Positions 1-64,000 of a stretch of 64,000 bases of DNA are shown here, in pieces. The stretch is from the NCBI RefSeq assembly GCF_007745175.1, contig NZ_CP036271.1:4972314-5036313 (forward strand), written 5' to 3'. Within the stretch, counting starts at the first letter, position 1. Each line of letters opens with the position of its first letter. The DNA comes from Caulifigura coniformis (GTDB lineage: Bacteria; Planctomycetota; Planctomycetia; Planctomycetales; Planctomycetaceae). The translations under genes and the position numbers were made by a program. A model generated the notes under the pieces. The model made no database searches, was not told the DNA's origin, and was given only the letters and a program-made list of their open reading frames with translations.

Positions 1-1
1 C

Positions 2-124
2 CATTTCGTTCTGGCGGCATCCCATCGGGATGACGACCAGACCCAAACATTCCGGAAAACCCACGCCGGCGGCAAGCCATTGGATCATCTGGACAACTCC
101 TTCGAGGAGAAACAGATGACGTGA
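2..124 (+). CDS. possible C-terminal tail of a gene cut by the window edge
   Basis: An open frame enters from the left edge and ends at a TGA at 122-124; 40 residues are visible, ending FEEKQMT. No start codon, domain or motif can be seen. A stop-free run of 41 codons is not rare in such GC-rich DNA, so this is only a possible gene tail. The 130 bases after it show nothing recognisable before the cold-shock leader. Confidence 0.35.
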   Translation, partial: HFVLAASHRDDDQTQTFRKTHAGGKPLDHLDNSFEEKQMT

Positions 125-253
125 CCGGGGGCGCTCGTTTGTGCGACGAGATGCGGCATCAACGCTTGTGGCGGCTTCTCAAAATAGATCGCATGCGAAT
201 GAAATCGCATGACTTTCACCTCGTGGTGAGTGTTGCCGAATCGTCGACCTCTG

Positions 254-315
254 TACGCTGGCTCTTTGAGCGGGGGACGTACATACGCTTTTGTTGCGGT
301 GAGTCTCGTTCGCAG
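254..315 (+). promoter_or_regulatory. conserved untranslated leader of cold-shock gene 1
   Basis: This stretch, ending 19 bases before the cold-shock start codon, aligns without gaps to 19837-19898, upstream of the second cold-shock gene. By hand count 53 of 62 positions match, and 43 of 47 in 269-315. The invariant core is AGCGGGGGACGTACATACGC followed by TGTTGCG and GTCTCGTTCGCAG. The two genes lie in unrelated neighbourhoods, so this is likely a promoter plus 5' leader that regulates them together, perhaps an RNA temperature element. Confidence 0.7.
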
Positions 316-334
316 TATTCGAGGAAGCGATCAG

Positions 335-532
335 ATGGCTGAAGGCAGAATCAAGAAGCTGACCGACAAGGGCTTTGGTTTCATCGACACGGGCCGTGGC
401 GCCGACATGTTCTTCCACATGTCGAATCTGGAAGGCGTGCGGTTTGACGACCTCCGTGAGGGGCAGCAGGTGTCGTACAATCCCGGCCGCGGCCCGAAGG
501 GCGAGCGCGCCGAGAACGTGCGCCCGATCTAG
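335..532 (+). CDS. cold-shock domain protein (65 aa)
   Basis: Small single-domain cold-shock protein, expected to bind single-stranded RNA or DNA in the cytoplasm and act as an RNA chaperone. The fold motifs are visible: GFGFID (RNP1-like, about residues 13-18) and MFFHMS (RNP2-like, about 25-30), and the length of 65 residues is typical. The start is the ATG at 335, preceded by GAGGAAG at a good distance; the frame is open farther upstream but those codons lie in the conserved leader. It stands alone, with its own leader (254-315) and a terminator hairpin (556-585). A paralogue at 19917 differs at 8 of 65 residues. Confidence 0.95.
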   Translation: MAEGRIKKLTDKGFGFIDTGRGADMFFHMSNLEGVRFDDLREGQQVSYNPGRGPKGERAENVRPI

Positions 533-555
533 TCGCCGCTGAATTCAGCGAGATG

Positions 556-585
556 AACGCCGGTCACGAGAGTGATCGGCGTTTT
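556..585 (+). terminator. rho-independent terminator of cold-shock gene 1
   Basis: A 12-bp stem (556-567 with 572-583, one G-T pair) with a GAGA loop, followed by T residues, 23 bases after the stop codon. Confidence 0.75.
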
Positions 586-664
586 GCATTGAGAGCCCTT
601 GATCAGCGACGCATCGACTCCTGGTGACGCGAGATGGGATGTTCGTTGTCAGGCGGGGGGAGAG

Positions 665-1480
665 TCACAGGATTCCCGCTGTCAGACCGCCGGGACCGGG
701 ACGATCTCGTCCGATGCACTTGATCAGCGCGAGGGCCGCTTTCAGGAATCGGTTCCATCCTTTCATCGGATTCCGCGTGGCCCAGTGCCACGCATCCATG
801 TAGTCATCGAGCAGGTCGAGACATTTCGGCTGCGGTGGGAAGCGCCCCACAATCTCCATGACACGGTGGTGAATTGCCACAACCGCGGCTTTGGTCCCGG
901 CCACGGCGAGGATCGTCGTGCCCAGGTATCGCTGAAGTTCGATCCAGCTCTCGGCGGCAGCCGCGGTCGTGGCAATGGCGGCGGCTTCCATGGCCCGCTG
1001 CACCATCGTGTCGAGCAGCTTCGTCATTACCTCGGGGCTGACGGGCGAGGGGACGGGCGGGGATACCGGCCTGGTGAGCGTCTGCAGAAGGTCACGCAGT
1101 CCGATGCTTTCAGTGTCGAGTCGTCTGGACGCCTTCATCGCGCGCGTCATTTCCGCGAGTCCGACGGACGAAGCGAAGGACAGGATGAGCAGCCCTCCGA
1201 TGATGACGTATGGATTGAGGCTGGCCCCGCCGGCAGAGACGGTCGCAACTCCCACGGCCGCCACTGTGCCGTCGTTTTCCGGGCGGGCGGCCCCCATCGC
1301 CGCTTCGTATTCCGCAAGCGCGGCTTCGAGGCGGTTCAGCCGGGACTCGAAGTCTGTGCGACGAGCCCCGAGCTGCTGCACGAACTTGGGGTCCTTCAGG
1401 CTCTCCCTCGCTGTCGCGATGGCCGTCCGCACAGCGACGGCTTTCCTGTCGACATCCTTTGAAGAGAATGAGACGGCCAT
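665..1480 (-). CDS. hypothetical membrane protein with N-terminal coiled coil (271 aa)
   Basis: Not recognised. The start at 1480 (MAVSFSSKD) is chosen because GGAGG sits just upstream; the frame is open for 21 more codons without a better site. The first 75 residues are helical and charged, with a heptad-like stretch (DFESRLNRLEAALAEYEA). One clear hydrophobic segment follows near residues 105-130 (NPYVIIGGLLILSFASSVGL), then a proline-rich linker, an alanine-rich helical region and a second weakly hydrophobic stretch. It could be a membrane-anchored structural or sensory protein; no catalytic motif is seen. The next gene on the same strand (1655-2485) is upstream of it and about 175 bp away. 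Confidence 0.6.
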   Translation of the reverse strand: MAVSFSSKDVDRKAVAVRTAIATARESLKDPKFVQQLGARRTDFESRLNRLEAALAEYEAAMGAARPENDGTVAAVGVATVSAGGASLNPYVIIGGLLILSFASSVGLAEMTRAMKASRRLDTESIGLRDLLQTLTRPVSPPVPSPVSPEVMTKLLDTMVQRAMEAAAIATTAAAAESWIELQRYLGTTILAVAGTKAAVVAIHHRVMEIVGRFPPQPKCLDLLDDYMDAWHWATRNPMKGWNRFLKAALALIKCIGRDRPGPGGLTAGIL

Positions 1481-1654
1481 ACGGCGCCTCCGCGGGACAA
1501 GGTGAGGCCCACGTCTGCAATGGTGCCCGGCGACGGTCGCCAATGTCCAGCTCGCGCTCCCTGGTGAGTCGCCACGGCAGTGTCGGCGACATCCGATGCG
1601 CTGGTGCTCTCCTCATCCAGGGCTGGCAGGTCCCTCGCTCCGCGAGCTGCCCGT

Positions 1655-2485
1655 TCAGCGTTTCATAGCGGCCTGGATCACGTTCTTGACGGCGAGTGGA
1701 GTCTCGCGGGGAATGGCGGCGGAGATGGACAGTTCGGCGCCTTGTGCATCGGCCTTCACGCTGCCGAGGCCTTTCCGGATCACGGCCAGTGATTCCTGCT
1801 CATTCGGAACGAGCATGCCGATCATCGCGACGCCCAGCAGGGACTGTTGCGTTCTGGCATTGATCTGCCGGGCGATCTCGCGGGCCTGCTCCTCGTCGCG
1901 AACTTCCCCTGACAGTCCGACCTCCAGGTCCTTTCCGAGCTTCAGCCTGTCCAATGAAATCGTCGTTCGAATGTCTTCCGGCTCCGGGGCCTTGGCCTCG
2001 GATTCTTCCGAGTTCGGCTTTCGGGGACGTTTTTTCTTCTTCGCAGGTCTGTTCTCAGGGGATCGCGGGGCGGCCTGCTGCCGCCGTTCGTCATCAATCC
2101 CATGCGGCGGCCGGTGTCCCGGGGCAGGGCCTTTGTTCACGCGGACGGAAGTCTGCACGTTGATGTTGATGTCCGTGATCACGCTGATCGCAGGACCCGA
2201 TCCCGTGCGGTTCAGCACGGCCTCCACCAGTTCTCCGAAGGCATTCGAGTCTCGGGAGACCTCGTTTTCCTCATTGCCACCTTCGTCACTGTCGGCCGGC
2301 CGGGCAGGTCCGTGCGAGACATCGACATCCGTGTCGACGTTGACGTTGACCCGGGTCACCACCCTGGCCTGGGGCGTGGAATGTCCGGCATGCGGAGGAC
2401 CGTCCGGACGGCGGGGTGGTTGAGCCTCGGCCACGGCACTCCCGATCGCAACAACAGAGGCAACGACAGCGATTCTGATCTGCAT
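1655..2485 (-). CDS. secreted hypothetical protein with basic linker (276 aa)
   Basis: Not recognised. The start at 2485 gives a typical Sec signal peptide (MQIRIAVVASVVAIGSAVAEA) and has GGAAGGG upstream; the frame is open much farther back but that part is the antisense of the Hcp gene. After the signal come two similar segments rich in alternating N/D/V (TRVNVNVDTDVDV and ITDININVQTSVRV), a lysine/arginine/proline linker (KKKKRPRKP), and a C-terminal 100-residue mixed helix/strand domain. The paired segments may be short beta-strand repeats. Probably exported; function unknown. Confidence 0.65.
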   Translation of the reverse strand: MQIRIAVVASVVAIGSAVAEAQPPRRPDGPPHAGHSTPQARVVTRVNVNVDTDVDVSHGPARPADSDEGGNEENEVSRDSNAFGELVEAVLNRTGSGPAISVITDININVQTSVRVNKGPAPGHRPPHGIDDERRQQAAPRSPENRPAKKKKRPRKPNSEESEAKAPEPEDIRTTISLDRLKLGKDLEVGLSGEVRDEEQAREIARQINARTQQSLLGVAMIGMLVPNEQESLAVIRKGLGSVKADAQGAELSISAAIPRETPLAVKNVIQAAMKR

Positions 2486-2779
2486 CAGAGCATCCCTTCC
2501 GGCGGACAGTGCAGATGTGGAGAGAACGTCGATCCTATTGTGATCGCCACGGCCACGAGCACAAGAGGCGGTCGACGGTCCCCTCATTGCGGGATTCGTC
2601 GGGGCCCTCTTTGAGGGCCGGTGCGAGGGTGGCATCGAGGCTCGACGAATATTCCAGGGCGAGACGGCCAGGCGCCACGCAACCTTCCGTGTCGCAAGCA
2701 GACAATAAGTAGAGAACTCGGCGACGGTCGGTCTGTGATCGTCCGCAACGAAACAACTCTCATTCCAGGGATGCCAATC

Positions 2780-3265
2780 ATGGCTGCCGACATTCTGCTG
2801 AAGATCGAAGGTGTGGAAGGCGATTCGAAGACCGATGGACACGAAGGGGAAATCGACATCCTGAGCGCCTCGCTCGGGGCCACGAACCCTTCCTCCCGGG
2901 CCTATGGCGGCGGCGCCGGCACGGCCAAGGTGAATGTGCACGACCTGGTGATCACGAAGCGGGCCGACAAGGCCTCGCCGACGTTCTTCCTGAAGACGTG
3001 CGAAGGAACGCACTACGACTCGGCCACTCTGGTGTTCCGCAAGGCGGGCGGCGACGGCGGCCCGGTGGAGTACATGAAGTACGAGATGACGCATGTGTTC
3101 GTGTCGAGCTGGCAGCAGTCGGGCGGGGGCAACCAGTTCGCGATGGAGAACGTGTCGTTGTCGTTCGAGAAGCTGAAGGTGACGTTCACCGGCCAGGACG
3201 ACGCCGGCGCTGCGACCGAACCGGTCGAAACCGAATGGGACATCGCGGCCAACAAGAAGCCGTAA
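2780..3265 (+). CDS. Hcp-family tube-like protein, copy 1 (161 aa)
   Basis: Resembles the Hcp1 family (hemolysin-coregulated protein, the ring subunit of type VI secretion tubes): a 161-residue all-beta protein starting MAADILLKIEGV, with SSRAYGGGAGTAKV, the VEYMKYEMTHVFVSSWQQSG stretch and a closing EWDIAANKK. The start at 2780 is preferred over the in-frame ATG at 2771 because AGGG lies about 10 bases upstream of 2780 but abuts 2771. A second copy at 36344-36829 is about 84% identical by hand count. No sheath, VgrG, baseplate or ClpV genes are in the window, so a working secretion system cannot be claimed. It ends at a strong shared terminator. Confidence 0.85.
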   Translation: MAADILLKIEGVEGDSKTDGHEGEIDILSASLGATNPSSRAYGGGAGTAKVNVHDLVITKRADKASPTFFLKTCEGTHYDSATLVFRKAGGDGGPVEYMKYEMTHVFVSSWQQSGGGNQFAMENVSLSFEKLKVTFTGQDDAGAATEPVETEWDIAANKKP

Positions 3266-3276
3266 TCGAAAAGCGA

Positions 3277-3318
3277 AAGCCGCGACGGACGAGGATTCAT
3301 TCCTGTCCGTCGCGGCTT
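3277..3318. terminator. bidirectional terminator between Hcp 1 and the VTC-domain gene
   Basis: A perfect 14-bp inverted repeat (3277-3290 with 3305-3318, arm AAGCCGCGACGGAC) with a 14-base loop, flanked by A-rich and T-rich runs, between two convergent genes. Confidence 0.8.
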
Positions 3319-3344
3319 CTTTCGTGCGCTCGCTGGCGTGCTGG

Positions 3345-4187
3345 TCAGTTCCTGAGTCCCTGAATGGCTTCGTGTTCCAGCAGGAACTCCCGCCGCTGCA
3401 GTCCAAGGGCTTTCATGCAGGTGCGATATTTCGAGAAGCCGCCGGGAAACACCTGGATCCGGGCGATGGCCCGCTTGAATGCGTTTGGCATCGCGCCGCG
3501 AAACTTGAACTCGCAGATCACAATGTCCGGTGCGATTCCGGGCCCTTCAAGTGCGGGGGCGAAGGTCCAGTCGTCGACACGCTGGCCCTGCAGCCCGCGG
3601 TCGAAGGTGACCCGCATCCGGCCTTCTTCAGTCACTCCGAAATAGGCGCGCCGCAGATAGCTCACGGCGCAGACCGGGAGCAAAGCCCGGCGTGCGAGTT
3701 CCTGTCGGAAGTCTTCGCCCGGCCAGTCGGCGGGATCAGCGGATGCCAGTCGGTGCAGGTGCTTGAGGCCGACCTGCACGCGTTCCTTGGAGACCTGCCG
3801 GCCCCGCTTGGTTTTGCGTTCCAGGAAGATGGTCGATGAGTCGCCATAGCGCCGCAGGCGAAGCTTGGTGCGCCGATGCCCCGTTGCGCGGTGGAACACA
3901 TCAAATCGCGGGGTGTCGGCGTACACGGTCGAAATGCGATAGGAACGATCGAGTGTCGGATCAGCGTGCGGATCGATCGTCATCCACGCGCTCAGTTCCT
4001 GCTCCACGGCCACCGCATCGATTTCGTTGAGGACGTACTTCAGTTCGTAGGATGGAGGGCTTGCGTGGTCGGCCGGGCGGGGCGACGGCGATGCATGATC
4101 GGCGACGGCTGGAAACCAGTTGCCCAGATCGTTGGCCGTCACGACAGGCCATGAATCACTCGCGACAGTTTCGAAGGCAGAGTCCAT
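3345..4187 (-). CDS. VTC-domain polyphosphate polymerase-like protein (280 aa)
   Basis: Resembles the VTC domain family, whose eukaryotic members polymerise ATP phosphate into polyphosphate in a beta-barrel tunnel. Visible family features are YELKYVLNE near the N terminus, the basic strands KLRLRRYGDSSTIFLERKTK and VSKERVQV, RVTFDRGLQ, and the acidic strand ICEFKFRG near the C terminus, where Arg/Lys would bind phosphates and Glu would bind metal. The length (about 280) is normal for bacterial forms. The ATG at 4187 is used; a TTG 30 bases upstream (4217) is also in frame. Bacterial homologues often sit beside CotH-type kinases or membrane proteins, which are absent here. The substrate is therefore uncertain. 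Confidence 0.8.
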   Translation of the reverse strand: MDSAFETVASDSWPVVTANDLGNWFPAVADHASPSPRPADHASPPSYELKYVLNEIDAVAVEQELSAWMTIDPHADPTLDRSYRISTVYADTPRFDVFHRATGHRRTKLRLRRYGDSSTIFLERKTKRGRQVSKERVQVGLKHLHRLASADPADWPGEDFRQELARRALLPVCAVSYLRRAYFGVTEEGRMRVTFDRGLQGQRVDDWTFAPALEGPGIAPDIVICEFKFRGAMPNAFKRAIARIQVFPGGFSKYRTCMKALGLQRREFLLEHEAIQGLRN

Positions 4188-4540
4188 ACCGCGATCACGG
4201 AAGGGAGAATGAGGCAATCGACCGCTGAGGCTCTCGGTCGATGACAGAACGGGGTGTGTGCGACGCGATCTGAAACCCTGGCGATTCGCGAGAGTGTCGC
4301 CTCATTTGCAGAAAATCCGGGCCGCCCAGGAAAACCCGGAGGTCAACGCGGGGCTTGTCTCCGGGGGCCGACGGTCGTCGACCGGCCGAGGATCGACTCG
4401 GGACGTACTCTGGAGGTCGGGGACATGAACGCGGGCGGGCCTGCATCAGAATGCGGCCTCTCGCCCAGAGGTCGGGGCGAACGGCATCTGCTATGGTGAC
4501 ATCGGGCGATTCTTGAACGTCGATTGCGGGGCGAGTTGGC
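4188..4540. other. divergent intergenic region, nothing recognised
   Basis: About 350 bases between the divergent genes at 3345-4187 and 4541-7561. It should hold both promoters, but I see no strong inverted repeat, RNA or short gene. Confidence 0.5.
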
Positions 4541-7500
4541 ATGGTGCGCAGGATCCTCATCTACGGGCTGATCTGTGTGGTCGTCGCCGTGGGGGCTGTC
4601 GCCCTCATCGAGTTCGGCGGTCAGAATCCACTGACTCCGCCGTCGTCCGGCGTCGTCGACGAGGCGATGAAACTGCCCCATCCCGCATTTCTCGGGAAGC
4701 GGCTGGCAACGCTCGAAGAACCGATCGAGGCGCAGATCACCGCCGACCTGCCGGCGATGGATGCCCTGCAGGCCAAACATACCTGGTCCGCCGACCAGGG
4801 CCCGCTGATCCCGCATGGCCAGGGTGCGATGACCGGGGCCGAGGCGGCCGAGGCGTACCTCGAGTACAGGCTGCGTGCAGTGAAAGCGTATCGTGCAGGG
4901 ACCTCCGACCCGCAAGCAGCCCGCGCCCCGGCGATTGCATTTCTGGACGCCTACTCGCGCGGGGCCGCCACGCAGAAGGGGGACTTCAAGGCCATTGCCG
5001 CACTGGGCGATGCGGCGATCAAGGCGGGAAGCGTCGATCCGTTGGTTCGCGTCTTTCACGCCCGCGTCAGCGAGAGCATGGAAACGATGAAGCCCGCCCA
5101 GTCGGCGGAGGTCTTCAGTGAAGTGAAAGAGCAGCTGACTGACGGGGCGTATCCACCGCCCGTCCTGCGGTTCCTGGTCTGGGCCTATCTGGCCGAACTC
5201 GCTGAGAGGAACGTGCTGGCCGGAATCCCTTCATTGACCATGCGGCAGATTGCCTATGAGGAAGCGGCCAGGTTTCTCGCGAAGGAATCGGGATCGGCCG
5301 ATCCCGACGTGTTGCTGACCCTGGTGAAGAACACGCTGGGGTTCGATCGGGAGGCCGCTGACCAGCGGCTGGAACTGTATCAGGCCTGCCTGATGGAGCC
5401 GAAGATCGATCCCTACATCATCCATCTTCTGGGCGGCGACTATTACGCGAAGCTGGCCTGGCAACACCGTGGCGGCGGTTTCGCCGACACTGTTTCCGGT
5501 GAGGGTTGGAGCAAGTTTCGCGAGTTGATGCCGCGGGCTGCCCGTCATTTCCGGCGGGCGTGGTTCCTGCATCCCGAGCATCCCCACGCCGCGGAAGAAA
5601 TGATCATGCTCTCCACCGCCGGCGGCGACGAGACGTGGTCGCCCGAGCAATGGTTTCATGCTGCGGTCGCGGCGCAGTTCGATTACCACGACGCCTACTA
5701 CCGCTACATGTTCGTCACGATGCCCCGGTGGGGAGGAAGCCACCAGGCCATCGCCGACTTTGCCGAGAAATGCATCGCGACCGGCCGCTGGGATACCGTC
5801 GTTCCCTCCGAAGCCCAGACCGCCGTCGAGCTGATCGCGCTCGACAATGAAACCAACGATCCTGCCGGGAAGAACCCGACAGCCGTCAAGATCGCAGGGG
5901 CGTACCTCGACGCCTTCGCGGCCGCCATGAAACGTGGAGAAGTCAAACCTGAGAACTTTGCAAAACCGCTGGCGCTGATGACGTCGCTGCTCGTGCAGGC
6001 GGGCGACTACCGGAAGGCGCGCGACGCATTTGACATTGGCCCGGAGGCGAACGACCGGTGGTGGAGCATCGATCGCGGCGTCGGGTATCGCTACAGCATG
6101 GGATTGTCCTACGCCATCACAGGACCGGCCGAGAAGATCGTCGCCCCGATTCACGACTTCCTGACACGTGAAGCCACCGAGGCGCCGGAGGTCGCGGACG
6201 TGGAAGAGATGCAGAAGCGTCTGGAGGAGTGCCGCGCGATGGATATGGATTCCAGGGCAGCCGGTTACTACGACATCGCCGGCCGCATGCTTGAGCAACT
6301 CAAGACCTACGCTGCGGGCGACTGGGTCAATCTGACCTTCGATCCCCAGATGACTCTCTGGACGGCGCGGGCGGCAAAGTACGACCTGATCGACCCGGCC
6401 ACGCTGCGGTTGACCGCCACCCACAGCGGTTCGTCGATGCAGCTGAAACCACTCACGCGATTCGCCCCGCCTTACATGGTGGAGGCTGAAATCAAACCGG
6501 TCCGGGCGCTGCAGGGAGACGTTCAGGCGGGAATTGTCATCGGCGCGAGAGCCGCGATGAGGCTCGGCCAGTCTCCGCTTCCACAACAGCTTTCGTCCGG
6601 TCCGACGATGATCGCGATCTTCTTCGACCGGACATTGATCGGTCTCCCGGGGGCCGTCGACTTCATTCCCGACCCGCAGCCGGTTGACGGATTCCAGCAC
6701 CTCGGGATTCGCCGTTATCCGGGCGAGACGCACATGTACGCCATGCACGGGCTGGTGGTCGCTGATCGGCAACCCAGTCAGCCTCTCAACGATTTCATCG
6801 TGTTTGGCGACAGCAATCGCACCGGCGTCACCGGGGAAGCCGTGTTTCGGAACCTGCGGATTCGCAAGGCGCCGCCGATCACGGCCGGCCTCAATTCGGA
6901 GAGTCCCAGGAGCCTGCCGGCGCTGCGACAGGGTGTCGAGTATTACCCTGAATGTCCGGAGGCCAGGAAGCAACTGGCCGGGGCCCTGGCCGAGCAGGGG
7001 CAGGCGGCCGAAGCGCTCGAACATGTGGCAAAGGCCAAGGCTGTTTACCTGAAGATTGTCGATCTGTCGCGAATCGAAGGGGTGGCTCTTTGTGGTGTGG
7101 GCCAGTACGAAGCAGCCCTGGCCGCTTTCCGGAAGGACTACGACCTGTTTTCGCGGGCGGCCTGGTCGCGCGTGCACGAAGCCTGGGTGCTGACGACCGC
7201 TCCGGATGAGAAGCTGCGGGATGGCAAGAAGGCCCTGGAGCTACTCAAGGCTGTGCGGTCGCAGCTCGGCAACAGCATGAACGCCTGGTCGATTCACGTC
7301 ACGGAAGCGGTCGTCGCCGCGGAGAATGGCAATTTCGAGGAGGCGCGCGAGTTCGCACGACTGGGTGAGGAAGCGGCTGACACCGACAGTCGTCGCGAGA
7401 TTGCCAAACGCGTGCGAGCGGTGCTCGATCAGGATCGCCCCTATCGGATGCCGGAGTCGGGTGAGATTCCACCTCCGCCGGCCGGCGTGAGCCGGGCCAA

Positions 7501-7561
7501 ACGCAGCACGCCGCCGCCACGGCCGGAGAGCACGGAATCTCAACCCGAGACAGGGACCTGA
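4541..7561 (+). CDS. membrane-anchored helical/TPR-like repeat protein with a jelly-roll-like domain (1006 aa)
   Basis: Large protein with an N-terminal membrane anchor (ILIYGLICVVVAVGAVALI, residues 5-23), so most of it should be outside the cytoplasm. Residues about 60-590 are helical repeats resembling TPRs (for example ARHFRRAWFLHPEHPHAAEEM). Around 600-790 comes a beta-rich region (VEAEIKP, AGIVIGARA, FIVFGDSN, GEAVFRNLRIRKAPP) that looks like the laminin-G/DUF1080-type jelly roll common in planctomycetes. TPR-like helices return at 820-960, and the tail is proline-rich (RSTPPPRPES). A carbohydrate-surface or scaffold role is possible but not shown. The ATG at 4541 follows a GGGGCGAG sequence. 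Confidence 0.75.
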   Translation: MVRRILIYGLICVVVAVGAVALIEFGGQNPLTPPSSGVVDEAMKLPHPAFLGKRLATLEEPIEAQITADLPAMDALQAKHTWSADQGPLIPHGQGAMTGAEAAEAYLEYRLRAVKAYRAGTSDPQAARAPAIAFLDAYSRGAATQKGDFKAIAALGDAAIKAGSVDPLVRVFHARVSESMETMKPAQSAEVFSEVKEQLTDGAYPPPVLRFLVWAYLAELAERNVLAGIPSLTMRQIAYEEAARFLAKESGSADPDVLLTLVKNTLGFDREAADQRLELYQACLMEPKIDPYIIHLLGGDYYAKLAWQHRGGGFADTVSGEGWSKFRELMPRAARHFRRAWFLHPEHPHAAEEMIMLSTAGGDETWSPEQWFHAAVAAQFDYHDAYYRYMFVTMPRWGGSHQAIADFAEKCIATGRWDTVVPSEAQTAVELIALDNETNDPAGKNPTAVKIAGAYLDAFAAAMKRGEVKPENFAKPLALMTSLLVQAGDYRKARDAFDIGPEANDRWWSIDRGVGYRYSMGLSYAITGPAEKIVAPIHDFLTREATEAPEVADVEEMQKRLEECRAMDMDSRAAGYYDIAGRMLEQLKTYAAGDWVNLTFDPQMTLWTARAAKYDLIDPATLRLTATHSGSSMQLKPLTRFAPPYMVEAEIKPVRALQGDVQAGIVIGARAAMRLGQSPLPQQLSSGPTMIAIFFDRTLIGLPGAVDFIPDPQPVDGFQHLGIRRYPGETHMYAMHGLVVADRQPSQPLNDFIVFGDSNRTGVTGEAVFRNLRIRKAPPITAGLNSESPRSLPALRQGVEYYPECPEARKQLAGALAEQGQAAEALEHVAKAKAVYLKIVDLSRIEGVALCGVGQYEAALAAFRKDYDLFSRAAWSRVHEAWVLTTAPDEKLRDGKKALELLKAVRSQLGNSMNAWSIHVTEAVVAAENGNFEEAREFARLGEEAADTDSRREIAKRVRAVLDQDRPYRMPESGEIPPPPAGVSRAKRSTPPPRPESTESQPETGT

Positions 7562-7596
7562 CGTACCTGGTCGACCGGTTCAATGGACGCTGACGC

Positions 7597-9249
7597 TCAC
7601 GAGTTGCCAGCAGGCTCATCGGGCGCGGGCGGGGTGACTTTCGGCGGGGCGTCGCCGGGGGCGTCCGGAGCCGGCTGTGCCGGTTCAGGCTGGGGCGCTG
7701 CAGGCTGGGGCGGAGCAAGTGACGGCGCGTCTTCCTCGATCCGGTCTGTAGATGGCAATGGCTCTTCGATCGGGCCGCCGACCGTTTCATGGGTGGCATA
7801 CTGGAACAGTCCACCTCCCAGGGCCTGGTAGGCGTTGACGATGGCTGAAAGCTGTTCCTTCTTGGTGTCGATCAGCACCAGCTTCGCTTCCATGTAGTCG
7901 CGCTGGGCGAAGAGCACCTCGATGTACTCGGCGCGGGCGTTCTGGAACAGCCGGCTGGCGTTGTCGACCGAGGCCTCCAGCGAGGCGAGCTGTTCCTTCT
8001 TGATCTCGATGCTTTCGCTGTAGTTCTCCACTTTCGAGATGCGGTTGATCACCTCGGTGAACGCGTTCAGGATCGTCCGCTGGTAGTCGTAGATCGCTTC
8101 CAGCTGCACGGCGTTCGCGGTGCAGTAGTCGGCCTTGATGGCGGACTTGTTGAGCACCGGGGCGACAAGGTCGCCGGCCAGGTTGGCGATGAGCGCGTCG
8201 GGCGTGATGAACAGGTACTTCGGATTGAACGCGTTGTAGCCCACGCCGCCCGTCAGCGTCAGCGACGGATAGAAGCGGGACCGGGCCACCTGCACGTCGA
8301 GCCCCGCCGCGGCCAGCTCACGCTCGGCCCTGCGGATGTCAGGCCGGTTCTGAAGCAACTGCGAGGGGACGCCGACTTTGAGCGAGTTCAGGTTGAGGTT
8401 GATGAAGTCGGTCGACGTCCGCGGGACCGGCTGCGGGAAGCGGCCGAGCAGGAAGTTGATCCGGTTCTCCGTTTCCACGATCTCCTGCCGGACGATCAGT
8501 TTTTCGCTCTGGTTCTTCTGCACTTCGGCCTGGAAACGCTGGACAGCCAGCTCCGTTCCGCGCGCGGCTTCTTTCTTGGCGATCGCAATCTGCAGACTCT
8601 GTTCCTGCAGGGCGATCGTCGCATCGAGCGTCTCCAGCCGCTTGTCGAGCGCCATCAGCCCGTAGTAGTTCTCGGCGATTTCCGCGACGAGCCGCGTGAC
8701 GACGTAGTTCCGCCCGTCCCTGGTACCCAGGTATCTGAGCGCGGCGGCATCGCGCGCATTCCGCAGCGCCCGCCAGATGTCGACTTCCCAGGTGACGTTT
8801 GCCGCGACGAGGAAGTCGGGGAGGGGATCGGGGAATGAATGGCCGGAGAGATTCAGCTGGCTGTCGACGGCCCCCGCTCGCGTGAAGGTGCTCGATTTTT
8901 CCAGGCCGGCCCGAGTCCCGAGAGTCACGAACGGAAAGACGGCTCCCCGCCGCTTCAGCACTTCATTGTTGGCGATCTGAACTTCCTGCCACAGGATCTT
9001 CAGTTCCTGGTTGCCCGCCAGGCCTTCCGCAATCAGGCAGGTCAGCGTCTGGTCGTTGAAGAACTCTTCGAATCCAACGTAGGCCGAGTTCTCCGCGGTC
9101 TGCCGGCCATTGAAGTCCGAAGGCAGCGCATGCCCGGGCTCCGGGCCGCACAGATCGGGGATGTGGCAACCCGGGAGAGACATCATGCCGCCCAGCGCGA
9201 GCGCAGCGCTGAAGCAACGCTTTTTCGAAGATCTCACAAAGTGGATCAT
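7597..9249 (-). CDS. RND efflux outer-membrane lipoprotein, TolC/NodT type
   Basis: Outer-membrane channel of a tripartite RND efflux system. The N terminus is a lipoprotein signal ending in LPGC, as in NodT-type factors, followed by two TolC-like halves of long helices and strands (for example ARSRFYPSLTLTGGVGYN). The C-terminal 60 residues are a low-complexity Pro/Ala/Glu tail. The ATG at 9249 is preferred over the one at 9258 because AAGG abuts 9258 but lies 9 bases before 9249. It is on the same strand as the adaptor and pump genes but separated from them by a small HTH gene and a gap of about 950 bp, so it may have its own promoter. Confidence 0.93.
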   Translation of the reverse strand: MIHFVRSSKKRCFSAALALGGMMSLPGCHIPDLCGPEPGHALPSDFNGRQTAENSAYVGFEEFFNDQTLTCLIAEGLAGNQELKILWQEVQIANNEVLKRRGAVFPFVTLGTRAGLEKSSTFTRAGAVDSQLNLSGHSFPDPLPDFLVAANVTWEVDIWRALRNARDAAALRYLGTRDGRNYVVTRLVAEIAENYYGLMALDKRLETLDATIALQEQSLQIAIAKKEAARGTELAVQRFQAEVQKNQSEKLIVRQEIVETENRINFLLGRFPQPVPRTSTDFINLNLNSLKVGVPSQLLQNRPDIRRAERELAAAGLDVQVARSRFYPSLTLTGGVGYNAFNPKYLFITPDALIANLAGDLVAPVLNKSAIKADYCTANAVQLEAIYDYQRTILNAFTEVINRISKVENYSESIEIKKEQLASLEASVDNASRLFQNARAEYIEVLFAQRDYMEAKLVLIDTKKEQLSAIVNAYQALGGGLFQYATHETVGGPIEEPLPSTDRIEEDAPSLAPPQPAAPQPEPAQPAPDAPGDAPPKVTPPAPDEPAGNS

Positions 9250-9321
9250 CGCCACCATCCTTGATGAATTCGCGTCTGTCAGAAATCCGTTCCGACAGGT
9301 CGTCGTGACGTTCAGGACGTG

Positions 9322-9344
9322 GGACGTCTGCCTGTCAGACGTCC
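9322..9344 (-). promoter_or_regulatory. leader hairpin upstream of the outer-membrane factor gene
   Basis: A perfect 9-bp inverted repeat, GGACGTCTG and CAGACGTCC, around a 5-base loop, about 70-95 bases upstream of the start codon on the minus strand. It could be an operator or a leader hairpin. Confidence 0.45.
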
Positions 9345-9632
9345 TGCGTCCCGCCAGCTTCTGCGTTCAGGTTGTCCCGCCAGTGACGCGGTTTCTGATC
9401 GATCCGGCGCTCGTCAGGCAGGCCGTCGGAACAAGTCCGTCAGTCGGCTCCGACGAGATCTTCAGAATCCTCCGAGGCGAAGCATCCCGCTTCGCTGGCT
9501 GCGGCAGTGGCTGGCAACCTCCACGTGTTTCATCGGACTGCTTCTTCAGGGGGCCGCCCGCTGCTCCGCAGCGTGACTGCTCTGTTCCCTGCAATGTCCG
9601 GGCTTCGGAAGAATCCCGTCCGACATGCCGTG

Positions 9633-9660
9633 GGCGTCTCTGCGACCTTGCAGAGACGCC
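9633..9660. repeat. perfect 11-bp hairpin in the efflux gap
   Basis: GGCGTCTCTGC, a six-base loop, then GCAGAGACGCC. No T-run follows in either direction, so it is not a typical terminator. Function unknown. Confidence 0.5.
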
Positions 9661-10204
9661 GCGCCGATGCCGCAAGCCGAGACTCATTGCCGCCGCCCGA
9701 ACTTTCCAGGTACGCGGTTCATCGACCTCGGGCCTCCGAAGTTCCGAATCTCGTCCAGCCAACTCAAGCAGAATGAATAAGTTGATGCCTATGCGGGGGG
9801 CAGTGTGTTTTAGGAAGAGTGCGATTGCGGCGAAGAGTCGCAGAAAATGCCGCACGTTGAATAAGGACATAGCCCATCCGGCGAGGGCGTCCTACCGTTC
9901 GGGGTTTCGTGTCGCGTGCCTCTCAAGCCGGCCGCGACGAAGTCATCCGCCGCAACGGAACTTGCGAGGAAGCATGACGTTCTGCAAAGGAACACTCGTC
10001 TGCGCAGGCGCCGAGAGAAGTCTGACCCAAGGCGGCCCGCGACTCGTCTCCACGCCGCTCAAAAGTCCCCGAGAGGGTGTAGGTCTGTGGATGATGCCGA
10101 ATTTATGTGGCGCAAACCGGCAGGATTGTCTCACTGCGGGACCCTGATGCGACAGCCGAAACTGCCGAACTCGTAACGTCGCGAGCGGGGGATGAGGCTG
10201 CTCG

Positions 10205-10504
10205 TCAGGCCTCGGGCGCCGGCGGAGTTTCCGGCCGTGTCCGAGGCTTTCTCCCGCCACCCGGCCTGCGGATCCGAGACCGGTGGTCGGGCGCCGATTC
10301 CGCGTCCCCGGCGGCAAGTTCCTCGATGCCACGCTTGATCGTGTTGGGCGACATGTGGATCGCCCGTGAGACGAGCGTCATTCCTCCATGTCCCAGCTTC
10401 ATCGCTTCCGTGGCGGCCCACTGGCGGCGCTGACGCTCGTTCAACGAACTCCGCTCCTGCCGGTAGCGCTCCTGAAGCTCACGAATCAAGTCGTCCTGTG
10501 ACAT
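10205..10504 (-). CDS. orphan helix-turn-helix protein resembling the N terminus of ISAzo13-type transposases (99 aa)
   Basis: The protein looks like only the first quarter of an ISAzo13-family (Rhodopirellula-type) transposase: a helix with LNERQRRQWAATEAMKLG, an HTH with VSRAIHMSPNTIKRGIEEL, and the signature RRPGGGRK, after which a full transposase would continue into a DDE domain of some 300 residues. Here it ends after a Pro-rich tail (PETPPAPEA). It starts 24 bases after the RND pump stop, on the same strand, so it is probably co-transcribed with the pump. It could be a truncated IS remnant or a domesticated DNA-binding regulator. Confidence 0.7.
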   Translation of the reverse strand: MSQDDLIRELQERYRQERSSLNERQRRQWAATEAMKLGHGGMTLVSRAIHMSPNTIKRGIEELAAGDAESAPDHRSRIRRPGGGRKPRTRPETPPAPEA

Positions 10505-10527
10505 GAGTGTTTCAGCTCGGCGCGGTG

Positions 10528-13500
10528 TCAGCGGGGCGCGTCAGATGTCCGCTCGTGTCCTGCGGCGGCGGGATGGTGCTCCAGCAATTCGCTCAACGGT
10601 TCATCGGATTCGTCCTGGATCAGTTGGCCTTTGTCGGCGAGTCCGCCAAAGAGGTAGTAGAGACCTGGAATCACCAGCACGCCAATGACAGTGCCGATCA
10701 GCATTCCGCCGACCGCAGTCGTTCCGATGGTGCGGTTGCCGATGGCGCCCGGTCCGGTGGCGCGGACGAGCGGAATCAGGCCGGCAATGAAGGCGAAGGA
10801 GGTCATCAGGATGGGCCGGAATCTCAACTGTCCGCCCTCGATCGCCGCCTCTTTCAGGCTGATCCCTTCCCGGTGCCTTTGCACGGCGAATTCGACGATC
10901 AGAATCGCGTTTTTGCCCAGCAGTCCCACCAGCATGACAAGCCCGATCTGGGCATAGACGTCGTTCGCCAGCCCCATGGACTCCAGGAAGACGAACGATC
11001 CGAAGATTCCCACGGGCAGCGAAATGATGACCGCCAGCGGCAGGATGAAACTCTCATACTGCCCGACGAGCACGAGGTACACGAAGATCACAACGATCAG
11101 GAAGATGTAAACCGCCGTGTTGCCCTTGTTGGCTTCATCGTACGAGAGGCCTTCCCAACCGATGTCATAACCGTGCGGCAGCGTCTGTGCGGCGACTTCC
11201 TTGATTGCCTTGATCGCTTCGCCCGTGCTGTAACCCTTCGCCGGCGCCCCTTGAATCGCTGCCGACGGATAGAGGTTGTAGCGGTTGATTTCGTTCAGCC
11301 CCTGCCGCTTCTTGAGCTGCATGAACGCCGAGTAGGGAACCATTTCCCCGCCTTCGTTCTTGACGAAGATATTGTCGAAGTCTTCGGGGAACCTTCGGAA
11401 CTCGGGGGACGCCTGGACGTACACCTTGAAGAACTGGCCGAACCGGACGAAGCCCTGCTCCCAGGTACTGCCGATCACGATGGAGAGGTTGTCCATCGCG
11501 TTCTTGATCGTCACCCCTTTCTGCATGGCGATGTCGTTGTCGATCACCAGTTCATACTGCGGATAGTTGCTGGCGAAGAACGTGAACAGGCCCTTCACTT
11601 CCTTACGCTTCGCGAGCGCCTCGAGGAATTTGTCGGTTGCTTCCCCCAGGGCCTGGTAGTTCGTGGTATTCGTCTTGTCGAGCACGCGCAGCGAGAACCC
11701 GCCGGCCGCTCCGAAGCCCGGAACCGCAGGAGGCTCGAAGAACTCCAGTTTCACGTTCGAGATCTTGCGGCCTCTCTTCTCCAGTTCTTCGATGATCTGC
11801 CGTGACGTCAGTTTGCGCTGCGACCACGGTTTCAGGTTGATGAGGCATGTTCCGGCGTTGGAGCCGCGTCCCTCGGTCAACACTTCGTAACCCGCGAGCG
11901 AGGAGATCGAGGCGATCCCGTCGACCCCTTTGGCCGCCTCCTGCAGTTCGTGCGATTTGGCGTTCGTGTATTCGAGCGTCGAGCCCGGAGGCGTCTGGAT
12001 GATGCCGTAGATCATTCCCTGGTCTTCCAGCGGGATGAATCCTGTCGGCAGCACCAGGTTGACGCAGTAGATCGCGACGCTGAACCCGGCCACGAGCCCC
12101 AGGGTCAGCACGCGGCGCGTCACGATCGGCCGCAGGAAGGCGGCGTATCCCAGAGTCACCCTGTTGATGAACCTGTCAAAGAGCCCGATGAGGATCGCGA
12201 TGGGACCGCGGAACTTCTTCTTCTGCGTGGAGTGAGGCTTGAGAATCATCGCGCACAGGACCGGTGTGAGCGTCAAAGCCACGACGCCGGAGAGCACGAT
12301 CGACATGGCCATGGTCAGGCCGAATTGCCGGTAGAAGACGCCGACCGGTCCTGACATGAACGTCACGGGGATGAACACGGCAGTCATCACGAGGGTAATG
12401 GCGATGATCGCGCCGCTGATCTCGTTCATCACTTCTTTCGTCGCCCGGTAAGGCGACAGGTGTTTTTCGTGCATCTTCGCATGCACGGCTTCCACCACCA
12501 CGATCGCGTCGTCGACCACCACCCCGATCGCGAGCACGAGCGCAAACAGCGTGATCAGGTTGATCGACAACCCGAACATCAGCATGAAGAAGAACGTTCC
12601 GATCAGCGATACGGGCACGGCGAGCGTCGGAATGAGGGTCGACCGCCAGTCTCCCAGGAAGAGGAACACGACGAGGGCCACCAGCACGAACGCCTCGAAC
12701 AGCGTATGCAGCACCTGTTCGATCGAGGCCTCCAGGAACGCGGAGACGTCGTAGCTCACTTCGAAGTCCATGCCCGGGGGGAACATCTCCGCCTTGGCTT
12801 CTTTGAGCTTCTCTTTCACTTCCTCGATGATCGTCGCCGCATTGGTGCCAGGCAGTTGCTTGAGCACGATGGCGGCGGAGGCGTGGCCATCGATGTCGGA
12901 GTAGAGGTCGTAGAACGACGAGCCGAGTTCCACGCTCGCCACGTCCTTCAGCCGCAGGATTTCGCCGTTGGGCTTGGCCTTGAGGATGATGTTGGCGTAC
13001 TGCTCGGGCTTGTTATAGCGCCCGACATACGTCAGCACGTATTCCACCGTCTGCGACGTCTTGCCGGTCGCCTGTCCCAGGCGTCCGGGCGACCCGATCA
13101 TGCTCTGCTCGGACACCGCCTTCATCACGTCGTCGGCCGACAGGTTGTAGGCCCGCATGCGTTCGAGGTTGAGCTCGATGCGCATGGCGTAGGCGCGGTT
13201 GCCCAGGATATTGGCGCTGCCGATGCCGCGGGTCCGCCGGATTTCCGGCAGCAGGTTGACCGTGACGTAGTTGTAGAGAAAGTTCTGGTCGAGAGCTTTG
13301 TCCTTACTGTAGACGTTCACGTACATCAGCATGCTCGTCATGGCCTGCTGAACGATGATGCCCTCCAGCTCCACGATCTTGGGGAGCCGGTTCTTCACGA
13401 TCTGGATGCGGTTGTTCACGTTGAGCACGGCCACGTTGGGGTCCGTGCCCGGCTCGAAGATGATCTGGATCGCACCTTCGCCGGCGCTGGTCGCCGCGGA

Positions 13501-13737
13501 AGCCATGTACCGCATGTCCTGGACGCCGTTGATCGCCTGCTCGAGGATCACGAGCACCGAGTCGGTGAGCACTTCGGCGCTGGCTCCCGGATAGGAAACC
13601 GCGACGATCACGCTGGGCGGCGCCACATTCGGAAACTGGGAGATCGGCAGCGTGTTGATCGCCAGACCGCCCAGGAACAGGATGATCAGCGAGATGACGA
13701 TGGCCAGGGCTGGCCGATGCAGGATCTGTGAAAACAT
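10528..13737 (-). CDS. RND multidrug efflux pump, inner-membrane permease (1069 aa)
   Basis: Proton-driven HAE1/AcrB-type pump. The typical opening (SQILHRPALAIVISLIILFLGG), the porter-domain motif ISQFPNVAPPSVIV, two six-helix bundles and the TM4 acidic pair in IGVVVDDAIVVVEAVHAKMHE (about residue 406) are all present; length is normal (family about 1040). Full-length and intact. The adaptor gene ends 68 bp upstream and the HTH gene begins 23 bp downstream. Substrates cannot be told from sequence; the absence of heavy-metal (CusA-type) features and the hydrophobic-drug-type architecture suggest organic compounds. Confidence 0.96.
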   Translation of the reverse strand: MFSQILHRPALAIVISLIILFLGGLAINTLPISQFPNVAPPSVIVAVSYPGASAEVLTDSVLVILEQAINGVQDMRYMASAATSAGEGAIQIIFEPGTDPNVAVLNVNNRIQIVKNRLPKIVELEGIIVQQAMTSMLMYVNVYSKDKALDQNFLYNYVTVNLLPEIRRTRGIGSANILGNRAYAMRIELNLERMRAYNLSADDVMKAVSEQSMIGSPGRLGQATGKTSQTVEYVLTYVGRYNKPEQYANIILKAKPNGEILRLKDVASVELGSSFYDLYSDIDGHASAAIVLKQLPGTNAATIIEEVKEKLKEAKAEMFPPGMDFEVSYDVSAFLEASIEQVLHTLFEAFVLVALVVFLFLGDWRSTLIPTLAVPVSLIGTFFFMLMFGLSINLITLFALVLAIGVVVDDAIVVVEAVHAKMHEKHLSPYRATKEVMNEISGAIIAITLVMTAVFIPVTFMSGPVGVFYRQFGLTMAMSIVLSGVVALTLTPVLCAMILKPHSTQKKKFRGPIAILIGLFDRFINRVTLGYAAFLRPIVTRRVLTLGLVAGFSVAIYCVNLVLPTGFIPLEDQGMIYGIIQTPPGSTLEYTNAKSHELQEAAKGVDGIASISSLAGYEVLTEGRGSNAGTCLINLKPWSQRKLTSRQIIEELEKRGRKISNVKLEFFEPPAVPGFGAAGGFSLRVLDKTNTTNYQALGEATDKFLEALAKRKEVKGLFTFFASNYPQYELVIDNDIAMQKGVTIKNAMDNLSIVIGSTWEQGFVRFGQFFKVYVQASPEFRRFPEDFDNIFVKNEGGEMVPYSAFMQLKKRQGLNEINRYNLYPSAAIQGAPAKGYSTGEAIKAIKEVAAQTLPHGYDIGWEGLSYDEANKGNTAVYIFLIVVIFVYLVLVGQYESFILPLAVIISLPVGIFGSFVFLESMGLANDVYAQIGLVMLVGLLGKNAILIVEFAVQRHREGISLKEAAIEGGQLRFRPILMTSFAFIAGLIPLVRATGPGAIGNRTIGTTAVGGMLIGTVIGVLVIPGLYYLFGGLADKGQLIQDESDEPLSELLEHHPAAAGHERTSDAPR

Positions 13738-13805
13738 GGTGCTGCGAGGATCCGGCAGGTCCTCGCTCCGGAATGTGAGAGCGAGCGTGCTCCCTGACGT
13801 CGTGA

Positions 13806-14915
13806 CTATTCGGCCACGTTCTTGAGCTGGGCCATCACCTCGGTGGGCGCCTTCTCCTCGTATTCCACCTTCTCGCCGTCGCGAATCTGGCGGCTTCCCT
13901 CCAGGACGATCGTGTCGTCGACGGCCAGCCCGTCCTTGATCACGAAGATGTCGTCCAGTTCATTCTGAATCGAGATCTCGCGCTGGTGGGCGACGTTGTC
14001 CTTGTCGACGACGTAGACATAGCGCTTGTCGAGAATCTCGAACGTCGCGCGTTGCGGGATGACGACTGCGTTCGGCAGCACCCGGTTGATCAGCACCGTT
14101 CCGGTCTGCCCGTGACGCAGGAGCCCTTCGGGGTTTGGAAAGTCGGCCCGGAAGGCGATGTTTCCGGTCTCGTTGTTGAAGTCGGCCTCGATGGCTCCAA
14201 TCTTCCCGGCGTACCGGAATTTCGAGTGGTCCGCGAGCATCAGCTCGACCACGAGGTCTTCCTGGTGCTTGTCCAGCGTCGCCTTGTATTCGAGGTACCG
14301 CCGTTCTGGGACGTTGAAGTACACCCACATGACGCTGTTATCGGAAAGCGTCGTGAGCATCTCGCCTTCTTCGATCAGGCTCCCATGCTGGTGATGCAGC
14401 CGGTCGATGATCCCGTCGAATGGCGCCACGATCTTCGTGAAGTTCAGTTCGGCGGCCGCCATCTGTGCGTTCGCCTGGGCCTTCAGCAGCTTCGCCTGGA
14501 ACAGCGCCACCTCGTTCTGTGACACACCGTTCTTTTCGGCCAGGCGCTTCGTGTTGTCGAATTCCAGCTGCGCCAGCTTGGCTTCGGCGTTCTCGGCATC
14601 CACCTTCGCCTGATACACGTTCGGGAGGACCGTGAACATCACATCGCCGGCCTTCACCGCCTGGCCTTCCTTGACGGGGATCTGTTCGAGATAGCCCCGC
14701 TCCAGCGCCCGCACTTCGATATGCCGCTGCGAGTGAATCTGGCAGACGTACTGCTGCTTGATCGTGACGTCACGGGAGACGGGCGTCGTTGCCGTGATGC
14801 GGTGAGCTTCCTCGTGGTGCTCTTCGTCGTGCTTGGCGCACGCGGAAAGGGAGCAGGAGAGAATCGTCAGGAGCCCAATGCGGGCCAGTAAGCGTTTCAT
14901 GGGGACTTTGCCCAT
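13806..14915 (-). CDS. RND efflux periplasmic adaptor (membrane fusion protein, 369 aa)
   Basis: Links the RND pump to its outer-membrane factor. It begins with a lipoprotein signal (LLTILSCSLSAC) followed by a His/Glu-rich stretch (KHDEEHHEEAH), then the lipoyl-like half (VKEGQAVKAGDVMFTVLP), a helical hairpin, the second half (NFTKIVAPFDGIIDRLH) and the beta-barrel/membrane-proximal domains. The His/Glu-rich patch just after the lipid anchor may bind metal. Two starts are possible, 14915 (MGKVPMKRL) and 14900 (MKRL); neither has a strong ribosome-binding site. First gene of the efflux operon. Confidence 0.93.
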   Translation of the reverse strand: MGKVPMKRLLARIGLLTILSCSLSACAKHDEEHHEEAHRITATTPVSRDVTIKQQYVCQIHSQRHIEVRALERGYLEQIPVKEGQAVKAGDVMFTVLPNVYQAKVDAENAEAKLAQLEFDNTKRLAEKNGVSQNEVALFQAKLLKAQANAQMAAAELNFTKIVAPFDGIIDRLHHQHGSLIEEGEMLTTLSDNSVMWVYFNVPERRYLEYKATLDKHQEDLVVELMLADHSKFRYAGKIGAIEADFNNETGNIAFRADFPNPEGLLRHGQTGTVLINRVLPNAVVIPQRATFEILDKRYVYVVDKDNVAHQREISIQNELDDIFVIKDGLAVDDTIVLEGSRQIRDGEKVEYEEKAPTEVMAQLKNVAE

Positions 14916-15258
14916 TGCCAGCCCGAGATGTTCTTGCGCCCCGAGTCCAACGCACCTTGTCGCACGACAAGCAGTTTCAGTATTCGTAGTCGCGCATCGC
15001 GGGTGCGTAAACCGCCTTTCGGCCGGGCTTACGAAGATGTAATCCCAGAGGCGTCCCGCCCGGGATTTCGCGTCTCAAAACCGGTCCAGACGGCCGGTTT
15101 GCGCCCTGCGGACGCCAGAGCGGCTTTGCAAGACCAGCTCCTTCTTACGGGAGGTGACCGACCGTATCGATGGCCTCGGCAGAGCGGTCGTGACTCCGCT
15201 GACACGGGCTTCTTCCTCGTCGGCCATGCGAACCTCCACTTGACCGGCCCGTGAATCG
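14916..15258. other. divergent promoter region between the efflux operon and the GntR gene
   Basis: About 340 bases between divergent operons. Apart from the GntR operator at its right end nothing specific is recognised. Confidence 0.5.
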
Positions 15259-15280
15259 GTGTACTATGTCACTGGTACAC
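15259..15280. promoter_or_regulatory. probable GntR/YtrA-type operator
   Basis: A perfect inverted repeat GTGTAC-N10-GTACAC ending 9 bases before the start codon of the GntR gene. YtrA-subfamily GntR repressors are known to bind GTGTA...TACAC-type repeats, so this fits autoregulation of the regulator and the ABC genes behind it. Binding here would block ribosome-site and promoter access. Confidence 0.75.
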
Positions 15281-15289
15281 AGGTGGCGA

Positions 15290-15685
15290 ATGCTTGCGCA
15301 CGTTGATCCATCGAACGGCATTCCCATCTACGAGCAGATCGTTCGGCAGGTGAAGTTCGCCATCGCGGACGGATCGCTGAATGTCGGCGACCATGTTCCA
15401 TCGGTGCGCGAGCTTGCGAGTCGGCTGGCGATCAATCCAAACACCGTCGCCAGGGCTTACCGCGACCTCCAGATTGCCGGACTGCTGCTTCCCATTCGGG
15501 GAACTGGTCTGGCCGTCGCGCAGGGCGCTCCCAGGCAATGCCGGAGTGAACGACTCGATCTGATCCGTGAGCGACTGCGGGCGGTGCTGTCGGAGGCCGT
15601 CCACAACGGCGTTTCACACGAAGAGATCCGTTCGCTCATGGAGTCGGTTCTCGTACGCCTTCCGGAGCGGGAAGGCGGCGGATAA
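15290..15685 (+). CDS. GntR-family regulator, YtrA subfamily (131 aa)
   Basis: Short GntR repressor: the winged HTH (GIPIYEQIVRQVKFAIADGSL, VPSVRELASRLAINPNTVARAYRDLQ) is followed by only a short two-helix dimerisation tail, the hallmark of the YtrA subfamily. The ATG at 15290 follows AGGTGG; upstream in-frame GTG and ATG codons fall inside the operator. It heads an operon with an ABC ATPase (49 bp away) and an ABC-2 permease, the usual YtrA arrangement, where the inducer is often a cell-envelope-active compound. Confidence 0.92.
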   Translation: MLAHVDPSNGIPIYEQIVRQVKFAIADGSLNVGDHVPSVRELASRLAINPNTVARAYRDLQIAGLLLPIRGTGLAVAQGAPRQCRSERLDLIRERLRAVLSEAVHNGVSHEEIRSLMESVLVRLPEREGGG

Positions 15686-15734
15686 CCACATCACTGGAGA
15701 GCGCCTCGCTCTCGAATCCCCGGAAGGGCATTTT

Positions 15735-16700
15735 ATGCAACCTGTGCTTCAGCTGCAGCGGGTCACGAAGCGTTACGGGCGGACGGTGGCGCTGGATGAC
15801 GTCACGCTGTCGGTTCCGCCGGGAACGGTCTGTGCCCTGCTCGGCGCCAATGGGGCCGGAAAAACGACCGCAATCCGCTCGCTGCTGGGTTTTGAGCGTC
15901 CCGACAGCGGAACCGCGACGGTCATGGGAATGGATCCCCAGCGTCAGCCGCTCGAGGTCCGTCGTCGTGTCGGCTACGTCTCCGATAAACCGGCCCTCTA
16001 CGAGTGGATGACCGTCGACGAGATTGGCTGGTTCACGTCCGGGTTCTATCCGACCGGCTTCCTCACCGAATTCGCCCGTATCGCCGCACGATTCGGGCTG
16101 GAAGGGAAGCAGAAGATCAAGGCGCTGTCGAAAGGGGGCCGGGCGAAGGTCGCGCTCGCGTTGTCGCTGGCGCACAAGCCTCAACTGCTGATCCTTGATG
16201 AGCCCACCTCCGGGCTCGATCCGCTCGTCCGCCGCGAGTTCCTGGAAAGCATGATCGATCTCGCGGCCGAAGGACGCACGGTGCTCCTCTCCAGCCATCA
16301 GGTCACCGAGGTCGAGCGGGTTGCCGATCTGGTGGCGATCCTGCTGAACGGCAAGCTTGTCTGTTTCGAGCGGCTGGAAGACCTGAAACGCACTGTGAGC
16401 GAAGTCGTCCTGCAGACGCCGCCCGGATGGCGACTTCCGGTGTCGATGCCGGGCAAGGTCGTCGCGCATGTCCCGCGACACCACGAGCAGTTGTTCATGG
16501 TCCGGGATCTCGATCAGGCCGCGCTCACGGCGATGAGCGCGCAGCTCGGCGTCCCCGCCCCCCAGGTCCGTCATCCCAGTCTCGAAGACATCCTTCTGGC
16601 CATGCTCCGTGAGGTGCGGCTGGGCGGGACTGTCGAACTGCCGCCCGATCCCTGGACGACCCCCGCCGTGGCTGCGGAAACCGCCGGCATGCATCGCTGA
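15735..16700 (+). CDS. ABC transporter ATP-binding protein (321 aa)
   Basis: ATPase subunit. Walker A GANGAGKT (residues 37-44), a signature variant LSKGGRAKV, Walker B LLILDEP and the switch His in LLSSHQ are all visible. The last 100 residues are an accessory domain as in exporters of the YtrB/CcmA type. The ATG at 15735 follows GGAAGGG. It lies between the GntR gene and the ABC-2 permease gene and should pair with the latter. Confidence 0.94.
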   Translation: MQPVLQLQRVTKRYGRTVALDDVTLSVPPGTVCALLGANGAGKTTAIRSLLGFERPDSGTATVMGMDPQRQPLEVRRRVGYVSDKPALYEWMTVDEIGWFTSGFYPTGFLTEFARIAARFGLEGKQKIKALSKGGRAKVALALSLAHKPQLLILDEPTSGLDPLVRREFLESMIDLAAEGRTVLLSSHQVTEVERVADLVAILLNGKLVCFERLEDLKRTVSEVVLQTPPGWRLPVSMPGKVVAHVPRHHEQLFMVRDLDQAALTAMSAQLGVPAPQVRHPSLEDILLAMLREVRLGGTVELPPDPWTTPAVAAETAGMHR

Positions 16701-16749
16701 TTCCTCACTTCACTGTGACTCAAGCTCTGCCCGCTTCCTGAAGGGTCCC

Positions 16750-19710
16750 ATGGACGCAGTCATCCGCCTGTTCTGGAAAGAGTTTCGGACGCAGCTGCCG
16801 GTGAGCACGGCCCTGTTGTTCGGAGTCGTCTTGATTGAGGCGATCTTCGTTGTCTTTCTCCGGACCTCGACGCCCGACCTGTTTCTGGGAACCGCGATCG
16901 TTGCGTCTGCCGGTTTCGCGGCTGCGTGCGCGTCGCTGCTGTTCGCCGGCGACGCCGAAGAAGGGCACGCCGACTGGCTGCGTCAGCTCCCCATCTCCTC
17001 CGGCGAACTGATTCTCGGAAAAGTCGGGTATGGAGTCGGCGCGGTGGCCTGCTTCGCAGCGGCCACGTTCGTTGTCGCGTCCGTTGCTCTCCGCTTCGCA
17101 AACGTGGAGGGAGTCGTGCGGTTCTATATCCCGCTCAGCCAGGCGCTGTTGTCGATTGCAGGCTGCTTTCTCTGGGGGCTGTTCTACTCCGTCCTGTTCC
17201 GGCGGCCGCTCATTGTCATGATCGCCGCGGCGCTGACCTCGCTCCTGATCACCGGCCTTTGCGACACGGGGTATCCCAGCGGTCAGGTGGTGCTGGGACT
17301 GACATTGGCCGTGCTGGCGCTGGTCGATCTCGGGCTCATCCTGCTCTGGCGTCGGAGGGAAGTCTGGAGGTCGCCCGTGATCCGTGCGAAGAGAAGCTCC
17401 ATCGGGTTGCAGTCCTGGATGTCTCTGCCGCTCAAATGGCTGGTCACCCGGGGGCCGCTGGAGGCTCGTGGATGGACGGTCCTTTTCTGGAAAGAGATTT
17501 GCGGCGCGCTCGTTGCCGTCCTGGCTCTTCTGCCGGTGCTGTTGATTGTTCAAATGCTGGCTCACGAGCGTCCTTTTCGCACGGTGAGCCTCTTCGCGCT
17601 CTGTCCGGTCGTGGTGATGTTCGGAGTGCTCTCGTTTCGGGAGGAGCAGCGCCAGTCTCTGATGAGCTTTCTCAGCGACCGCGGCATCTCGCCCGCGCGT
17701 GTCTGGGCCGTGAAGTCGTTCATCTGGTTTTCCGCAGCCGTCGGCGTCGCGGCCTTCATGCTGGCAGTCGACGCAGTGACCGCGGCGCCCCAGGTTTCGT
17801 GGTCGGTCACGACGCCCTTCAGGCCCTTCGGGATTCCGGCGTTCGATCCCGCCCAGTCATCACGAGGGGAGGGCCCTCGCGACGACGAGTCCGTCGTTCG
17901 ACTCTGTTCCGTGGTCGGAGCCCTGTTCGTTGGACTGTTCCTGGTGGGTCAGGTCGTTTCCTGCTGGGTTCGCCGCACCGTCCTGGCGGTGTCGCTCGCT
18001 TCGCTTGGCACCGTCCTGTTCCTGATCTGGGTCGGCATGATCATCAATAAGGACATTCCTCTCTCAGGAGCCGTCTGGCCTGTTTTGATTGCCCTCATGC
18101 TGGCGATCTGGGCCACGCGTCGCGCCTGGATGGAACAGTGGTCCGGTTGGCGGTTGCGTGTCAGGCAGATCGCCTGGATCGTCATTCCATTCCTCGGATG
18201 CGCCGGGTTCGCCCTTGCGTCACGCGGCTGGCAGGTTCCGGACACCGATCCCGGATTCGACTGGCGGGCACAGGCCGCTGCCATGGACCGATTCGACAAG
18301 GCCTGGTCGGTCCGGTGGGAGCATGCCGTGAACGGCTCCCTGCCCGGAGAGCGATCGGCCATTCAGGCCCAGGGTGAGGCAGCGGCCGAGCGCGCGCGTC
18401 GCCGGGAGAAGGCTGCGAAGGAATTCTCAGCCGGAACGCCCTGGGACGCGAAGGCCCTCGAGGCAGCGGCGGGTTCGATCGATCCGCTGATGACTGCGTC
18501 CGTCCTGGAGCCGTCAGGGTTTTCAATCCCCCGTGCTCTCACCGCGCTGGAGGATTCCGTTTTTCGAAACGCCGTACTTCTCAATTCCGTCCCTGGGGGA
18601 ATGACCGCGCCGCGGCCGATGCTGAATGGCCACCTCCACAGAATCAGCAATGCCCTCGCAGGCGTGCACGATCTTCAGCGGCAGGCCAGCTCCTGGAGTG
18701 ATCTGGCTTCATGTCTTCGTGCGGAAGGTCGCCTCCTCGCGGCGCTTCGCGCATGGGCCGCCCAGCCCGAGCAGGACGAGGCCCTTCTGGATGAGGCCCT
18801 GGCGTTGATCGCAGGCCGGGTGAGCCCGTCCGATCGGCCGGCGGGCCTCACGGACGATCTGGCCCTGAGTGCCCGGGAAATGCTGAAGAGGCGATATGTC
18901 ATCCTCCGGGGGTTCTGCACGGGAGAAGGCCGGATTGGAGAAGCGATCGTCAGCCAGCGGAAAGCGGACGGGGGGCCGGAGGCCCGCTGGTTCTATTCCC
19001 GGCTTGCCGCGGCAGAGCGGGAACGGGTGCTGCGGCTCTTGAACTGGGCGACTCTTCAGGAATTGCGGATGCCGTTTGCGAGTCTTCCTGAACTGCAGAC
19101 CGCGGGGAACGCGCCGGCCACCTGGGAGAATCGACAGGTGGATTTCGCGCGATACGCCAAGACGACTCCGTTGCTCCCGCCGGAACTCGCCGATGCGGCG
19201 CACATCATCCCGCAGGGCGACACCATCTCGGCCTGGCAGGGATTCATGATTGGAGTCCAGCAACGAAGAAATCTGACGGCCGTCGCGATTGCGCTGCAGC
19301 GACATCGGCTGCTGGAGGGCACTTTCCCGGTCTCCCTCGGCGATCTTGCCTCCCCGCTGCCACACGATCCGTTCACCGGCCAGCCGTTCTTCTTCCAGTC
19401 TGGTTTGGCCGACGCCAAGCCGTTGGAGGCCGCGGCCGTCACGTCGATTCCACGGAAGCAGCCGGTCTTGTGGTCGGCGATCGATTCGCAGACCTCAAAC
19501 ATGACGCTCTACTGGATGAAAGTCTCCGAGCGGCTCCAGTATCAGCCCCAGCGGGTTCTGGTTCTTCCAACCAATGAAGACCCCATTCTTGCGAACCTCG
19601 ACTGGCCGCTCCAACAGTTGCCCGATCCTCCGGATGTGGTCCCCATGGAAGGCATGATGAGTGGGGGGGAGGATCTGGGAAATGTCCCGGCGGCGCCGGA
19701 GGACCTGTAG
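16750..19710 (+). CDS. ABC-2 type permease fused to a large soluble domain (986 aa)
   Basis: Membrane partner of the preceding ATPase. Two permease-like halves are present, each opening with an FWKE amphipathic motif (residues about 6-10 and again near 245), together giving about a dozen hydrophobic segments up to residue 490. The remaining roughly 490 residues are soluble and probably extracytoplasmic, with the planctomycete-type closing motif HRLLEGTFPVSLGDLASPL...DPFTGQPFFF. Typical ABC-2 permeases are 250-500 residues, so this is a duplication plus a fusion. The ATG at 16750 follows GAAGGG. The transported substrate is unknown; the soluble part may recognise it. Confidence 0.82.
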   Translation: MDAVIRLFWKEFRTQLPVSTALLFGVVLIEAIFVVFLRTSTPDLFLGTAIVASAGFAAACASLLFAGDAEEGHADWLRQLPISSGELILGKVGYGVGAVACFAAATFVVASVALRFANVEGVVRFYIPLSQALLSIAGCFLWGLFYSVLFRRPLIVMIAAALTSLLITGLCDTGYPSGQVVLGLTLAVLALVDLGLILLWRRREVWRSPVIRAKRSSIGLQSWMSLPLKWLVTRGPLEARGWTVLFWKEICGALVAVLALLPVLLIVQMLAHERPFRTVSLFALCPVVVMFGVLSFREEQRQSLMSFLSDRGISPARVWAVKSFIWFSAAVGVAAFMLAVDAVTAAPQVSWSVTTPFRPFGIPAFDPAQSSRGEGPRDDESVVRLCSVVGALFVGLFLVGQVVSCWVRRTVLAVSLASLGTVLFLIWVGMIINKDIPLSGAVWPVLIALMLAIWATRRAWMEQWSGWRLRVRQIAWIVIPFLGCAGFALASRGWQVPDTDPGFDWRAQAAAMDRFDKAWSVRWEHAVNGSLPGERSAIQAQGEAAAERARRREKAAKEFSAGTPWDAKALEAAAGSIDPLMTASVLEPSGFSIPRALTALEDSVFRNAVLLNSVPGGMTAPRPMLNGHLHRISNALAGVHDLQRQASSWSDLASCLRAEGRLLAALRAWAAQPEQDEALLDEALALIAGRVSPSDRPAGLTDDLALSAREMLKRRYVILRGFCTGEGRIGEAIVSQRKADGGPEARWFYSRLAAAERERVLRLLNWATLQELRMPFASLPELQTAGNAPATWENRQVDFARYAKTTPLLPPELADAAHIIPQGDTISAWQGFMIGVQQRRNLTAVAIALQRHRLLEGTFPVSLGDLASPLPHDPFTGQPFFFQSGLADAKPLEAAAVTSIPRKQPVLWSAIDSQTSNMTLYWMKVSERLQYQPQRVLVLPTNEDPILANLDWPLQQLPDPPDVVPMEGMMSGGEDLGNVPAAPEDL

Positions 19711-19836
19711 CAGGGTCCCTACAATCGCCGCGACCGCCCTGTTGGTCCTGGTCTGCCTACTCTCCGGAAGCACCATCCTCGATGGTCAATTCTGTCGCGG
19801 AGCAATGGTTCCCGTTGCCACACCCCTAAACATTGA

Positions 19837-19898
19837 TACGCTGGCGGGTGAAGCGGGGGACGTACATACGCTGCTGTTGCGATGGGTCTCGTTCGCAG
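19837..19898 (+). promoter_or_regulatory. conserved untranslated leader of cold-shock gene 2
   Basis: Gapless match to 254-315 (53 of 62 bases by hand count), ending 18 bases before the start codon at 19917. See the first copy for the invariant core. Confidence 0.7.
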
Positions 19899-19916
19899 AT
19901 CTCGGGGGATGTTTCG

Positions 19917-20114
19917 ATGGCTGAAGGCACGATCAAGAAATTGACAGATAAGGGCTTCGGGTTCATCAATACGGGCAAGGGCGCCGATCTGTTCTTCCAT
20001 ATGTCGAACCTGGAAGGTGTTCAGTTCGACGATCTGCGTGAAGGGCAGCGGGTTTCTTATAATGAAGGCCGCGGCCCCAAGGGCGCCCGCGCGGAGAACG
20101 TTCGCCCCATCTAA
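19917..20114 (+). CDS. cold-shock domain protein, paralogue 2 (65 aa)
   Basis: Same family and length as the gene at 335, with RNP motifs GFGFIN and LFFHMS. It differs from paralogue 1 at 8 of 65 residues, several in the nucleic-acid-binding loop region. The ATG at 19917 follows GGGGGA. Monocistronic, with its own terminator; it shares the upstream leader with paralogue 1, which implies shared control and a duplication that carried the leader along. Confidence 0.95.
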   Translation: MAEGTIKKLTDKGFGFINTGKGADLFFHMSNLEGVQFDDLREGQRVSYNEGRGPKGARAENVRPI

Positions 20115-20139
20115 TGGACTGCGAATGATTCTGGATTCC

Positions 20140-20169
20140 GAAGGCCCGCGAAAGCGGGCCTTCTTCATT
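20140..20169 (+). terminator. rho-independent terminator of cold-shock gene 2
   Basis: Perfect 10-bp stem GAAGGCCCGC / GCGGGCCTTC with a GAAA loop, followed by a T-rich run. It may also end the minus-strand gene at 20205 that converges on it. Confidence 0.8.
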
Positions 20170-20204
20170 TCTATCCCGGAGTTCTGTGGGGCGCCCTGCC
20201 GCGA

Positions 20205-20576
20205 TCAGGGATCGCTTCGCAGCACCGTGAGTTCCGGCTTCAGGCTGACCTGGTAGCTCGCCAGACGCTCGATCTTCGGACCGCTCCCGCGAACCAGAAC
20301 CAGCTTGACGTCCGTGTTCTGAAACGGCCTGACGGCTGCCTCGGGATCAGCCAGTTCGTACGACGCCAGGCGGAACCCGGCCCGCAGGTCGTCATCGGTG
20401 AAGCGGACTGGCGGAGTCCGCTTCCGCAGGGAAGAAACCTTACCTGCTTTCCACGAATCGAGTGCGGTAATCAGCAGCTCCCGCGCCGCACGGTCGTCCT
20501 CGGCCGATTCGGTGGTCGTGACAGACACCCGGCATCCAGCCGTGATCAGACAGAGGGTGATGAGGAGGAAACGCAT
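20205..20576 (-). CDS. small lipoprotein downstream of a DUF1559 gene (123 aa)
   Basis: Short exported lipoprotein: signal MRFLLITLCLITAGC with a lipobox (ITAGC), then about 105 residues of mixed helix and strand (TALDSWKAGKV; YELADPEAAVRPFQNTDVKLV). Small lipoproteins of this kind commonly follow DUF1559 genes in planctomycetes. It lies 55 bp after the DUF1559 gene on the same strand and is probably the last gene of that operon. Function unknown. Confidence 0.75.
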   Translation of the reverse strand: MRFLLITLCLITAGCRVSVTTTESAEDDRAARELLITALDSWKAGKVSSLRKRTPPVRFTDDDLRAGFRLASYELADPEAAVRPFQNTDVKLVLVRGSGPKIERLASYQVSLKPELTVLRSDP

Positions 20577-20631
20577 GCGGATGGCCCGGGCTTTTTGTTG
20601 ACAGATTTCAGGATCACCCGACTCGTCCCGA

Positions 20632-21654
20632 TCAAAACTCGCTCACGACTTCGCCGGAACCCACGGTCCCCAACCTGCGCCAGACATGTCCGTCGAGCGA
20701 CGAGGAGATGAAGCGAACAGCCCCGTCTCCCAGGAGCGAATGCACGCCGCCCGTATGGTGGCTGCGCGAAGTCACTGCGGCCCATGTCGGACCGCCGATG
20801 CGTTCCCGCCGTGTGATCAGGTCGACATCCGGGTGTTCCATGGCAGGGCCCCCCGGCGTTTTCTTGTTTGGCGGCCAGGCCGTCGTGAATCCGTTGTGAT
20901 GCACGGCCATCTCGGCCCACTGGGAATGAGCGTTCAGAAGCACCGAACAGCCTCCTCCGTTGTATTCGGGAGCGACCGAGAGGGGATCCGCATCCGGTGA
21001 AGGGATGTTGTTGTAGTCGTTGATATTTGCGAACTGCGCGCAATCGCGGATATGCACCTGGTAGTTCTTCACCTCGGACATCAGCAGCGTGCTGCTCGTT
21101 CCATCGGTAAAGTCGCGCCATTTCCGGCTGAGGTTCACGCCGAACGCCGACCGCGTGATCGGCGCCGCGGGCGTCGTGAAGCCGCCCCACACATACCAGT
21201 CGCCCATCGAGAACCCGTAGTTGACGCCTCCAATGTTGCCGAACGTCGCGTGCAGGAATGGCTCTGAACGAGGTTCGGAAGGGCACATGAACACGTTGAT
21301 GACGCGGGCCACAGCCGGGAGATTGACGACCGAGCCGTATGCCGAATCCTTGTCGATTCCCGCGTAGACGTTCCCCTGCTCGAGGAAGGGGAGGATGCGT
21401 CCGTGTGGACTCATATAGCCGGTCCACAGCGTCGCCCCGCGCTGTTCGATCACGGCCGTCGGCGGCAGGCAGCCGAGCATCGATTCGTAGTTATGAATCG
21501 CCAGCCCAAGTTGCTTGAGGTTGTTTTTGCACTGCGTCCGGCGGGCCGCTTCGCGGGCCTGTTGCACAGCGGGCAGCAGCAGCCCGATCAGGATCGCGAT
21601 GATGGCGATCACGACGAGCAGTTCGATCAGCGTGAAACCCCGGCGTGGTGACAT
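20632..21654 (-). CDS. DUF1559 protein with prepilin-type N terminus (340 aa)
   Basis: Pseudopilin-like planctomycete protein. The N terminus carries a type IV prepilin leader and helix (RRGFTLIELLVVIAIIAILI, cleavage after G), then LLPAVQQAREAARRTQC, followed by a DUF1559 body with GTSSTLLMSEV and a closing LLGDGAVRFISSSLDGHVWR. Two starts are possible: ATG at 21654, used here, and GTG at 21696, which overlaps the upstream gene's stop by four bases and would add 14 residues. Neither has a clear ribosome-binding site; the overlap suggests translational coupling. Likely a surface or envelope component. A second family member is at 38084. Confidence 0.9.
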   Translation of the reverse strand: MSPRRGFTLIELLVVIAIIAILIGLLLPAVQQAREAARRTQCKNNLKQLGLAIHNYESMLGCLPPTAVIEQRGATLWTGYMSPHGRILPFLEQGNVYAGIDKDSAYGSVVNLPAVARVINVFMCPSEPRSEPFLHATFGNIGGVNYGFSMGDWYVWGGFTTPAAPITRSAFGVNLSRKWRDFTDGTSSTLLMSEVKNYQVHIRDCAQFANINDYNNIPSPDADPLSVAPEYNGGGCSVLLNAHSQWAEMAVHHNGFTTAWPPNKKTPGGPAMEHPDVDLITRRERIGGPTWAAVTSRSHHTGGVHSLLGDGAVRFISSSLDGHVWRRLGTVGSGEVVSEF

Positions 21655-21692
21655 GGGTCGGTCGCTCGAGTGGCCCTGGTTGAAAGTGACGG

Positions 21693-22739
21693 TCACGGAG
21701 TTTTGCTCACGGGAACGTGGCGCGGATACTCATAACGTCCGACGTTGTCGCGGACCCATTCGTAGTAAAAACGCACCCCGCGGTCGCTGACCTTCCGGCC
21801 GTACCCTCCCATCTCGGCGTGAGGGGCGGTTCCACTGTTGTTGGTGATCCCCTGAACGAACGCGGAGTGGAACATGAATGCCGAGTTTTCGGCGGCCTTG
21901 TACGTTTCACAGTCACGATAGACCGCGGCGATGCCGGCCTCTCCAAACACTCCGTCATTCTGATAGACGTCCTGCCGCAGCATCTCGACGTTGACGACGA
22001 AGCCCGTCGTCGCGATCGGCATATCCTTCTGAATCAGCCGGACATCCATGCCGGGATAGGTGTCTTTGGTCTGGGTATCCGCATCGGGGCAGATTCCGAC
22101 CTCGATGTCGGGGGCGACGTCCTTGAACCATTTCGTCAGCTTGGCCTTCTTCTGTTCTCCGTTCGGCTCGCGAAAGATCTCCTTGTCGATCCGCTCGGGA
22201 TGGCTGAACTCGTGCATGATGTCGATGAACACGTTCTTCAGCTTTCGGGTGCTGAGGAACCGGGCCGCCTGTTCGATCGCCTGTTGAATCGCTGCGTCGT
22301 CATAGAATTCCTGGTCCTTGCGGGGCGTGAACAGTCCGACCATGACGACCATGCCCCGCTTGTCCGCCTCGCGGATGATGCGCTCCAGCCGCTCCGCAAA
22401 CTCCGGCTTCAGCAGGCCGTCACGCGTGAAGCCGTTCGCTGCGACATTCGGATCGGGCCAGCCGGCGTTGCTTCCCTGGATGTAGACGCCGATCAGGTTG
22501 ATCCCGTGGGCCACCATGTTGTCCAGGTTCTGGATGTGCCGCTGCGTAACCACTTCGCTGTGAATCGCGTTACCGCAGCGGATGCCCCACAGCCGCACTT
22601 CCTGGCCGCCCAGGAACGGCCGGTCGTTGCGGATCTCGAACTCCCTGGTCGCCACAGGTTCGGCTGCGCTGGCGTTGGAAATCCCGATCCACAGCGCGCA
22701 GTGACAGAAGAAATGCCCGAAGAACCACCGGTTCAGCAT
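21693..22739 (-). CDS. secreted TIM-barrel glycoside hydrolase-like protein (348 aa)
   Basis: Looks like a cellulase-clan (GH5-like) barrel. A signal peptide (FFCHCALWIGISNASAAE) is followed by a strand preceding GGQEVRLWGIRCGNAIHSE, the barrel strand INLIGVYIQG, RGMVVMVGLFTPR, and KNVFIDIMHEFSHPER, where the E in HE would be a candidate acid/base. Later strands include IEVGICPDA and AFMFHSAFVQG. The order of motifs fits the clan, but the second catalytic glutamate cannot be placed with confidence. First of a probable three-gene operon with the DUF1559 protein and lipoprotein. Confidence 0.65.
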   Translation of the reverse strand: MLNRWFFGHFFCHCALWIGISNASAAEPVATREFEIRNDRPFLGGQEVRLWGIRCGNAIHSEVVTQRHIQNLDNMVAHGINLIGVYIQGSNAGWPDPNVAANGFTRDGLLKPEFAERLERIIREADKRGMVVMVGLFTPRKDQEFYDDAAIQQAIEQAARFLSTRKLKNVFIDIMHEFSHPERIDKEIFREPNGEQKKAKLTKWFKDVAPDIEVGICPDADTQTKDTYPGMDVRLIQKDMPIATTGFVVNVEMLRQDVYQNDGVFGEAGIAAVYRDCETYKAAENSAFMFHSAFVQGITNNSGTAPHAEMGGYGRKVSDRGVRFYYEWVRDNVGRYEYPRHVPVSKTP

Positions 22740-22971
22740 CGGCCTTGTCCGTATTCGATGGATTTGTATGGGTGTCAGAACGCGCCGTCAGGGGGGGCAC
22801 GTCAGCACCGAAAGCCACGCCCAATGGGATGCCTACGTTATCCAACTGAACTCTGTTGGCCAAATACAGGTTCGCGCAGCTGAAACCGCGGACACAATTC
22901 CTGGTGGGAAATTGTCCAGCGCGCACAAATGCGCGGCCGTCAGCAGCTGGAGGCATCCACCGTCGGGGTGG

Positions 22972-24426
22972 TCAAAACTCGACGCGATACCGCTGCGTGA
23001 GCTTTTTACGAACCTCGGCGGTCGCGTTGTCGATCAGTCGCCAACCTTCGACGCGGCGGGCCGTCGCCATGTTCCCCTGCGTCACGTCGATCTGGTTCGC
23101 GCTCGCCTGGGTGGCTGTTGCGCCCGAGGCGCTCACGCCGTAATAACCGTCCCACGACACCCCAGTCCGCAGTCCCGATTTGGATGCTCCCGCCGACAGC
23201 CCGCGTCCCCGCCGGGCACTCGCCATCACCCGGAGCGTCTGGGCCGTGTTCTCGCCCCACACGAGCAGTTCCTCATCGACGTCCAGGCTCGGCAGGCGAT
23301 CGATCTTGGCAGCGTATTTGTCCATCCAGACGGCATCCATTCCGCCGCGCGGATCCTGCTTGGAGCGGTCGCCTCGGAGATCATCCAGAAGCGAGACTGC
23401 CGATTTGAAGTAGAGCTGCGACTTCGCGGCCATCTGGTCGGCGGAACTCGGCGTGGTCTCCGGCGGCGACTCGGCCGCTGCAAGCTCCACGTTCGGCACC
23501 TCCAGCAGGCTCATCAGCCGTCGCAGCGCGCCGGGCGACAGTTCTCCTTCCGCGACGACAGTGCTTCCTCGGATCTCGAAACGGTGGTCAGCAATTTCCG
23601 GAAGTTCGACGCCGGCGTTCTGCATCGCGCTGACCAAGAGCGTTTTCGCGATGGCGGCGGAGAAGGTGACCGTTTTCCCGAAGTCGATCCGAGTGGTGGC
23701 TTTCACTTCTTTCGCGACGGCGATCTCCACGGTCAGGCCGCGCAACGTCTCCAGTTGAGGCGCGAGGTCCTCCGGCCTGACCGTCCCGCCCGCTGGCAGC
23801 GTGATCTTCTTCAGGCCTTCCGCGATCGTTCTCGGTGACAAGGCATCCTGGAGTTCCATCGCGAGGACGATCTGGGTCTTGTCGTTTCCACCAGCCAGCG
23901 CCTTCTTCAGGTAGTCCGAAAGCCCGTTTCCTCCTTTGCGTCCTGCGTCGGCCACCCATTGGGACGCCGCTTGCCGGTGAGCTGGCGAGTACAGGCCAAT
24001 CAGATTCTCGCCCAACGCAACGATGTACGCGTCGCCCGTCGTTGCGATGGCGTCCCGGCCGCGCAGTGTCTCCAGCTGGCCGCCGTTCGCCCGGGCGAGG
24101 CCGGCCATCGAAACCGGGGTCAGAAGTTTCATCACGGCCACTTCCGAGGCCGGTTGGAATTCCCTGTCCAGGACAAGCTGTCCCGCCACGAGCACGCTGC
24201 TTGCCTCCGGCGGCAGGAATGTCGCGCGGTCGACATAGGCGGCTTCCAGTTTCTTCGTCCACCCGCGTTCGGTCGCGAGAGGGCTCGATTTCAATGCGGC
24301 GACATCAATCGCGAGAATCGCGTTCGCATCGCGCTGCGTCGCCCCCGCGAGGTCCTCGAACTGGCCATAGGCCGACGACACGAATCCCCAGCAGACACAG
24401 ACGAACATGCAGGATCGCCACAGCAT
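22972..24426 (-). CDS. secreted planctomycete hypothetical protein (484 aa)
   Basis: Not assigned to a named family. The start at 24426 gives a signal peptide (RSCMFVCVCWGFVSSAYG) and has GGGAGC at the right distance; longer open frame upstream is antisense of the araM-like gene. The body has repeated alternating domains (ILAIDVAALKSSPLA; IVLAMELQDALSPRTIAEGL; VVAEGELSPGALRRLMSLL), like planctomycete proteins that open with 'a Q...DANAIL'. The region 395-450 is poorly structured and rich in Gly/Ser. Probably periplasmic. The divergent gene on the other side is the araM-like gene. Confidence 0.7.
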   Translation of the reverse strand: MLWRSCMFVCVCWGFVSSAYGQFEDLAGATQRDANAILAIDVAALKSSPLATERGWTKKLEAAYVDRATFLPPEASSVLVAGQLVLDREFQPASEVAVMKLLTPVSMAGLARANGGQLETLRGRDAIATTGDAYIVALGENLIGLYSPAHRQAASQWVADAGRKGGNGLSDYLKKALAGGNDKTQIVLAMELQDALSPRTIAEGLKKITLPAGGTVRPEDLAPQLETLRGLTVEIAVAKEVKATTRIDFGKTVTFSAAIAKTLLVSAMQNAGVELPEIADHRFEIRGSTVVAEGELSPGALRRLMSLLEVPNVELAAAESPPETTPSSADQMAAKSQLYFKSAVSLLDDLRGDRSKQDPRGGMDAVWMDKYAAKIDRLPSLDVDEELLVWGENTAQTLRVMASARRGRGLSAGASKSGLRTGVSWDGYYGVSASGATATQASANQIDVTQGNMATARRVEGWRLIDNATAEVRKKLTQRYRVEF

Positions 24427-24613
24427 TGGGTAGCTCCCGGAAATCGAAATGGTTAGGCACAACAGCACGCCGTCCGCAGCAAATGTCCGTGCTGGAATAG
24501 TAATCGCCAACGAAGCCCCGTGTCTCTGAAGCGAGCTTGCTTGATCGCCTGAATCGCCGCGGGGGCTGGCCGCCAATTCCGGCCTGAACCCGGTTGCAAA
24601 TCCCCACCGTTCC

Positions 24614-25984
24614 ATGACACTACCGCGCATGGACGACGATCTTTTCATTGAACGGGCGCTCGAATCGGCGACCGAAACCCGCTTTCTGCTGACGGCCGCC
24701 GGCGCCCGACATGACTCGGCCGCGGTGTTTGAGAAACAGTTCGGGACGGCGCCGGCCATCGTCATCACCGACGAAAGCACCTTCGCGGCGGCCGGACGCG
24801 ACGTTGTCGACAGCTTCCACCGCAACGGCCATCCCGTTGCCGATCCCTTCGTCTTCGGGCCGGATGTGTACGCCGAGGACCGGTGCGTCCAGCAGTTGCA
24901 GGCGGCCTTGACCGGCGTCGAAGGCATCCCCGTCGCCGTCGGCTCCGGAACCATCAACGATCTTACCAAGCTCGTCGCCCACCGCCTGAATCGCCCCTAT
25001 CTCGCGGTCGCGACCGCGGCCTCCATGGACGGCTTCACCGCCTACGGAGCCTCCATCACCGATAAGGGCTCGAAGCAGACCTTCGATTGCCCCGCCCCCC
25101 AGGCCGTCCTCGCGGATCTCGAAGTCATCGCCGCGGCGCCCCCCGGACTGAACGCCTCCGGCTATGCCGACCTCATCGCCAAGATCGCGGCCGGCGCCGA
25201 CTGGATGATCGCCGACGCCGCAGGCATCGAACCCATTCGCCCGGATGTCTGGGCAACCGTTCAGTCGCGGCTGCACCACTGGGTTTCATCCCCCGCCGGC
25301 ATCCGCAACTCCGACCCTACCGCGCTCCGCAGCCTGGTCGCGGGCCTCATGATGAGCGGCTTCGCGATGCAGGCTGCCCGGTCGAGTCGACCCGCGTCTG
25401 GGGCCGAACATCAGTTCAGCCATCTCTGGGACATGCAGCACCATACTCACAACGGTGTCGCCCCCTCACACGGATTCAAAGTCGGCATCGGCACCCTCGC
25501 CTCGATCGGCCTCTACGACGAACTGATTCGACGTGACCTGACATCGCGATCCGTCGACGACCTCATGCAGCGCTGGCCCACCGCGGAACAACTCGAATCG
25601 AAGATCCGCGACTTGTTCGAGCCGGGGGAACTCGCGGAGAAGGCCGTCGAAGAAACCCGGGCCAAGTACGCCTCGCGCTCGCAGCTCCGCGAACAGATGA
25701 ACCGGCTCCACGCCGCCTGGCCCGAGCTCAAGCAGCGGCTCCAGCAGCAGTTGATTCCCTTCTCCCGCCTGAGGGACATGCTGGCCGAAGCAGGGGCCGC
25801 CTTTGAGCCCGAGCAGATCGGCATTTCGCGGACGCGCCTTCGCCTCAGCTACGAACAGGCCTTCTACATCAGGCGCCGCTTCACCGTTCTCGATCTCGCC
25901 ATGCTCTCCGGTGAAGGCGAAGCCGCGATGGACGAACTGTTCTCGCATACCGGCTGCTGGGCCGCCGGGGCAGGGCGTTCATGA
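24614..25984 (+). CDS. araM: sn-glycerol-1-phosphate dehydrogenase-like protein (AraM family, 456 aa)
   Basis: Iron-containing-alcohol-dehydrogenase fold related to AraM/EgsA, which reduce dihydroxyacetone phosphate to glycerol-1-phosphate with NAD(P)H. Visible are the nucleotide-binding GSGTINDLTK, TAASMDGFTAYGASI, and metal-ligand regions GAEHQFSHLWD and SHGFKVGIG. An N-terminal section and a C-terminal 100-residue helical tail are normal for the family. ATG at 24614 is used; ATG at 24629 is also in frame. Its stop overlaps the next start by four bases (ATGA), so the two are coupled. AraM, AraL and AraB occur together in the Bacillus subtilis ara operon, which supports a sugar role. Confidence 0.85.
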   Translation: MTLPRMDDDLFIERALESATETRFLLTAAGARHDSAAVFEKQFGTAPAIVITDESTFAAAGRDVVDSFHRNGHPVADPFVFGPDVYAEDRCVQQLQAALTGVEGIPVAVGSGTINDLTKLVAHRLNRPYLAVATAASMDGFTAYGASITDKGSKQTFDCPAPQAVLADLEVIAAAPPGLNASGYADLIAKIAAGADWMIADAAGIEPIRPDVWATVQSRLHHWVSSPAGIRNSDPTALRSLVAGLMMSGFAMQAARSSRPASGAEHQFSHLWDMQHHTHNGVAPSHGFKVGIGTLASIGLYDELIRRDLTSRSVDDLMQRWPTAEQLESKIRDLFEPGELAEKAVEETRAKYASRSQLREQMNRLHAAWPELKQRLQQQLIPFSRLRDMLAEAGAAFEPEQIGISRTRLRLSYEQAFYIRRRFTVLDLAMLSGEGEAAMDELFSHTGCWAAGAGRS

Positions 25985-26808
25985 CCTCAAAGATTCCCGC
26001 CTCGTCCGGCGCCCGATCGCTCCGGGACGTCCGTCACGTCGTTCTCGATCTCGATGGCACGCTTTATCGCGGCAATCGACTGTTCGACGTCACGCTCCCG
26101 TTCCTGGCCGCCCTTCGCAACCACGACATCGGCTACACCTTCCTCACCAACAACACCTCCCGCAGCAAGACCGACTACGTCGACAAGCTGCGCGCCATGG
26201 GAATCGAAACCAGCCCTCCGCAGATCTACACGCCGGCTGATTCCACACTGACCTATCTGCGTGAATCCCTTCCTGCGGTGAAGGTGCTCGGCGTCCTCGG
26301 AACTCCGTCGCTCTGCCGACAGTTCGAAGAGGCCGGTTTCCAGGTCCGCTGGGACGGGTGCGAAGCCGTCGTGATCGGGTTCGACACCACGCTCGACTAC
26401 GAACGTCTCTGCCGTGCCGCCTACGGCATCAGCCTCGGCCTCCCCTTCATCGCGACCCATCCCGACCTCGTCTGTCCAACGGACGAACCGACAGTTCTCG
26501 TCGACTGCGGAGCCATCTGCGCCTGCCTCACCGCTGCCACCGGACGCACCCCCGTCATCCTCGGCAAACCCGATCCGGTGATCCTCCTGAACCTGGCCGC
26601 GCGGCATCATCTCGAGCCCTCCCAACTCGCGATGGTCGGCGACCGTCTCTACACCGATATCGCCATGGCTCAGCGGGCCGGTTCCGTCTCGGTCCTCGTT
26701 CTCAGCGGCGAAGCCACCGCCGCCGATACGGCCGCCATGCCGACCCCTCCCGACTACATCATGACCGATGTCGGCGAATTGGGACGAAGACTCACGGCCG
26801 GCGATTGA
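25981..26808 (+). CDS. HAD-superfamily phosphatase, NagD/AraL type (275 aa)
   Basis: HAD hydrolase of subfamily IIA. Motif I is VLDLDGTLYRG (nucleophile Asp23, acid Asp25), motif II TNNTS, motif III lysine in ILGKPDP and motif IV MVGDRLYTDI. The large cap between motifs II and III is typical of NagD/AraL-type sugar or nucleotide phosphatases. It overlaps the araM-like gene by four bases and is followed 68 bp later by the MFS gene. Probable substrates are sugar or polyol phosphates that accumulate in the pathway. Confidence 0.9.
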   Translation: MTSKIPASSGARSLRDVRHVVLDLDGTLYRGNRLFDVTLPFLAALRNHDIGYTFLTNNTSRSKTDYVDKLRAMGIETSPPQIYTPADSTLTYLRESLPAVKVLGVLGTPSLCRQFEEAGFQVRWDGCEAVVIGFDTTLDYERLCRAAYGISLGLPFIATHPDLVCPTDEPTVLVDCGAICACLTAATGRTPVILGKPDPVILLNLAARHHLEPSQLAMVGDRLYTDIAMAQRAGSVSVLVLSGEATAADTAAMPTPPDYIMTDVGELGRRLTAGD

Positions 26809-26876
26809 CGCGGCAACGGTCATTGGCCATCACTGGAATTCCTCGATCGACTCCTCTGACGCTCACGGAGAAGACA

Positions 26877-28142
26877 ATGCAGGCTGCAGACACTCTCGAG
26901 CCGCCCCCACGCTCGTTGATTGACCGTCTGGGAATTCACCCGCCGCTCGTCTGGGGCTACGTCGGCCTGTTGCTCTTCATGATCGGCGACGGCGTCGAGG
27001 CCGGTTATCTCTCCAAGTATCTCGTCGACCGCAACATCGCGACCGAGGACAGCGTCGGCCTCGTCTTCACCGCCTACGGTCTCGCCGTCGCTCTCGCGGC
27101 CTGGCTCTCCGGAGCCCTGTCCGATCTCTGGGGCCCGAGGCAGGTGATGGCAGTCGGTCTGGCGATCTGGATCGCCTTCGAAGTCGGCCTGCTCGTCCTC
27201 GGAATCGGCCCCGGCAACTACGCCCTCACGATGGTCATGTACACCCTTCGCGGACTCGGCTACCCGCTGTTCGCGTATGGATTCCTCGTCTGGATCTCGG
27301 TCGCCGCGCCCGATCGACGATTGGGAACCGCCGTGGGCTGGTTCTGGTTCGCCTTCACCGGCGGTCTGCTCGCCTTGGGCCCTCTGGCCGCCAGTCTCGC
27401 CATCCCGCAAATCGGCCCGATGCAGACCCTCTGGCTCTCGCTGGGGCTCGTCGTCATCGGCGGCCTGATCGCGCTGCTCGGTCTTCAGGAGCCGATTGGT
27501 AAACGCCGCCTCGCGCCCGCCGGCGAGCATCCCGTCCGGACGCTCCTTTCGAGCATCTCGATTGCCTGGCGCCATCCCAAAACCGCCATCGGGTGCATTG
27601 TCCGCATCATCAACACGGCCCCGCAGAACGGCTTCCTCGTCTTCATGCCGATCTATTTCACGAAGACCATCGGCTTCACGCAGGAACAGTGGCTCCAGAT
27701 GCTGAGCTTCATGTTCATCAGCAACGTCATCTGGAACCTCTTGTTCGGAATCATCGGCGACAAGCTCGGCTGGCGGCAGACCGTCGCGTTCTGTGGCGGC
27801 CTCGGCTGCACGATCACGACGCTCCTCCTCTACTACGTCCCCACCACCCAGGGCGCAAACTATCCGCTCTGCGTCCTCGCCGCCGTGCTCTATGGAGCAA
27901 CGCTTGCGGGTTATGTTCCCTTGTCCGCGCTGATGCCCTCGCTGGCTCCCGAAAGCAAGGGGGCGGCCATGTCGCTCCTGAACCTCGGCGCCGGAGCGAG
28001 CAACTGGGTCGGCCCTGCCATCGTGTCGCTGTTCTGGACCCGCTACGGCGTCGGAACCGTGATGTGGATCTTTGCCATCCTCTACATCATCAGCGCCGTG
28101 CTGGCGCTGTTCCTGAAACTGCCCGAACGCAAACCGGCCTGA
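26877..28142 (+). CDS. MFS transporter, polyol-permease-like (421 aa)
   Basis: Major facilitator with 12 predicted membrane segments. The motif between TM2 and TM3 is GALSDLWGPRQVMAVG, an MFS-type loop, and the second half contains LFGIIGDKLGWRQTVAF. Overall it resembles the ribitol/arabinitol (polyol permease) branch, beginning HPPLVWGYVGLLLFMIGDGVEAGYLS. The ATG at 26877 follows a GGAGAAG sequence. It sits between an AraL-type phosphatase and a ribulokinase, so a pentose or polyol is the most likely substrate. Confidence 0.85.
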   Translation: MQAADTLEPPPRSLIDRLGIHPPLVWGYVGLLLFMIGDGVEAGYLSKYLVDRNIATEDSVGLVFTAYGLAVALAAWLSGALSDLWGPRQVMAVGLAIWIAFEVGLLVLGIGPGNYALTMVMYTLRGLGYPLFAYGFLVWISVAAPDRRLGTAVGWFWFAFTGGLLALGPLAASLAIPQIGPMQTLWLSLGLVVIGGLIALLGLQEPIGKRRLAPAGEHPVRTLLSSISIAWRHPKTAIGCIVRIINTAPQNGFLVFMPIYFTKTIGFTQEQWLQMLSFMFISNVIWNLLFGIIGDKLGWRQTVAFCGGLGCTITTLLLYYVPTTQGANYPLCVLAAVLYGATLAGYVPLSALMPSLAPESKGAAMSLLNLGAGASNWVGPAIVSLFWTRYGVGTVMWIFAILYIISAVLALFLKLPERKPA

Positions 28143-28158
28143 ACCAGGCGAGTGCAGT

Positions 28159-28214
28159 GTCACCACTCAAGCTAAGGGGGCCACTGGCTCCGCCAGTGCA
28201 ATCAAAGTGGTGAC
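28159..28214. repeat. nested hairpin of the CACTGGC-type repeat family
   Basis: An outer inverted repeat (GTCACCACT, 28159-28167, with AGTGGTGAC, 28206-28214) encloses an inner CACTGGC-TCC-GCCAGTG hairpin (28182-28198). The inner arm and its extension GCCAGTGCAATC recur at 53838-53849. It lies between the MFS and ribulokinase genes and could be a REP-like element or mRNA-stability structure. Confidence 0.6.
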
Positions 28215-28289
28215 CTCCACTCCAGAGGCATTGGGAACGCCAGTCCTCTCATTTCGTTCCACTTCCGTCCCGAGTTCCGCGGGGATTCG

Positions 28290-29882
28290 ATGAGCATTGT
28301 CGCCGGCGTCGATTTCGGCACCCAGAGCGTCCGCGTGTCGATCGTCGACAGCGAACGTGGTCGCCTGGGCTCGGGCCTGTGTGCCTATCCGTTGCACCGC
28401 CGGCGGGAAGATCCCGACTACGCCGCCCAGAGCCACGCCGATCATCTGGCGTCGCTCGAGAAAGCCGCCCGACAGGCGCTGCAAACAGCCGGAATCGAAG
28501 GCCAGCGCGTCGAAGCCCTGGCCATCGACACCACCGGCTCCACGATCGTTCCAGTCGACGACCGCCTGCAGCCGCTCGACGACTACTACCTCTGGTGCGA
28601 CCACCGCTCCTGGCGCGAAGCGGCCCAAATCACCGAGGCCGCCAGGCGTGTGAACCTGCCGGCCCTCGAATGGTGCGGCGGCAACTATTCCTCGGAGTTC
28701 GCTCTCTCGAAGCTCCTCCACTGGCTCCGCAACAACCCGCACCGCCGCTCGCAGATGGCGACCGCAGTCGAGCACTGCGATCTGATGACGGCAGTCCTCT
28801 GCGGAATCAACGAGCCCTCGCAACTGCCGCGCAGCGTCTGCGCAATGGGCCACAAATGGATGTGGAACGCCTCTCTCGGCGGGCTCCCTTCAGAAGAATT
28901 TCTCTCCAGCGTCGACCCGCTGTTCACCGGCCTCCGCGATCGCCTGGGCGGACGCTTCGACCGAAGCAACGCGATCGCCGGGCATCTCTCCCCCGAGTGG
29001 GCCAGTCGCCTCGGCATGCGGAACGGCATCCCGCTGCCCGTCGGCGCGCTCGATGCCCATTGGGACGCTGTCGGCGCCGGCATCGGTCTGGGCGACATCG
29101 TGAACGTCATCGGCACGTCGACCTGTGTCATGGCCATCACCGGAACCACGACCCTCATCCCCGGAGTGTTCGGGGTCGTCGAAGGCTCGATCCATCCCGG
29201 ATACACTGGGATTGAAGCCGGACTCTCGGCCGCCGGCGACCTCTTCGATGCCATCGCCCGCCGCGCGGGCGTCCCGCTCGAACAGCTCTCGAAATCGATC
29301 GAAGGCTACCGGACCGGCCAGACCGGCCTCTTGCGGATGGCCTGGGACAACGGCGACCGCTGCGTCCTTTCAAACCCGCATCTCGGCGGCATGACGCTCG
29401 GCTGGAACCTCCAGCACACCGCGGCGGATGAACTCTTCGCCGCCATCGAAGGCACCGCGCTCCACACCCGCAACATCCTCGCTCGTCTCGCGGAGTACGG
29501 CGTCCCCATCCGGCGCGTGATCAATGCCGGCGGCATCCCGCGCCGCAGCTCAGTCTTGAATCAGGTCTACGCCAACATCCTCAACGTCCCGATCCTGGTT
29601 CCGAAGGACGATACGACGAGCCTCGGCTCGGCCATCTTCGCGTTCCTTGCGGCCGGTGCCTTCAAGACCGTCGAAGAAGCCCAGGAGGCGCTCTGCCCCG
29701 AATACATCACCGTCGAACCCGCGCCGCCCGGCGTTCGGATCGGCAACGAGCTCTACGAGCTGTTTCTCAAGCTCTACAACGCCTTCGGCCGTGAACAATC
29801 AGCGGCCGTTCAGGTCGGAGAAGTCCTTCCGGCGCTGAGACGCCTGTCGCACGAAGCCCTGCACCAGGAACGCGTGGACTGA
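28290..29882 (+). CDS. araB: FGGY-family carbohydrate kinase, ribulokinase-like (530 aa)
   Basis: ATP-dependent sugar kinase. The N-terminal phosphate loop GVDFGTQSVRVSIVDSE (residues 6-22), AIDTTGSTIVPVD, the FGGY region WCDHRSW, VGALDAHWDAVGAG with the catalytic Asp, and the C-terminal GGIPRRSSVLNQVYANIL all match ribulokinase (AraB). The start has a GGGG sequence about 10 bases upstream. It is the last gene of the araM-araL-permease-araB group. No araA or araD is in this window, although a xylose isomerase lies 22 kb away. The true substrate may be another ketopentose or a ketopolyol. Confidence 0.88.
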   Translation: MSIVAGVDFGTQSVRVSIVDSERGRLGSGLCAYPLHRRREDPDYAAQSHADHLASLEKAARQALQTAGIEGQRVEALAIDTTGSTIVPVDDRLQPLDDYYLWCDHRSWREAAQITEAARRVNLPALEWCGGNYSSEFALSKLLHWLRNNPHRRSQMATAVEHCDLMTAVLCGINEPSQLPRSVCAMGHKWMWNASLGGLPSEEFLSSVDPLFTGLRDRLGGRFDRSNAIAGHLSPEWASRLGMRNGIPLPVGALDAHWDAVGAGIGLGDIVNVIGTSTCVMAITGTTTLIPGVFGVVEGSIHPGYTGIEAGLSAAGDLFDAIARRAGVPLEQLSKSIEGYRTGQTGLLRMAWDNGDRCVLSNPHLGGMTLGWNLQHTAADELFAAIEGTALHTRNILARLAEYGVPIRRVINAGGIPRRSSVLNQVYANILNVPILVPKDDTTSLGSAIFAFLAAGAFKTVEEAQEALCPEYITVEPAPPGVRIGNELYELFLKLYNAFGREQSAAVQVGEVLPALRRLSHEALHQERVD

Positions 29883-29944
29883 CCGGCCGCCCAGCGATTG
29901 TGGCGCGGTCGAAGAGAAAAGTGGTCTCGACGCGGAATTCCGGC

Positions 29945-31183
29945 TCAGGTCTTCTGCGGGACTGCGGGCGCCTTGAGCGGGCTCACGGGATGGTCGTAGG
30001 CGCCGAAATCGTTGAAGAAGAACCGCTTGGCGAAGCGGTAAACGAGGCTCTTCTCCGGGATTTCCTGGGTGGGCATGTCCTGCGAAGTCCGCGCGGTCAT
30101 GGCGAGGAGTTCGGCCGCCGCGGTCTTCCGGGCGGTCTGGTCTCCCGCGTCGTGCAGCACGGCCAGTTCGTGGAGCAGGTCGGGCCGTTCGAGAACGATG
30201 CAGCCGCGGGTGCTGGAGGCGGCGAGCTGGCGGAAGTCGTGCAGGAATTTCGATTCGATCATAACGCGGTCGATTGGCCGCGTGTCGTGAATCGTTTCCT
30301 TCGCGAACTGCACGATCGGGCAGGGCTCGATGCCGCCCCAGGGATTGATGTGGTGGCTGATTCCGGTCGCCGCCGGGCAGAGCGCCTTTCCCTCGCCGTC
30401 GTAGTAGGCATCAATGATCGCGATCGGCTTCTTCGCCCGCATTTCGACGACGAAGCGACGAAGCTTCAACTGCTGTTCACGCGTCAGGCAGAGTTCGGGA
30501 TTCGCATCGGGGCCCATCGGCCGGTAGACGTGGAACCAGGTGTAGAAGACCCCCATTTCAATCAGGCGGTCGAGCCACTTCTCCTGCACGAGGTCGTCGA
30601 AATTGGTCTGGCAGACGCTCGTGCAGACCCCCGTGAGCAAATGGTTCTTCAGGCAGTTCTCGACGCCGCGCATCGTGTCGGAGAGGACATGCTGACGGCC
30701 GCGACGCTCGTCGCTGACGATCTCCGTTCCTTCGACGCTGATGAGGGGAGTGATGTTGCCGAGACGCCGCATTTCCTTGGCGACTTCATCCGTGATGAAA
30801 TGCCCGTTCGTGAAAATCTGGAAGTAGGCGTCGGGATGCCGGGAAAGTGCCTTCAGGAGGTCCTTATGCATGAACGGCTCGCCGCCGACGATGCCGAAGA
30901 AACTGTTGCCGGCCGCCTTCGCGTCGTTGATGAGCCGGGTGAGCGATTCGAGGTCGATCGTCTGCTGCTTGGCGGCCACATCGACCCAGCACCCCTGGCA
31001 GCGGAGGTTGCAGGAATTGATGACGGAGATGTAGAGGAACGGCGGGAAGTACTCTCCCCGTTTCAGCCGCCGCTTGAAACGCTGAACGGACAGCGCGCCC
31101 TTGAGGCCGAAGTTGTACGCCAGCTTCCAGACCAGACGCTTGTCTGCTTCGAGCAGGACCCGTTTGGCCATTCGCAGATACAT
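29945..31183 (-). CDS. radical SAM enzyme, unknown substrate (412 aa)
   Basis: Radical S-adenosylmethionine protein with the cluster motif CNLRCQGC (Cys58, Cys62, Cys65), then FFGIVGGEPFMHKDLL (SAM-binding strand), FQIFTNGHFI and ISVEGTEIVSDERRG. A further Cys-containing region CPAATGISHHINPWGGIEPCP resembles the SPASM/twitch type that holds extra clusters, although only a few cysteines are seen. The typical next strand features are present; the substrate is not predictable. It follows a CobW-like GTPase by 78 bp on the same strand, suggesting a metal- or cofactor-handling pair. Confidence 0.88.
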   Translation of the reverse strand: MYLRMAKRVLLEADKRLVWKLAYNFGLKGALSVQRFKRRLKRGEYFPPFLYISVINSCNLRCQGCWVDVAAKQQTIDLESLTRLINDAKAAGNSFFGIVGGEPFMHKDLLKALSRHPDAYFQIFTNGHFITDEVAKEMRRLGNITPLISVEGTEIVSDERRGRQHVLSDTMRGVENCLKNHLLTGVCTSVCQTNFDDLVQEKWLDRLIEMGVFYTWFHVYRPMGPDANPELCLTREQQLKLRRFVVEMRAKKPIAIIDAYYDGEGKALCPAATGISHHINPWGGIEPCPIVQFAKETIHDTRPIDRVMIESKFLHDFRQLAASSTRGCIVLERPDLLHELAVLHDAGDQTARKTAAAELLAMTARTSQDMPTQEIPEKSLVYRFAKRFFFNDFGAYDHPVSPLKAPAVPQKT

Positions 31184-31261
31184 CAGCAGCTCACTGCAAT
31201 TCGTGAACGACAGTCGGTCGAGCCGGAGGCGTGAGCCCCCGGGAACTCGTTGGACTCTCTC

Positions 31262-32368
31262 TTACTTCGCCAACGACATCCGATGCGTCGGCATGGGACG
31301 CCCCGGCCGGAACGATTGTGTCGAACCGAACGTGGCTGTCGCGCCGAACGCGGCGCATGTCTTCGTCACAGCATCATAGACCAGTCGCGTCAGTTGCTCC
31401 GGATCGCACGCAACCCGCGCATTCACCACGAGGTCGACTTCCTTCACCTGACACTTGGATGGCAGCGACAGCTCCGGCGTCATCGTGCTGGCCACAAGAT
31501 TCGCCACTCCGAAGAATCCCTCCCACAGGCCGATCGCCTTGAGGTGGGCCGGTTCCAGTCCCTCTGCGGCCAGGGTCTCCTTCAGACGTCCGATGAGGTC
31601 GAGAAGAAGTTCATCGAGCGCGAACGGCTTTGCCGAGTTCACCTGGACGGAACTGTTGAGCCAACCCAGTTCGGCTTCGCCATCGGCGTAGATGTCGTAA
31701 TCGATATCGAGGATCCGGCGGCCAAAGTCGCCAGACTGGTTGAGGAATTCCTCGAGTGCTTCGAAACCCTCGCCCGTTCTTGCCGAAATGCGCAGGCGCG
31801 GAGTTTGCGGATACCGCGCTGCGAGAAGCGTCTCGAGTTCCTGCAGTTCCGCAGCAGTCAATTCGTCCACACGGTTGATCAGGATGACGTCGGCTTCTTC
31901 GAGCTGCTTTTCGAGAATATAAGCGGCCTTCGGCGAGAAGCCGCTGCCTGGCTCGTTCTTCAGGATCTTCCGCCCCTGGCTGGGCTTCAGGATGACCGCG
32001 TAAGGGGCGATCTCGAAACGGGCGTCGTAGAGCTGTTTCAGCGGCTGGATCACCGTGGCGACCAGATCCGTGCAGCTTCCGACAGGCTCGGCGAGGATGA
32101 TGTCCGGGGCATTGTCACGGTCGAGCTTTTCGACGGTTCCGACGAGGTCATCGAACTTGCAGCAGAAGCAGGCTCCGGCGACTTCCCCGACATCGAACCC
32201 CTGGGAACGCAGGTTGTTCGTATCGACCAGGTCCTGGGCCTGATCGTTCGTCACGATGCCGACCTTGAGCCCCAGCTTCATGGCGTCGCGGGCGAGCCGC
32301 GAAATCGTTGTCGTTTTCCCGGCGCCCAGGAAGCCGCCCACGAGCACAAATTTCATCTGCTGAGGCAT
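31262..32368 (-). CDS. CobW-like G3E GTPase (368 aa)
   Basis: P-loop metallochaperone-type GTPase. Walker [11 protein letters not shown] (residues 11-20), the family CxCC motif [11 protein letters not shown] (Cys67, Cys69, Cys70) expected to bind a transition metal, the switch-like [13 protein letters not shown] and the NKxD-type specificity motif in its variant NRVDEL. The C-terminal third lacks an obvious CobW_C domain and holds further conserved-looking stretches ([17 protein letters not shown]). The start at 32368 (MPQQMKF) is used; an alternative is 32356. Forms a pair with the radical SAM gene, perhaps supplying its metal cofactor or that of a client. Confidence 0.88.
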
Positions 32369-32468
32369 GCGTTGCTGCTGGTCTCGATCACGAATCACGA
32401 AAGGAGACGACCAGCGTACACCCGGCGAGCGCCGCCGGGCAATGAGCCCGGCCTGCCGCGCAGGGCAG

Positions 32469-32564
32469 GTCACTTTTTCAAGATGGGCCAATTCGTCGTT
32501 GGTGTGCGTCGTTGCCGCAAAATGACTTGCGGCGACAAGAGACGACCGACTTAGAAAAAGTGAC
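32469..32564. repeat. 96-bp palindromic repeat, copy 1
   Basis: Bounded by perfect 11-bp terminal inverted repeats GTCACTTTTTC and GAAAAAGTGAC, with an internal hairpin (GTCGTTGCCGC...GCGGCGAC). The second copy, at 32881, is the same length and in the same orientation, and about 14 of 96 bases differ by hand count. It looks like a MITE-type or REP-like element. Confidence 0.75.
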
Positions 32565-32880
32565 TCGCCCCGCCCCAATCCCAATCCGCCAAAGCACTCC
32601 CGACTCCCGCGTACCGGACCCATCCGCGCAACCGCCCCCGTGATGATGGAGGACCTATGAACACAACCACCGTCAACCTGTCGTCACCCCCCCCCGGCCT
32701 CGCCAGCTCCATGTCTGCATCACGCACGCTCTCCCGATCCCTCCGCTGAACTTCCGCAGGGAAAGAGGGCGAGGAGTACAGTACCACCCACACAACGCGC
32801 CCTCCTCGCCCCCCTTGGCGTCAAACACCTCCGCAGTGTTCCCAATCCCTGCCCGAGCCTGCGAACTCCGCGCACGGCTG

Positions 32881-32976
32881 GTCACTTTTTCAAGATGGGC
32901 CAGTTCATCGTTGGGTTGCGCTGTTGCCGCCAAATGACTTGCGGTGACGAGAGACGACCTCTTGTGAAAAAGTGAC
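32881..32976. repeat. 96-bp palindromic repeat, copy 2
   Basis: Same terminal 11-bp inverted repeats and internal architecture as copy 1, about 410 bases away. Differences cluster in the right-hand part and in the hairpin loop, with the ends untouched. No target-site duplication is obvious. Confidence 0.75.
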
Positions 32977-33053
32977 TCGCCCTGGACCTGCCGCTAAGCT
33001 TTGGCACGCCTGTTTCACCGCCCGTTCTTCGAATTCATTGACGATCGCTATCC

Positions 33054-34253
33054 GTGTCCGCGCAGCCAGATGACGAACGACCGGCACTGCTTGGCGGGAC
33101 TCCTGTCCGTCCGGAAGGAGCCCCCGTCTGGCCTCCACGGAATGCTGCGGTGGTGGATGCCGTCCGCCAGGCCGCGGACGAGGGCGCCTGGGGGCGGTAC
33201 GTCGGCCGATATGGTGACGAGCTGCGGGCTTTGCTGCGGGAGAGACATGGAGTCGGGCACGCCTGGTTGTGCAGCAGCGGGACGGCGGCCGTGGAACTGG
33301 CCCTGCGCGGGCTGGGCGTCGTCGCCGGGGACGAGGTGATCCTCGCGGCCTACGATTTCAAAGCCAACTTCACCGATGTGCTGGCGATCGGCGCTCTGCC
33401 GGTGCTGGTCGACGTGCGGGCTGACGACTGGCAGCTCGACGTTGACAAGGTGCGCGACGCAATGACGTCGAAGACGAAGGCGATCCTGATCTCGCACCTG
33501 CATGGAGGGAGCGTCGATCTTGCGAGGCTCCGTGAGATTGTGGGCGACGGCGTTCCGATCGTCGAAGACGCCTGCCAATGCCCGGGCTCTGTCATTGATG
33601 GCCGACCGGCCGGCTCGGCCGGTGACGTGGGAGTCCTCAGTTTCGGGGGCAGCAAACTGACGGCGGCGGGGCGTGGCGGGGCGGTGCTGACGGATCGCGG
33701 GGACGTCATCGAACGCATCAAGCGTCATGTGATGCGGGGCAATGATCTGTCCCCCCTCTCTGAGCTCCAGGCGGCCGCTCTGGTTCCCCAGTGGCGATCA
33801 CTCGATGAGCAAAACGAACAACGCCGCCGCAGCACGCGTTCTCTGCACGGATTGATGGCGGAGATCACCGGTCTGAGGATGCTGATCCCTCCCGACCATT
33901 CCCGGGCGGCGGGGTATTACAAGGTCGGATTCGAGTATGACCCGACGGTGATGGCCGGCCTGTCGCGAGAGACGTTTTGCCTGGCGATGCGGTCCGAAGG
34001 AATCGCATTCTGGCCCGGGTTCCGCAGCCTGCATCGAATCCATGCCGCCCGGCGCTTCCGCGCGGCTGGGCCTCTCCCGGTGGCCGATCGTGCAGACGGA
34101 CGAATCGTGCTGCTGCATCACCCGGTGCTTCTGGGCACGGACGCCGACATCGAGCAGATCGTCGTCGCCCTGCGAAAAATCCAGCATGCAGCCAGCGATC
34201 TTTCTCGCCGGTCGTTCGAGATTCCACCCGCGCCCTGGGACCGAGATGAGTAA
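33054..34253 (+). CDS. DegT/DnrJ-type PLP aminotransferase-like protein (399 aa)
   Basis: Fold-type I PLP enzyme related to sugar aminotransferases/dehydratases. Visible are SSGTAAVELALRG (cofactor phosphate binding), YDFKANFTDVL, VEDACQCPGS (the PLP Asp) and the Schiff-base lysine in SFGGSKLTAAGRGG (Lys201). The GTG at 33054 is the start assigned; it has no clear ribosome-binding site. DegT enzymes normally aminate UDP-linked sugars, and this sequence looks intact, but its neighbours are not sugar-nucleotide genes. It overlaps the next gene by 8 bp and heads a four-gene set ending with a lipoyl protein and ferredoxin. Confidence 0.85.
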   Translation: MSAQPDDERPALLGGTPVRPEGAPVWPPRNAAVVDAVRQAADEGAWGRYVGRYGDELRALLRERHGVGHAWLCSSGTAAVELALRGLGVVAGDEVILAAYDFKANFTDVLAIGALPVLVDVRADDWQLDVDKVRDAMTSKTKAILISHLHGGSVDLARLREIVGDGVPIVEDACQCPGSVIDGRPAGSAGDVGVLSFGGSKLTAAGRGGAVLTDRGDVIERIKRHVMRGNDLSPLSELQAAALVPQWRSLDEQNEQRRRSTRSLHGLMAEITGLRMLIPPDHSRAAGYYKVGFEYDPTVMAGLSRETFCLAMRSEGIAFWPGFRSLHRIHAARRFRAAGPLPVADRADGRIVLLHHPVLLGTDADIEQIVVALRKIQHAASDLSRRSFEIPPAPWDRDE

Positions 34254-34686
34254 CCCGCTTCTGCCCGATGCGGCCGCCGTTGAACAGTGCCAGACGATCC
34301 TCGCGCATGCGTGGATGGTGCGGACGTTCGTGAAGCACAGTCAGGAGGTCGAGGACTTTCCCGAGCTGATGGGGATTGTCCGGAACGTGTTCGACCTTTG
34401 CCGCGCAGTGGAGTCGCGCGTCGGCGACCCTCCGGCCTACATCCACCAGCTCCGGAAGAAGCTGTCGAAGCTCAAGAAGGCGTCGATCCAGTTTGCCAAC
34501 GACGCTCCATTGGCCTCCGACCACACGAATTTCCGGCAGGCTGTCATTTCCATCGACGCCTGTGTGCGGGACCTGGAGGCGATTGTCGCCCGTTTTCCGC
34601 AGGCACGGCCGCCGGGACCAGCGTTTTCGCCGGCAATCGACTCCAGTAAGCTCGACACGGACGACGATCCCGACACCGGGGATTGA
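34246..34686 (+). CDS. small helical hypothetical protein (146 aa)
   Basis: Not recognised. The start at 34246 overlaps the previous gene by 8 bp. The sequence is almost entirely helical (MVRTFVKHSQEVEDFPELM; RQAVISIDACVRDLEAIVARF), soluble, with a basic central segment (HQLRKKLSKLKKAS) and an acidic, disordered tail (DTDDDPDTGD). It lies between the DegT-like enzyme and the lipoyl protein, so it may be an adaptor or complex partner. No catalytic motif. Confidence 0.7.
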   Translation: MSNPLLPDAAAVEQCQTILAHAWMVRTFVKHSQEVEDFPELMGIVRNVFDLCRAVESRVGDPPAYIHQLRKKLSKLKKASIQFANDAPLASDHTNFRQAVISIDACVRDLEAIVARFPQARPPGPAFSPAIDSSKLDTDDDPDTGD

Positions 34687-34746
34687 CGTTCGCACGAACT
34701 GCCAGCCCCTCGTCGTTCCCGCGATTTCAGGTCATTCCCGCCGCTT

Positions 34747-35208
34747 ATGTCGGACTCCAGCGTCGTTTTCATGATGGGCAAGTTCGAAGCGGTCCTCCCG
34801 TCGGACCGCTCCTACGCCGACAACCATCATTGGCTGAAGCAGGAAGGTCCGGTCTACCGGGTCGGTTTCACTTCGTACGCTGTGCGATTGCTGCAGGACG
34901 TCTATTTTCTTGACTGGTCGATCGATCCGGACACGGCCGTCCGCAAGAAGCAGGAAGTGGGGGAGATCGAGACGTCCAAGGCGGTGGCGAGCCTGTACGC
35001 GCCGCTGGACGGCCGCATCGTGGCGTTCAACCCGGCCCTGATGAACGATCCGTCCCTGATCAATACCGACAACTACGACGGCGGATGGCTCTATGAAATC
35101 GAGACCGCCGCGCCGATGATGACCGTCGACGATTATGTGGCCCACCTGAACGCCACCTGGGACGCGACGCAGAGGACGCTGAAGGGGCAGTACAACGAGG
35201 CCGAATGA
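34747..35208 (+). CDS. GcvH-like lipoyl-domain protein (153 aa)
   Basis: Resembles the H protein of the glycine cleavage system, which carries an aminomethyl group on a lipoyl-lysine swinging arm. The lipoylation site is GEIETSKAVASLYAPLDG, with the modified residue predicted at Lys78. The fold continues through IVAFNPALMNDPSLINTDNYD and GGWLYEIE, as in GcvH. No gcvT, gcvP or lipoate ligase gene is nearby, and instead a ferredoxin gene follows 38 bp later. GcvH-like proteins (for example LbpA) can act in sulfur oxidation, so a non-glycine role is plausible. Confidence 0.88.
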   Translation: MSDSSVVFMMGKFEAVLPSDRSYADNHHWLKQEGPVYRVGFTSYAVRLLQDVYFLDWSIDPDTAVRKKQEVGEIETSKAVASLYAPLDGRIVAFNPALMNDPSLINTDNYDGGWLYEIETAAPMMTVDDYVAHLNATWDATQRTLKGQYNEAE

Positions 35209-35246
35209 TCGGCCCCGAAGGCTGTGCGAATTGAGGACGAGGATTC

Positions 35247-36242
35247 ATGGCTGACCGCAAACTGTCCGTGGTGATCGCCCAGGCGCCGGGGAAAAACCCG
35301 AACAAGCGCCAGCTGGAAGAAGACATCGCGGCCCAGCTGCTGATTGAGAACACCGCGAACGTCTCACTGGTTCCGCACCTGAACGACCTCTCGGCCGACG
35401 ACAGCGGCGCGCTGTGGCTGAAATCGGTCCCGGGTGATGTTGTCGTGCTGGCGTGGCTGTATCCGCGGGCGGCGCACTGGATCCTCGACCGGATGGGAGT
35501 CAAAGGACGCGAGGGAACGGTCCTGCTGCGCTCGGGCGATGACGACGAAGACGAACCGGAACCGGAGGCGCCCTCGCCAAACGCCATCGGTGCGCTCCAG
35601 GTTCCGAACCGGTCAATCTACGTGCTCGACCTGCGGATCGATGCCAAACCAGAAGTCTTCCTGAGCGAGATCCGTCGGATCGCGCGCGAATCGACGGTCG
35701 AGACGGTATCGCTCGACTTTTTCGGACTGTCAGCCAGCCCGGCCGTCCACCATGCGGCGCCGGTTTCGACCGAGCCGACCCGTTCGGACTTTACCGGCAA
35801 CGCGAAACGCCGGTGGTATCCGGTGATCGACTACAGCCGATGCACCAACTGCATGGAATGCATCGACTTCTGCCTGTTCGGCGTCTACGGGCTCGACGAC
35901 CAGGAACGCATTCTCGTCGAGCAGCAGGACAACTGTAAAAAGGGATGCCCGGCCTGCAGCCGGGTCTGCCCGGCGAACGCGATCATCTTCCCCGAGCACA
36001 AGACTCCGGGTATTGCGGGCGCTCCTGTTTCGGGCGCGTCGGATTTCAAGATCGATCTCTCCAAGCTGTTCGGGGCGCCATCCGCCCTCGAACTGGCGGT
36101 CTTGGAGCGCGATACCGAACTCGTCGCCGACGGACGGACAGCCGTGGGGATGTCAGTCGGGATTCCCAAGCGGCAGTCAAACCTGCCGGAGAAGCCCCGC
36201 GATGCGCTGGACGACCTGATCGACGGCCTGGACTCGTTCTGA
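35247..36242 (+). CDS. ferredoxin-domain protein with two [4Fe-4S] sites (331 aa)
   Basis: The C-terminal half contains two cluster motifs: CTNCMECIDFC (Cys199, 202, 205, 209) and CKKGCPACSRVC (Cys230, 234, 237, 241), followed by PANAIIFPEH. The N-terminal 190 residues are not ferredoxin-like; they contain an acidic stretch (DDDEDEPEPEAP) and a Rossmann-like alternation. Cytoplasmic by appearance (no signal). It directly follows the GcvH-like gene, suggesting it passes electrons to or from the lipoyl protein's partner. Family unknown. Confidence 0.85.
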   Translation: MADRKLSVVIAQAPGKNPNKRQLEEDIAAQLLIENTANVSLVPHLNDLSADDSGALWLKSVPGDVVVLAWLYPRAAHWILDRMGVKGREGTVLLRSGDDDEDEPEPEAPSPNAIGALQVPNRSIYVLDLRIDAKPEVFLSEIRRIARESTVETVSLDFFGLSASPAVHHAAPVSTEPTRSDFTGNAKRRWYPVIDYSRCTNCMECIDFCLFGVYGLDDQERILVEQQDNCKKGCPACSRVCPANAIIFPEHKTPGIAGAPVSGASDFKIDLSKLFGAPSALELAVLERDTELVADGRTAVGMSVGIPKRQSNLPEKPRDALDDLIDGLDSF

Positions 36243-36277
36243 ATTTCGTTCCGTTCCGATGGATCGACGAACGCAAT

Positions 36278-36325
36278 CAGCGGGCAGCCGAGGCGGAATG
36301 ACTTCCGGCCCTCAACCGCCCGCTG
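36278..36325. terminator. inverted repeat between ferredoxin and Hcp 2 genes
   Basis: CAGCGGGC (36278-36285) and GCCCGCTG (36318-36325) form a perfect 8-bp stem with a 32-base loop in the 100 bases between two convergent genes. The loop is long, so the terminator assignment is moderate. Confidence 0.45.
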
Positions 36326-36343
36326 TTCGGGTCAACCATGCTG

Positions 36344-36829
36344 TTACGGCTTCTTGTTGGCGGCGATGTCCCATTCGACTTCGACCGGCTCGGTGGCCGC
36401 CCCGGTATCGTCCTGGCCGGTGAAAGTGACTTTCACCTTCTCGAAGGAAAACGAGACGTTTTCCGACGCGAACTGGTCGCCGCCGCCGGACTGCTGCCAG
36501 CTGCTGACGAACACGTGCGTCATCTCGTACTTGAGGTATTCCACCGGTCCGCCGTCGCCGCCTGCCTTCAGGAAGTAGACGGTGGCATCGTCGTAGTGCG
36601 TGCCATCGCAGGTCTTGAGGAAGAGTTCGGGGGAGGCCGCGTCGGCCCGCTTGGTGGCGACGAGGTCGTTCACGTTGACTTTGGCCGTGCCGGCGCCCCC
36701 GCCGTAGGCACGCGACGAGGGGTTGCTCGAACCGAACGAGGCGCTGAGGAGATCGATCTCTCCTTCGTGTCCGTCGATCTTGGAATCACCCGTGACACCA
36801 GCAATCTTCAGCAGAATGTTAGCAGCCAT
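36344..36829 (-). CDS. Hcp-family tube-like protein, copy 2 (161 aa)
   Basis: Second Hcp1-family protein, same length as copy 1 and about 84% identical by hand count (25 differences of 161), starting MAANILLKIAGV and ending EWDIAANKKP. The start at 36829 follows GAAAGGG. Most changes fall in the outer loops. It stands alone in an unrelated neighbourhood. Two independent copies without a type VI system suggest use as a structural or secreted protein in its own right. Confidence 0.85.
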   Translation of the reverse strand: MAANILLKIAGVTGDSKIDGHEGEIDLLSASFGSSNPSSRAYGGGAGTAKVNVNDLVATKRADAASPELFLKTCDGTHYDDATVYFLKAGGDGGPVEYLKYEMTHVFVSSWQQSGGGDQFASENVSFSFEKVKVTFTGQDDTGAATEPVEVEWDIAANKKP

Positions 36830-36998
36830 GATTGGCGCCCTTTCAAAAGGTTTCCCGGCCGTCCCGTGCGGGTCACACACCGACCATCGCTGCGACCACA
36901 GCTATTCTCCGCCATTGCCCGCGGGAGTTGCTGAAATTCCGGTCGAGACGCGCTGACCGGTCGCCCCGGCGCCGCGACGCGTTCGGTGACCGCACGGA

Positions 36999-38024
36999 TC
37001 AGGAACGCTGCAGGTCGCCGGTTCCCTGGGTGGTGTAGCCAGGTAGCTGTCCCAGCAGCTTGCGGTAAGCGGCCGAGCGAACCACGCTGACGAACGCCTT
37101 GACCCGGCGGTCGTCCGCGAGTGCTTCAGGGATGCAGACGTCGTAGGCCTCTTCCTGGACGGGCAGGAAATCGAGTCCTGCCTCGACACTCGCGAGCTGG
37201 ACACAGATTCCAGCGTCCGCCCAGCCTGAACGCACGGCCTCGGTCACACCGCGGTGGTCGCGCGCGATGTGACGAGGCGCAGGCCGATCCGCCAGGAGGC
37301 GGTCGAGACACTGACGAGCGCCGGAGCCCGGGTCGCGTCCGATCCATGTGAGTCGGCTCTGCATGGCCGAACGCACCGAGCGCAGCCTGGCCGTCGGAGT
37401 GACGGCAACGCCTTCCTGCCAGCGGGTGATTCGCAACAGCCGAAAATCACGGCCGAGCGCGTCTGCAACGACCTGGCCATTGCGGCCGGGATCATCGTTC
37501 GTGGAGAGATGGATTCCTGCCAGATGTGCGAAACCGTTTCGCACCATCTCCACCGCCTGCCGACTGGAGCGCGGAAGCACCAGCAGCCGGAATTCCGTTG
37601 CCGCCGCGTACTGGCTGGCGAGAAGGCCGGCCGCGGGATCGCAACAGGCAAGGACGAGCGTATTCTCCGGCCGACATTGAGACGGGTCAGGGAGCGGCGT
37701 CCACATGGGCATCACACCCGCCGGATACAGCACCGTGCGTCCGCCGATTTCCGCTTTCCATCGTCGGTCCGGAGTGCTGCCGGGTTCCCACGCCCAGACC
37801 TCCCCTCCGCCCTGGGGGGGCGCGTTGCCAAAGAGGACTTCCACGGTCGTCCCCAGTGCCGCGGCGACGGCGAGCGCGGCGGAGACCGAGGGGACCAGGC
37901 GATCGCCTTCGATGGCTGTGACGGCTGTGCGCGAAATCCCGGCGCGATCGGCAAGCTCTGCCTGCGTCAGGCCAGCCTGAACCCGAAGTTCACGGACGCG
38001 ATTGCCGGAATTCGCGGATGTCAT
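36999..38024 (-). CDS. XRE-family regulator with periplasmic-binding-like domain (341 aa)
   Basis: An N-terminal helix-turn-helix of the XRE type (VRELRVQAGLTQAELADRAGISRTAVTAIEGDRLVPS, residues about 9-45) is joined to a C-terminal region resembling solute-binding proteins (PBP-like): LVLACCDPAAGLLASQYAA, FAHLAGIHLS, WIGRDPGSGARQCLDRLL. This architecture occurs in molybdate- or tungstate-sensing or similar ligand-responsive regulators; GRDPGSGARQ is the kind of oxyanion-binding loop found in molybdate-binding proteins. ATG start at 38024. It is divergent from a DUF1559 gene, with an operator-like repeat right at its start. Confidence 0.85.
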   Translation of the reverse strand: MTSANSGNRVRELRVQAGLTQAELADRAGISRTAVTAIEGDRLVPSVSAALAVAAALGTTVEVLFGNAPPQGGGEVWAWEPGSTPDRRWKAEIGGRTVLYPAGVMPMWTPLPDPSQCRPENTLVLACCDPAAGLLASQYAAATEFRLLVLPRSSRQAVEMVRNGFAHLAGIHLSTNDDPGRNGQVVADALGRDFRLLRITRWQEGVAVTPTARLRSVRSAMQSRLTWIGRDPGSGARQCLDRLLADRPAPRHIARDHRGVTEAVRSGWADAGICVQLASVEAGLDFLPVQEEAYDVCIPEALADDRRVKAFVSVVRSAAYRKLLGQLPGYTTQGTGDLQRS

Positions 38025-38054
38025 GATACTGTCGTGCTATGTCAGAATAGTATC
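38025..38054. promoter_or_regulatory. operator-like inverted repeat between the XRE regulator and DUF1559 gene
   Basis: GATACT (38025-38030) and AGTATC (38049-38054) form a perfect 6-bp inverted repeat, 18 bases apart, in a 59-bp divergent intergenic region. The first arm touches the regulator's start codon. It is a good candidate autoregulatory site and could also act on the divergent gene. Confidence 0.55.
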
Positions 38055-38083
38055 TTTGCGTAGTCGAGTCTAGCAGGTGCAGC

Positions 38084-39067
38084 ATGAGAATTCGGCGAGC
38101 GGGCTTCACCCTCATTGAACTGCTGGTGGTGATCGCCATCATTGCCATCCTGATCGCACTTCTCCTGCCGGCGGTCCAGCAGGCTCGAGAAGCCGCGAGG
38201 CGGACTCAATGCCGCAGCCAGCTCAAACAGCTCTCGCTGGCGATCTACAACTATGAAAGCACGCACAGTTGCTTCCCGCCGGGCCAGATCCGGATGGGGT
38301 TCGCCTCCCAGCCGCGGGTGAGAGGGTGGTCGATGTTCGTCCAGCTCCTGCCGTATTTCGAGCAGGGGGCGCTCTACAACAAGTGGGATTTCGCGGATCC
38401 CCTCGTCAATGAAACGAACGGCAGCACGGCGGCGGTCCTGCCGGTGCTGATCTGCCCCTCGGAGAGCCAGCTCCAGAATCCGTTTACGAAGCCGAGCGGC
38501 GCGCGGTACGCGCTTACCAGCTATGGCGGAAACGGCGGGACGCAGTCGCATCCGCCAGCGGCCACGAAGGGGGACGGCATTTTTGCGGGAACAGGGCCGG
38601 CGATCACGACGCCGCCCACAGTTCAACATGCGCTGGTCAGGATTCGGGACGTCACAGATGGAACTTCCAATACGCTGCTGGTCGGGGAACGGAGCCACTT
38701 CGACCCGAACTACGACACGTTCTTCGCCGGCGGGTATGCGACGAACCCCATGACGGGCTGGGGCTACTGGGCTCCCGCGGGGGGGCAGTTCGGACTGACG
38801 GACGTCACGATGAGCAGCTTCGGGCCAATCAATTCCCGAATTCCTTTCAACTTCACGAATCGCCCAGGCAGCATTTCCAGCGCGGCGACCTTCGACGCGT
38901 CAGTCGAATCGACGAGAAGACTCAATGCCTTTGGCAGTCTGCATACCGGCGGGGCCAATCTCGGCCTGGCGGATGGCAGCGTTCGGACCCTTTCGGAGAA
39001 CATCGATGCGAACGTCCTCAAAAGCCTGAGTACGCGCGGTGGAGGAGAGGTGGTCGGCGAGTTCTAA
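38084..39067 (+). CDS. DUF1559 protein with prepilin-type N terminus, copy 2 (327 aa)
   Basis: Same family as the protein at 20632. Short leader MRIRRAG before FTLIELLVVIAIIAILIA, then LLPAVQQAREAARRTQC, and a DUF1559 body with LPYFEQGALYN, TDGTSNTLLVGE, SLHTGGANLGLADGSVRTL. The leader is shorter and unambiguous here, so the start (ATG at 38084) is better supported than for the other copy. It shares a bidirectional control region with the XRE regulator and is followed one base later (TAATG) by the LRR gene frame, suggesting co-transcription. Confidence 0.92.
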   Translation: MRIRRAGFTLIELLVVIAIIAILIALLLPAVQQAREAARRTQCRSQLKQLSLAIYNYESTHSCFPPGQIRMGFASQPRVRGWSMFVQLLPYFEQGALYNKWDFADPLVNETNGSTAAVLPVLICPSESQLQNPFTKPSGARYALTSYGGNGGTQSHPPAATKGDGIFAGTGPAITTPPTVQHALVRIRDVTDGTSNTLLVGERSHFDPNYDTFFAGGYATNPMTGWGYWAPAGGQFGLTDVTMSSFGPINSRIPFNFTNRPGSISSAATFDASVESTRRLNAFGSLHTGGANLGLADGSVRTLSENIDANVLKSLSTRGGGEVVGEF

Positions 39068-39108
39068 TGCCGCCGGTTTCGACAGTATCCCGTGAGTGTG
39101 AGTCTCTG

Positions 39109-40572
39109 ATGGTCTCGATGTCTCTCATTCGTGATGCCCTGTGCCGAGTGTCGACGAGCCTCTGCTTCGTGGTCATGGCCGCGACCTGGACGCCTGTCGT
39201 TGCCGCGCCTCCCCTGACGCCCGTCGAAGCACGGGTGAAAGACGGACTGTCGGTCTTCGTCGAGATGAAGGTGAAGACGGCCAAGGATCGGCTCGAGAAG
39301 CGGGGCGAAATCTATCTCGATGCCGAAGAAGACTTCCGCGACGAGAAGAACTTCGCCGTCGTGATCGATCGGGCCGGCGCGGCGAAACTCAATGACGCGG
39401 GGATCGTCGATCCGGCGAAACACTTCGATCAGAAGACCATCCGGGTGACTGGCGTTGTGACGTCCGTCGATGGCATTCCGCGAATCGATGTTCGCGAGGC
39501 GGCGCAGATCGTCATCGTCGACCTGACATCCGATCCGCCGGCGTCCGACGCAGTGCTGGCACGCATCGAGCAGCTCAAAGGGAAGGTGACCTTCGGCGAC
39601 GACAACAAGACAATCACCCGCCTGAACCTGTCCGGAACTCCTGCCGGCGACGCGGACCTCGAGTGGATCGGCCGGTTGCGGGAGTTGATCGAACTGAGCC
39701 TCGCCGGGACGAAGATCACTGATCGGGGACTGCCAAACCTGACCGGACTTCGCAAACTGGAAGCGATTCATCTCGCCGACAATGGGATCACCAGCGAGGG
39801 GGTTGAGTCGCTGAAGGGGATGGTGCAGCTCCAGTTGCTGGGCCTCAAAGGGACGAAGGTCACTGATGACGGACTCGCACACCTGAGCGGGATGCAGAAC
39901 CTTCAGTGGCTGGGCCTGCGAAACACGCGGATCACGGACGCGGGACTGGTCCATTTGAAGCAGCTTCCCCGGCTGCCGGGGGTCTCTCTGAGTTTCTGCC
40001 TGGTGAGCGATGCGGGCCTGGCCCACCTGGCGCAGCATCGGCGCATGCAGCGGCTGGTGCTCGATCACACCGGCGTGACCGATGCCGGAATGGCTCATCT
40101 CAAGGGAATGGCCGATCTGCACACGCTCGATCTGGGCCACACGCAAGTCGGTGATGCGGGGCTGGAACAGATCTGTGGTCTTCCGAAGCTGCAGATGCTT
40201 GAACTGGCGGGGACGAAGGTGACCGACGCCGGACTTGTCCAGCTGGCGAAACTGAGTCGGCTGCAGTCGGAGGGTGACGCGGCGACGGAAGAGATCGTAT
40301 CGGGTGCAACGCCGCCGGCGGGACTGCCGCCGCTTCCGGGTTTCTCGCTGGGCGGCACGAAGGTGAGTGACGCGGGGCTGATTCACCTGCAATCGCTGGC
40401 AGGGTTGCGGCGCCTGGAACTGCAGAATACGGGAGTGACGGACGCAGGACTCGCGCTGATGGCCAGGTGGAAGTCGCTGCGCGCGATCGACGTGCGGGGC
40501 GCCGGCGTGTCCTCGCAGGGAATCGCAACGCTGCGAAGCTCGCTGCCACAGGCCCGGATCACCGGTCCGTAA
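39109..40572 (+). CDS. secreted leucine-rich-repeat protein with N-terminal OB-like domain (487 aa)
   Basis: A signal peptide (LCRVSTSLCFVVMAATWTPVVAA) is followed by a 100-residue domain (NFAVVIDRAGAAKL, KTIRVTGVVTSVDGIPRIDV) that looks like an OB/beta-barrel domain, then about nine repeats of roughly 24 residues with the consensus L...L.L..T.ITDAGL..L, as in RNI-type LRRs. One repeat is interrupted by an insertion (TEEIVSGATPPAGLPPLPG). ATG at 39109 is preferred from signal-peptide placement; frame-opening ATG at 39067 and ATG at 39118 are also in frame. Likely a secreted or periplasmic protein-binding scaffold. Confidence 0.8.
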   Translation: MVSMSLIRDALCRVSTSLCFVVMAATWTPVVAAPPLTPVEARVKDGLSVFVEMKVKTAKDRLEKRGEIYLDAEEDFRDEKNFAVVIDRAGAAKLNDAGIVDPAKHFDQKTIRVTGVVTSVDGIPRIDVREAAQIVIVDLTSDPPASDAVLARIEQLKGKVTFGDDNKTITRLNLSGTPAGDADLEWIGRLRELIELSLAGTKITDRGLPNLTGLRKLEAIHLADNGITSEGVESLKGMVQLQLLGLKGTKVTDDGLAHLSGMQNLQWLGLRNTRITDAGLVHLKQLPRLPGVSLSFCLVSDAGLAHLAQHRRMQRLVLDHTGVTDAGMAHLKGMADLHTLDLGHTQVGDAGLEQICGLPKLQMLELAGTKVTDAGLVQLAKLSRLQSEGDAATEEIVSGATPPAGLPPLPGFSLGGTKVSDAGLIHLQSLAGLRRLELQNTGVTDAGLALMARWKSLRAIDVRGAGVSSQGIATLRSSLPQARITGP

Positions 40573-40583
40573 CCGGGGCCGGC

Positions 40584-41591
40584 TCACCGCGCCGGCGGAT
40601 TCGCCTCGCCCTGACGCATCAACGCCGTTAGCCCCAATCCGTAGAACGTGTATTCGACGTCGGCGGCGTTATCCCAGATAGCCGCGCGATACCCGCCGTA
40701 TTTCAGTTCCAGTTCCGCCAGGAACTTCCGGATCTGCCGTGGCCCGAGTATGTCCGTGAGCCCGAGGTCGAGGCACGTCAGGTAGCCGGTGAATGTGGAC
40801 AGGCTGTCCGAGAACGGGATCCGCTCGTTCGCCTGAAACCCGCCGTCGTCGCCACGAACCCCGCGCAGGAACTCGCTCACTCCGGCGCGGACGTCGTCCG
40901 TGACGGCGTCGAGCAGAGTCAAAACGGCCACCGCTGCGGCCGTTGGATTCGTCCCGCTGTTCTTCATGGGAGCGATCTCGACGAAGCCTCCGTCGTCGCG
41001 CCGACGATCGAGCAGGAACGCCACGATGCGGTCGGGCTCCGGCAGGGGCTGACCGATCAGTTCCAGGCAGAGCACGACCAGGAACGTGTGATAAGTGCTC
41101 CCGATGGCTCCCTCGCGGGTTTTCGCATAGCCGCCGTCTCGGGTCCGGAATTCTTCGAGCGTGGCCGCGAGTTTCTGCGGCCAGTCAGCCGGGGCATCGG
41201 CCAGGACGTCCGGACCTCCCTGAAGCTGCACCATCACGGCGCAGTAGAGCCAGCTGACGACGTCGATCACACTGGCGCTCGAGCGACCGATCGCCTGGAG
41301 ATACCGCGCCACTCGCTCGGCGTCGTCCTGCGAGAACGTCCCGAGCAGTCCCATGGCCCGCACGGCGAACGACGTGTAGTACAGGTCCGAATCGCGGGCG
41401 GGCGGTTGATCCGGATCGTCATCCTCGTCAGGCACGATGCGTCCTGTGAACCCGCCGTCGTCGTTCTGCTGCGACAGGAGGTACTGCCGATGCGCCTCGC
41501 GCCGCGCCGGTTCGAGACCGCGCAGCCCGTTACCCAGCCGTGAGCCGAGGCGCAACAGATAGGGCTCGGACCGCAGAGGGGCGTCGCTCAT
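40584..41591 (-). CDS. half-size prenyltransferase/squalene-cyclase-repeat protein (335 aa)
   Basis: Contains five or six repeats of the alpha-barrel type found in protein prenyltransferase beta subunits and squalene cyclases, each marked by DGGF or DGGY (for example RTRDGGYAKTREGAIGSTYH, RGDDGGFQANERIPFS). The last repeat (DVEYTFYGLGLTALM) corresponds to the geranylgeranyltransferase II beta region DPFHTLFG, but the zinc-binding His is a Tyr here, so catalysis by the usual zinc mechanism is unlikely. No DXDD motif. It starts 6 bp after the DUF116/prenyl synthase stop, last gene of the terpenoid operon; a prenyl-chain-binding or cyclase-helper role is possible. Confidence 0.85.
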   Translation of the reverse strand: MSDAPLRSEPYLLRLGSRLGNGLRGLEPARREAHRQYLLSQQNDDGGFTGRIVPDEDDDPDQPPARDSDLYYTSFAVRAMGLLGTFSQDDAERVARYLQAIGRSSASVIDVVSWLYCAVMVQLQGGPDVLADAPADWPQKLAATLEEFRTRDGGYAKTREGAIGSTYHTFLVVLCLELIGQPLPEPDRIVAFLLDRRRDDGGFVEIAPMKNSGTNPTAAAVAVLTLLDAVTDDVRAGVSEFLRGVRGDDGGFQANERIPFSDSLSTFTGYLTCLDLGLTDILGPRQIRKFLAELELKYGGYRAAIWDNAADVEYTFYGLGLTALMRQGEANPPAR

Positions 41592-41597
41592 GGACGA

Positions 41598-43454
41598 TCA
41601 GGCCGAGGCGTGACGCGTCACGATCGACAGCGGCACCACTGAAATCTGGGGCGGCTCGCTCGATTCCTGTGACAGGATCGTGTCGGTCAGGAAGTACAGC
41701 AGCTGTCGAAGCGCATCGGGCTCCGTTTCGTCCGCCAGTGCTTCGGCCTTGGCCCTGCATTTCTCCACAAGTGCCCGCGCCTGGTCGAAGATGCCAAGCT
41801 CCTGGTACAGCCTTCGCAACCGCTCGATCCGTGCCAGTGGGGGAGTTGCGTCGCTCAGGATCGCATCGAGCTCGAGCTTCTTTTCCGGCGAAGCTGCAGC
41901 CGCAGCCAGCGCGAGCAGCAGCGTCGGCTTCGCGGTTTCCGCATCGCGGGCCGTGTAGTTCTTGTTGGACGCGTGTTCCTGCCAGTCCTGGAGGTCGTTC
42001 AGGATCTGGAAACCGACCCCCACATGCCGGCAGAACTGCGTCAGCATCGACTCATAGGCATCCACCGGACCGGCCAGCCGCAGTCCTGCATAGAGCGCCG
42101 CTTCGAAGGCGGGCGAAGTCTTCAGTGCGTAGACCTTCATCGCTTCGAGCGGGGTCAGCATCTCTTTGGTGCTGGTCCACTGCAACTCGGCTCCCTGGCC
42201 TTCGCAGAGCTTGAGGTGCGCCTGGGCCAGCCGGTCGAGGATGTCCGCCAGGGCGTCGTTCGGGAGCAGTCCGCGGTTCACGCTGATCAGCCGGTATCCC
42301 AGCCCGATCAGGAAGTCTCCGACGTTGATCGCGGCCCCGAGGCTATGCTCATTGTGGATCGTCCGGCGGCCATAGCGGAAATCGTCGCCGTCTTCGATGT
42401 CGTCGTGGACGAGCGATGCCTTGTGGAACGCCTCGATGGCCATGGCCACCCGCAGCACTTCCGGCCCGTATTCGGGAAGGTCCTCTTCCGTGCGAGCGTT
42501 CACGGCCTTGCCGCCCGTCAGCGCGTCGTAGGCCGCGAGTGTCACGAAGGGCCGCAGACGTTTTCCGCCGTTCTGCAGCCAGTCGTGGGCGAGGTCCGCC
42601 GTGAACGCCAGCGGGCTGCTCGCGGCTCCTGCCCGGGGTGTCTCAGACGCTCCAGGCACGAGCGAGTGGAACTGCTTCTCGAAGACGGTCTGCACCCGCC
42701 GCATCAGCGGGATGTAGCTCGCCGTCTGTGGTTCATCGAGTGGCTCGTATTTATCGAGGCATTCCCACACCCACGCTTCGTCGAGAGTCGTGTTCTTGCA
42801 ATCCCCCGAATGCAACGGGATTGCGTACGACGGCACGCCGGCGATGAGGATCTTGTCGATCGCCTTTTCCAGCACGTTCAGGCACGCCACCCCCAGAATG
42901 CCGTCGATGTGCCCCGAGACGATGATCTTGAGAACGACCGGCGACCCCTCGGCCACGAGCACCTTGTAACCGAGTTGCTCCGCCCGCACCTTGTAGTCCG
43001 CGATCGAGCAGGCCCCGCACTTCTCGCAATCCAGCCCGAACTCATCGTAGTCTGCCGGGCAGCCGTCCGCGTGCTTCAGGCAGTGCGGAAGCAACAGCAT
43101 CCGCCGGTTAAACGGCAACGCCAGGAACTGCTTCTTCCAGAAGAAGTTCCCGATCATCACCATCGTGAAACCGAGGTACTTCTCCGGCTGGCCGAGTTCC
43201 TCCAGCAGTTTGCGGGCGTGCTGTTCGAGCTGCGCCTTCGTGAAGGCCCGGCTCTTGTCGAGCTTCGCTGCGTAGCCCTCGGCTTCGCGCTTGATGTGCT
43301 CCCGCTGTTCGAGAGTCTCGGGAACGATTTTCAGGTGGCTTGTGCTGCGGCCCGATTTCTCGCGCCCGGAGGCGGACTTGCCGTTTCGTTCCTGCAGCAA
43401 TTCAGCATCGGTCGACTGGGCGGGGATTTCATCAACAGACGCCGACAAGCTCAT
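41598..43454 (-). CDS. DUF116 - polyprenyl synthetase fusion (618 aa)
   Basis: N-terminal half resembles DUF116: conserved Cys cluster CLKHADGC (Cys125, Cys132) and CEKCGAC (Cys143, 146, 149), followed by VLKIIVSGHIDGILGVACLNVLEKA. From about residue 270 it is a polyprenyl diphosphate synthase: GGKRLRPFV, first aspartate-rich motif DDIED (351-355) and second motif in the form NDLQD (486-490), where the family norm is DDxxD. The synthase should build linear prenyl diphosphates from IPP; DUF116 is of unknown role and probably metal- or cluster-binding. ATG at 43454 follows AGGA. It is 18 bp from the cyclase gene. Confidence 0.9.
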   Translation of the reverse strand: MSLSASVDEIPAQSTDAELLQERNGKSASGREKSGRSTSHLKIVPETLEQREHIKREAEGYAAKLDKSRAFTKAQLEQHARKLLEELGQPEKYLGFTMVMIGNFFWKKQFLALPFNRRMLLLPHCLKHADGCPADYDEFGLDCEKCGACSIADYKVRAEQLGYKVLVAEGSPVVLKIIVSGHIDGILGVACLNVLEKAIDKILIAGVPSYAIPLHSGDCKNTTLDEAWVWECLDKYEPLDEPQTASYIPLMRRVQTVFEKQFHSLVPGASETPRAGAASSPLAFTADLAHDWLQNGGKRLRPFVTLAAYDALTGGKAVNARTEEDLPEYGPEVLRVAMAIEAFHKASLVHDDIEDGDDFRYGRRTIHNEHSLGAAINVGDFLIGLGYRLISVNRGLLPNDALADILDRLAQAHLKLCEGQGAELQWTSTKEMLTPLEAMKVYALKTSPAFEAALYAGLRLAGPVDAYESMLTQFCRHVGVGFQILNDLQDWQEHASNKNYTARDAETAKPTLLLALAAAAASPEKKLELDAILSDATPPLARIERLRRLYQELGIFDQARALVEKCRAKAEALADETEPDALRQLLYFLTDTILSQESSEPPQISVVPLSIVTRHASA

Positions 43455-43472
43455 TTCAATACATCCTGGATG

Positions 43473-45317
43473 TCAGTGGGGCGAACCGCCGGTGACGGAG
43501 GGCTTCGTATTGTCCGGCGTACGCCGCAGCTTCCGCGCTCTGTTCATGGCGGAAGTCGTGAAAATCATCGGATAAAGTCGCTCGAAATACCACAGCTTCG
43601 CGAAATAGAACCCGATCGGAGACACGTTTCGCCAGCGACCGTCACGAACAGCCTGCCCCAGATACCTCAGTCCCCGATCGGCGGCGACCCGACCGTCGTC
43701 CCCCATCTCGAGCAGCGCCTCCGTCGCCAGCGCGGTCTCCTCGATGCTCGAGGGACACCCCTCCGCCCCCCCCCAGCCTCCATCGGCATTCTGGATTCCG
43801 GCCAGCCACCTGGCCCCCTTTTCAGAATCGATCTCGGTAGGAAATCCAAGTTCGGCCGCCATCACGAGGACTTTTGACGTTCCGTAAACCGGATTCTCAT
43901 CATCCCGCGCGTGCTGGTTCCCGAACCACAGCGGCCTCCAGGCTCCTTCGCCTCCCTGGTTCTTCTTCAAGAATCGCAGTCCGCGTTCCCTCGCTGTTGC
44001 CGCCCGTCGCTCGTCGACGACGGAGGAATCGAACACCTGCGCAGCGTGGAGCGCCCGGAGGGCGTGGGCCGTCAGGTCGTTGGAACTGCGATCGAAGGGC
44101 AGGGCTCCCCAGCCGCGGCAGAACGTCGGCCACCCGCCGTCGCGGTTCTGGAGATCGAGAAGCCACGTCGCCGCCGCCTCCAGCGATTCCCGGGCCGCGC
44201 TCTCGAGCGCGGCATCCCTGCCGCCGAGCCGTCCCGCGAGTTTGATCACGGCCAGCATCGCGCCCGGGGTGTCGTCCGCATCGGGAACACCGCCACTCAG
44301 ATTGGTCCACGCCCAGCCTCCCGGGGCGGCTTGAGTGTACGGGTGGATTGACCGGTACTGCTGCCCGAGAAGCCATCGCAGAAGAAGCTCTGCGTGCTCC
44401 GGCGTGATGGAGTTCTCCTCCAGTGCATTGACCGAAAGTGTCGTCACCCAGGTCGCGAGGTTCGTGTCGATCGGCCAGCTCCCATCCGGCCGGACCGAGT
44501 CGATCAGGAACTGGAGTCCTTTTTCCGCGACCTCATGCTGCGCCAGTCCCATTCCGGCCAGGCTCATCGTGACGAAACTCGTCAACGGAGCGGCCTCGAG
44601 GAACCCGCCGCTTGTTGGCTGGATCGCTGTCAGCAGATCCAGCGTCTTAGGGCGGGCGAGATTCCGGACCTTTCTCAGCACCGGGTTCCACGAAGGCCGT
44701 CTGGTGTGAACCAATTGCCCGATCGCGATGAGCGCCGGCAGGGCGTAGCTGACGACCGGGAGTCGGATCCACTGGAAGAAGCGGTGTGGCAGGCAACCCA
44801 GTTCGAACGGCAGGCTCATCACCTCTGTCCACGGAACGACTCCTCCCAGGGCGCAGTGCGTCAGGATCGGAACCGAGAACGTCTTGTCTTTGCCGTAACG
44901 CTTCCGCAGCGCCGGGACACCACCGGCCGCATCGATCCACGCCCGCGACCGGTGCAGCAGATTCGCATATCGCTCCGTGTCGACCGCCCGGAACGACGCG
45001 TCGCACAACATCGTCGTCGCGATGTTGCTCATGCTCAGGACGGTGTCGCCCCAGCCACCGTCACGATTCTGATGCCTGGCCAGCCAATGCAGACCGTTCT
45101 CGATGAGCAGCCGCAGCGTCGGCCTCAGTTCCGGACGCGCCCGCTGCATCCATTCGAGCGCCATCACCGCGGTCGCCGTCGACAATGCGGAGGTGGAGAG
45201 CTCCCCGATCCAATGGCCGTCGGGACCGCATTCCGCCAGCAGCGCGGCCGTCGTGGCTCGCTGCGCATCCGCGAGGCTGTCGTTCGAGGCGGGTTCCTGG
45301 ATCGCTTGCTCTCTCAT
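43473..45317 (-). CDS. class II terpene cyclase, squalene-hopene-cyclase-like (614 aa)
   Basis: All-alpha cyclase with the protonation motif DXDD in PDADDTPG (Asp346, Asp348, Asp349), QW-like repeats (QNRDGGWGDTVL, RPDGSWPI, LQNRDGGWPTF, IQNADGGWGG) and GGWAWTNL before the DXDD. Length (614) is slightly shorter than hopene cyclases. Such enzymes start cyclisation by protonating an alkene or epoxide of squalene or a linear prenyl. ATG at 45317 follows CCGGGA; the frame is open 24 codons farther. Squalene-synthase genes (hpnCDE) are not in the window and a prenyl synthase is directly downstream, so the substrate may be a non-squalene prenyl chain. Confidence 0.88.
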   Translation of the reverse strand: MREQAIQEPASNDSLADAQRATTAALLAECGPDGHWIGELSTSALSTATAVMALEWMQRARPELRPTLRLLIENGLHWLARHQNRDGGWGDTVLSMSNIATTMLCDASFRAVDTERYANLLHRSRAWIDAAGGVPALRKRYGKDKTFSVPILTHCALGGVVPWTEVMSLPFELGCLPHRFFQWIRLPVVSYALPALIAIGQLVHTRRPSWNPVLRKVRNLARPKTLDLLTAIQPTSGGFLEAAPLTSFVTMSLAGMGLAQHEVAEKGLQFLIDSVRPDGSWPIDTNLATWVTTLSVNALEENSITPEHAELLLRWLLGQQYRSIHPYTQAAPGGWAWTNLSGGVPDADDTPGAMLAVIKLAGRLGGRDAALESAARESLEAAATWLLDLQNRDGGWPTFCRGWGALPFDRSSNDLTAHALRALHAAQVFDSSVVDERRAATARERGLRFLKKNQGGEGAWRPLWFGNQHARDDENPVYGTSKVLVMAAELGFPTEIDSEKGARWLAGIQNADGGWGGAEGCPSSIEETALATEALLEMGDDGRVAADRGLRYLGQAVRDGRWRNVSPIGFYFAKLWYFERLYPMIFTTSAMNRARKLRRTPDNTKPSVTGGSPH

Positions 45318-45339
45318 GTCCCGGTCACAATTTTCCCGG

Positions 45340-46299
45340 TCACAGTCGTGAAACGAGCAGGTAGAACATCGCGCCCAGCGCCGCCGCACACGGAACCGTG
45401 CTCACCCATGCCAGCATGATCTCGACGACGGTTTTCCATTTTGCCTGTCGCGTCGTCACTCCGATACCCAGCAGCGCGCCTACGCTGACGTGGGTGGTGC
45501 TCACCGGAAACTGGTGCAGGCTCGCGGTCGTGACGAGTGTTGCCGTTGCAATGCTCGCAGCCAGGCCTTGCCCGGGATTCATGGCGGTCACTTTCTTTCC
45601 CAGCGTCTCGGCAACCCGGTCGGCGTCCAGCAGTCCGCCGAGGGCGATCAACACCGCGATCACTGCAAACCCCCAGGTGACCGGAAGGTTAGGCACCGCG
45701 GCGAGAAGGGCCACCATTTTCGGAGTGTCATTGAGACCACGAGCAAAACTCGCCGCCCCGGAACTGATGAAGTGCAGTGTGTCGAGCGTCCGCGTCCTGT
45801 GGTCCGGCGCCAGTCGCAAGGGGCGCATCACAAGATACATCACTCCCCCCATCACTGCGGCGATGACCGGGCTGAAGAACAGGGGGGCGAGAAACAGTTT
45901 GCCCAGCACTTCAAAATGGACGTCCGAGCCGCTTCCGACCAGCCCCGCGCCGCACAGCGCCCCGACGAGCGCGTGCGTGGTCGACACTGGAAAACCGAAC
46001 CGCGTCGCGAGAAAACTTGTCGCCGCCGCCCCGAGCGCCACCGCGACCAGGAAGTGCGGCGTCTGGATCAGCGACTCGGGAACGAGCCCTCGCCCGCCGA
46101 AGCGGTTGATCAATCCGTGCGACAGGAATGCCGCCGCGAGCGAACCGGCAAATGTCGTCGCCGTCCCCCAGTAGAGGGCCGTGCGTAACGTGGTCGTCCC
46201 GCTGCCATACTGGGACGCGACGCCCTTGAAGTTGGCGTTGGCGCCGTTCGTGAAGGCGACGAAACAGGCCGCCAGGAAGAGCAGGGCGATCAGCACGAT
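45340..46299 (-). CDS. PiT-family permease (phosphate or sulfate) (319 aa)
   Basis: Inorganic phosphate transporter family member with about 10 membrane segments. The duplicated signatures are intact: FTNGANANFKG and GLNDTPKMVALL, and FPVSTTHALVGA and FPVSTTHVSVGA. PiT members carry phosphate, but the Bacillus CysP protein of this family carries sulfate. GTG at 46299 is the preferred start because ACAGG precedes it and it avoids a 74-bp overlap with the sulfurtransferase gene; ATG at 46380 would add a basic 27-residue tail. Between a sulfurtransferase and a terpene cyclase, a sulfur compound is a reasonable alternative to phosphate. Confidence 0.85.
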   Translation of the reverse strand: MVLIALLFLAACFVAFTNGANANFKGVASQYGSGTTTLRTALYWGTATTFAGSLAAAFLSHGLINRFGGRGLVPESLIQTPHFLVAVALGAAATSFLATRFGFPVSTTHALVGALCGAGLVGSGSDVHFEVLGKLFLAPLFFSPVIAAVMGGVMYLVMRPLRLAPDHRTRTLDTLHFISSGAASFARGLNDTPKMVALLAAVPNLPVTWGFAVIAVLIALGGLLDADRVAETLGKKVTAMNPGQGLAASIATATLVTTASLHQFPVSTTHVSVGALLGIGVTTRQAKWKTVVEIMLAWVSTVPCAAALGAMFYLLVSRL

Positions 46300-46306
46300 G
46301 CGCCTG

Positions 46307-47221
46307 TCACTTGCCCACGTTTTCCCGGGTTTCCGCCGGATACTTCTTGAGCGACGCGTATTCCTTCCACGATCCTTCATACAGACGGACGTTCGGGTAC
46401 TTCGCCACGTGCTTGAGGTAGAACCTCAGCAGGCTTCCCTCCCGGGACGTGCCGCAGTACACGAGGATCTCCTTGTCCGGCGTCAGTCCTGCCGCTTCCA
46501 GTTCAGGCTTGGTTTCCGTCGGCGACTTGAACTGGTGGGTGTTGTCGTCCTCCATCAGCCGGGCCCAGTGAAAGCTGACCGCTCCGGGGATGTGACCTTT
46601 GCGGAGCCAGATGTCGTCGTCGCCGAGATACTCATTCTTCGGTCGGGCATCGACGAGCACGACGCCCGCCTGGCCTTTCCTCGCGAGCAGGTCATCGACC
46701 GTCAGCGCGATGCCGGGATTCATCGTTGCCGGCAGGCGCCCTTTCGGATTTCCGAAATACTCCTGGGTCACCGGCAGTTCCGCTTTTTTCCAGGCTGGCA
46801 GTCCGCCATCGACGATGCGGATCTCCTTGACGCCAAATTTTTCGAGCACATACGCCACCATGCTCGCGCTCAGGATTTCGTCGTTCGGCAGCGCCTCTCC
46901 CGTGGCGTAAATCAGGTGGACCCGGTCCCTGTCGACACCCGCCCGGACCAGCAGGGTCCGCGTGATTTCATCGGGCAGGTATTGCACCGGCACGCCCAGA
47001 TCGGTCCCGCGGAGCGTATCGAAATTAAGGTGGTGCGCCGTCGGCAGGTGGCCGCGGAAGTAGTCCTTGTAGCCCCCTCGCGTGTCGAGCACGATCGGAC
47101 GCTTCAACGGATCCGGCGACTCAATCATCGTCCGGGCCTCGGCAGGGGAGATAATTCCGATGTCGGCCCACGCCGCCGACCCCGAGAGAACGCAAACAAC
47201 CGCTGCAAACAGACTCTTCAT
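46307..47221 (-). CDS. exported two-domain sulfurtransferase (rhodanese family, 304 aa)
   Basis: Rhodanese fold with two domains. A signal peptide (FAAVVCVLSGSAAWAD) places it outside the cytoplasm. The first domain (IVLDTRGGYKDYFRGHLPTAHH) lacks the active Cys; the second has VDARPKNEYLG and the persulfide Cys256 in YCGTSREGSLLR, the normal catalytic position. Should transfer sulfane sulfur between thiosulfate or similar donors and a thiol acceptor. It lies 59 bp after the ArsR gene and 7 bp before the PiT-family gene, so it is in the same operon. Confidence 0.9.
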   Translation of the reverse strand: MKSLFAAVVCVLSGSAAWADIGIISPAEARTMIESPDPLKRPIVLDTRGGYKDYFRGHLPTAHHLNFDTLRGTDLGVPVQYLPDEITRTLLVRAGVDRDRVHLIYATGEALPNDEILSASMVAYVLEKFGVKEIRIVDGGLPAWKKAELPVTQEYFGNPKGRLPATMNPGIALTVDDLLARKGQAGVVLVDARPKNEYLGDDDIWLRKGHIPGAVSFHWARLMEDDNTHQFKSPTETKPELEAAGLTPDKEILVYCGTSREGSLLRFYLKHVAKYPNVRLYEGSWKEYASLKKYPAETRENVGK

Positions 47222-47280
47222 GGATTCAGATCGCAGTGAAGTCCGTGGAGCGCCGGGCGAAACGGATCAGGCCGGCTGGA

Positions 47281-47586
47281 TTACGGTTCGAGAAACACGA
47301 GTTGGCAGCAGCCCAGGTCGAGGCCGCCCCCCCGCCGCGCCAGTTCGATGTGCGCCGCCAGCCGATACTCGATGTTCTTGCCGGCTCGTTTCGTCTCGAC
47401 GATACCGTTGCTGCGGAGCGTCTTCAGATGGTGGGAGAGCAGCGTCTTTTCGACGTTCAGCTCTCCATTGATCTGCGACACGTTTTTCGGGCCGTCCAGA
47501 AGCTGCTGCACGACTCGAAGCCGGATGTCGTTGGCCAGCACCTTCAGGATGTCGGCACAGCAGACGTCTTGGGCCTTGGACGGCAT
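47281..47586 (-). CDS. ArsR/SmtB-family regulator with N- and C-terminal Cys pairs (101 aa)
   Basis: Winged-helix repressor: ILKVLANDIRLRVVQQLLDGPKNVSQINGEL, recognition helix KTLLSHHLKTLRSNGIVETKR. Two adjacent-Cys pairs are visible, Cys9-Cys10 just before the first helix and Cys93-Cys94 near the C terminus, positions where ArsR members bind metals or sense persulfides. ATG at 47586 follows GAAGG. It is the first gene of the sulfurtransferase-PiT-terpenoid run and is divergent from the aldolase gene. A sulfur- or metal-responsive regulator of the operon is likely. Confidence 0.85.
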   Translation of the reverse strand: MPSKAQDVCCADILKVLANDIRLRVVQQLLDGPKNVSQINGELNVEKTLLSHHLKTLRSNGIVETKRAGKNIEYRLAAHIELARRGGGLDLGCCQLVFLEP

Positions 47587-47773
47587 GGACCTTCAGAAAT
47601 GCAGGTGATGGTGCAGGAACTTTTCAACTGACGGGGCCAGTCTAAACGCATCGTCTCCGTCCCACAATCGCCCGCGTGTGCTGAGCGACCTGGTCGCGAT
47701 TTGCAGCCTTCCGCCCGTTGCTCTACATTCGCCGATTCGAAATCTCGAACCGTTTGAAGAAGGTCTGTTTCCG

Positions 47774-48805
47774 ATGCCTCTTGTCAATCTGCGCACCGTT
47801 CTCGATCACGCCGCCGCCAACAGCTATGGCGTGGCCGCGTTCAACGTCAACAACATGGAGCAGATCCAGGCGATCATGGAAGCTGCCAACGAGACCGAAT
47901 CGCCGGTCATCGTTCAGGCTTCCCGGGGCGCCCGCTCTTACTCGCAGGACAACTACCTCCGCCACCTGATGCTGGCGGCCGTCGAGCTGTATCCGCACAT
48001 CCCGGTCGTCATGCACCAGGACCACGGCAACAGCCCGAAGACGTGCATCTCCGCCATGGACAACGGATTCACCTCCGTGATGATGGACGGCTCGCTGCTG
48101 GAAGACGCCAAGACCCCGGCCGACTACGACTACAACGTGAAGGTGACGAAGGAAGTCGTCGCTCTTGCTCATGCCAAGGGCGTTTCGGTCGAAGGTGAAA
48201 TTGGCACGCTCGGCTCGCTCGAGCATAAGGAGCCCTCCGCCGCTCCCAAGGCCGCTGAGCCGCACGATGCGGACCTTGAGCAGGAGCCGGAGCCTGAAGG
48301 GGCGATGTCGCACCTGACCGATCCGGAAGAGGCTGAGCGGTTCGTCGCCGACACGAAGGTCGACGCTCTGGCCGTCGCCATCGGCACCAGCCACGGCGCC
48401 TACAAGTTCACCCGCAAGCCGGACGGCGACATCCTGGCGATGAACGTGATCGAAGAGATCCACCGCCGCCTGCCGAACACGCACCTCGTGATGCACGGCA
48501 GCTCGTCGGTTCCGCAGGAACTGCAGGACGAGATCCGCAAGTACGGCGGCAAGATGAACCAGACCTGGGGCGTTCCGGTCGAAGAGATTCAGCGGGGTAT
48601 CAAGCACGGCGTGCGGAAGATCAACGTCGACACCGACAACCGCATGGCCATGACGGGCGCGATCCGCAAGGTGTTCTCGCTGACCCCGGAGAAGTTCGAT
48701 CCGCGTGACTACCTCAAGCCGGCCCGCGAAGCGATGAAGAAGGTCTGCATCGATCGCATGGTCGCGTTCGGCCAGGCCGGCCACGCCCGCAAGATCAAGG
48801 TCTGA
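47774..48805 (+). CDS. fba: fructose-bisphosphate aldolase, class II (343 aa)
   Basis: Zinc-dependent glycolytic and gluconeogenic aldolase cleaving fructose-1,6-bisphosphate to dihydroxyacetone phosphate and glyceraldehyde-3-phosphate. Zinc-ligand His in [10 protein letters not shown] and the [24 protein letters not shown] and VMHGSSSVP signatures are all there. The acidic stretch [20 protein letters not shown] (about 151-170) lies where CbbA-type class II aldolases have a loop insertion, so it is not abnormal. ATG at 47774 follows GAAGG. Monocistronic, ended by a 14-bp-stem terminator. Confidence 0.95.
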
Positions 48806-48844
48806 TTCGCAGGAGTCCAGGCGGCAGCCTGTTCCGCATTGCTT

Positions 48845-48878
48845 GCACCCCGGCTGCTCCAGCAGCCGGGGTGCTTTG
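48845..48878 (+). terminator. terminator after the aldolase gene
   Basis: A perfect 14-bp stem GCACCCCGGCTGCT / AGCAGCCGGGGTGC with a CC loop, followed by TTTG. A close relative of it follows the next large gene (52296-52330). Confidence 0.85.
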
Positions 48879-49064
48879 CGTTTGAGTCCGATGCAACTGC
48901 CGGCAGATCGCAAATGCGCAGCTGTTACGACGCTCCCTTTCCGCATTCCTGTCCAAATATGCGACAGCCCCGGACCGGAACTGGCGCCCACCAACGTGAA
49001 TTTCGCGCCGCTTGCTTATGATGCGACCGCGCCGTCAAAAGCTGTTTCTTCAGGGGAATCTCGA

Positions 49065-52000
49065 ATGAGGCCGGTCGCTGTCGTTGTTGCATGTGTTGCG
49101 CTCACGCTGTCCCTGTTCGCTCTCGCCGCGCCCCCGTCGCCGCCGAAGGCCGAAACCGGGAAGCCTGCCGCAACTCCCGCTGCCGTCCCTCCCGCGATCG
49201 TTGCCGACAAAACCCGCATCGATCCGGTCACCGTCGATCCCGCTGCCAATCCCGAGAAGATCGATCGAATCCCCGGCCTTACGCCGGATCAGGCGAAGAA
49301 GACTCTCGCCATCCAGAAAGGCTTCGACATGCAGCTCGCCGCCAGCGAGCCCAACGTCGCTGATCCGGTCGACGCCGCCTTCGATGAAGCTGGCCGCATG
49401 TATGTCGCTGAGTTCAAGAGCTATCCCTACTCCGAGGAAATCCGCATCCCGCAGCAGCCGACGGCCATCGGCAAGCACAACGCCTGCCTCGTCCGCCGTC
49501 TGGAAGACAAGGACGGAGACGGAGTGTTCGAAACGAGCACCGTCTTTGCAGACGGCCTGAGCTGGGTCATGTCGGTCGCCTGCTACGACGGCGGCGTGTT
49601 CGTCCTGGCTCCCCCGCACCTCTACTACATCAAGGACACCAACGGCGACGGCGTCGCCGATGAGAAGAAGATCGTCCTGACTGGTTTCAGCCGCTACAAC
49701 GTCCAGGCCGCCGCCAACAACCTCAAGTGGACGCTCGACAATCGCATCTGCGGGGCCGGTGGTCCCAACGGCGGCGACCTCGTCTGGAACGGCGTCCCCA
49801 TCGGCCCGCTGCGCGGACAGGATTTCATCTTCGATCCGAAGGCCATCCTCGGCACGCCTCCGGCCGAAGCGAAATCGGCCACGCCGGAAAAGCCCTACAG
49901 GCCCGAGTGGTTCGAACGCATCGCCGGGGCCGTCCAGTTCGGCAACAGTTTTGACGACTTCGGCAATCGCTTCGTCTCCAGCAACAGCGATCACATCCGC
50001 CAGGAGGTGTTCCCGCTCTCCGCCGCCAACCGCACGGCAGGATTCACCCCGTCGCAGATGATCCGCAGCATTGCCACGGAGGGCCCGGCCGCCCCGGTCT
50101 TCCGCACCAGTCCTCCCGAGCCCTGGCGCATCGTTCGCACAAAACGCCGCATCGCCGATCCCAAGACGCTTGCAAGGCTGTCGGAATCCGAGCGCAGCGT
50201 CACGGGTGGATTCTTCACATCGGCAACCGGCGTCACGATCTACCGCGGCGATGCCTATCCCCCGGAATTCTCAGGCAACGTCTTCGTCGGCGATGTCGGC
50301 GGAAACCTCATCCACCGCAAGACGCTCGCTCCCAACGGAGCGGCCCTGGTTGCCACGCGTGCCGACCAGAACATTGAATTCGTCACCTCCACCGACACCT
50401 GGTTCCGTCCCGTGAACTTCGTGAACGGTCCGGACGGCTGCCTCTATGTGCTCGACATGTACCGCGAAACGATCGAGCACCCGTACTCCATTCCCGAAGA
50501 CATCAAGGCCCATCTCGATCTCGAAAGCGGCAGCGAATGGGGCCGCGTCTGGCGCCTTGCCCCTCCCGGTTTCAAGGAACCGAAGATCGCGAACCTCGGA
50601 AAACTTTCCTCCGCCGAACTCGTTCCATTCCTCGCCCACAAGAACGCCTGGCACCGCCAGACCGCCAGCCGCCTGCTCACGGAACGGCAGGACAAATCGG
50701 TGGTCGCCGCCATTCGCACACTCCTGAATGAAACGAAGAGCGACGTCGGCCTGGTGCACGCGCTCGCGACTCTGAACTCACTCGCCTCACTGAAGCCCGC
50801 CGACGTCAGCCACGTTCTCGACGTCGCTTTCGCCAGCAACCAGCCTCAGGTCGCCGCTTTCGCTGTCCAGGTGGGCGGCATCGTCGCCTCCCATCCCGAG
50901 ATCGCCGAGAAGTACCTCGCGCTGTCGGTCGACGCCGATCACCTGTCGTCCTTCGCTCCGTTCCGGTTCCGTCTCTCGATCGCCATTGCCGAATGGCCGA
51001 CCGACAGGTTCATCCCGGCCTTCCTCACCTTGTCCCAGGGGATCGACGGCAAGAAGGAACTGTCCGACGCCCTGATGTCGTCGGTCGTCGATCGCGCCGG
51101 AGCGACGGCGTCCGCTGTTCTGGCCGAACTCTCCCGCAAGCCGGAACAGCCGAAGACGTCCGGACTGGCGGCCCTTTCAGATCAGCTCATCTCGCTCGCC
51201 GCCACCCGTGGCAGCGACGACCTCACGAAGCTCCTGAATTCCCTGGTAGAGAACAAGCTTCCGGCCGATCGCATGTCCAAGGCCATTCGCGCCAGCCTTG
51301 TGGGGCTTCGCCAGCGTGGACTGTCGCTGGTCGACCTTCTGGCCCGCGAGGATCTCGGCCCCGAGGCGAAAGCCGTCATCACCGGCGAACTCGAGAACGC
51401 CGCCCGGATCGCCGCCGAGAGCGACGCGAAGCCCGCCGCCCGATCCCAGGCCTTCCAGCTTCTCGCGATGGGCGACCCGAATTCGCTGCTGGGCGTCGCC
51501 GAAGAAGCTCTCACTCCGCAGACTCCCTCCAGCCTGCAGACGGTCATCGCGAAGGCCGTCGCCGACAGCGCCGGAGACAAGTCGGCCGAGTGGATGGTCT
51601 CCCACTGGTCCTCCGCGGCGCCGGCGCTCCGGGTGGAGTTCCTCGAAGGTCTGATGCGATCTCCTTCCCGCACGAAGATTCTCCTGGCGGCCGTCGAGTC
51701 GGGCGCCGTGAAAGCCGTCGAGCTCCCCGCCGACCGTCGTGAGCAACTGCGGATCCATCCCGATGCGTCGATCCGTGAGCTGGCGTCGAAACTCTTTGAA
51801 GCGGCCTCGGCCGACCGTCTCAAGATTGTCGCCGAGTACGAGCCGGCCCTCGAAAAGGGAGACGCCGAACGCGGCCTCGCGATCTTCAAGAAGACCTGTG
51901 CCCAGTGTCACAAGGTCGGAAACGACGGCTTCCTCGTCGGACCGCAACTGGTCTCGGTGAAGAACAAGTCTCCCCGCGACCTCCTGCTGGCGGTTCTCGA

Positions 52001-52265
52001 TCCCAATCGCGAAGCACTCCCGCAGTTCATGAACTACACCGTCGCCACTGACGACGGCCGGATCTTTACGGGCATCCTCGTCTCGGAAACCGACTCGTCC
52101 GTCACGCTCCGCCGTGCCGAAGGCAAGGAGGATGTCATCCCACGCGAGCAGATCGAGATCCTGAAATCGACTGGCCAGTCCCTGATGCCCGTCGGCCTTG
52201 AAAAGGATCTCTCGGCCCAGGACGTCGCCGACGTCATCGCCTGGATCAAGGCGCTCGAGGGCTGA
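49065..52265 (+). CDS. PVC-type secreted haem-binding dehydrogenase-like protein (1066 aa)
   Basis: Very large exported protein common in planctomycetes. The signal peptide is [19 protein letters not shown] and the first domain (about 130-500) resembles a beta-propeller of the soluble-glucose-dehydrogenase/membrane-bound-dehydrogenase kind ([55 protein letters not shown]). A helical HEAT-like region follows, and the C terminus ends with a c-type haem site CAQCH (945-949) and axial-ligand-bearing tail. ATG at 49065 follows AGGGGAA. Probably a periplasmic electron-transfer enzyme of unknown substrate. Transcribed alone. Confidence 0.92.
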
Positions 52266-52295
52266 GCGCGAAATCCCAACCTGCTCCTGATCCCG

Positions 52296-52330
52296 CACCC
52301 CGGCCGCTGCAAGGCAGCCGGGGTGTTTTG
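52296..52330 (+). terminator. terminator after the PVC haem protein gene
   Basis: A 9-bp perfect stem CACCCCGGC / GCCGGGGTG with a 12-base loop, followed by TTTT. Arm sequence and the trailing TTTGCGTTTG are shared with the terminator at 48845. Confidence 0.8.
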
Positions 52331-52495
52331 CGTTTGGCCGCCCGGGTGGCTCGAAACGCGGAAAAACACACAATCGGCTCGAGGCGACATCTGGAGGCAG
52401 TCTCCATCAGTCGTCAACGTCCCCCTCACATCGTAGACTCGCCGCCTCGTCGAGAGTGGTGTTATCCCCGGGTCTGCTTGCGCTCAGGTGGTTCG

Positions 52496-53809
<1,314 letters not shown>

Positions 53810-53821
53810 ACGGCGTGCGTC

Positions 53822-53850
53822 GGATTGCACTGGCTTCGCCAGTGCAATCC
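53822..53850. repeat. perfect 13-bp hairpin, CACTGGC repeat family
   Basis: GGATTGCACTGGC, loop TTC, then GCCAGTGCAATCC: perfect 13-bp stem with a 3-base loop, 12 bases after the xylA stop. It resembles the inner hairpin at 28182-28198. Confidence 0.7.
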
Positions 53851-53873
53851 AAGACGGAGCCCTAATTCTCATC

Positions 53874-53892
53874 GCACTGGCAGAGCCAGTGC
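53874..53892. repeat. second hairpin of the CACTGGC family
   Basis: GCACTGGC-AGA-GCCAGTGC, a perfect 8-bp stem, 23 bases after the first. Two head-to-tail copies just upstream of the TadB gene and after xylA. They may stabilise or terminate the xylA transcript; T-runs are absent. Confidence 0.65.
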
Positions 53893-53905
53893 CACCCGTC
53901 AGCTC

Positions 53906-54754
53906 ATGCCCGAACTCGCCGTCATCGCCACGCTCCTCTGGGGGGCCGCTATCGCCTTCTCGGTGATCGCCGGCGAGGACTTCCTTCGCCGCGGCGTCGG
54001 CGCCATCGAAACCGACCTCAAGACTCAGCTTCGCAATCTCCGACTCCCCACCCGCTCGGCCGGGACCTGGGTGCGAGGCTGGATCATCGTCTGTGTCCTC
54101 ACTGGCCTCGCCGTCACGGTTGTGATGGCTTCCATCTGGGCCGGAGTGATCGCAGCCCTGGCTGTCGCCGCCATTCCGTGGCTTGTCATCCGCAGGATCG
54201 CCGAAAAGCGCCGCGTCCAGATTGAAGACCAGCTGGCCGATGCCATGGTCTCGTTCTCCAGTGCCGTTCGTTCAGGCCTGTCGCTGCCGCAGGCGCTCGA
54301 GATTCTGTCCCAGCAGTGTCCCCGGCCGATCCAGCAGGAGTTCCGGCAGATCTTCGGTGAATACCGCATGGGAAAGACGCTCGAAGTCTGCCTGCGCGAG
54401 GCCCGCGAGCGCCTTCGCAGTCAGAACTTCGCCCTCTTCGCCGCGGCACTGGAGGCCAGCCGCACCAGCGGCGGCCGCCTCAACGAAACGGTCGAGCGGA
54501 TCGCGGTCTCAGTCCGCGAACTGCAGCGGCTCGAACGAAAACTCCAGGCCGAGACCGCCCAGGCCAGGAAGTCGGCCCTCTACATGGCCTGCGCTCCGCC
54601 GATCATCCTTGCGGTCTACTACGTCTTCTTCGACCCTCTTCAGACGACGCGTCTCTTCACGGAGCCGGTGGGCATCATGATGCTCGGCCTGGCCGCGTTT
54701 CTGAATCTCTCGGCCTATCTCATGGCCCGCAGGATCCTCGCGGCCCGGTTGTAG
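53906..54754 (+). CDS. TadB-like type II secretion F-domain protein (282 aa)
   Basis: Inner-membrane platform protein of Tad or type II pilus systems. The F domain (QLADAMVSFSSAVRSGLSLPQALEILSQQ; FALFAAALEASRTSGGRLNETVERI) and three hydrophobic segments (near residues 8-24, 75-105 and 230-275) fit TadB. ATG at 53906 has no evident ribosome-binding site. The partner ATPase, TadC and prepilin genes are not beside it, which is unusual; the gene follows xylA after two hairpins and ends 5 bp before rlmH. The partners could be elsewhere in the genome. Confidence 0.85.
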   Translation: MPELAVIATLLWGAAIAFSVIAGEDFLRRGVGAIETDLKTQLRNLRLPTRSAGTWVRGWIIVCVLTGLAVTVVMASIWAGVIAALAVAAIPWLVIRRIAEKRRVQIEDQLADAMVSFSSAVRSGLSLPQALEILSQQCPRPIQQEFRQIFGEYRMGKTLEVCLREARERLRSQNFALFAAALEASRTSGGRLNETVERIAVSVRELQRLERKLQAETAQARKSALYMACAPPIILAVYYVFFDPLQTTRLFTEPVGIMMLGLAAFLNLSAYLMARRILAARL

Positions 54755-54759
54755 TCTGC

Positions 54760-55230
54760 ATGCGCATCGTCATCCTGTCGGTCACCGGAAAACAGCCTGC
54801 CTGGGTCCTCGCGGGCGTCGACGAATACGCGAAGCGTCTGAAGTCTCACTTCAAGGTGGAGTTCATCGACCTCAAGGCCGAGCCCCGCTCTCAAGGCCGT
54901 CCGGTGAGCGTCATTCTCGAGGCCGAGGCCGCCCGCATCCTCGACCGCATTCCGTCCAACTCGCATGTCATCGCCCTCGATGAACGTGGCAGCCAGCGGA
55001 CGACACAGCAACTTGCCGCGCTGATCGGAAAATGGAAACAGGGGGGCGAAACGATCGTCCTGGTCATTGGCGGTCCCGATGGTCTCGCGCCGCAGATCAA
55101 GGATCGGGCCCGGTCCCTGTGGGCCCTGAGCCTGCTCACGCTCCCTCACGGGCTCGCAAAAGTTCTCCTCACCGAACAGCTCTACCGCGCCGCATCTCTC
55201 CTCGAAGGCCATCCCTACCACCGGGAATAG
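54760..55230 (+). CDS. rlmH: 23S rRNA (pseudouridine1915-N3)-methyltransferase RlmH (156 aa)
   Basis: Small SPOUT methyltransferase with the trefoil-knot motifs VIALDERG and VLVIGGPDGL and the conserved C terminus EQLYRAASLLEGHPYHRE. Full length (156 residues). It starts 5 bp after the TadB stop and is probably co-transcribed with it. Methylates pseudouridine 1915 of 23S rRNA in ribosome maturation. Confidence 0.95.
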   Translation: MRIVILSVTGKQPAWVLAGVDEYAKRLKSHFKVEFIDLKAEPRSQGRPVSVILEAEAARILDRIPSNSHVIALDERGSQRTTQQLAALIGKWKQGGETIVLVIGGPDGLAPQIKDRARSLWALSLLTLPHGLAKVLLTEQLYRAASLLEGHPYHRE

Positions 55231-55235
55231 GCCGC

Positions 55236-56255
55236 TCATTCCACCGCGGCGGCCGCATTCTCGAGTTCGCATCCGGCGTCCCAGCCGTCCGCCAGCAGTT
55301 CGTACGACCGCAACCGCGCGGCATGGTCGTAGATCGCCGATGCCACGATCACTTCATCAACCCCGGTTCGCTCGACGAACGCCGCCAGTTGTTCGTGCAC
55401 CGTCTGGCGTGAGCCGACGAACGCGTACTTCAGCATTGAAGACGCCTGCATCTTCTCGACCGGCGACCACACCCCGTTCATGGATTCGACCGGCGGCGGC
55501 AGCTGCCCGGGCGTCCCCCGCACGAGCCGGGTGAACTGCTGCTGCAGCGATGTGAACAACCGCCCTCCCTCCTCGTCCGTTTCCGCGGCAACGACATTCA
55601 CTCCTGCCGAAACATACGGGCGATCCAGTTGTGCGGAAGGCTGGAATTCGGTCCGGTAGATCTCGATCGCGTGTTCCAGCGCCGCCGGCGCGAAGTGCGA
55701 TGCGAAGGAGTAGGGGAGCCCCATCGCCGCCGCGAGCCTGGCTCCGAACAGGCTCGATCCCAGGATCCACAGCGGAACCTCGAGCCCTGCTCCCGGCACG
55801 GCGCGAATCTTTAGGTTCGTGGCGTCGGCGGAGAAATACGACTGCAGTTCCTGGACGTCCTGCGGGAAGCGATCGGCGCTTTCGGGGCCGCGTCGCAGCG
55901 CCCGCAGGGTGAGCAGATCGGTGCCCGGGGCGCGACCCAGGCCGAGTTCGATCCGCCCGGGATAGAGCGATTCCAGGGTGCCAAACTGCTCGGCGATCAC
56001 CAGTGGTGAATGGTTCGGCAGCATCACGCCGCCGGCGCCGATGCGGATCTTTCGGGTGCCGCCTGCGACATAGCCAATCACCACGGCAGTCGCTGCACTG
56101 GCGATTCCCACCATATTGTGATGCTCGGCCAGCCAGAAACGCTGGTAGCCCCATTCCTCGGCATGCCGGGCGAGGTCCAGACTGTTGCGGAGCGCGACGC
56201 GCGGAGTGCTTCCTTCCGGAATGAAGGCCAGGTCGAGAATCGAAAGACGTGCCAT
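55236..56255 (-). CDS. luciferase-like flavin-dependent monooxygenase (339 aa)
   Basis: LLM-class TIM-barrel oxidoreductase of the type usually annotated luciferase-family oxidoreductase group 1. Conserved stretches: [70 protein letters not shown]-like C terminus in [15 protein letters not shown]. These use reduced flavin and O2 for hydroxylation or oxidation of unknown substrates. ATG at 56255. Convergent with rlmH (stops 5 bp apart), so it is an independent unit. Confidence 0.92.
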
Positions 56256-56371
56256 CAGAAGTCGATCTGAAACGGGAAAGAAACCTCCAGTTCCATCCTA
56301 GACGCGCTGGTCAACCCGGACACCCTGCGCCCGACCTTCGCTCTGCCCGCCGACCGGTTTCTTCGGCCGCT

Positions 56372-57808
56372 TTATGCCGCCCCGCCGCGTTCCGGAACGG
56401 CCGCCGGACGCGGCGTGCGCCGGGCCGTGTAGAGCGCGTTCATCAGCAGGTCGATCGCCCGCGAAACATCGCGCAGCCCTTTCGCGTACCGCTGTTCCAG
56501 ACGTGCCTGCACTGACGCCTGAATGGCCGCCGTATGCTGCGACCAGTTCACCGGCCAACCCTCGTCGCGGGCCACCTTGGCGACCTGGCCCTCGAGATTG
56601 GAAAGGCTCTCGTAGATTTCCTGCGTCGGCCGGCTCACCGCGGTCCGGTAGGGGCGCCACAGATTCGTCCGGCTGAGGTCGGTTTCCGGGGCCGATTCGA
56701 CGACGGCCGGTTTGGGCCGCTTCGCCATGAGCACGATCAGTCCCGCCGCCGAAATCGCCGACAGGACTGCCCCCATCACGATCTGTCCCATCAGCATCGT
56801 GATCACGCCCAGCGCGAGGACCGCCAGCGCGACCCCGCCCGCGATCAATGTCGGCGCAGGGACCGACTGCTTCGGAAGGGACTCGATCGGAAGTTCCGGG
56901 GGCGGCACGTTCGCGGGCAATTCGCCGACTCTCACGACCGTCACGGTGCAGTTGTCCCCCCCGCCTCGCATGTTCGCCAGGTGAACCAGCATGCGGCAGG
57001 CCTGAGTCGGGGAGAGTTCACCCGCCAGGGCCCCGATCTCGTCGTCGCGCACTTCCCCCGACAGTCCGTCGCTGCAGAGCAGGTAAATGTCTCCCGGCAG
57101 GATCAGGAACGGTCCTTCGACGTCGACCTGAACTTCCGCCTCGGGCCCGAGCGACCGCGTGATGATGTTTCGATGTTCGGGGAGCTCGACGGGCATGCCG
57201 GTTTCGCGAGCCTGGCGCTGCAGTTCCCAGTGCAGGCTGTGATCGAACGTCAGCTGGTCGATCCGGTCGCGGCGAATCCGGTAGCAGCGGCTGTCTCCAA
57301 CGTGTGCCACGTAGGCTCCGCCGGCCGTCAACGCGAGGACCGTGCAGGTCGTCCCCATCCGCAGGAAGTCGCGGTTCGAGGAACCTCGCTCGTGGATCAA
57401 ACTGTTCGCCGTTACGACCGATTCGCGGAGCACCTGGGCGATGTCATCGCCCGGCAGCTTGTTCCAGGCGTGCGGGATCGATTCGGCCGCCATCTGGCTG
57501 GCCAGTTCCCCGACGGCGTGCCCTCCCATACCGTCGGCCACGAGAAACAGGTGACCCCGGCGCTCAAATTCGGCCTCGCTCCCGCAGACATGGGACGCGA
57601 CCGAGTCTTCGTTGTTCTGCCGCCGCAGCCCAACGTCAGACAGCGTTGCATGCTGGAGTTTCTGCTCCCAACGCATACGCAGAACCGAAAGTGCGGGGCG
57701 AGCGACGCTGGCCCGTGATGGAACTGACAACTCGAAACGCGTCCCCTCGAACGGCCCGCCCGGCGTGATCCCGAGGGGACACTCCGTGCGATCGAGCTTT
57801 TCGGACAC
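56372..57808 (-). CDS. PP2C-family Ser/Thr phosphatase with C-terminal membrane segment (478 aa)
   Basis: Metal-dependent phosphatase. The metal-ligand and active-site motifs are RRQNNEDSVASH, LVADGMGGHAVGE, AHVGDSRCYRIR, CSDGLSGEV and GGGDNCTV. Beyond the catalytic domain (about 45-295) come two membrane segments (APTLIAGGVALAVLALGVITML and VMGAVLSAISAAGLIVLM) and an acidic/helical tail (EIYESLSNLEGQVAKVA). GTG at 57808 has AGGA close upstream; ATG at 57676 is a shorter alternative. Likely reverses Hanks-type kinase signalling, which is common in planctomycetes. Confidence 0.92.
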   Translation of the reverse strand: MSEKLDRTECPLGITPGGPFEGTRFELSVPSRASVARPALSVLRMRWEQKLQHATLSDVGLRRQNNEDSVASHVCGSEAEFERRGHLFLVADGMGGHAVGELASQMAAESIPHAWNKLPGDDIAQVLRESVVTANSLIHERGSSNRDFLRMGTTCTVLALTAGGAYVAHVGDSRCYRIRRDRIDQLTFDHSLHWELQRQARETGMPVELPEHRNIITRSLGPEAEVQVDVEGPFLILPGDIYLLCSDGLSGEVRDDEIGALAGELSPTQACRMLVHLANMRGGGDNCTVTVVRVGELPANVPPPELPIESLPKQSVPAPTLIAGGVALAVLALGVITMLMGQIVMGAVLSAISAAGLIVLMAKRPKPAVVESAPETDLSRTNLWRPYRTAVSRPTQEIYESLSNLEGQVAKVARDEGWPVNWSQHTAAIQASVQARLEQRYAKGLRDVSRAIDLLMNALYTARRTPRPAAVPERGGAA

Positions 57809-58308
57809 TTTATCCTAGTGAACGCTGTGCGACAGGTCCAAGGGACTCTCCCGCGTGCGGAAAAACCAGGAGTCTCTCTGCGATGGGAACTGGCGTCCCG
57901 GCGGATGCGTGCCGGCGAGCGAGCGAGGCGCGCGCTTTGATGGGTGGTCGCGTACTTCTCGCCCTCTCCTCCCCTTTTTCCCCATGACACGACGGCTGTG
58001 GCCTTGTCCCCTTCGAATCTGAATGCCGACGGGACGGGTTGGAATCCGTGACGACTTTGCGGTTCGCATGTTCGTGGCCCTCCATCAACACGTGTCGGGT
58101 TGCGCGCGGAGTCGCGGAAGAGGGCGATGGGGGAGCCATCGGCAGAGCAGGTCCGCGCCTGGAGACGGCCGTCTCAAACGCCGCAGCCCGGCGACTCCCT
58201 CTTGCGAGAGAGACCCGGGCTGTTGCGGTGCAGGAGGCCGCCGCCTGACCCGTATGGCGGCCTCTGAATGGATCCTCGGCCCGTCGCCGGGCCGGCAGCT
58301 TAAAACGA
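57809..58308. other. gene-free region with a large hairpin
   Basis: About 500 bases between the PP2C gene and the parvulin gene, on the same strand. No gene is supported. A compound hairpin (CAGCCCGG 58184-58191 with CCGGGCTG 58215-58222, inner CTCTTGCGAGAG) lies about 87 bases after the parvulin stop and may end that transcript; a smaller GGCCCG/CGGGCC hairpin is at 58278-58293. Confidence 0.5.
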
Positions 58309-59421
58309 TCAGCGGGGGATTGCCGCGCCAGGCTGCTGGCTGACGGCGGCCGGGGGCCTCGTTCCCGCGGCTCCCGGAACTTCCGCCGATGCCGGGCGAA
58401 CGCCAGCACCGGCCGGCTTCTTCACGCCGGTCGTCGAGTTCACCAGGAAGTTCTGGACCTGGGCGTCCTTCTTCACTTTCTCGAACACCGAGGCGACGGC
58501 GGCCTGCGTCTTCTCTTCGACGACCTGCTTGTACAGTTCGTCCCACACGTCCTTGATGTCGGTGACGACCGGATCGGTGCGACCTTCGCACTTCATGACC
58601 AGGTAGCGGTTCTGATCGATCTCGATCACGGGCGAGACCTCGCCGGTCCGCAGCTTGAACGCCGCCTGTTCGACCTGGGCCTGTTCCGGGGAGCCGTACA
58701 TCCGGATCGGGGGGACGACGCCGCCGAGGGCGCGGGTGTTGGGATCGGCCGACTTCTCGCGGGCGATGCGGTCGAAGTCATCCGGATTGGCGACGCACTC
58801 CTGCCAGACTTCGTTGGCCTGGCGGATGTTGCCATCGACGAGCACCACACGGGCCTTCACGCGCGGGCCGTAGTCCCGCTTGAAGGCGTGGTCCATATCT
58901 TCGTTCGTCGGCTTGAATTCGGTCCCCGCGAGTTTCTTGAGCGCGAGCATCGGCCAGATCACGTCGTCGCGATACTGCTGCGGAGTGATGTTGCGCTCCG
59001 ACTGCAGCATCTGGTACCAGGTGTCGGCCGGAAGGTTGAACTTCTTGGCGATTTCGGTGACTTCGCGGCTGACTTCTTCCTGCGACACCGTGATGCCGCG
59101 GCGATCGCATTCCTGGAGGATGATCAGGCGGTTGATCAGGTTGTCGAGCACTTCAGCGCCGACCCGGTTCACCGATTCCTTGGCGACTGCGTCGTAGTAG
59201 ATCGGCTGATTGTTGACGCGCGCCATCACGGGCTGCGTCGTCTGCGGAGCGGCGGCCGTCTTCGGCGCCTGCGTCTGCGAATGGGCCGGTTCCGCCCGGA
59301 AAAACTGGAAGGCCAGACCCGCGCCCACGACGGCGACTCCGGTTCCGGCAACGATCGACGTCAAGCGGCGCTTCGAACCCGCGCCGTTCGGCCCGGTGCT
59401 CGAGTGAATCCGTTCACTCAT
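58309..59421 (-). CDS. parvulin-type peptidyl-prolyl isomerase, SurA-like (370 aa)
   Basis: Periplasmic folding helper. After a signal-anchor (IVAGTGVAVVGAGLAFQFFRAEP) comes a SurA N-like region (VMARVNNQPIYYDAVAKESVNRVGAEVLDNLINRLII), a linker, and a rotamase domain of the PpiC type (VKARVVLVDGNIRQANEVW, AREKSADPNTRALGGVVPP, GEVSPVIEIDQNRYLVMKCEG), ending in an Ala/Pro-rich tail. Rotamase motif ALGGVVPP corresponds to the GGDLG region and is slightly diverged. ATG at 59421 follows AGGAGA. Probably helps outer-membrane or exported proteins fold. Confidence 0.88.
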   Translation of the reverse strand: MSERIHSSTGPNGAGSKRRLTSIVAGTGVAVVGAGLAFQFFRAEPAHSQTQAPKTAAAPQTTQPVMARVNNQPIYYDAVAKESVNRVGAEVLDNLINRLIILQECDRRGITVSQEEVSREVTEIAKKFNLPADTWYQMLQSERNITPQQYRDDVIWPMLALKKLAGTEFKPTNEDMDHAFKRDYGPRVKARVVLVDGNIRQANEVWQECVANPDDFDRIAREKSADPNTRALGGVVPPIRMYGSPEQAQVEQAAFKLRTGEVSPVIEIDQNRYLVMKCEGRTDPVVTDIKDVWDELYKQVVEEKTQAAVASVFEKVKKDAQVQNFLVNSTTGVKKPAGAGVRPASAEVPGAAGTRPPAAVSQQPGAAIPR

Positions 59422-59819
59422 GACAGGTTCTCCTGAGGGGAGGAAGCCGCGGGCGTTCGCATGACAAGGCGATCCCGAAGATGGTTCCGACGAACCGATG
59501 CGACCGTGCACCGCCCCTGCCGCCGGACGACTCCCTCCTGATTTCCGCGCGGCTTATAGGCCCGTTTGAAAAAATGAGTCAAGACCAAGCCGGTCGATCG
59601 CCGACAGGCGGCCGCCGAGGCCGGCGACGATCGTACATCCGACAGAAGCCCGTGCTTGCCGCGTGGTCGCGGGCGGCCGACAATCGCCGGCCCGCAATCG
59701 CTTCCCGCAGCACACCGCGACTCTCCGCTGTGGGAGACGCCCCGGGCGATGTCGATCCCGCCCCGTTCCCCAACCCCCTGGCGACGACCCCTTCACCGAT
59801 TCCGTCGCCGTCGGCAGCC
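59422..59819. other. divergent intergenic region, nothing recognised
   Basis: About 400 bases between the divergent parvulin and phosphodiesterase genes. It should hold both promoters; no hairpin, repeat or gene is supported. Confidence 0.5.
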
Positions 59820-60821
59820 ATGAAACTCATCCTGCTCGCGATCTGCCTCCTCTCGCCCGCGTCGCTGCACGCCGGGGACCACCTGGTCTTCGCTCACCGC
59901 GGCGCGAGCGGCTACCTGCCCGAACACAGCCTTCCCGCCAAGGCGATGGCCTATGCGCAGGGCGCCGATTACCTCGAGCAGGACGTGGTTCTCACCAGGG
60001 ACGACGTCCCGATTGTCCTTCACGACATCCACCTCGACGGCGTCACCGATGTGGCCAGCCGCTTTCCCGACCGCAAGCGCGCGGATGGCCGTTACTTTGC
60101 CATCGATTTCACGCTGGCGGAGATCCGGCAGCTCAAGGCGACCCAGCGTTTCGACCCGAAGTCGGGCAAGCCCGTTTCGCCGAAGCGGTTCCCGCTGACC
60201 GGCTACACCGGCCATCTCCACACGCTCGAAGAAGAAATCGCCTTCATCCAGGGGCTCAATTTCAGCACCGGGCGCAGCGTGGGACTGTTCACCGAGATCA
60301 AGAAGCCCACGTTTCACACGAACGAGGGGCGCGACATTGCGCGGATCGTGTGCGACGTGCTGACGCGGCATGGGTACGGCAGGGACCGGGAATCCCTCTG
60401 CTGGATTCAGTGCTTCGAGAAGACCACCCTCAAACGCCTCCGCGAGGACCTCGGCTGGCGCGGCCGGCTGATGATGATCTATGGGGCCGGACGGACCGGG
60501 GAGGATGGTTCGGACTACCAGGCCCTCGCCACCTCCGACGGACTGAAGGAACTCGCCGGTTTCGTGGAGGGAGTTTTTCCGAACCAGGCCCGTGTAGTCA
60601 CCTGGGATCAGGCCGGGCATCCCAGCGCAGGCGACTTCACGCGCCTGGCCCACGAGGCCGGCCTGCGCGTGATTTCGGGCGTCGTCCGCCGCGACGCGCT
60701 CCCGGAGAACTGCCCGTCGATCGACGGGCTCCATGAAGCCCTGTTTGCGGTCGCGGGAGTCGACGACGTGTGCACCGACTTCCCCGATCTTTCGGTCCAA
60801 TGGCTGAAGCGAAGAGAGTGA
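59820..60821 (+). CDS. glycerophosphodiester phosphodiesterase, exported (333 aa)
   Basis: GDPD-type TIM barrel that hydrolyses glycerophosphodiesters to glycerol-3-phosphate. After a signal peptide (MKLILLAICLLSPASLHAG) come the His/Asp-rich motifs FAHRGASGYLPEHS and EQDVVLTRDDVPIVLHDIHLD, later FTEIKKPTFH and a closing CTDFPDLS. This is a GlpQ-like periplasmic form. The ATG at 59820 is set by the signal peptide; the frame is open farther upstream but there is no signal there. Convergent with the FAD oxidoreductase gene. Confidence 0.92.
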   Translation: MKLILLAICLLSPASLHAGDHLVFAHRGASGYLPEHSLPAKAMAYAQGADYLEQDVVLTRDDVPIVLHDIHLDGVTDVASRFPDRKRADGRYFAIDFTLAEIRQLKATQRFDPKSGKPVSPKRFPLTGYTGHLHTLEEEIAFIQGLNFSTGRSVGLFTEIKKPTFHTNEGRDIARIVCDVLTRHGYGRDRESLCWIQCFEKTTLKRLREDLGWRGRLMMIYGAGRTGEDGSDYQALATSDGLKELAGFVEGVFPNQARVVTWDQAGHPSAGDFTRLAHEAGLRVISGVVRRDALPENCPSIDGLHEALFAVAGVDDVCTDFPDLSVQWLKRRE

Positions 60822-60915
60822 GCCGGCGGAGGTCCCGGACTTCGCGACGAAGGTGAAGTTCACGGAGGATTCTGAAGGATTTCCTCCCGCTCCGCGCGGA
60901 GGCGGGGCGGACGAT

Positions 60916-62142
60916 TCACCTTCGCTCCATTCGCCCGAATGCAAACAGTCCCGCATCAGGGCTGCTCTTTCGCATGATCGCGTCGTGCAGAAGTTGCGCC
61001 GCGATCACGCTGTAGATGATCCCGTTGCCTCCGTAGCCCAGCGCAAAGAATGCGTCGGGGATGTCGGGATGGCGGCCGATGAATGGCAGACCGTCGTCCG
61101 TCTCGGCGAATGTTCCGGCCCACGCGTACTCGACCTCGATCGGTATGCGCGGGAACAAAGCCTGGAAACGGGTCTGGAGCTTCAGTCCCTTCGCGCCGAC
61201 CAGGGCGTCGCGCGCGGGGGGAGACCGAAACGGCTCATCTTCCCCGCCGAACAGCACGCGCCCATCCGCCGTCGTTCGTCCGTAGTGATAGGGCCGGGCC
61301 GTTTCCCAGAAGAGACACCGCTCGGGCCACCCGTCGAACTGTTTCAGCGGCTGCGACGCGATCGCGAAGGTGCTGTGCAGCGACACGAGCCCGCGCGGAA
61401 GCAGGGATGTCGCCTCATACCCTGCGGCCACGATGAGCTGCCTTGCCCTGATTGCTGCGCCGCGATCCGTCGCCAGGTTCCAGCCTTCCGGCGAATGGAC
61501 AAAGTTCGTGATCTCCGTCCGATCGAAAACGCGTGCCCCATTTGACACGGCCCGCGCCAAAAGCCGGTACGTGAGACGGTACCCATCCACTTCCGCCGCA
61601 TGATCGGACCAGAGACCTCCCGGTGGGTGGAAGTCGAACAGTTCCTGGAGTTCGCCGGCCGACAGATAGCGGGCATCGAGTCCCCGCTGCCGACGCAACA
61701 GCGCCTCCTCCTTCAGTGCGGGGACGTCTTCCGGCGTGCTCGCGAAACAGCAGCTCGGCGTCTTGCGGATACCGCACAAGTCGCCCGTGTCTGCGGCGAT
61801 CCCGTCAACGATTTCGGTGGTCGAATCGATCGCCGCGGAGCAGAGACGGTAGGCCTGCACGGCGTGACGCTCGCCATGTCGCTGGATCAACTCCAGGAGT
61901 GGCGTATCGATTTCGTACTGCAGCAGGCAGGTGCTGGCGCTTGTGCTTCCGTGGGCCGCTTCCCGGCGGTCGACCACGACGACGTCGAGACCGGCCCGTG
62001 CGAGCCGATCGGCGATGAGCGCGCCGGTGATGCCCGCGCCGATGATGGCCACCTCGGCATGTGCGTCCTGCTCGAGTGCCGGAAAGGACGCCAGCAGCCC
62101 GTTCAGGACTGGCCAGAGAGGTTCAGGGCTCTTGAGATCCAC
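60916..62142 (-). CDS. FAD-dependent amino-acid-oxidase-type oxidoreductase (408 aa)
   Basis: DAO-family flavoenzyme. The dinucleotide-binding motif is AEVAIIGAGITGALIADRLARAGLDVVVVD (about residues 29-58), followed by CLLQYEID, EVDGYRLTYRLLARAV and the C-terminal FAD-contact GRHPDIPDAFFALGYGGNGI. Such enzymes oxidise amines or amino acids; the substrate is not determinable. GTG at 62142 lacks a strong ribosome-binding site. Its stop lies in a structured region shared with the end of the phosphodiesterase gene (inverted repeat CGAAGGTGAA / TTCACCTTCG at 60848-60924). Confidence 0.88.
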   Translation of the reverse strand: MDLKSPEPLWPVLNGLLASFPALEQDAHAEVAIIGAGITGALIADRLARAGLDVVVVDRREAAHGSTSASTCLLQYEIDTPLLELIQRHGERHAVQAYRLCSAAIDSTTEIVDGIAADTGDLCGIRKTPSCCFASTPEDVPALKEEALLRRQRGLDARYLSAGELQELFDFHPPGGLWSDHAAEVDGYRLTYRLLARAVSNGARVFDRTEITNFVHSPEGWNLATDRGAAIRARQLIVAAGYEATSLLPRGLVSLHSTFAIASQPLKQFDGWPERCLFWETARPYHYGRTTADGRVLFGGEDEPFRSPPARDALVGAKGLKLQTRFQALFPRIPIEVEYAWAGTFAETDDGLPFIGRHPDIPDAFFALGYGGNGIIYSVIAAQLLHDAIMRKSSPDAGLFAFGRMERR

Positions 62143-62380
62143 TCAACAGGTCTCTGGTTCGACGGAGCGGCCACCTGGAATGCACCGATCCTAACCCAAT
62201 CAGCAGACTTGCAGAGCCCCCTGTTTGGCCACCCGGGCGTCTTACGGAACGCCCGTCAGGGAACATGAACAGGAACTTAAGAAGGGCTCATCAGGGGCTT
62301 AAGGGGCGGTTCTACGCTGAATGGTGTCGGAGTCCTGCACGTCAATTCCGGCCGTTCCCGTCAGTCCGGAGACTCTCGCC
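62143..62380. other. spacer upstream of the FAD oxidoreductase and the small protein
   Basis: About 240 bases between divergent genes; no feature recognised. Confidence 0.5.
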
Positions 62381-62551
62381 ATGACCTTCAATCCCGACAG
62401 CGCTTCTGGCGTGGTCTGTTTCCTCTTCATTGCGCTCGCCTCGATGCTCGGCATGCTCGAATGTCGCCATGGTTTTGGCCCGGCTGCGGCACAGCATGTC
62501 GCCATGGCTGAGGAGGCTGAGAACGAAGACGACAGGAACCGCGCGTCGTAG
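62381..62551 (+). CDS. possible small membrane protein (56 aa)
   Basis: A short frame starting MTFNPDSASG with GGAGA 8 bases upstream, one hydrophobic segment (VVCFLFIALASMLGML, residues about 11-26) and an acidic tail (AEEAENEDDRN). An in-frame ATG at 62321 is also possible. No homology recognised; short frames occur by chance in this GC-rich DNA, so it is tentative. Confidence 0.45.
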   Translation: MTFNPDSASGVVCFLFIALASMLGMLECRHGFGPAAAQHVAMAEEAENEDDRNRAS

Positions 62552-62610
62552 ACGCCCCGCCGAGCGGCATCATTTCTTTGCGGTCAGTTTCTTTCCGGCC
62601 AGTACTGAAA

Positions 62611-62683
62611 GCCCGGCTTCCCGATCCCCATCGCATCGTTCTTCAGAACGATGTGCGATGAAGGCCTTGGGACCCTGCCGGGC
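62611..62683. ncRNA. structured element between the small gene and ftsH
   Basis: Outer inverted repeat GCCCGGC (62611-62617) / GCCGGGC (62677-62683) encloses a second stem: CATCGC (62629-62634) with GCGATG (62655-62660), then ATCGTTCT (62635-62642) with AGAACGAT (62645-62652), interrupted by a two-base bulge. Three co-axial helices in 73 bases, about 100 bases downstream of the ftsH stop. Candidate untranslated RNA or terminator; no U-run. Confidence 0.35.
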
Positions 62684-62781
62684 TTCTCGCGTTTGTACAG
62701 ACACGGGTCGCGTTTGCGCAGACAGGCAAGCCAGGAGCCGGCCGCCTATTGAGAGTCCGGAGAGCCTGCGCGGCGCCGGAA

Positions 62782-64000
62782 TTACGTATGCACCGGCTGG
62801 TCGGGTGAGACGGTGACGACCTTGTCGGGGGCGTATTTCCGCGTCTTGGGGGGGCCGATCAGGAGCGTGAGCGCTTCGCGGTCGAGGATTTCCGACTTCA
62901 GCAATGCCTCGGAAACCTTATCGAGTTCGGTGCGATGTTCGCGAAGCAGCTGGATGGCGCTCTCCTGGGCGTCGCTCAGGAATCGCTGGATTTCCTGGTC
63001 GATGGCAAAGGCGGTCTTTTCGCTGAAGTGGCGCTGGTCGTGCATTTCCTTGCCGAGGAACGGATTTTCTTCGGCATCGACGAACGCGACGGGGCCCACT
63101 GACTCGCTCATGCCCCAGCGCCCGACCATCTTGCGGGCGATGGAAGTCGCCTGCTTGAGGTCCTGCTCGGCGCCGGCGCTGTATTCGTTGAACACCAGCT
63201 TCTCGGCCGCCCTGCCCCCCATGGCGATGCGAAGCTGCGCGTGCAGCCGGCGTTCGCCGATGTGGTAGCGATCTTCCTCGGGCTGGAACTCGGTGACTCC
63301 CAGCGACCGGCCGCGCGGAACGATGGTGACCTTGTGCACGGGATCGACCTCGGGCGTATACCAGCCGATGAGGGCGTGCCCCGCCTCATGATACGCGGTC
63401 ATTTCGCGCTCGTAGTCGTCGAGGATTTCCTCGCGCTTGGCGCCCATCACGATCCGGTCCTTGGCGATCTCGAAGTCGTGGCGGTCGACGGCCGTCTTGC
63501 CTTCGCGCGTGGCGTTGAGGGCGGCCTCGTTGACGAGATTCCGGAGGTCAGCGCCGGAGAATCCGATGGTGCTGCCGGCCACACGTTCGAGATCGACATT
63601 TTCGGCCAGCGGAACTTTGCGGACGTGAACCTTGAGGATGCCCAGGCGGCCTTCGCGGGTCGGGCGGTCGACGGTGACGTGGCGGTCGAACCGGCCCGGG
63701 CGGAGCAGGGCCGGGTCGAGCACGTCAGGCCGGTTCGTCGCGGCGATGACGATCACGGCTTCGGACTGGTTGAAGCCGTCCATTTCGCTGAGGATCTGGT
63801 TGAGCGTCTGTTCGCGTTCATCGTGCCCACCGCCGATGCCGCCGCCGCGGATGCGTCCGACGGCGTCGATTTCGTCGATGAACAGGATGCAGGGGGACTG
63901 TTCCTTGGCGGCTCGGAACATGTCGCGGACGCGGCTGGCGCCGACGCCGACGAACATCTGGATGAACTCGCTGCCGTTGATCGAGAAGAAGGGAACTCCC
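62782..64000 (-). CDS. ftsH: ATP-dependent zinc metalloprotease FtsH (partial, start beyond the window)
   Basis: Membrane AAA+ protease that degrades misfolded and regulatory proteins. The visible part contains the second half of the AAA domain (Walker [12 protein letters not shown], second region of homology [21 protein letters not shown]) and the protease domain with zinc motif HEAGH. The gene reads off the right edge; Walker A and the membrane segments lie outside. The C terminus ([10 protein letters not shown]) is intact. Only 406 residues can be seen. Confidence 0.97.

Follow-up and report, generated by a model that had tools for sequence, protein, structure and literature searches.

The window, a 64,000-nucleotide stretch of Caulifigura coniformis DNA (contig NZ_CP036271.1), contains four closely spaced genes on the plus strand that the earlier note had treated as one set. 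They encode a DegT/DnrJ/EryC1/StrS-type PLP enzyme that is a lineage-limited neighbour (33054..34253; DegT_DnrJ_EryC1, 1.2e-55), a helical protein with no Pfam family at 0.001 (34246..34686), a GcvH-like protein (34747..35208; GCV_H, 5.1e-25) whose predicted lipoyl lysine, K78, lies at 34978-34980, and a Rossmann-like N-terminal domain followed by a two-cluster ferredoxin (35247..36242; Fer4 families, best 8.3e-7). The Pfam threshold for window proteins was E <= 0.001. Spacing of the four genes was re-measured and agrees with that first given, an overlap of 8 bp followed by gaps of 60 and 38 bp.

These genes lie inside a larger unit, 29945-45389. Upstream, on the minus strand, are a radical SAM protein that is a conserved partner (29945..31183; Radical_SAM, 4.7e-16) and a CobW/HypB/UreG-type GTPase with an uncertain start codon (31262..32623; cobW, 6e-22). 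Downstream, beyond a 4.3 kb insert, three terpenoid-type genes are inverted in the window and also read from the minus strand: PT, an alpha/alpha-toroid protein of the prenyltransferase/terpene-cyclase kind (40584..41591; Prenyltrans, 3.1e-13, with PDB profile matches), a DUF116 domain fused to a polyprenyl diphosphate synthase (41598..43454; DUF116, 1.2e-37; polyprenyl_synt, 2.4e-41), and a squalene-hopene-cyclase-like protein with a DxDDT motif (43473..45389; SQHop_cyclase_C, 5.1e-39). The pairing of GcvH-like protein and ferredoxin stood, and the four-gene boundary drawn around it did not, leaving out the two upstream and three downstream genes and taking in DegT. Both proteins belong to an extended set of genes that is widely conserved among planctomycetes.

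Conservation and co-occurrence of the gene set

Neighbourhoods were compared in 80 loci chosen by the analyst, 40 for each of two forms, with the class form centred on the ferredoxin. Relatives place the GcvH-like and ferredoxin genes beside those for the radical SAM protein, CobW, the DUF116-polyprenyl synthase, the alpha/alpha-toroid protein and the DxDDT cyclase. Of the 40 second-form loci, 19 have eight or nine core genes on one strand, 12 have all nine core genes, and in 9 the redox and terpenoid genes follow one another on one strand in exactly the same order; CobW adjoins the GcvH-like gene in this form. Linkage in the class form is looser, with the GcvH-like gene linked in 30/40 loci, the cyclase in 24/40, the DUF116 synthase in 23/40, the radical SAM gene in 11/40, PT in 5/40 and CobW in 2/40.

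Among 248 genomes of the class, the GcvH-like and ferredoxin genes were shared by 147 and discordant in 4, an association exceeding chance (Fisher p 3.7e-64, uncorrected for relatedness). The cyclase was present in 147 of the 149 class genomes with a strong GcvH-like match, and overall in 171/248 class genomes and 91/392 of the phylum genomes sampled. Six genomes showed joint loss, with the GcvH-like, ferredoxin, cyclase and helical-protein genes all missing and a HemN-like gene kept. A strong class-type GcvH-like gene was absent from 24 of the 171 cyclase genomes; reading of the cyclase loci in 19 of these revealed a linked second-form GcvH-like gene in 10 and none in 9, of which at least two lie at contig ends. 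At one locus outside the class (L199), ferredoxin, radical SAM, DUF116 synthase, PT and cyclase genes were present and a GcvH-like gene was not found within 20 kb.

Of the genes first grouped together, those for the GcvH-like, ferredoxin and helical proteins go together across class genomes, and DegT is linked in only 3 of the 40 ferredoxin-centred loci. The helical protein was present in 112/198 class genomes, 110 of them in common with the GcvH-like protein, which it tracks even when unlinked (110/114). The attachment of a PLP enzyme, also proposed earlier, was likewise not constant; among the 40 loci L160-L199, 13 have a cysteine desulfurase. The desulfurases gave strong family matches (IscS type, 483 bits, below the cut-off of 548); the pattern SGGQE was found in 0/13 of the NifS-like proteins, a pattern set without an aligned reference and from which no inference was drawn.

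A scan of species genomes with two ferredoxin peptide patterns gave 396 stretches, of which 385 were confirmed; the patterns were derived from ferredoxins of the class type, and those of the second form might escape them. The best 80 of the 385 all carried planctomycete titles save four, labelled 'bacterium' (one) and 'Candidatus Kuenenia' (three), labels that are not vouched for. In open-licence PMC papers, represented mostly by listings with the opening lines of abstracts, no description of the cluster was found.

Other class-form neighbours were considered as core members and set apart as a separate module. These are the HemN-like, LuxE-like, ALDH and Fe-ADH genes, linked in 15/40, 7/40, 8/40 and 9/40 loci, respectively; HemN was present in 194 of the 248 class genomes, including 31 that lack the cyclase, and was missing from 8 cyclase genomes. 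LuxE/ALDH genes were also seen beside two second-form loci, L171 and L179. A small protein in 12/40 class-form loci, with motifs reminiscent of chorismate lyase, gave only poor matches (PDB profile E 0.29 to 2nwi; Pfam UTRA, 0.11) and is not put forward as such an enzyme.

Properties of the encoded proteins

The GcvH-like protein is 47-62% identical to aligned class relatives. The lipoyl lysine motif ExxKA is present in 60/60 GcvH-like proteins from the selected loci, and K78, invariant in an alignment of class-type proteins, is the predicted site of lipoylation. The window protein scored 81.4 bits against TIGR00527, below the cut-off of 115.85. Elsewhere in the genome, a separate canonical GcvH above this cut-off is encoded beside GcvPA, and GcvT is also encoded; the gcvTP genes therefore do not lack an H protein of their own, and the window protein is therefore not the glycine-cleavage H protein of this genome. 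The GcvT and GcvPA genes lie far outside the window, in keeping with the earlier observation that none is nearby, and no lipoate ligase came up among the window ORFs scanned. The proposal of a lipoyl-type carrier outside glycine cleavage is supported. A genome of the same genus (G018) keeps a GcvH-type match (5.5e-23) and has no window-type GcvH-like protein.

The ferredoxin is 51-66% identical to aligned class relatives, and both of its four-cysteine motifs are found in 69/69 loci. Its N-terminal domain is predicted by a structure model to be Rossmann-like. An HdrA-like identity for this domain and for a small CxC protein, prompted by a C.C / AC.PR / NMR pattern in the small protein, gained no support, with no Hdr chain found by sequence search or among the fold matches listed; the profile match between the small CxC protein and the ferredoxin N-domain was weak (E 0.0037; hhalign probability 9.0%). 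The radical SAM protein shares 60-77% identity with 14 of 16 aligned relatives and 39% with the other two, and weakly matches the HpnH type in NCBIfam.

Among the terpenoid-type proteins, the cyclase carries the DxDDT motif in 58/59 loci and scored 111.1 bits against TIGR01507, below the cut-off of 431.1. The genome also encodes, at another site, a squalene-hopene cyclase of typical kind, and the window cyclase is therefore an additional one. The polyprenyl synthase domain scored 142.1 bits against PF00348 (gathering score 27 bits), with its first aspartate-rich motif, HDDIED, in 51/59 loci. Seven cysteines are invariant in 64 aligned DUF116 domains. Fold matches of DUF116 include an Elp-Hdr chain (Z 6.9, rmsd 3.9, 106 aligned) that tied with unrelated Rossmann folds, and this modelled resemblance is taken as a lead only. 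Protein prenyltransferase beta subunits bind zinc through Asp, Cys and His; in an alignment of PT repeats with Rab GGTase beta, Y occupies the columns of C and H, but the repeats can be placed in more than one register.

A proposed pathway and its alternatives

Gene content, gene order, motifs, co-occurrence and joint absence, all observed, together suggest with a modest balance in favour that the GcvH-like protein acts as carrier and the ferredoxin in electron transfer within a pathway, conserved among planctomycetes, whose product is a terpenoid formed by cyclisation of a polyprenyl precursor. The earlier note overlooked the conserved partners, namely a radical SAM enzyme and enzymes of isoprenoid type. 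We infer the catalytic activities, substrate, order of steps and product along the following lines. The DUF116-fused synthase would make a polyprenyl diphosphate, and the squalene-hopene-cyclase-like protein, perhaps helped by the PT toroid, would use the acid motif DxDDT to cyclise a polyprenoid. The radical SAM enzyme might then modify the cyclised product with electrons supplied by the ferredoxin, the GcvH-like protein, lipoylated as predicted, would either relay electrons or carry a group, which may be sulfur or a one-carbon/amino unit, and CobW may act as a GTP-driven chaperone. A bolder version is offered tentatively: the lipoyl-H-type protein would bring sulfur or a one-carbon/amino unit to a ferredoxin-driven radical SAM/GTPase machine that modifies the cyclised polyprenoid, and the iron-sulfur domain DUF116, fused to the synthase, would serve as acceptor or catalyst. 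This would be neither glycine cleavage nor sulfur oxidation, and instead a new lipoyl-dependent pathway yielding a planctomycete lipid, or a prenylated cofactor, not described before.

Two modules, one redox/lipoyl and one terpenoid, could instead belong to separate pathways and often travel together. The parts are indeed unlinked in much of the class, as the cyclase and radical SAM counts at ferredoxin-centred loci indicate, and 9 of the 19 selected genomes have a cyclase without a linked GcvH-like gene; however, the single strand and order of both groups in second-form loci, the fusion of a seven-cysteine DUF116 domain to the prenyl synthase, and the joint absence of genes from both halves make such independence unlikely. 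By analogy, a cofactor-maturation machine is judged slightly less plausible still; here the lipoyl-H-type protein would hand a small unit to a radical SAM/GTPase pair that assembles a cofactor, either metal-containing or prenylated, whose tail or anchor would come from the isoprenoid genes. The protein types are those of [FeFe]-hydrogenase maturation (lipoyl-H type, radical SAM, P-loop GTPase and iron-sulfur scaffold), but CobW is not HydF, matching only as CobW/HypB type, and no target metalloenzyme is apparent within the gene set.

The sulfur-oxidation-like redox chain suggested earlier, with an LbpA-like protein shuttling sulfur on its lipoyl arm, now appears quite improbable. A GcvH-like protein outside glycine cleavage and the cysteine desulfurase of some loci would fit it, and a C-terminal SC, TC or PC at or near the end of five second-form GcvH-like proteins bears a weak resemblance to LbpA. 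LbpA is reported to have two strictly conserved cysteines, some archaeal LbpAs excepted (PMC6067878), whereas cysteine is missing from the window protein and none is invariant among 13 aligned class-type proteins, which argues against kinship; terpenoid partners, and the failure of any core member scanned in the cluster to reach an Hdr protein family cut-off, argue in the same direction. Least credible is a second H protein for ordinary glycine cleavage, or one that relays lipoyl groups to further enzymes: the GCV_H domain with its lipoyl lysine would suit this role, but its score below the GcvH cut-off, the canonical GcvH beside GcvPA, and the congeneric genome that has a GcvH-type match without the window-type protein all speak against it.

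Lipoyl arms are known to serve 2-oxoacid dehydrogenases and the systems for glycine cleavage, sulfur oxidation and maturation of hydrogenases. Gene order and joint absence tie the lipoyl-type carrier here to radical SAM, prenyl synthase and terpene cyclase genes, and if the proposed terpenoid pathway is correct, this would be a further, new use of the lipoyl arm. The gene set points to a ring-shaped isoprenoid product across much of the phylum. Some relatives have the set and others lack it, even within one genus (G018 is without it), which makes the pathway question testable.

Comparison with known systems

Hopanoid pathways employ the radical SAM partner HpnH. Squalene-hopene cyclase and hopanoid clusters resemble the present set in class II cyclase homology with DxDDT and in having a radical SAM partner, and differ in that the window cyclase falls below the family cut-off, has its own DUF116-fused prenyl synthase, and coexists with a typical cyclase elsewhere. 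With the glycine cleavage H protein (TIGR00527) the window protein has in common a lipoyl-domain fold, as indicated by the family match, and the lysine that is modified in that protein; it is set apart by its lower score, a C-terminal extension (Y..HL...W..TQR..KGQ) and its other neighbours. As for LbpA of the sHdr pathway, a GcvH-like protein likewise stands beside iron-sulfur redox genes outside glycine cleavage, but the class-form protein is without conserved cysteines and has terpenoid and radical SAM partners. In [FeFe]-hydrogenase maturation (HydE, HydF, HydG and the aminomethyl-lipoyl-H-protein), a lipoyl-H-type protein is described as working with radical SAM and GTPase partners (PMC12752695, PMC11736057). 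The combination is similar here as a works-like parallel only, with a different GTPase family, isoprenoid genes, and an H protein specific to the set.

The gene set in the window and in related loci

Four plus-strand genes of the window, encoding a DegT-type enzyme (33054-34253; DegT_DnrJ_EryC1 family match), a helical protein with no family match (34246-34686), a GcvH-like protein (34747-35208; GCV_H match) and a ferredoxin (35247-36242; Fer4-type matches), follow one another with an 8-bp overlap and then gaps of 60 and 38 bp, just as an earlier note on the sequence had described. In the related loci L033 and L034, radical SAM and CobW-type GTPase genes lie on one strand, and the other carries, in this order, DegT, helical, gcvH and ferredoxin genes, a squalene-hopene-cyclase-like gene, a DUF116 domain fused to a polyprenyl diphosphate synthase, and an alpha/alpha-toroid protein of prenyltransferase kind (PT). 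The window holds the same genes, with cyclase, synthase and PT inverted (45389 down to 40584) and separated from the ferredoxin by a 4.3 kb insert (36344-40572) of Hcp-like, HTH/PBP-like, DUF1559-type (assigned by eye) and leucine-rich-repeat genes, all absent from the corresponding place in L033 and L034. Because of this inversion behind the insert, the unit is hidden from a reader of the window sequence.

Linkage was counted in 40 ferredoxin-centred loci of this class form, picked to span families of the host's planctomycete class (four shortened by contig ends), that is, in selected rather than random loci: gcvH-like in 30, cyclase-like in 24, DUF116 synthase in 23, HemN-like in 15, radical SAM in 11, PT in five, DegT and helical in three each, and CobW in two. 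Counts for CobW, PT, DegT and the desulfurase denote linkage at the selected loci.

Immediately upstream of gcvH in relative L048 (2613-9172) are LuxE-like, ALDH, Fe-ADH, PQQ-propeller and HemN-like genes, with similar blocks in L049, L055 and L069; the LuxE-like protein has an AMP-binding match at E 0.0022 only. Orthologs of the HemN-like and ALDH genes are located elsewhere in the window's genome, a single 6.76 Mb contig (window, bases 4972314-5036313). A family of about 181 residues with invariant HMT, PLG and YGR follows the DUF116 synthase in L048 (16960-17505) and 15 relatives, and is perhaps a chorismate-lyase-like candidate. The window also carries an arabinose-operon-like block (24614-29882) of HAD hydrolase, MFS-like frame (by eye), ribulokinase above its cut-off and Fe-ADH_2, the last of which we take to be of AraM/EgsA type; a minus-strand row (7597-14915) of AcrB-type pump (10528-13737), HlyD-type fusion protein and outer-membrane efflux protein; and long, putatively coding frames lacking a Pfam match at 1e-5 (15636-16694, 21693-22739, 52484-53872). 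ARAGORN found no tRNA in the window, and Rfam nothing above gathering score.

Co-occurrence and a second, compact form

Among 248 genomes of the class, gcvH-like (1e-30 or better) and ferredoxin (6e-57 or better) were each found in 149, and together in 147, after exclusion of weak ferredoxin matches (18 at 6e-39 to 9e-27, five at 4e-6 to 2e-8) and four gcvH matches near 1e-24. Cyclase is present in 171, and all but two of the 149 gcvH-like genomes (147) have it; with the 18 weaker ferredoxins included, ferredoxin and cyclase are common to 165 (2 and 6 discordant). Of 198 class genomes, 112 have the helical protein, mostly unlinked; 110 of these also carry gcvH-like (4 and 2 discordant). Fisher values for co-occurrence ignore relatedness, and differences within a genus are the better argument. 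GcvH-like, ferredoxin, cyclase and helical protein are jointly absent, with the HemN-like gene kept, from genomes G018, G186, G120, G140, G010 and G015, of which G018 shares the window's genus and G186 that of G037, which carries the set. Across a phylum sample, cyclase occurs in 91 of 392 genomes. Class-type ferredoxins served as query in a scan beyond the phylum, from which the best 80 of 385 matches were listed; contigs L145, L152 and L153, titled 'Candidatus Kuenenia stuttgartiensis', carry class-type ferredoxin, possibly under loose metagenome-bin labels.

A second form was read in 20 loci from a phylum search with a GcvH-like profile and 20 cyclase-centred loci, 19 of them from class genomes chosen for missing strong class-type gcvH. 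Its order is gcvH, cobW, a small CxC protein, ferredoxin, radical SAM, DUF116 synthase, PT, cyclase and cysteine desulfurase; all nine genes are present in 12/40 loci, eight or nine share one strand in 19/40, and the order is matched exactly in 9/40. Smaller sets include L160-L163, of one family (seven genes, cyclase ahead of synthase), L184, L190 and L195 (cyclase and synthase only), and L180 and L182 (radical SAM, cyclase and synthase, with PT in L180, lacking a nearby gcvH-like gene); gcvH-like stands alone of the set in L175 and L176, and cyclase in L188 and L197. L199 (5083-11049), from another family, has ferredoxin with a fused CxC-type stretch, radical SAM, DUF116 synthase, PT and cyclase, with further redox genes downstream (judged by eye) and no gcvH-like gene. 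Of 24 cyclase genomes lacking strong gcvH-like, 19 were read; second-form gcvH lies beside the cyclase in 10, and the other nine have no gcvH-like gene in the stretch examined. In lineages whose cyclase has no linked gcvH-like gene, the predicted lipoyl protein may have been displaced or may not be needed.

Enzymes of the set and a possible pathway

Among the selected, non-random loci, motifs are present as follows: DxDDT of the cyclase in 58/59 (exception L061), four-cysteine motifs of the ferredoxin in 69/69, radical SAM CxxxCxxC in 40/41, the CobW P-loop in 26/28, synthase HDDIED in 51/59 and DUF116 CxxCxxC in 58/59. An alignment of 64 DUF116 domains has seven invariant cysteines, and the predicted DUF116 fold (pLDDT 85.5) gave no specific match in fold searches. 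By sequence, solved relatives are squalene-hopene cyclase for the cyclase (3.5e-15; a typical one is encoded at 3680411 in the window's genome) and, for PT, Rab geranylgeranyltransferase beta and cyclases. The radical SAM enzyme is related to SkfB and cytosylglucuronate decarboxylase, and weakly to tetraether synthase.

The CxC protein has invariant Cys 15, 17, 49 and 73 (n=17). A weak match over 64 columns (E 0.0037, probability 9.0%) relates it to the N-terminal region of class-type ferredoxin, in which these cysteines are lost. A single 237-residue frame (L199:5083-5796), recognised as second-form ferredoxin (46% identity), begins with a CxC-type stretch including those cysteines (judged by eye). 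AlphaFold predicts a Rossmann-like N-domain across the first 90 residues of the window ferredoxin (pLDDT about 80-95), with the ferredoxin part below 50; the matches listed by fold searches were generic only.

Found together in the conserved set are genes for prenyl synthase, class II type cyclase, radical SAM enzyme and ferredoxin, and for a GcvH-like protein that retains its lysine. Synthase and cyclase would yield a cyclised polyprenoid, which the radical SAM enzyme may modify with ferredoxin as electron source, and the predicted lipoyl arm could carry a group or electrons.

The predicted lipoyl protein and its nearest parallel

With 81.4 bits, the window GcvH-like protein falls below the GcvH cut-off of 115.85. 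The genome's second copy, at 2325464, reaches 127.3 bits and adjoins GcvPA (611 bits, cut-off 364), and GcvT, above its cut-off, is at 5699167. Judged by these scores and neighbours, the window protein is other than the genome's glycine cleavage H protein. It retains the lipoyl-type lysine (K78, codon 34978-34980), and ExxKA is present in 60/60 GcvH-like proteins among the selected loci. The earlier note had suggested an LbpA-type redox use of the lipoyl arm; five second-form GcvH-like proteins with a cysteine at or near the end lend this a weak likeness, but LbpA fits less well than [FeFe]-hydrogenase maturation. In that process, the nearest working parallel to the set described here, radical SAM enzymes and a GTPase act together with a lipoyl-H protein (PMC12752695, PMC11736057).
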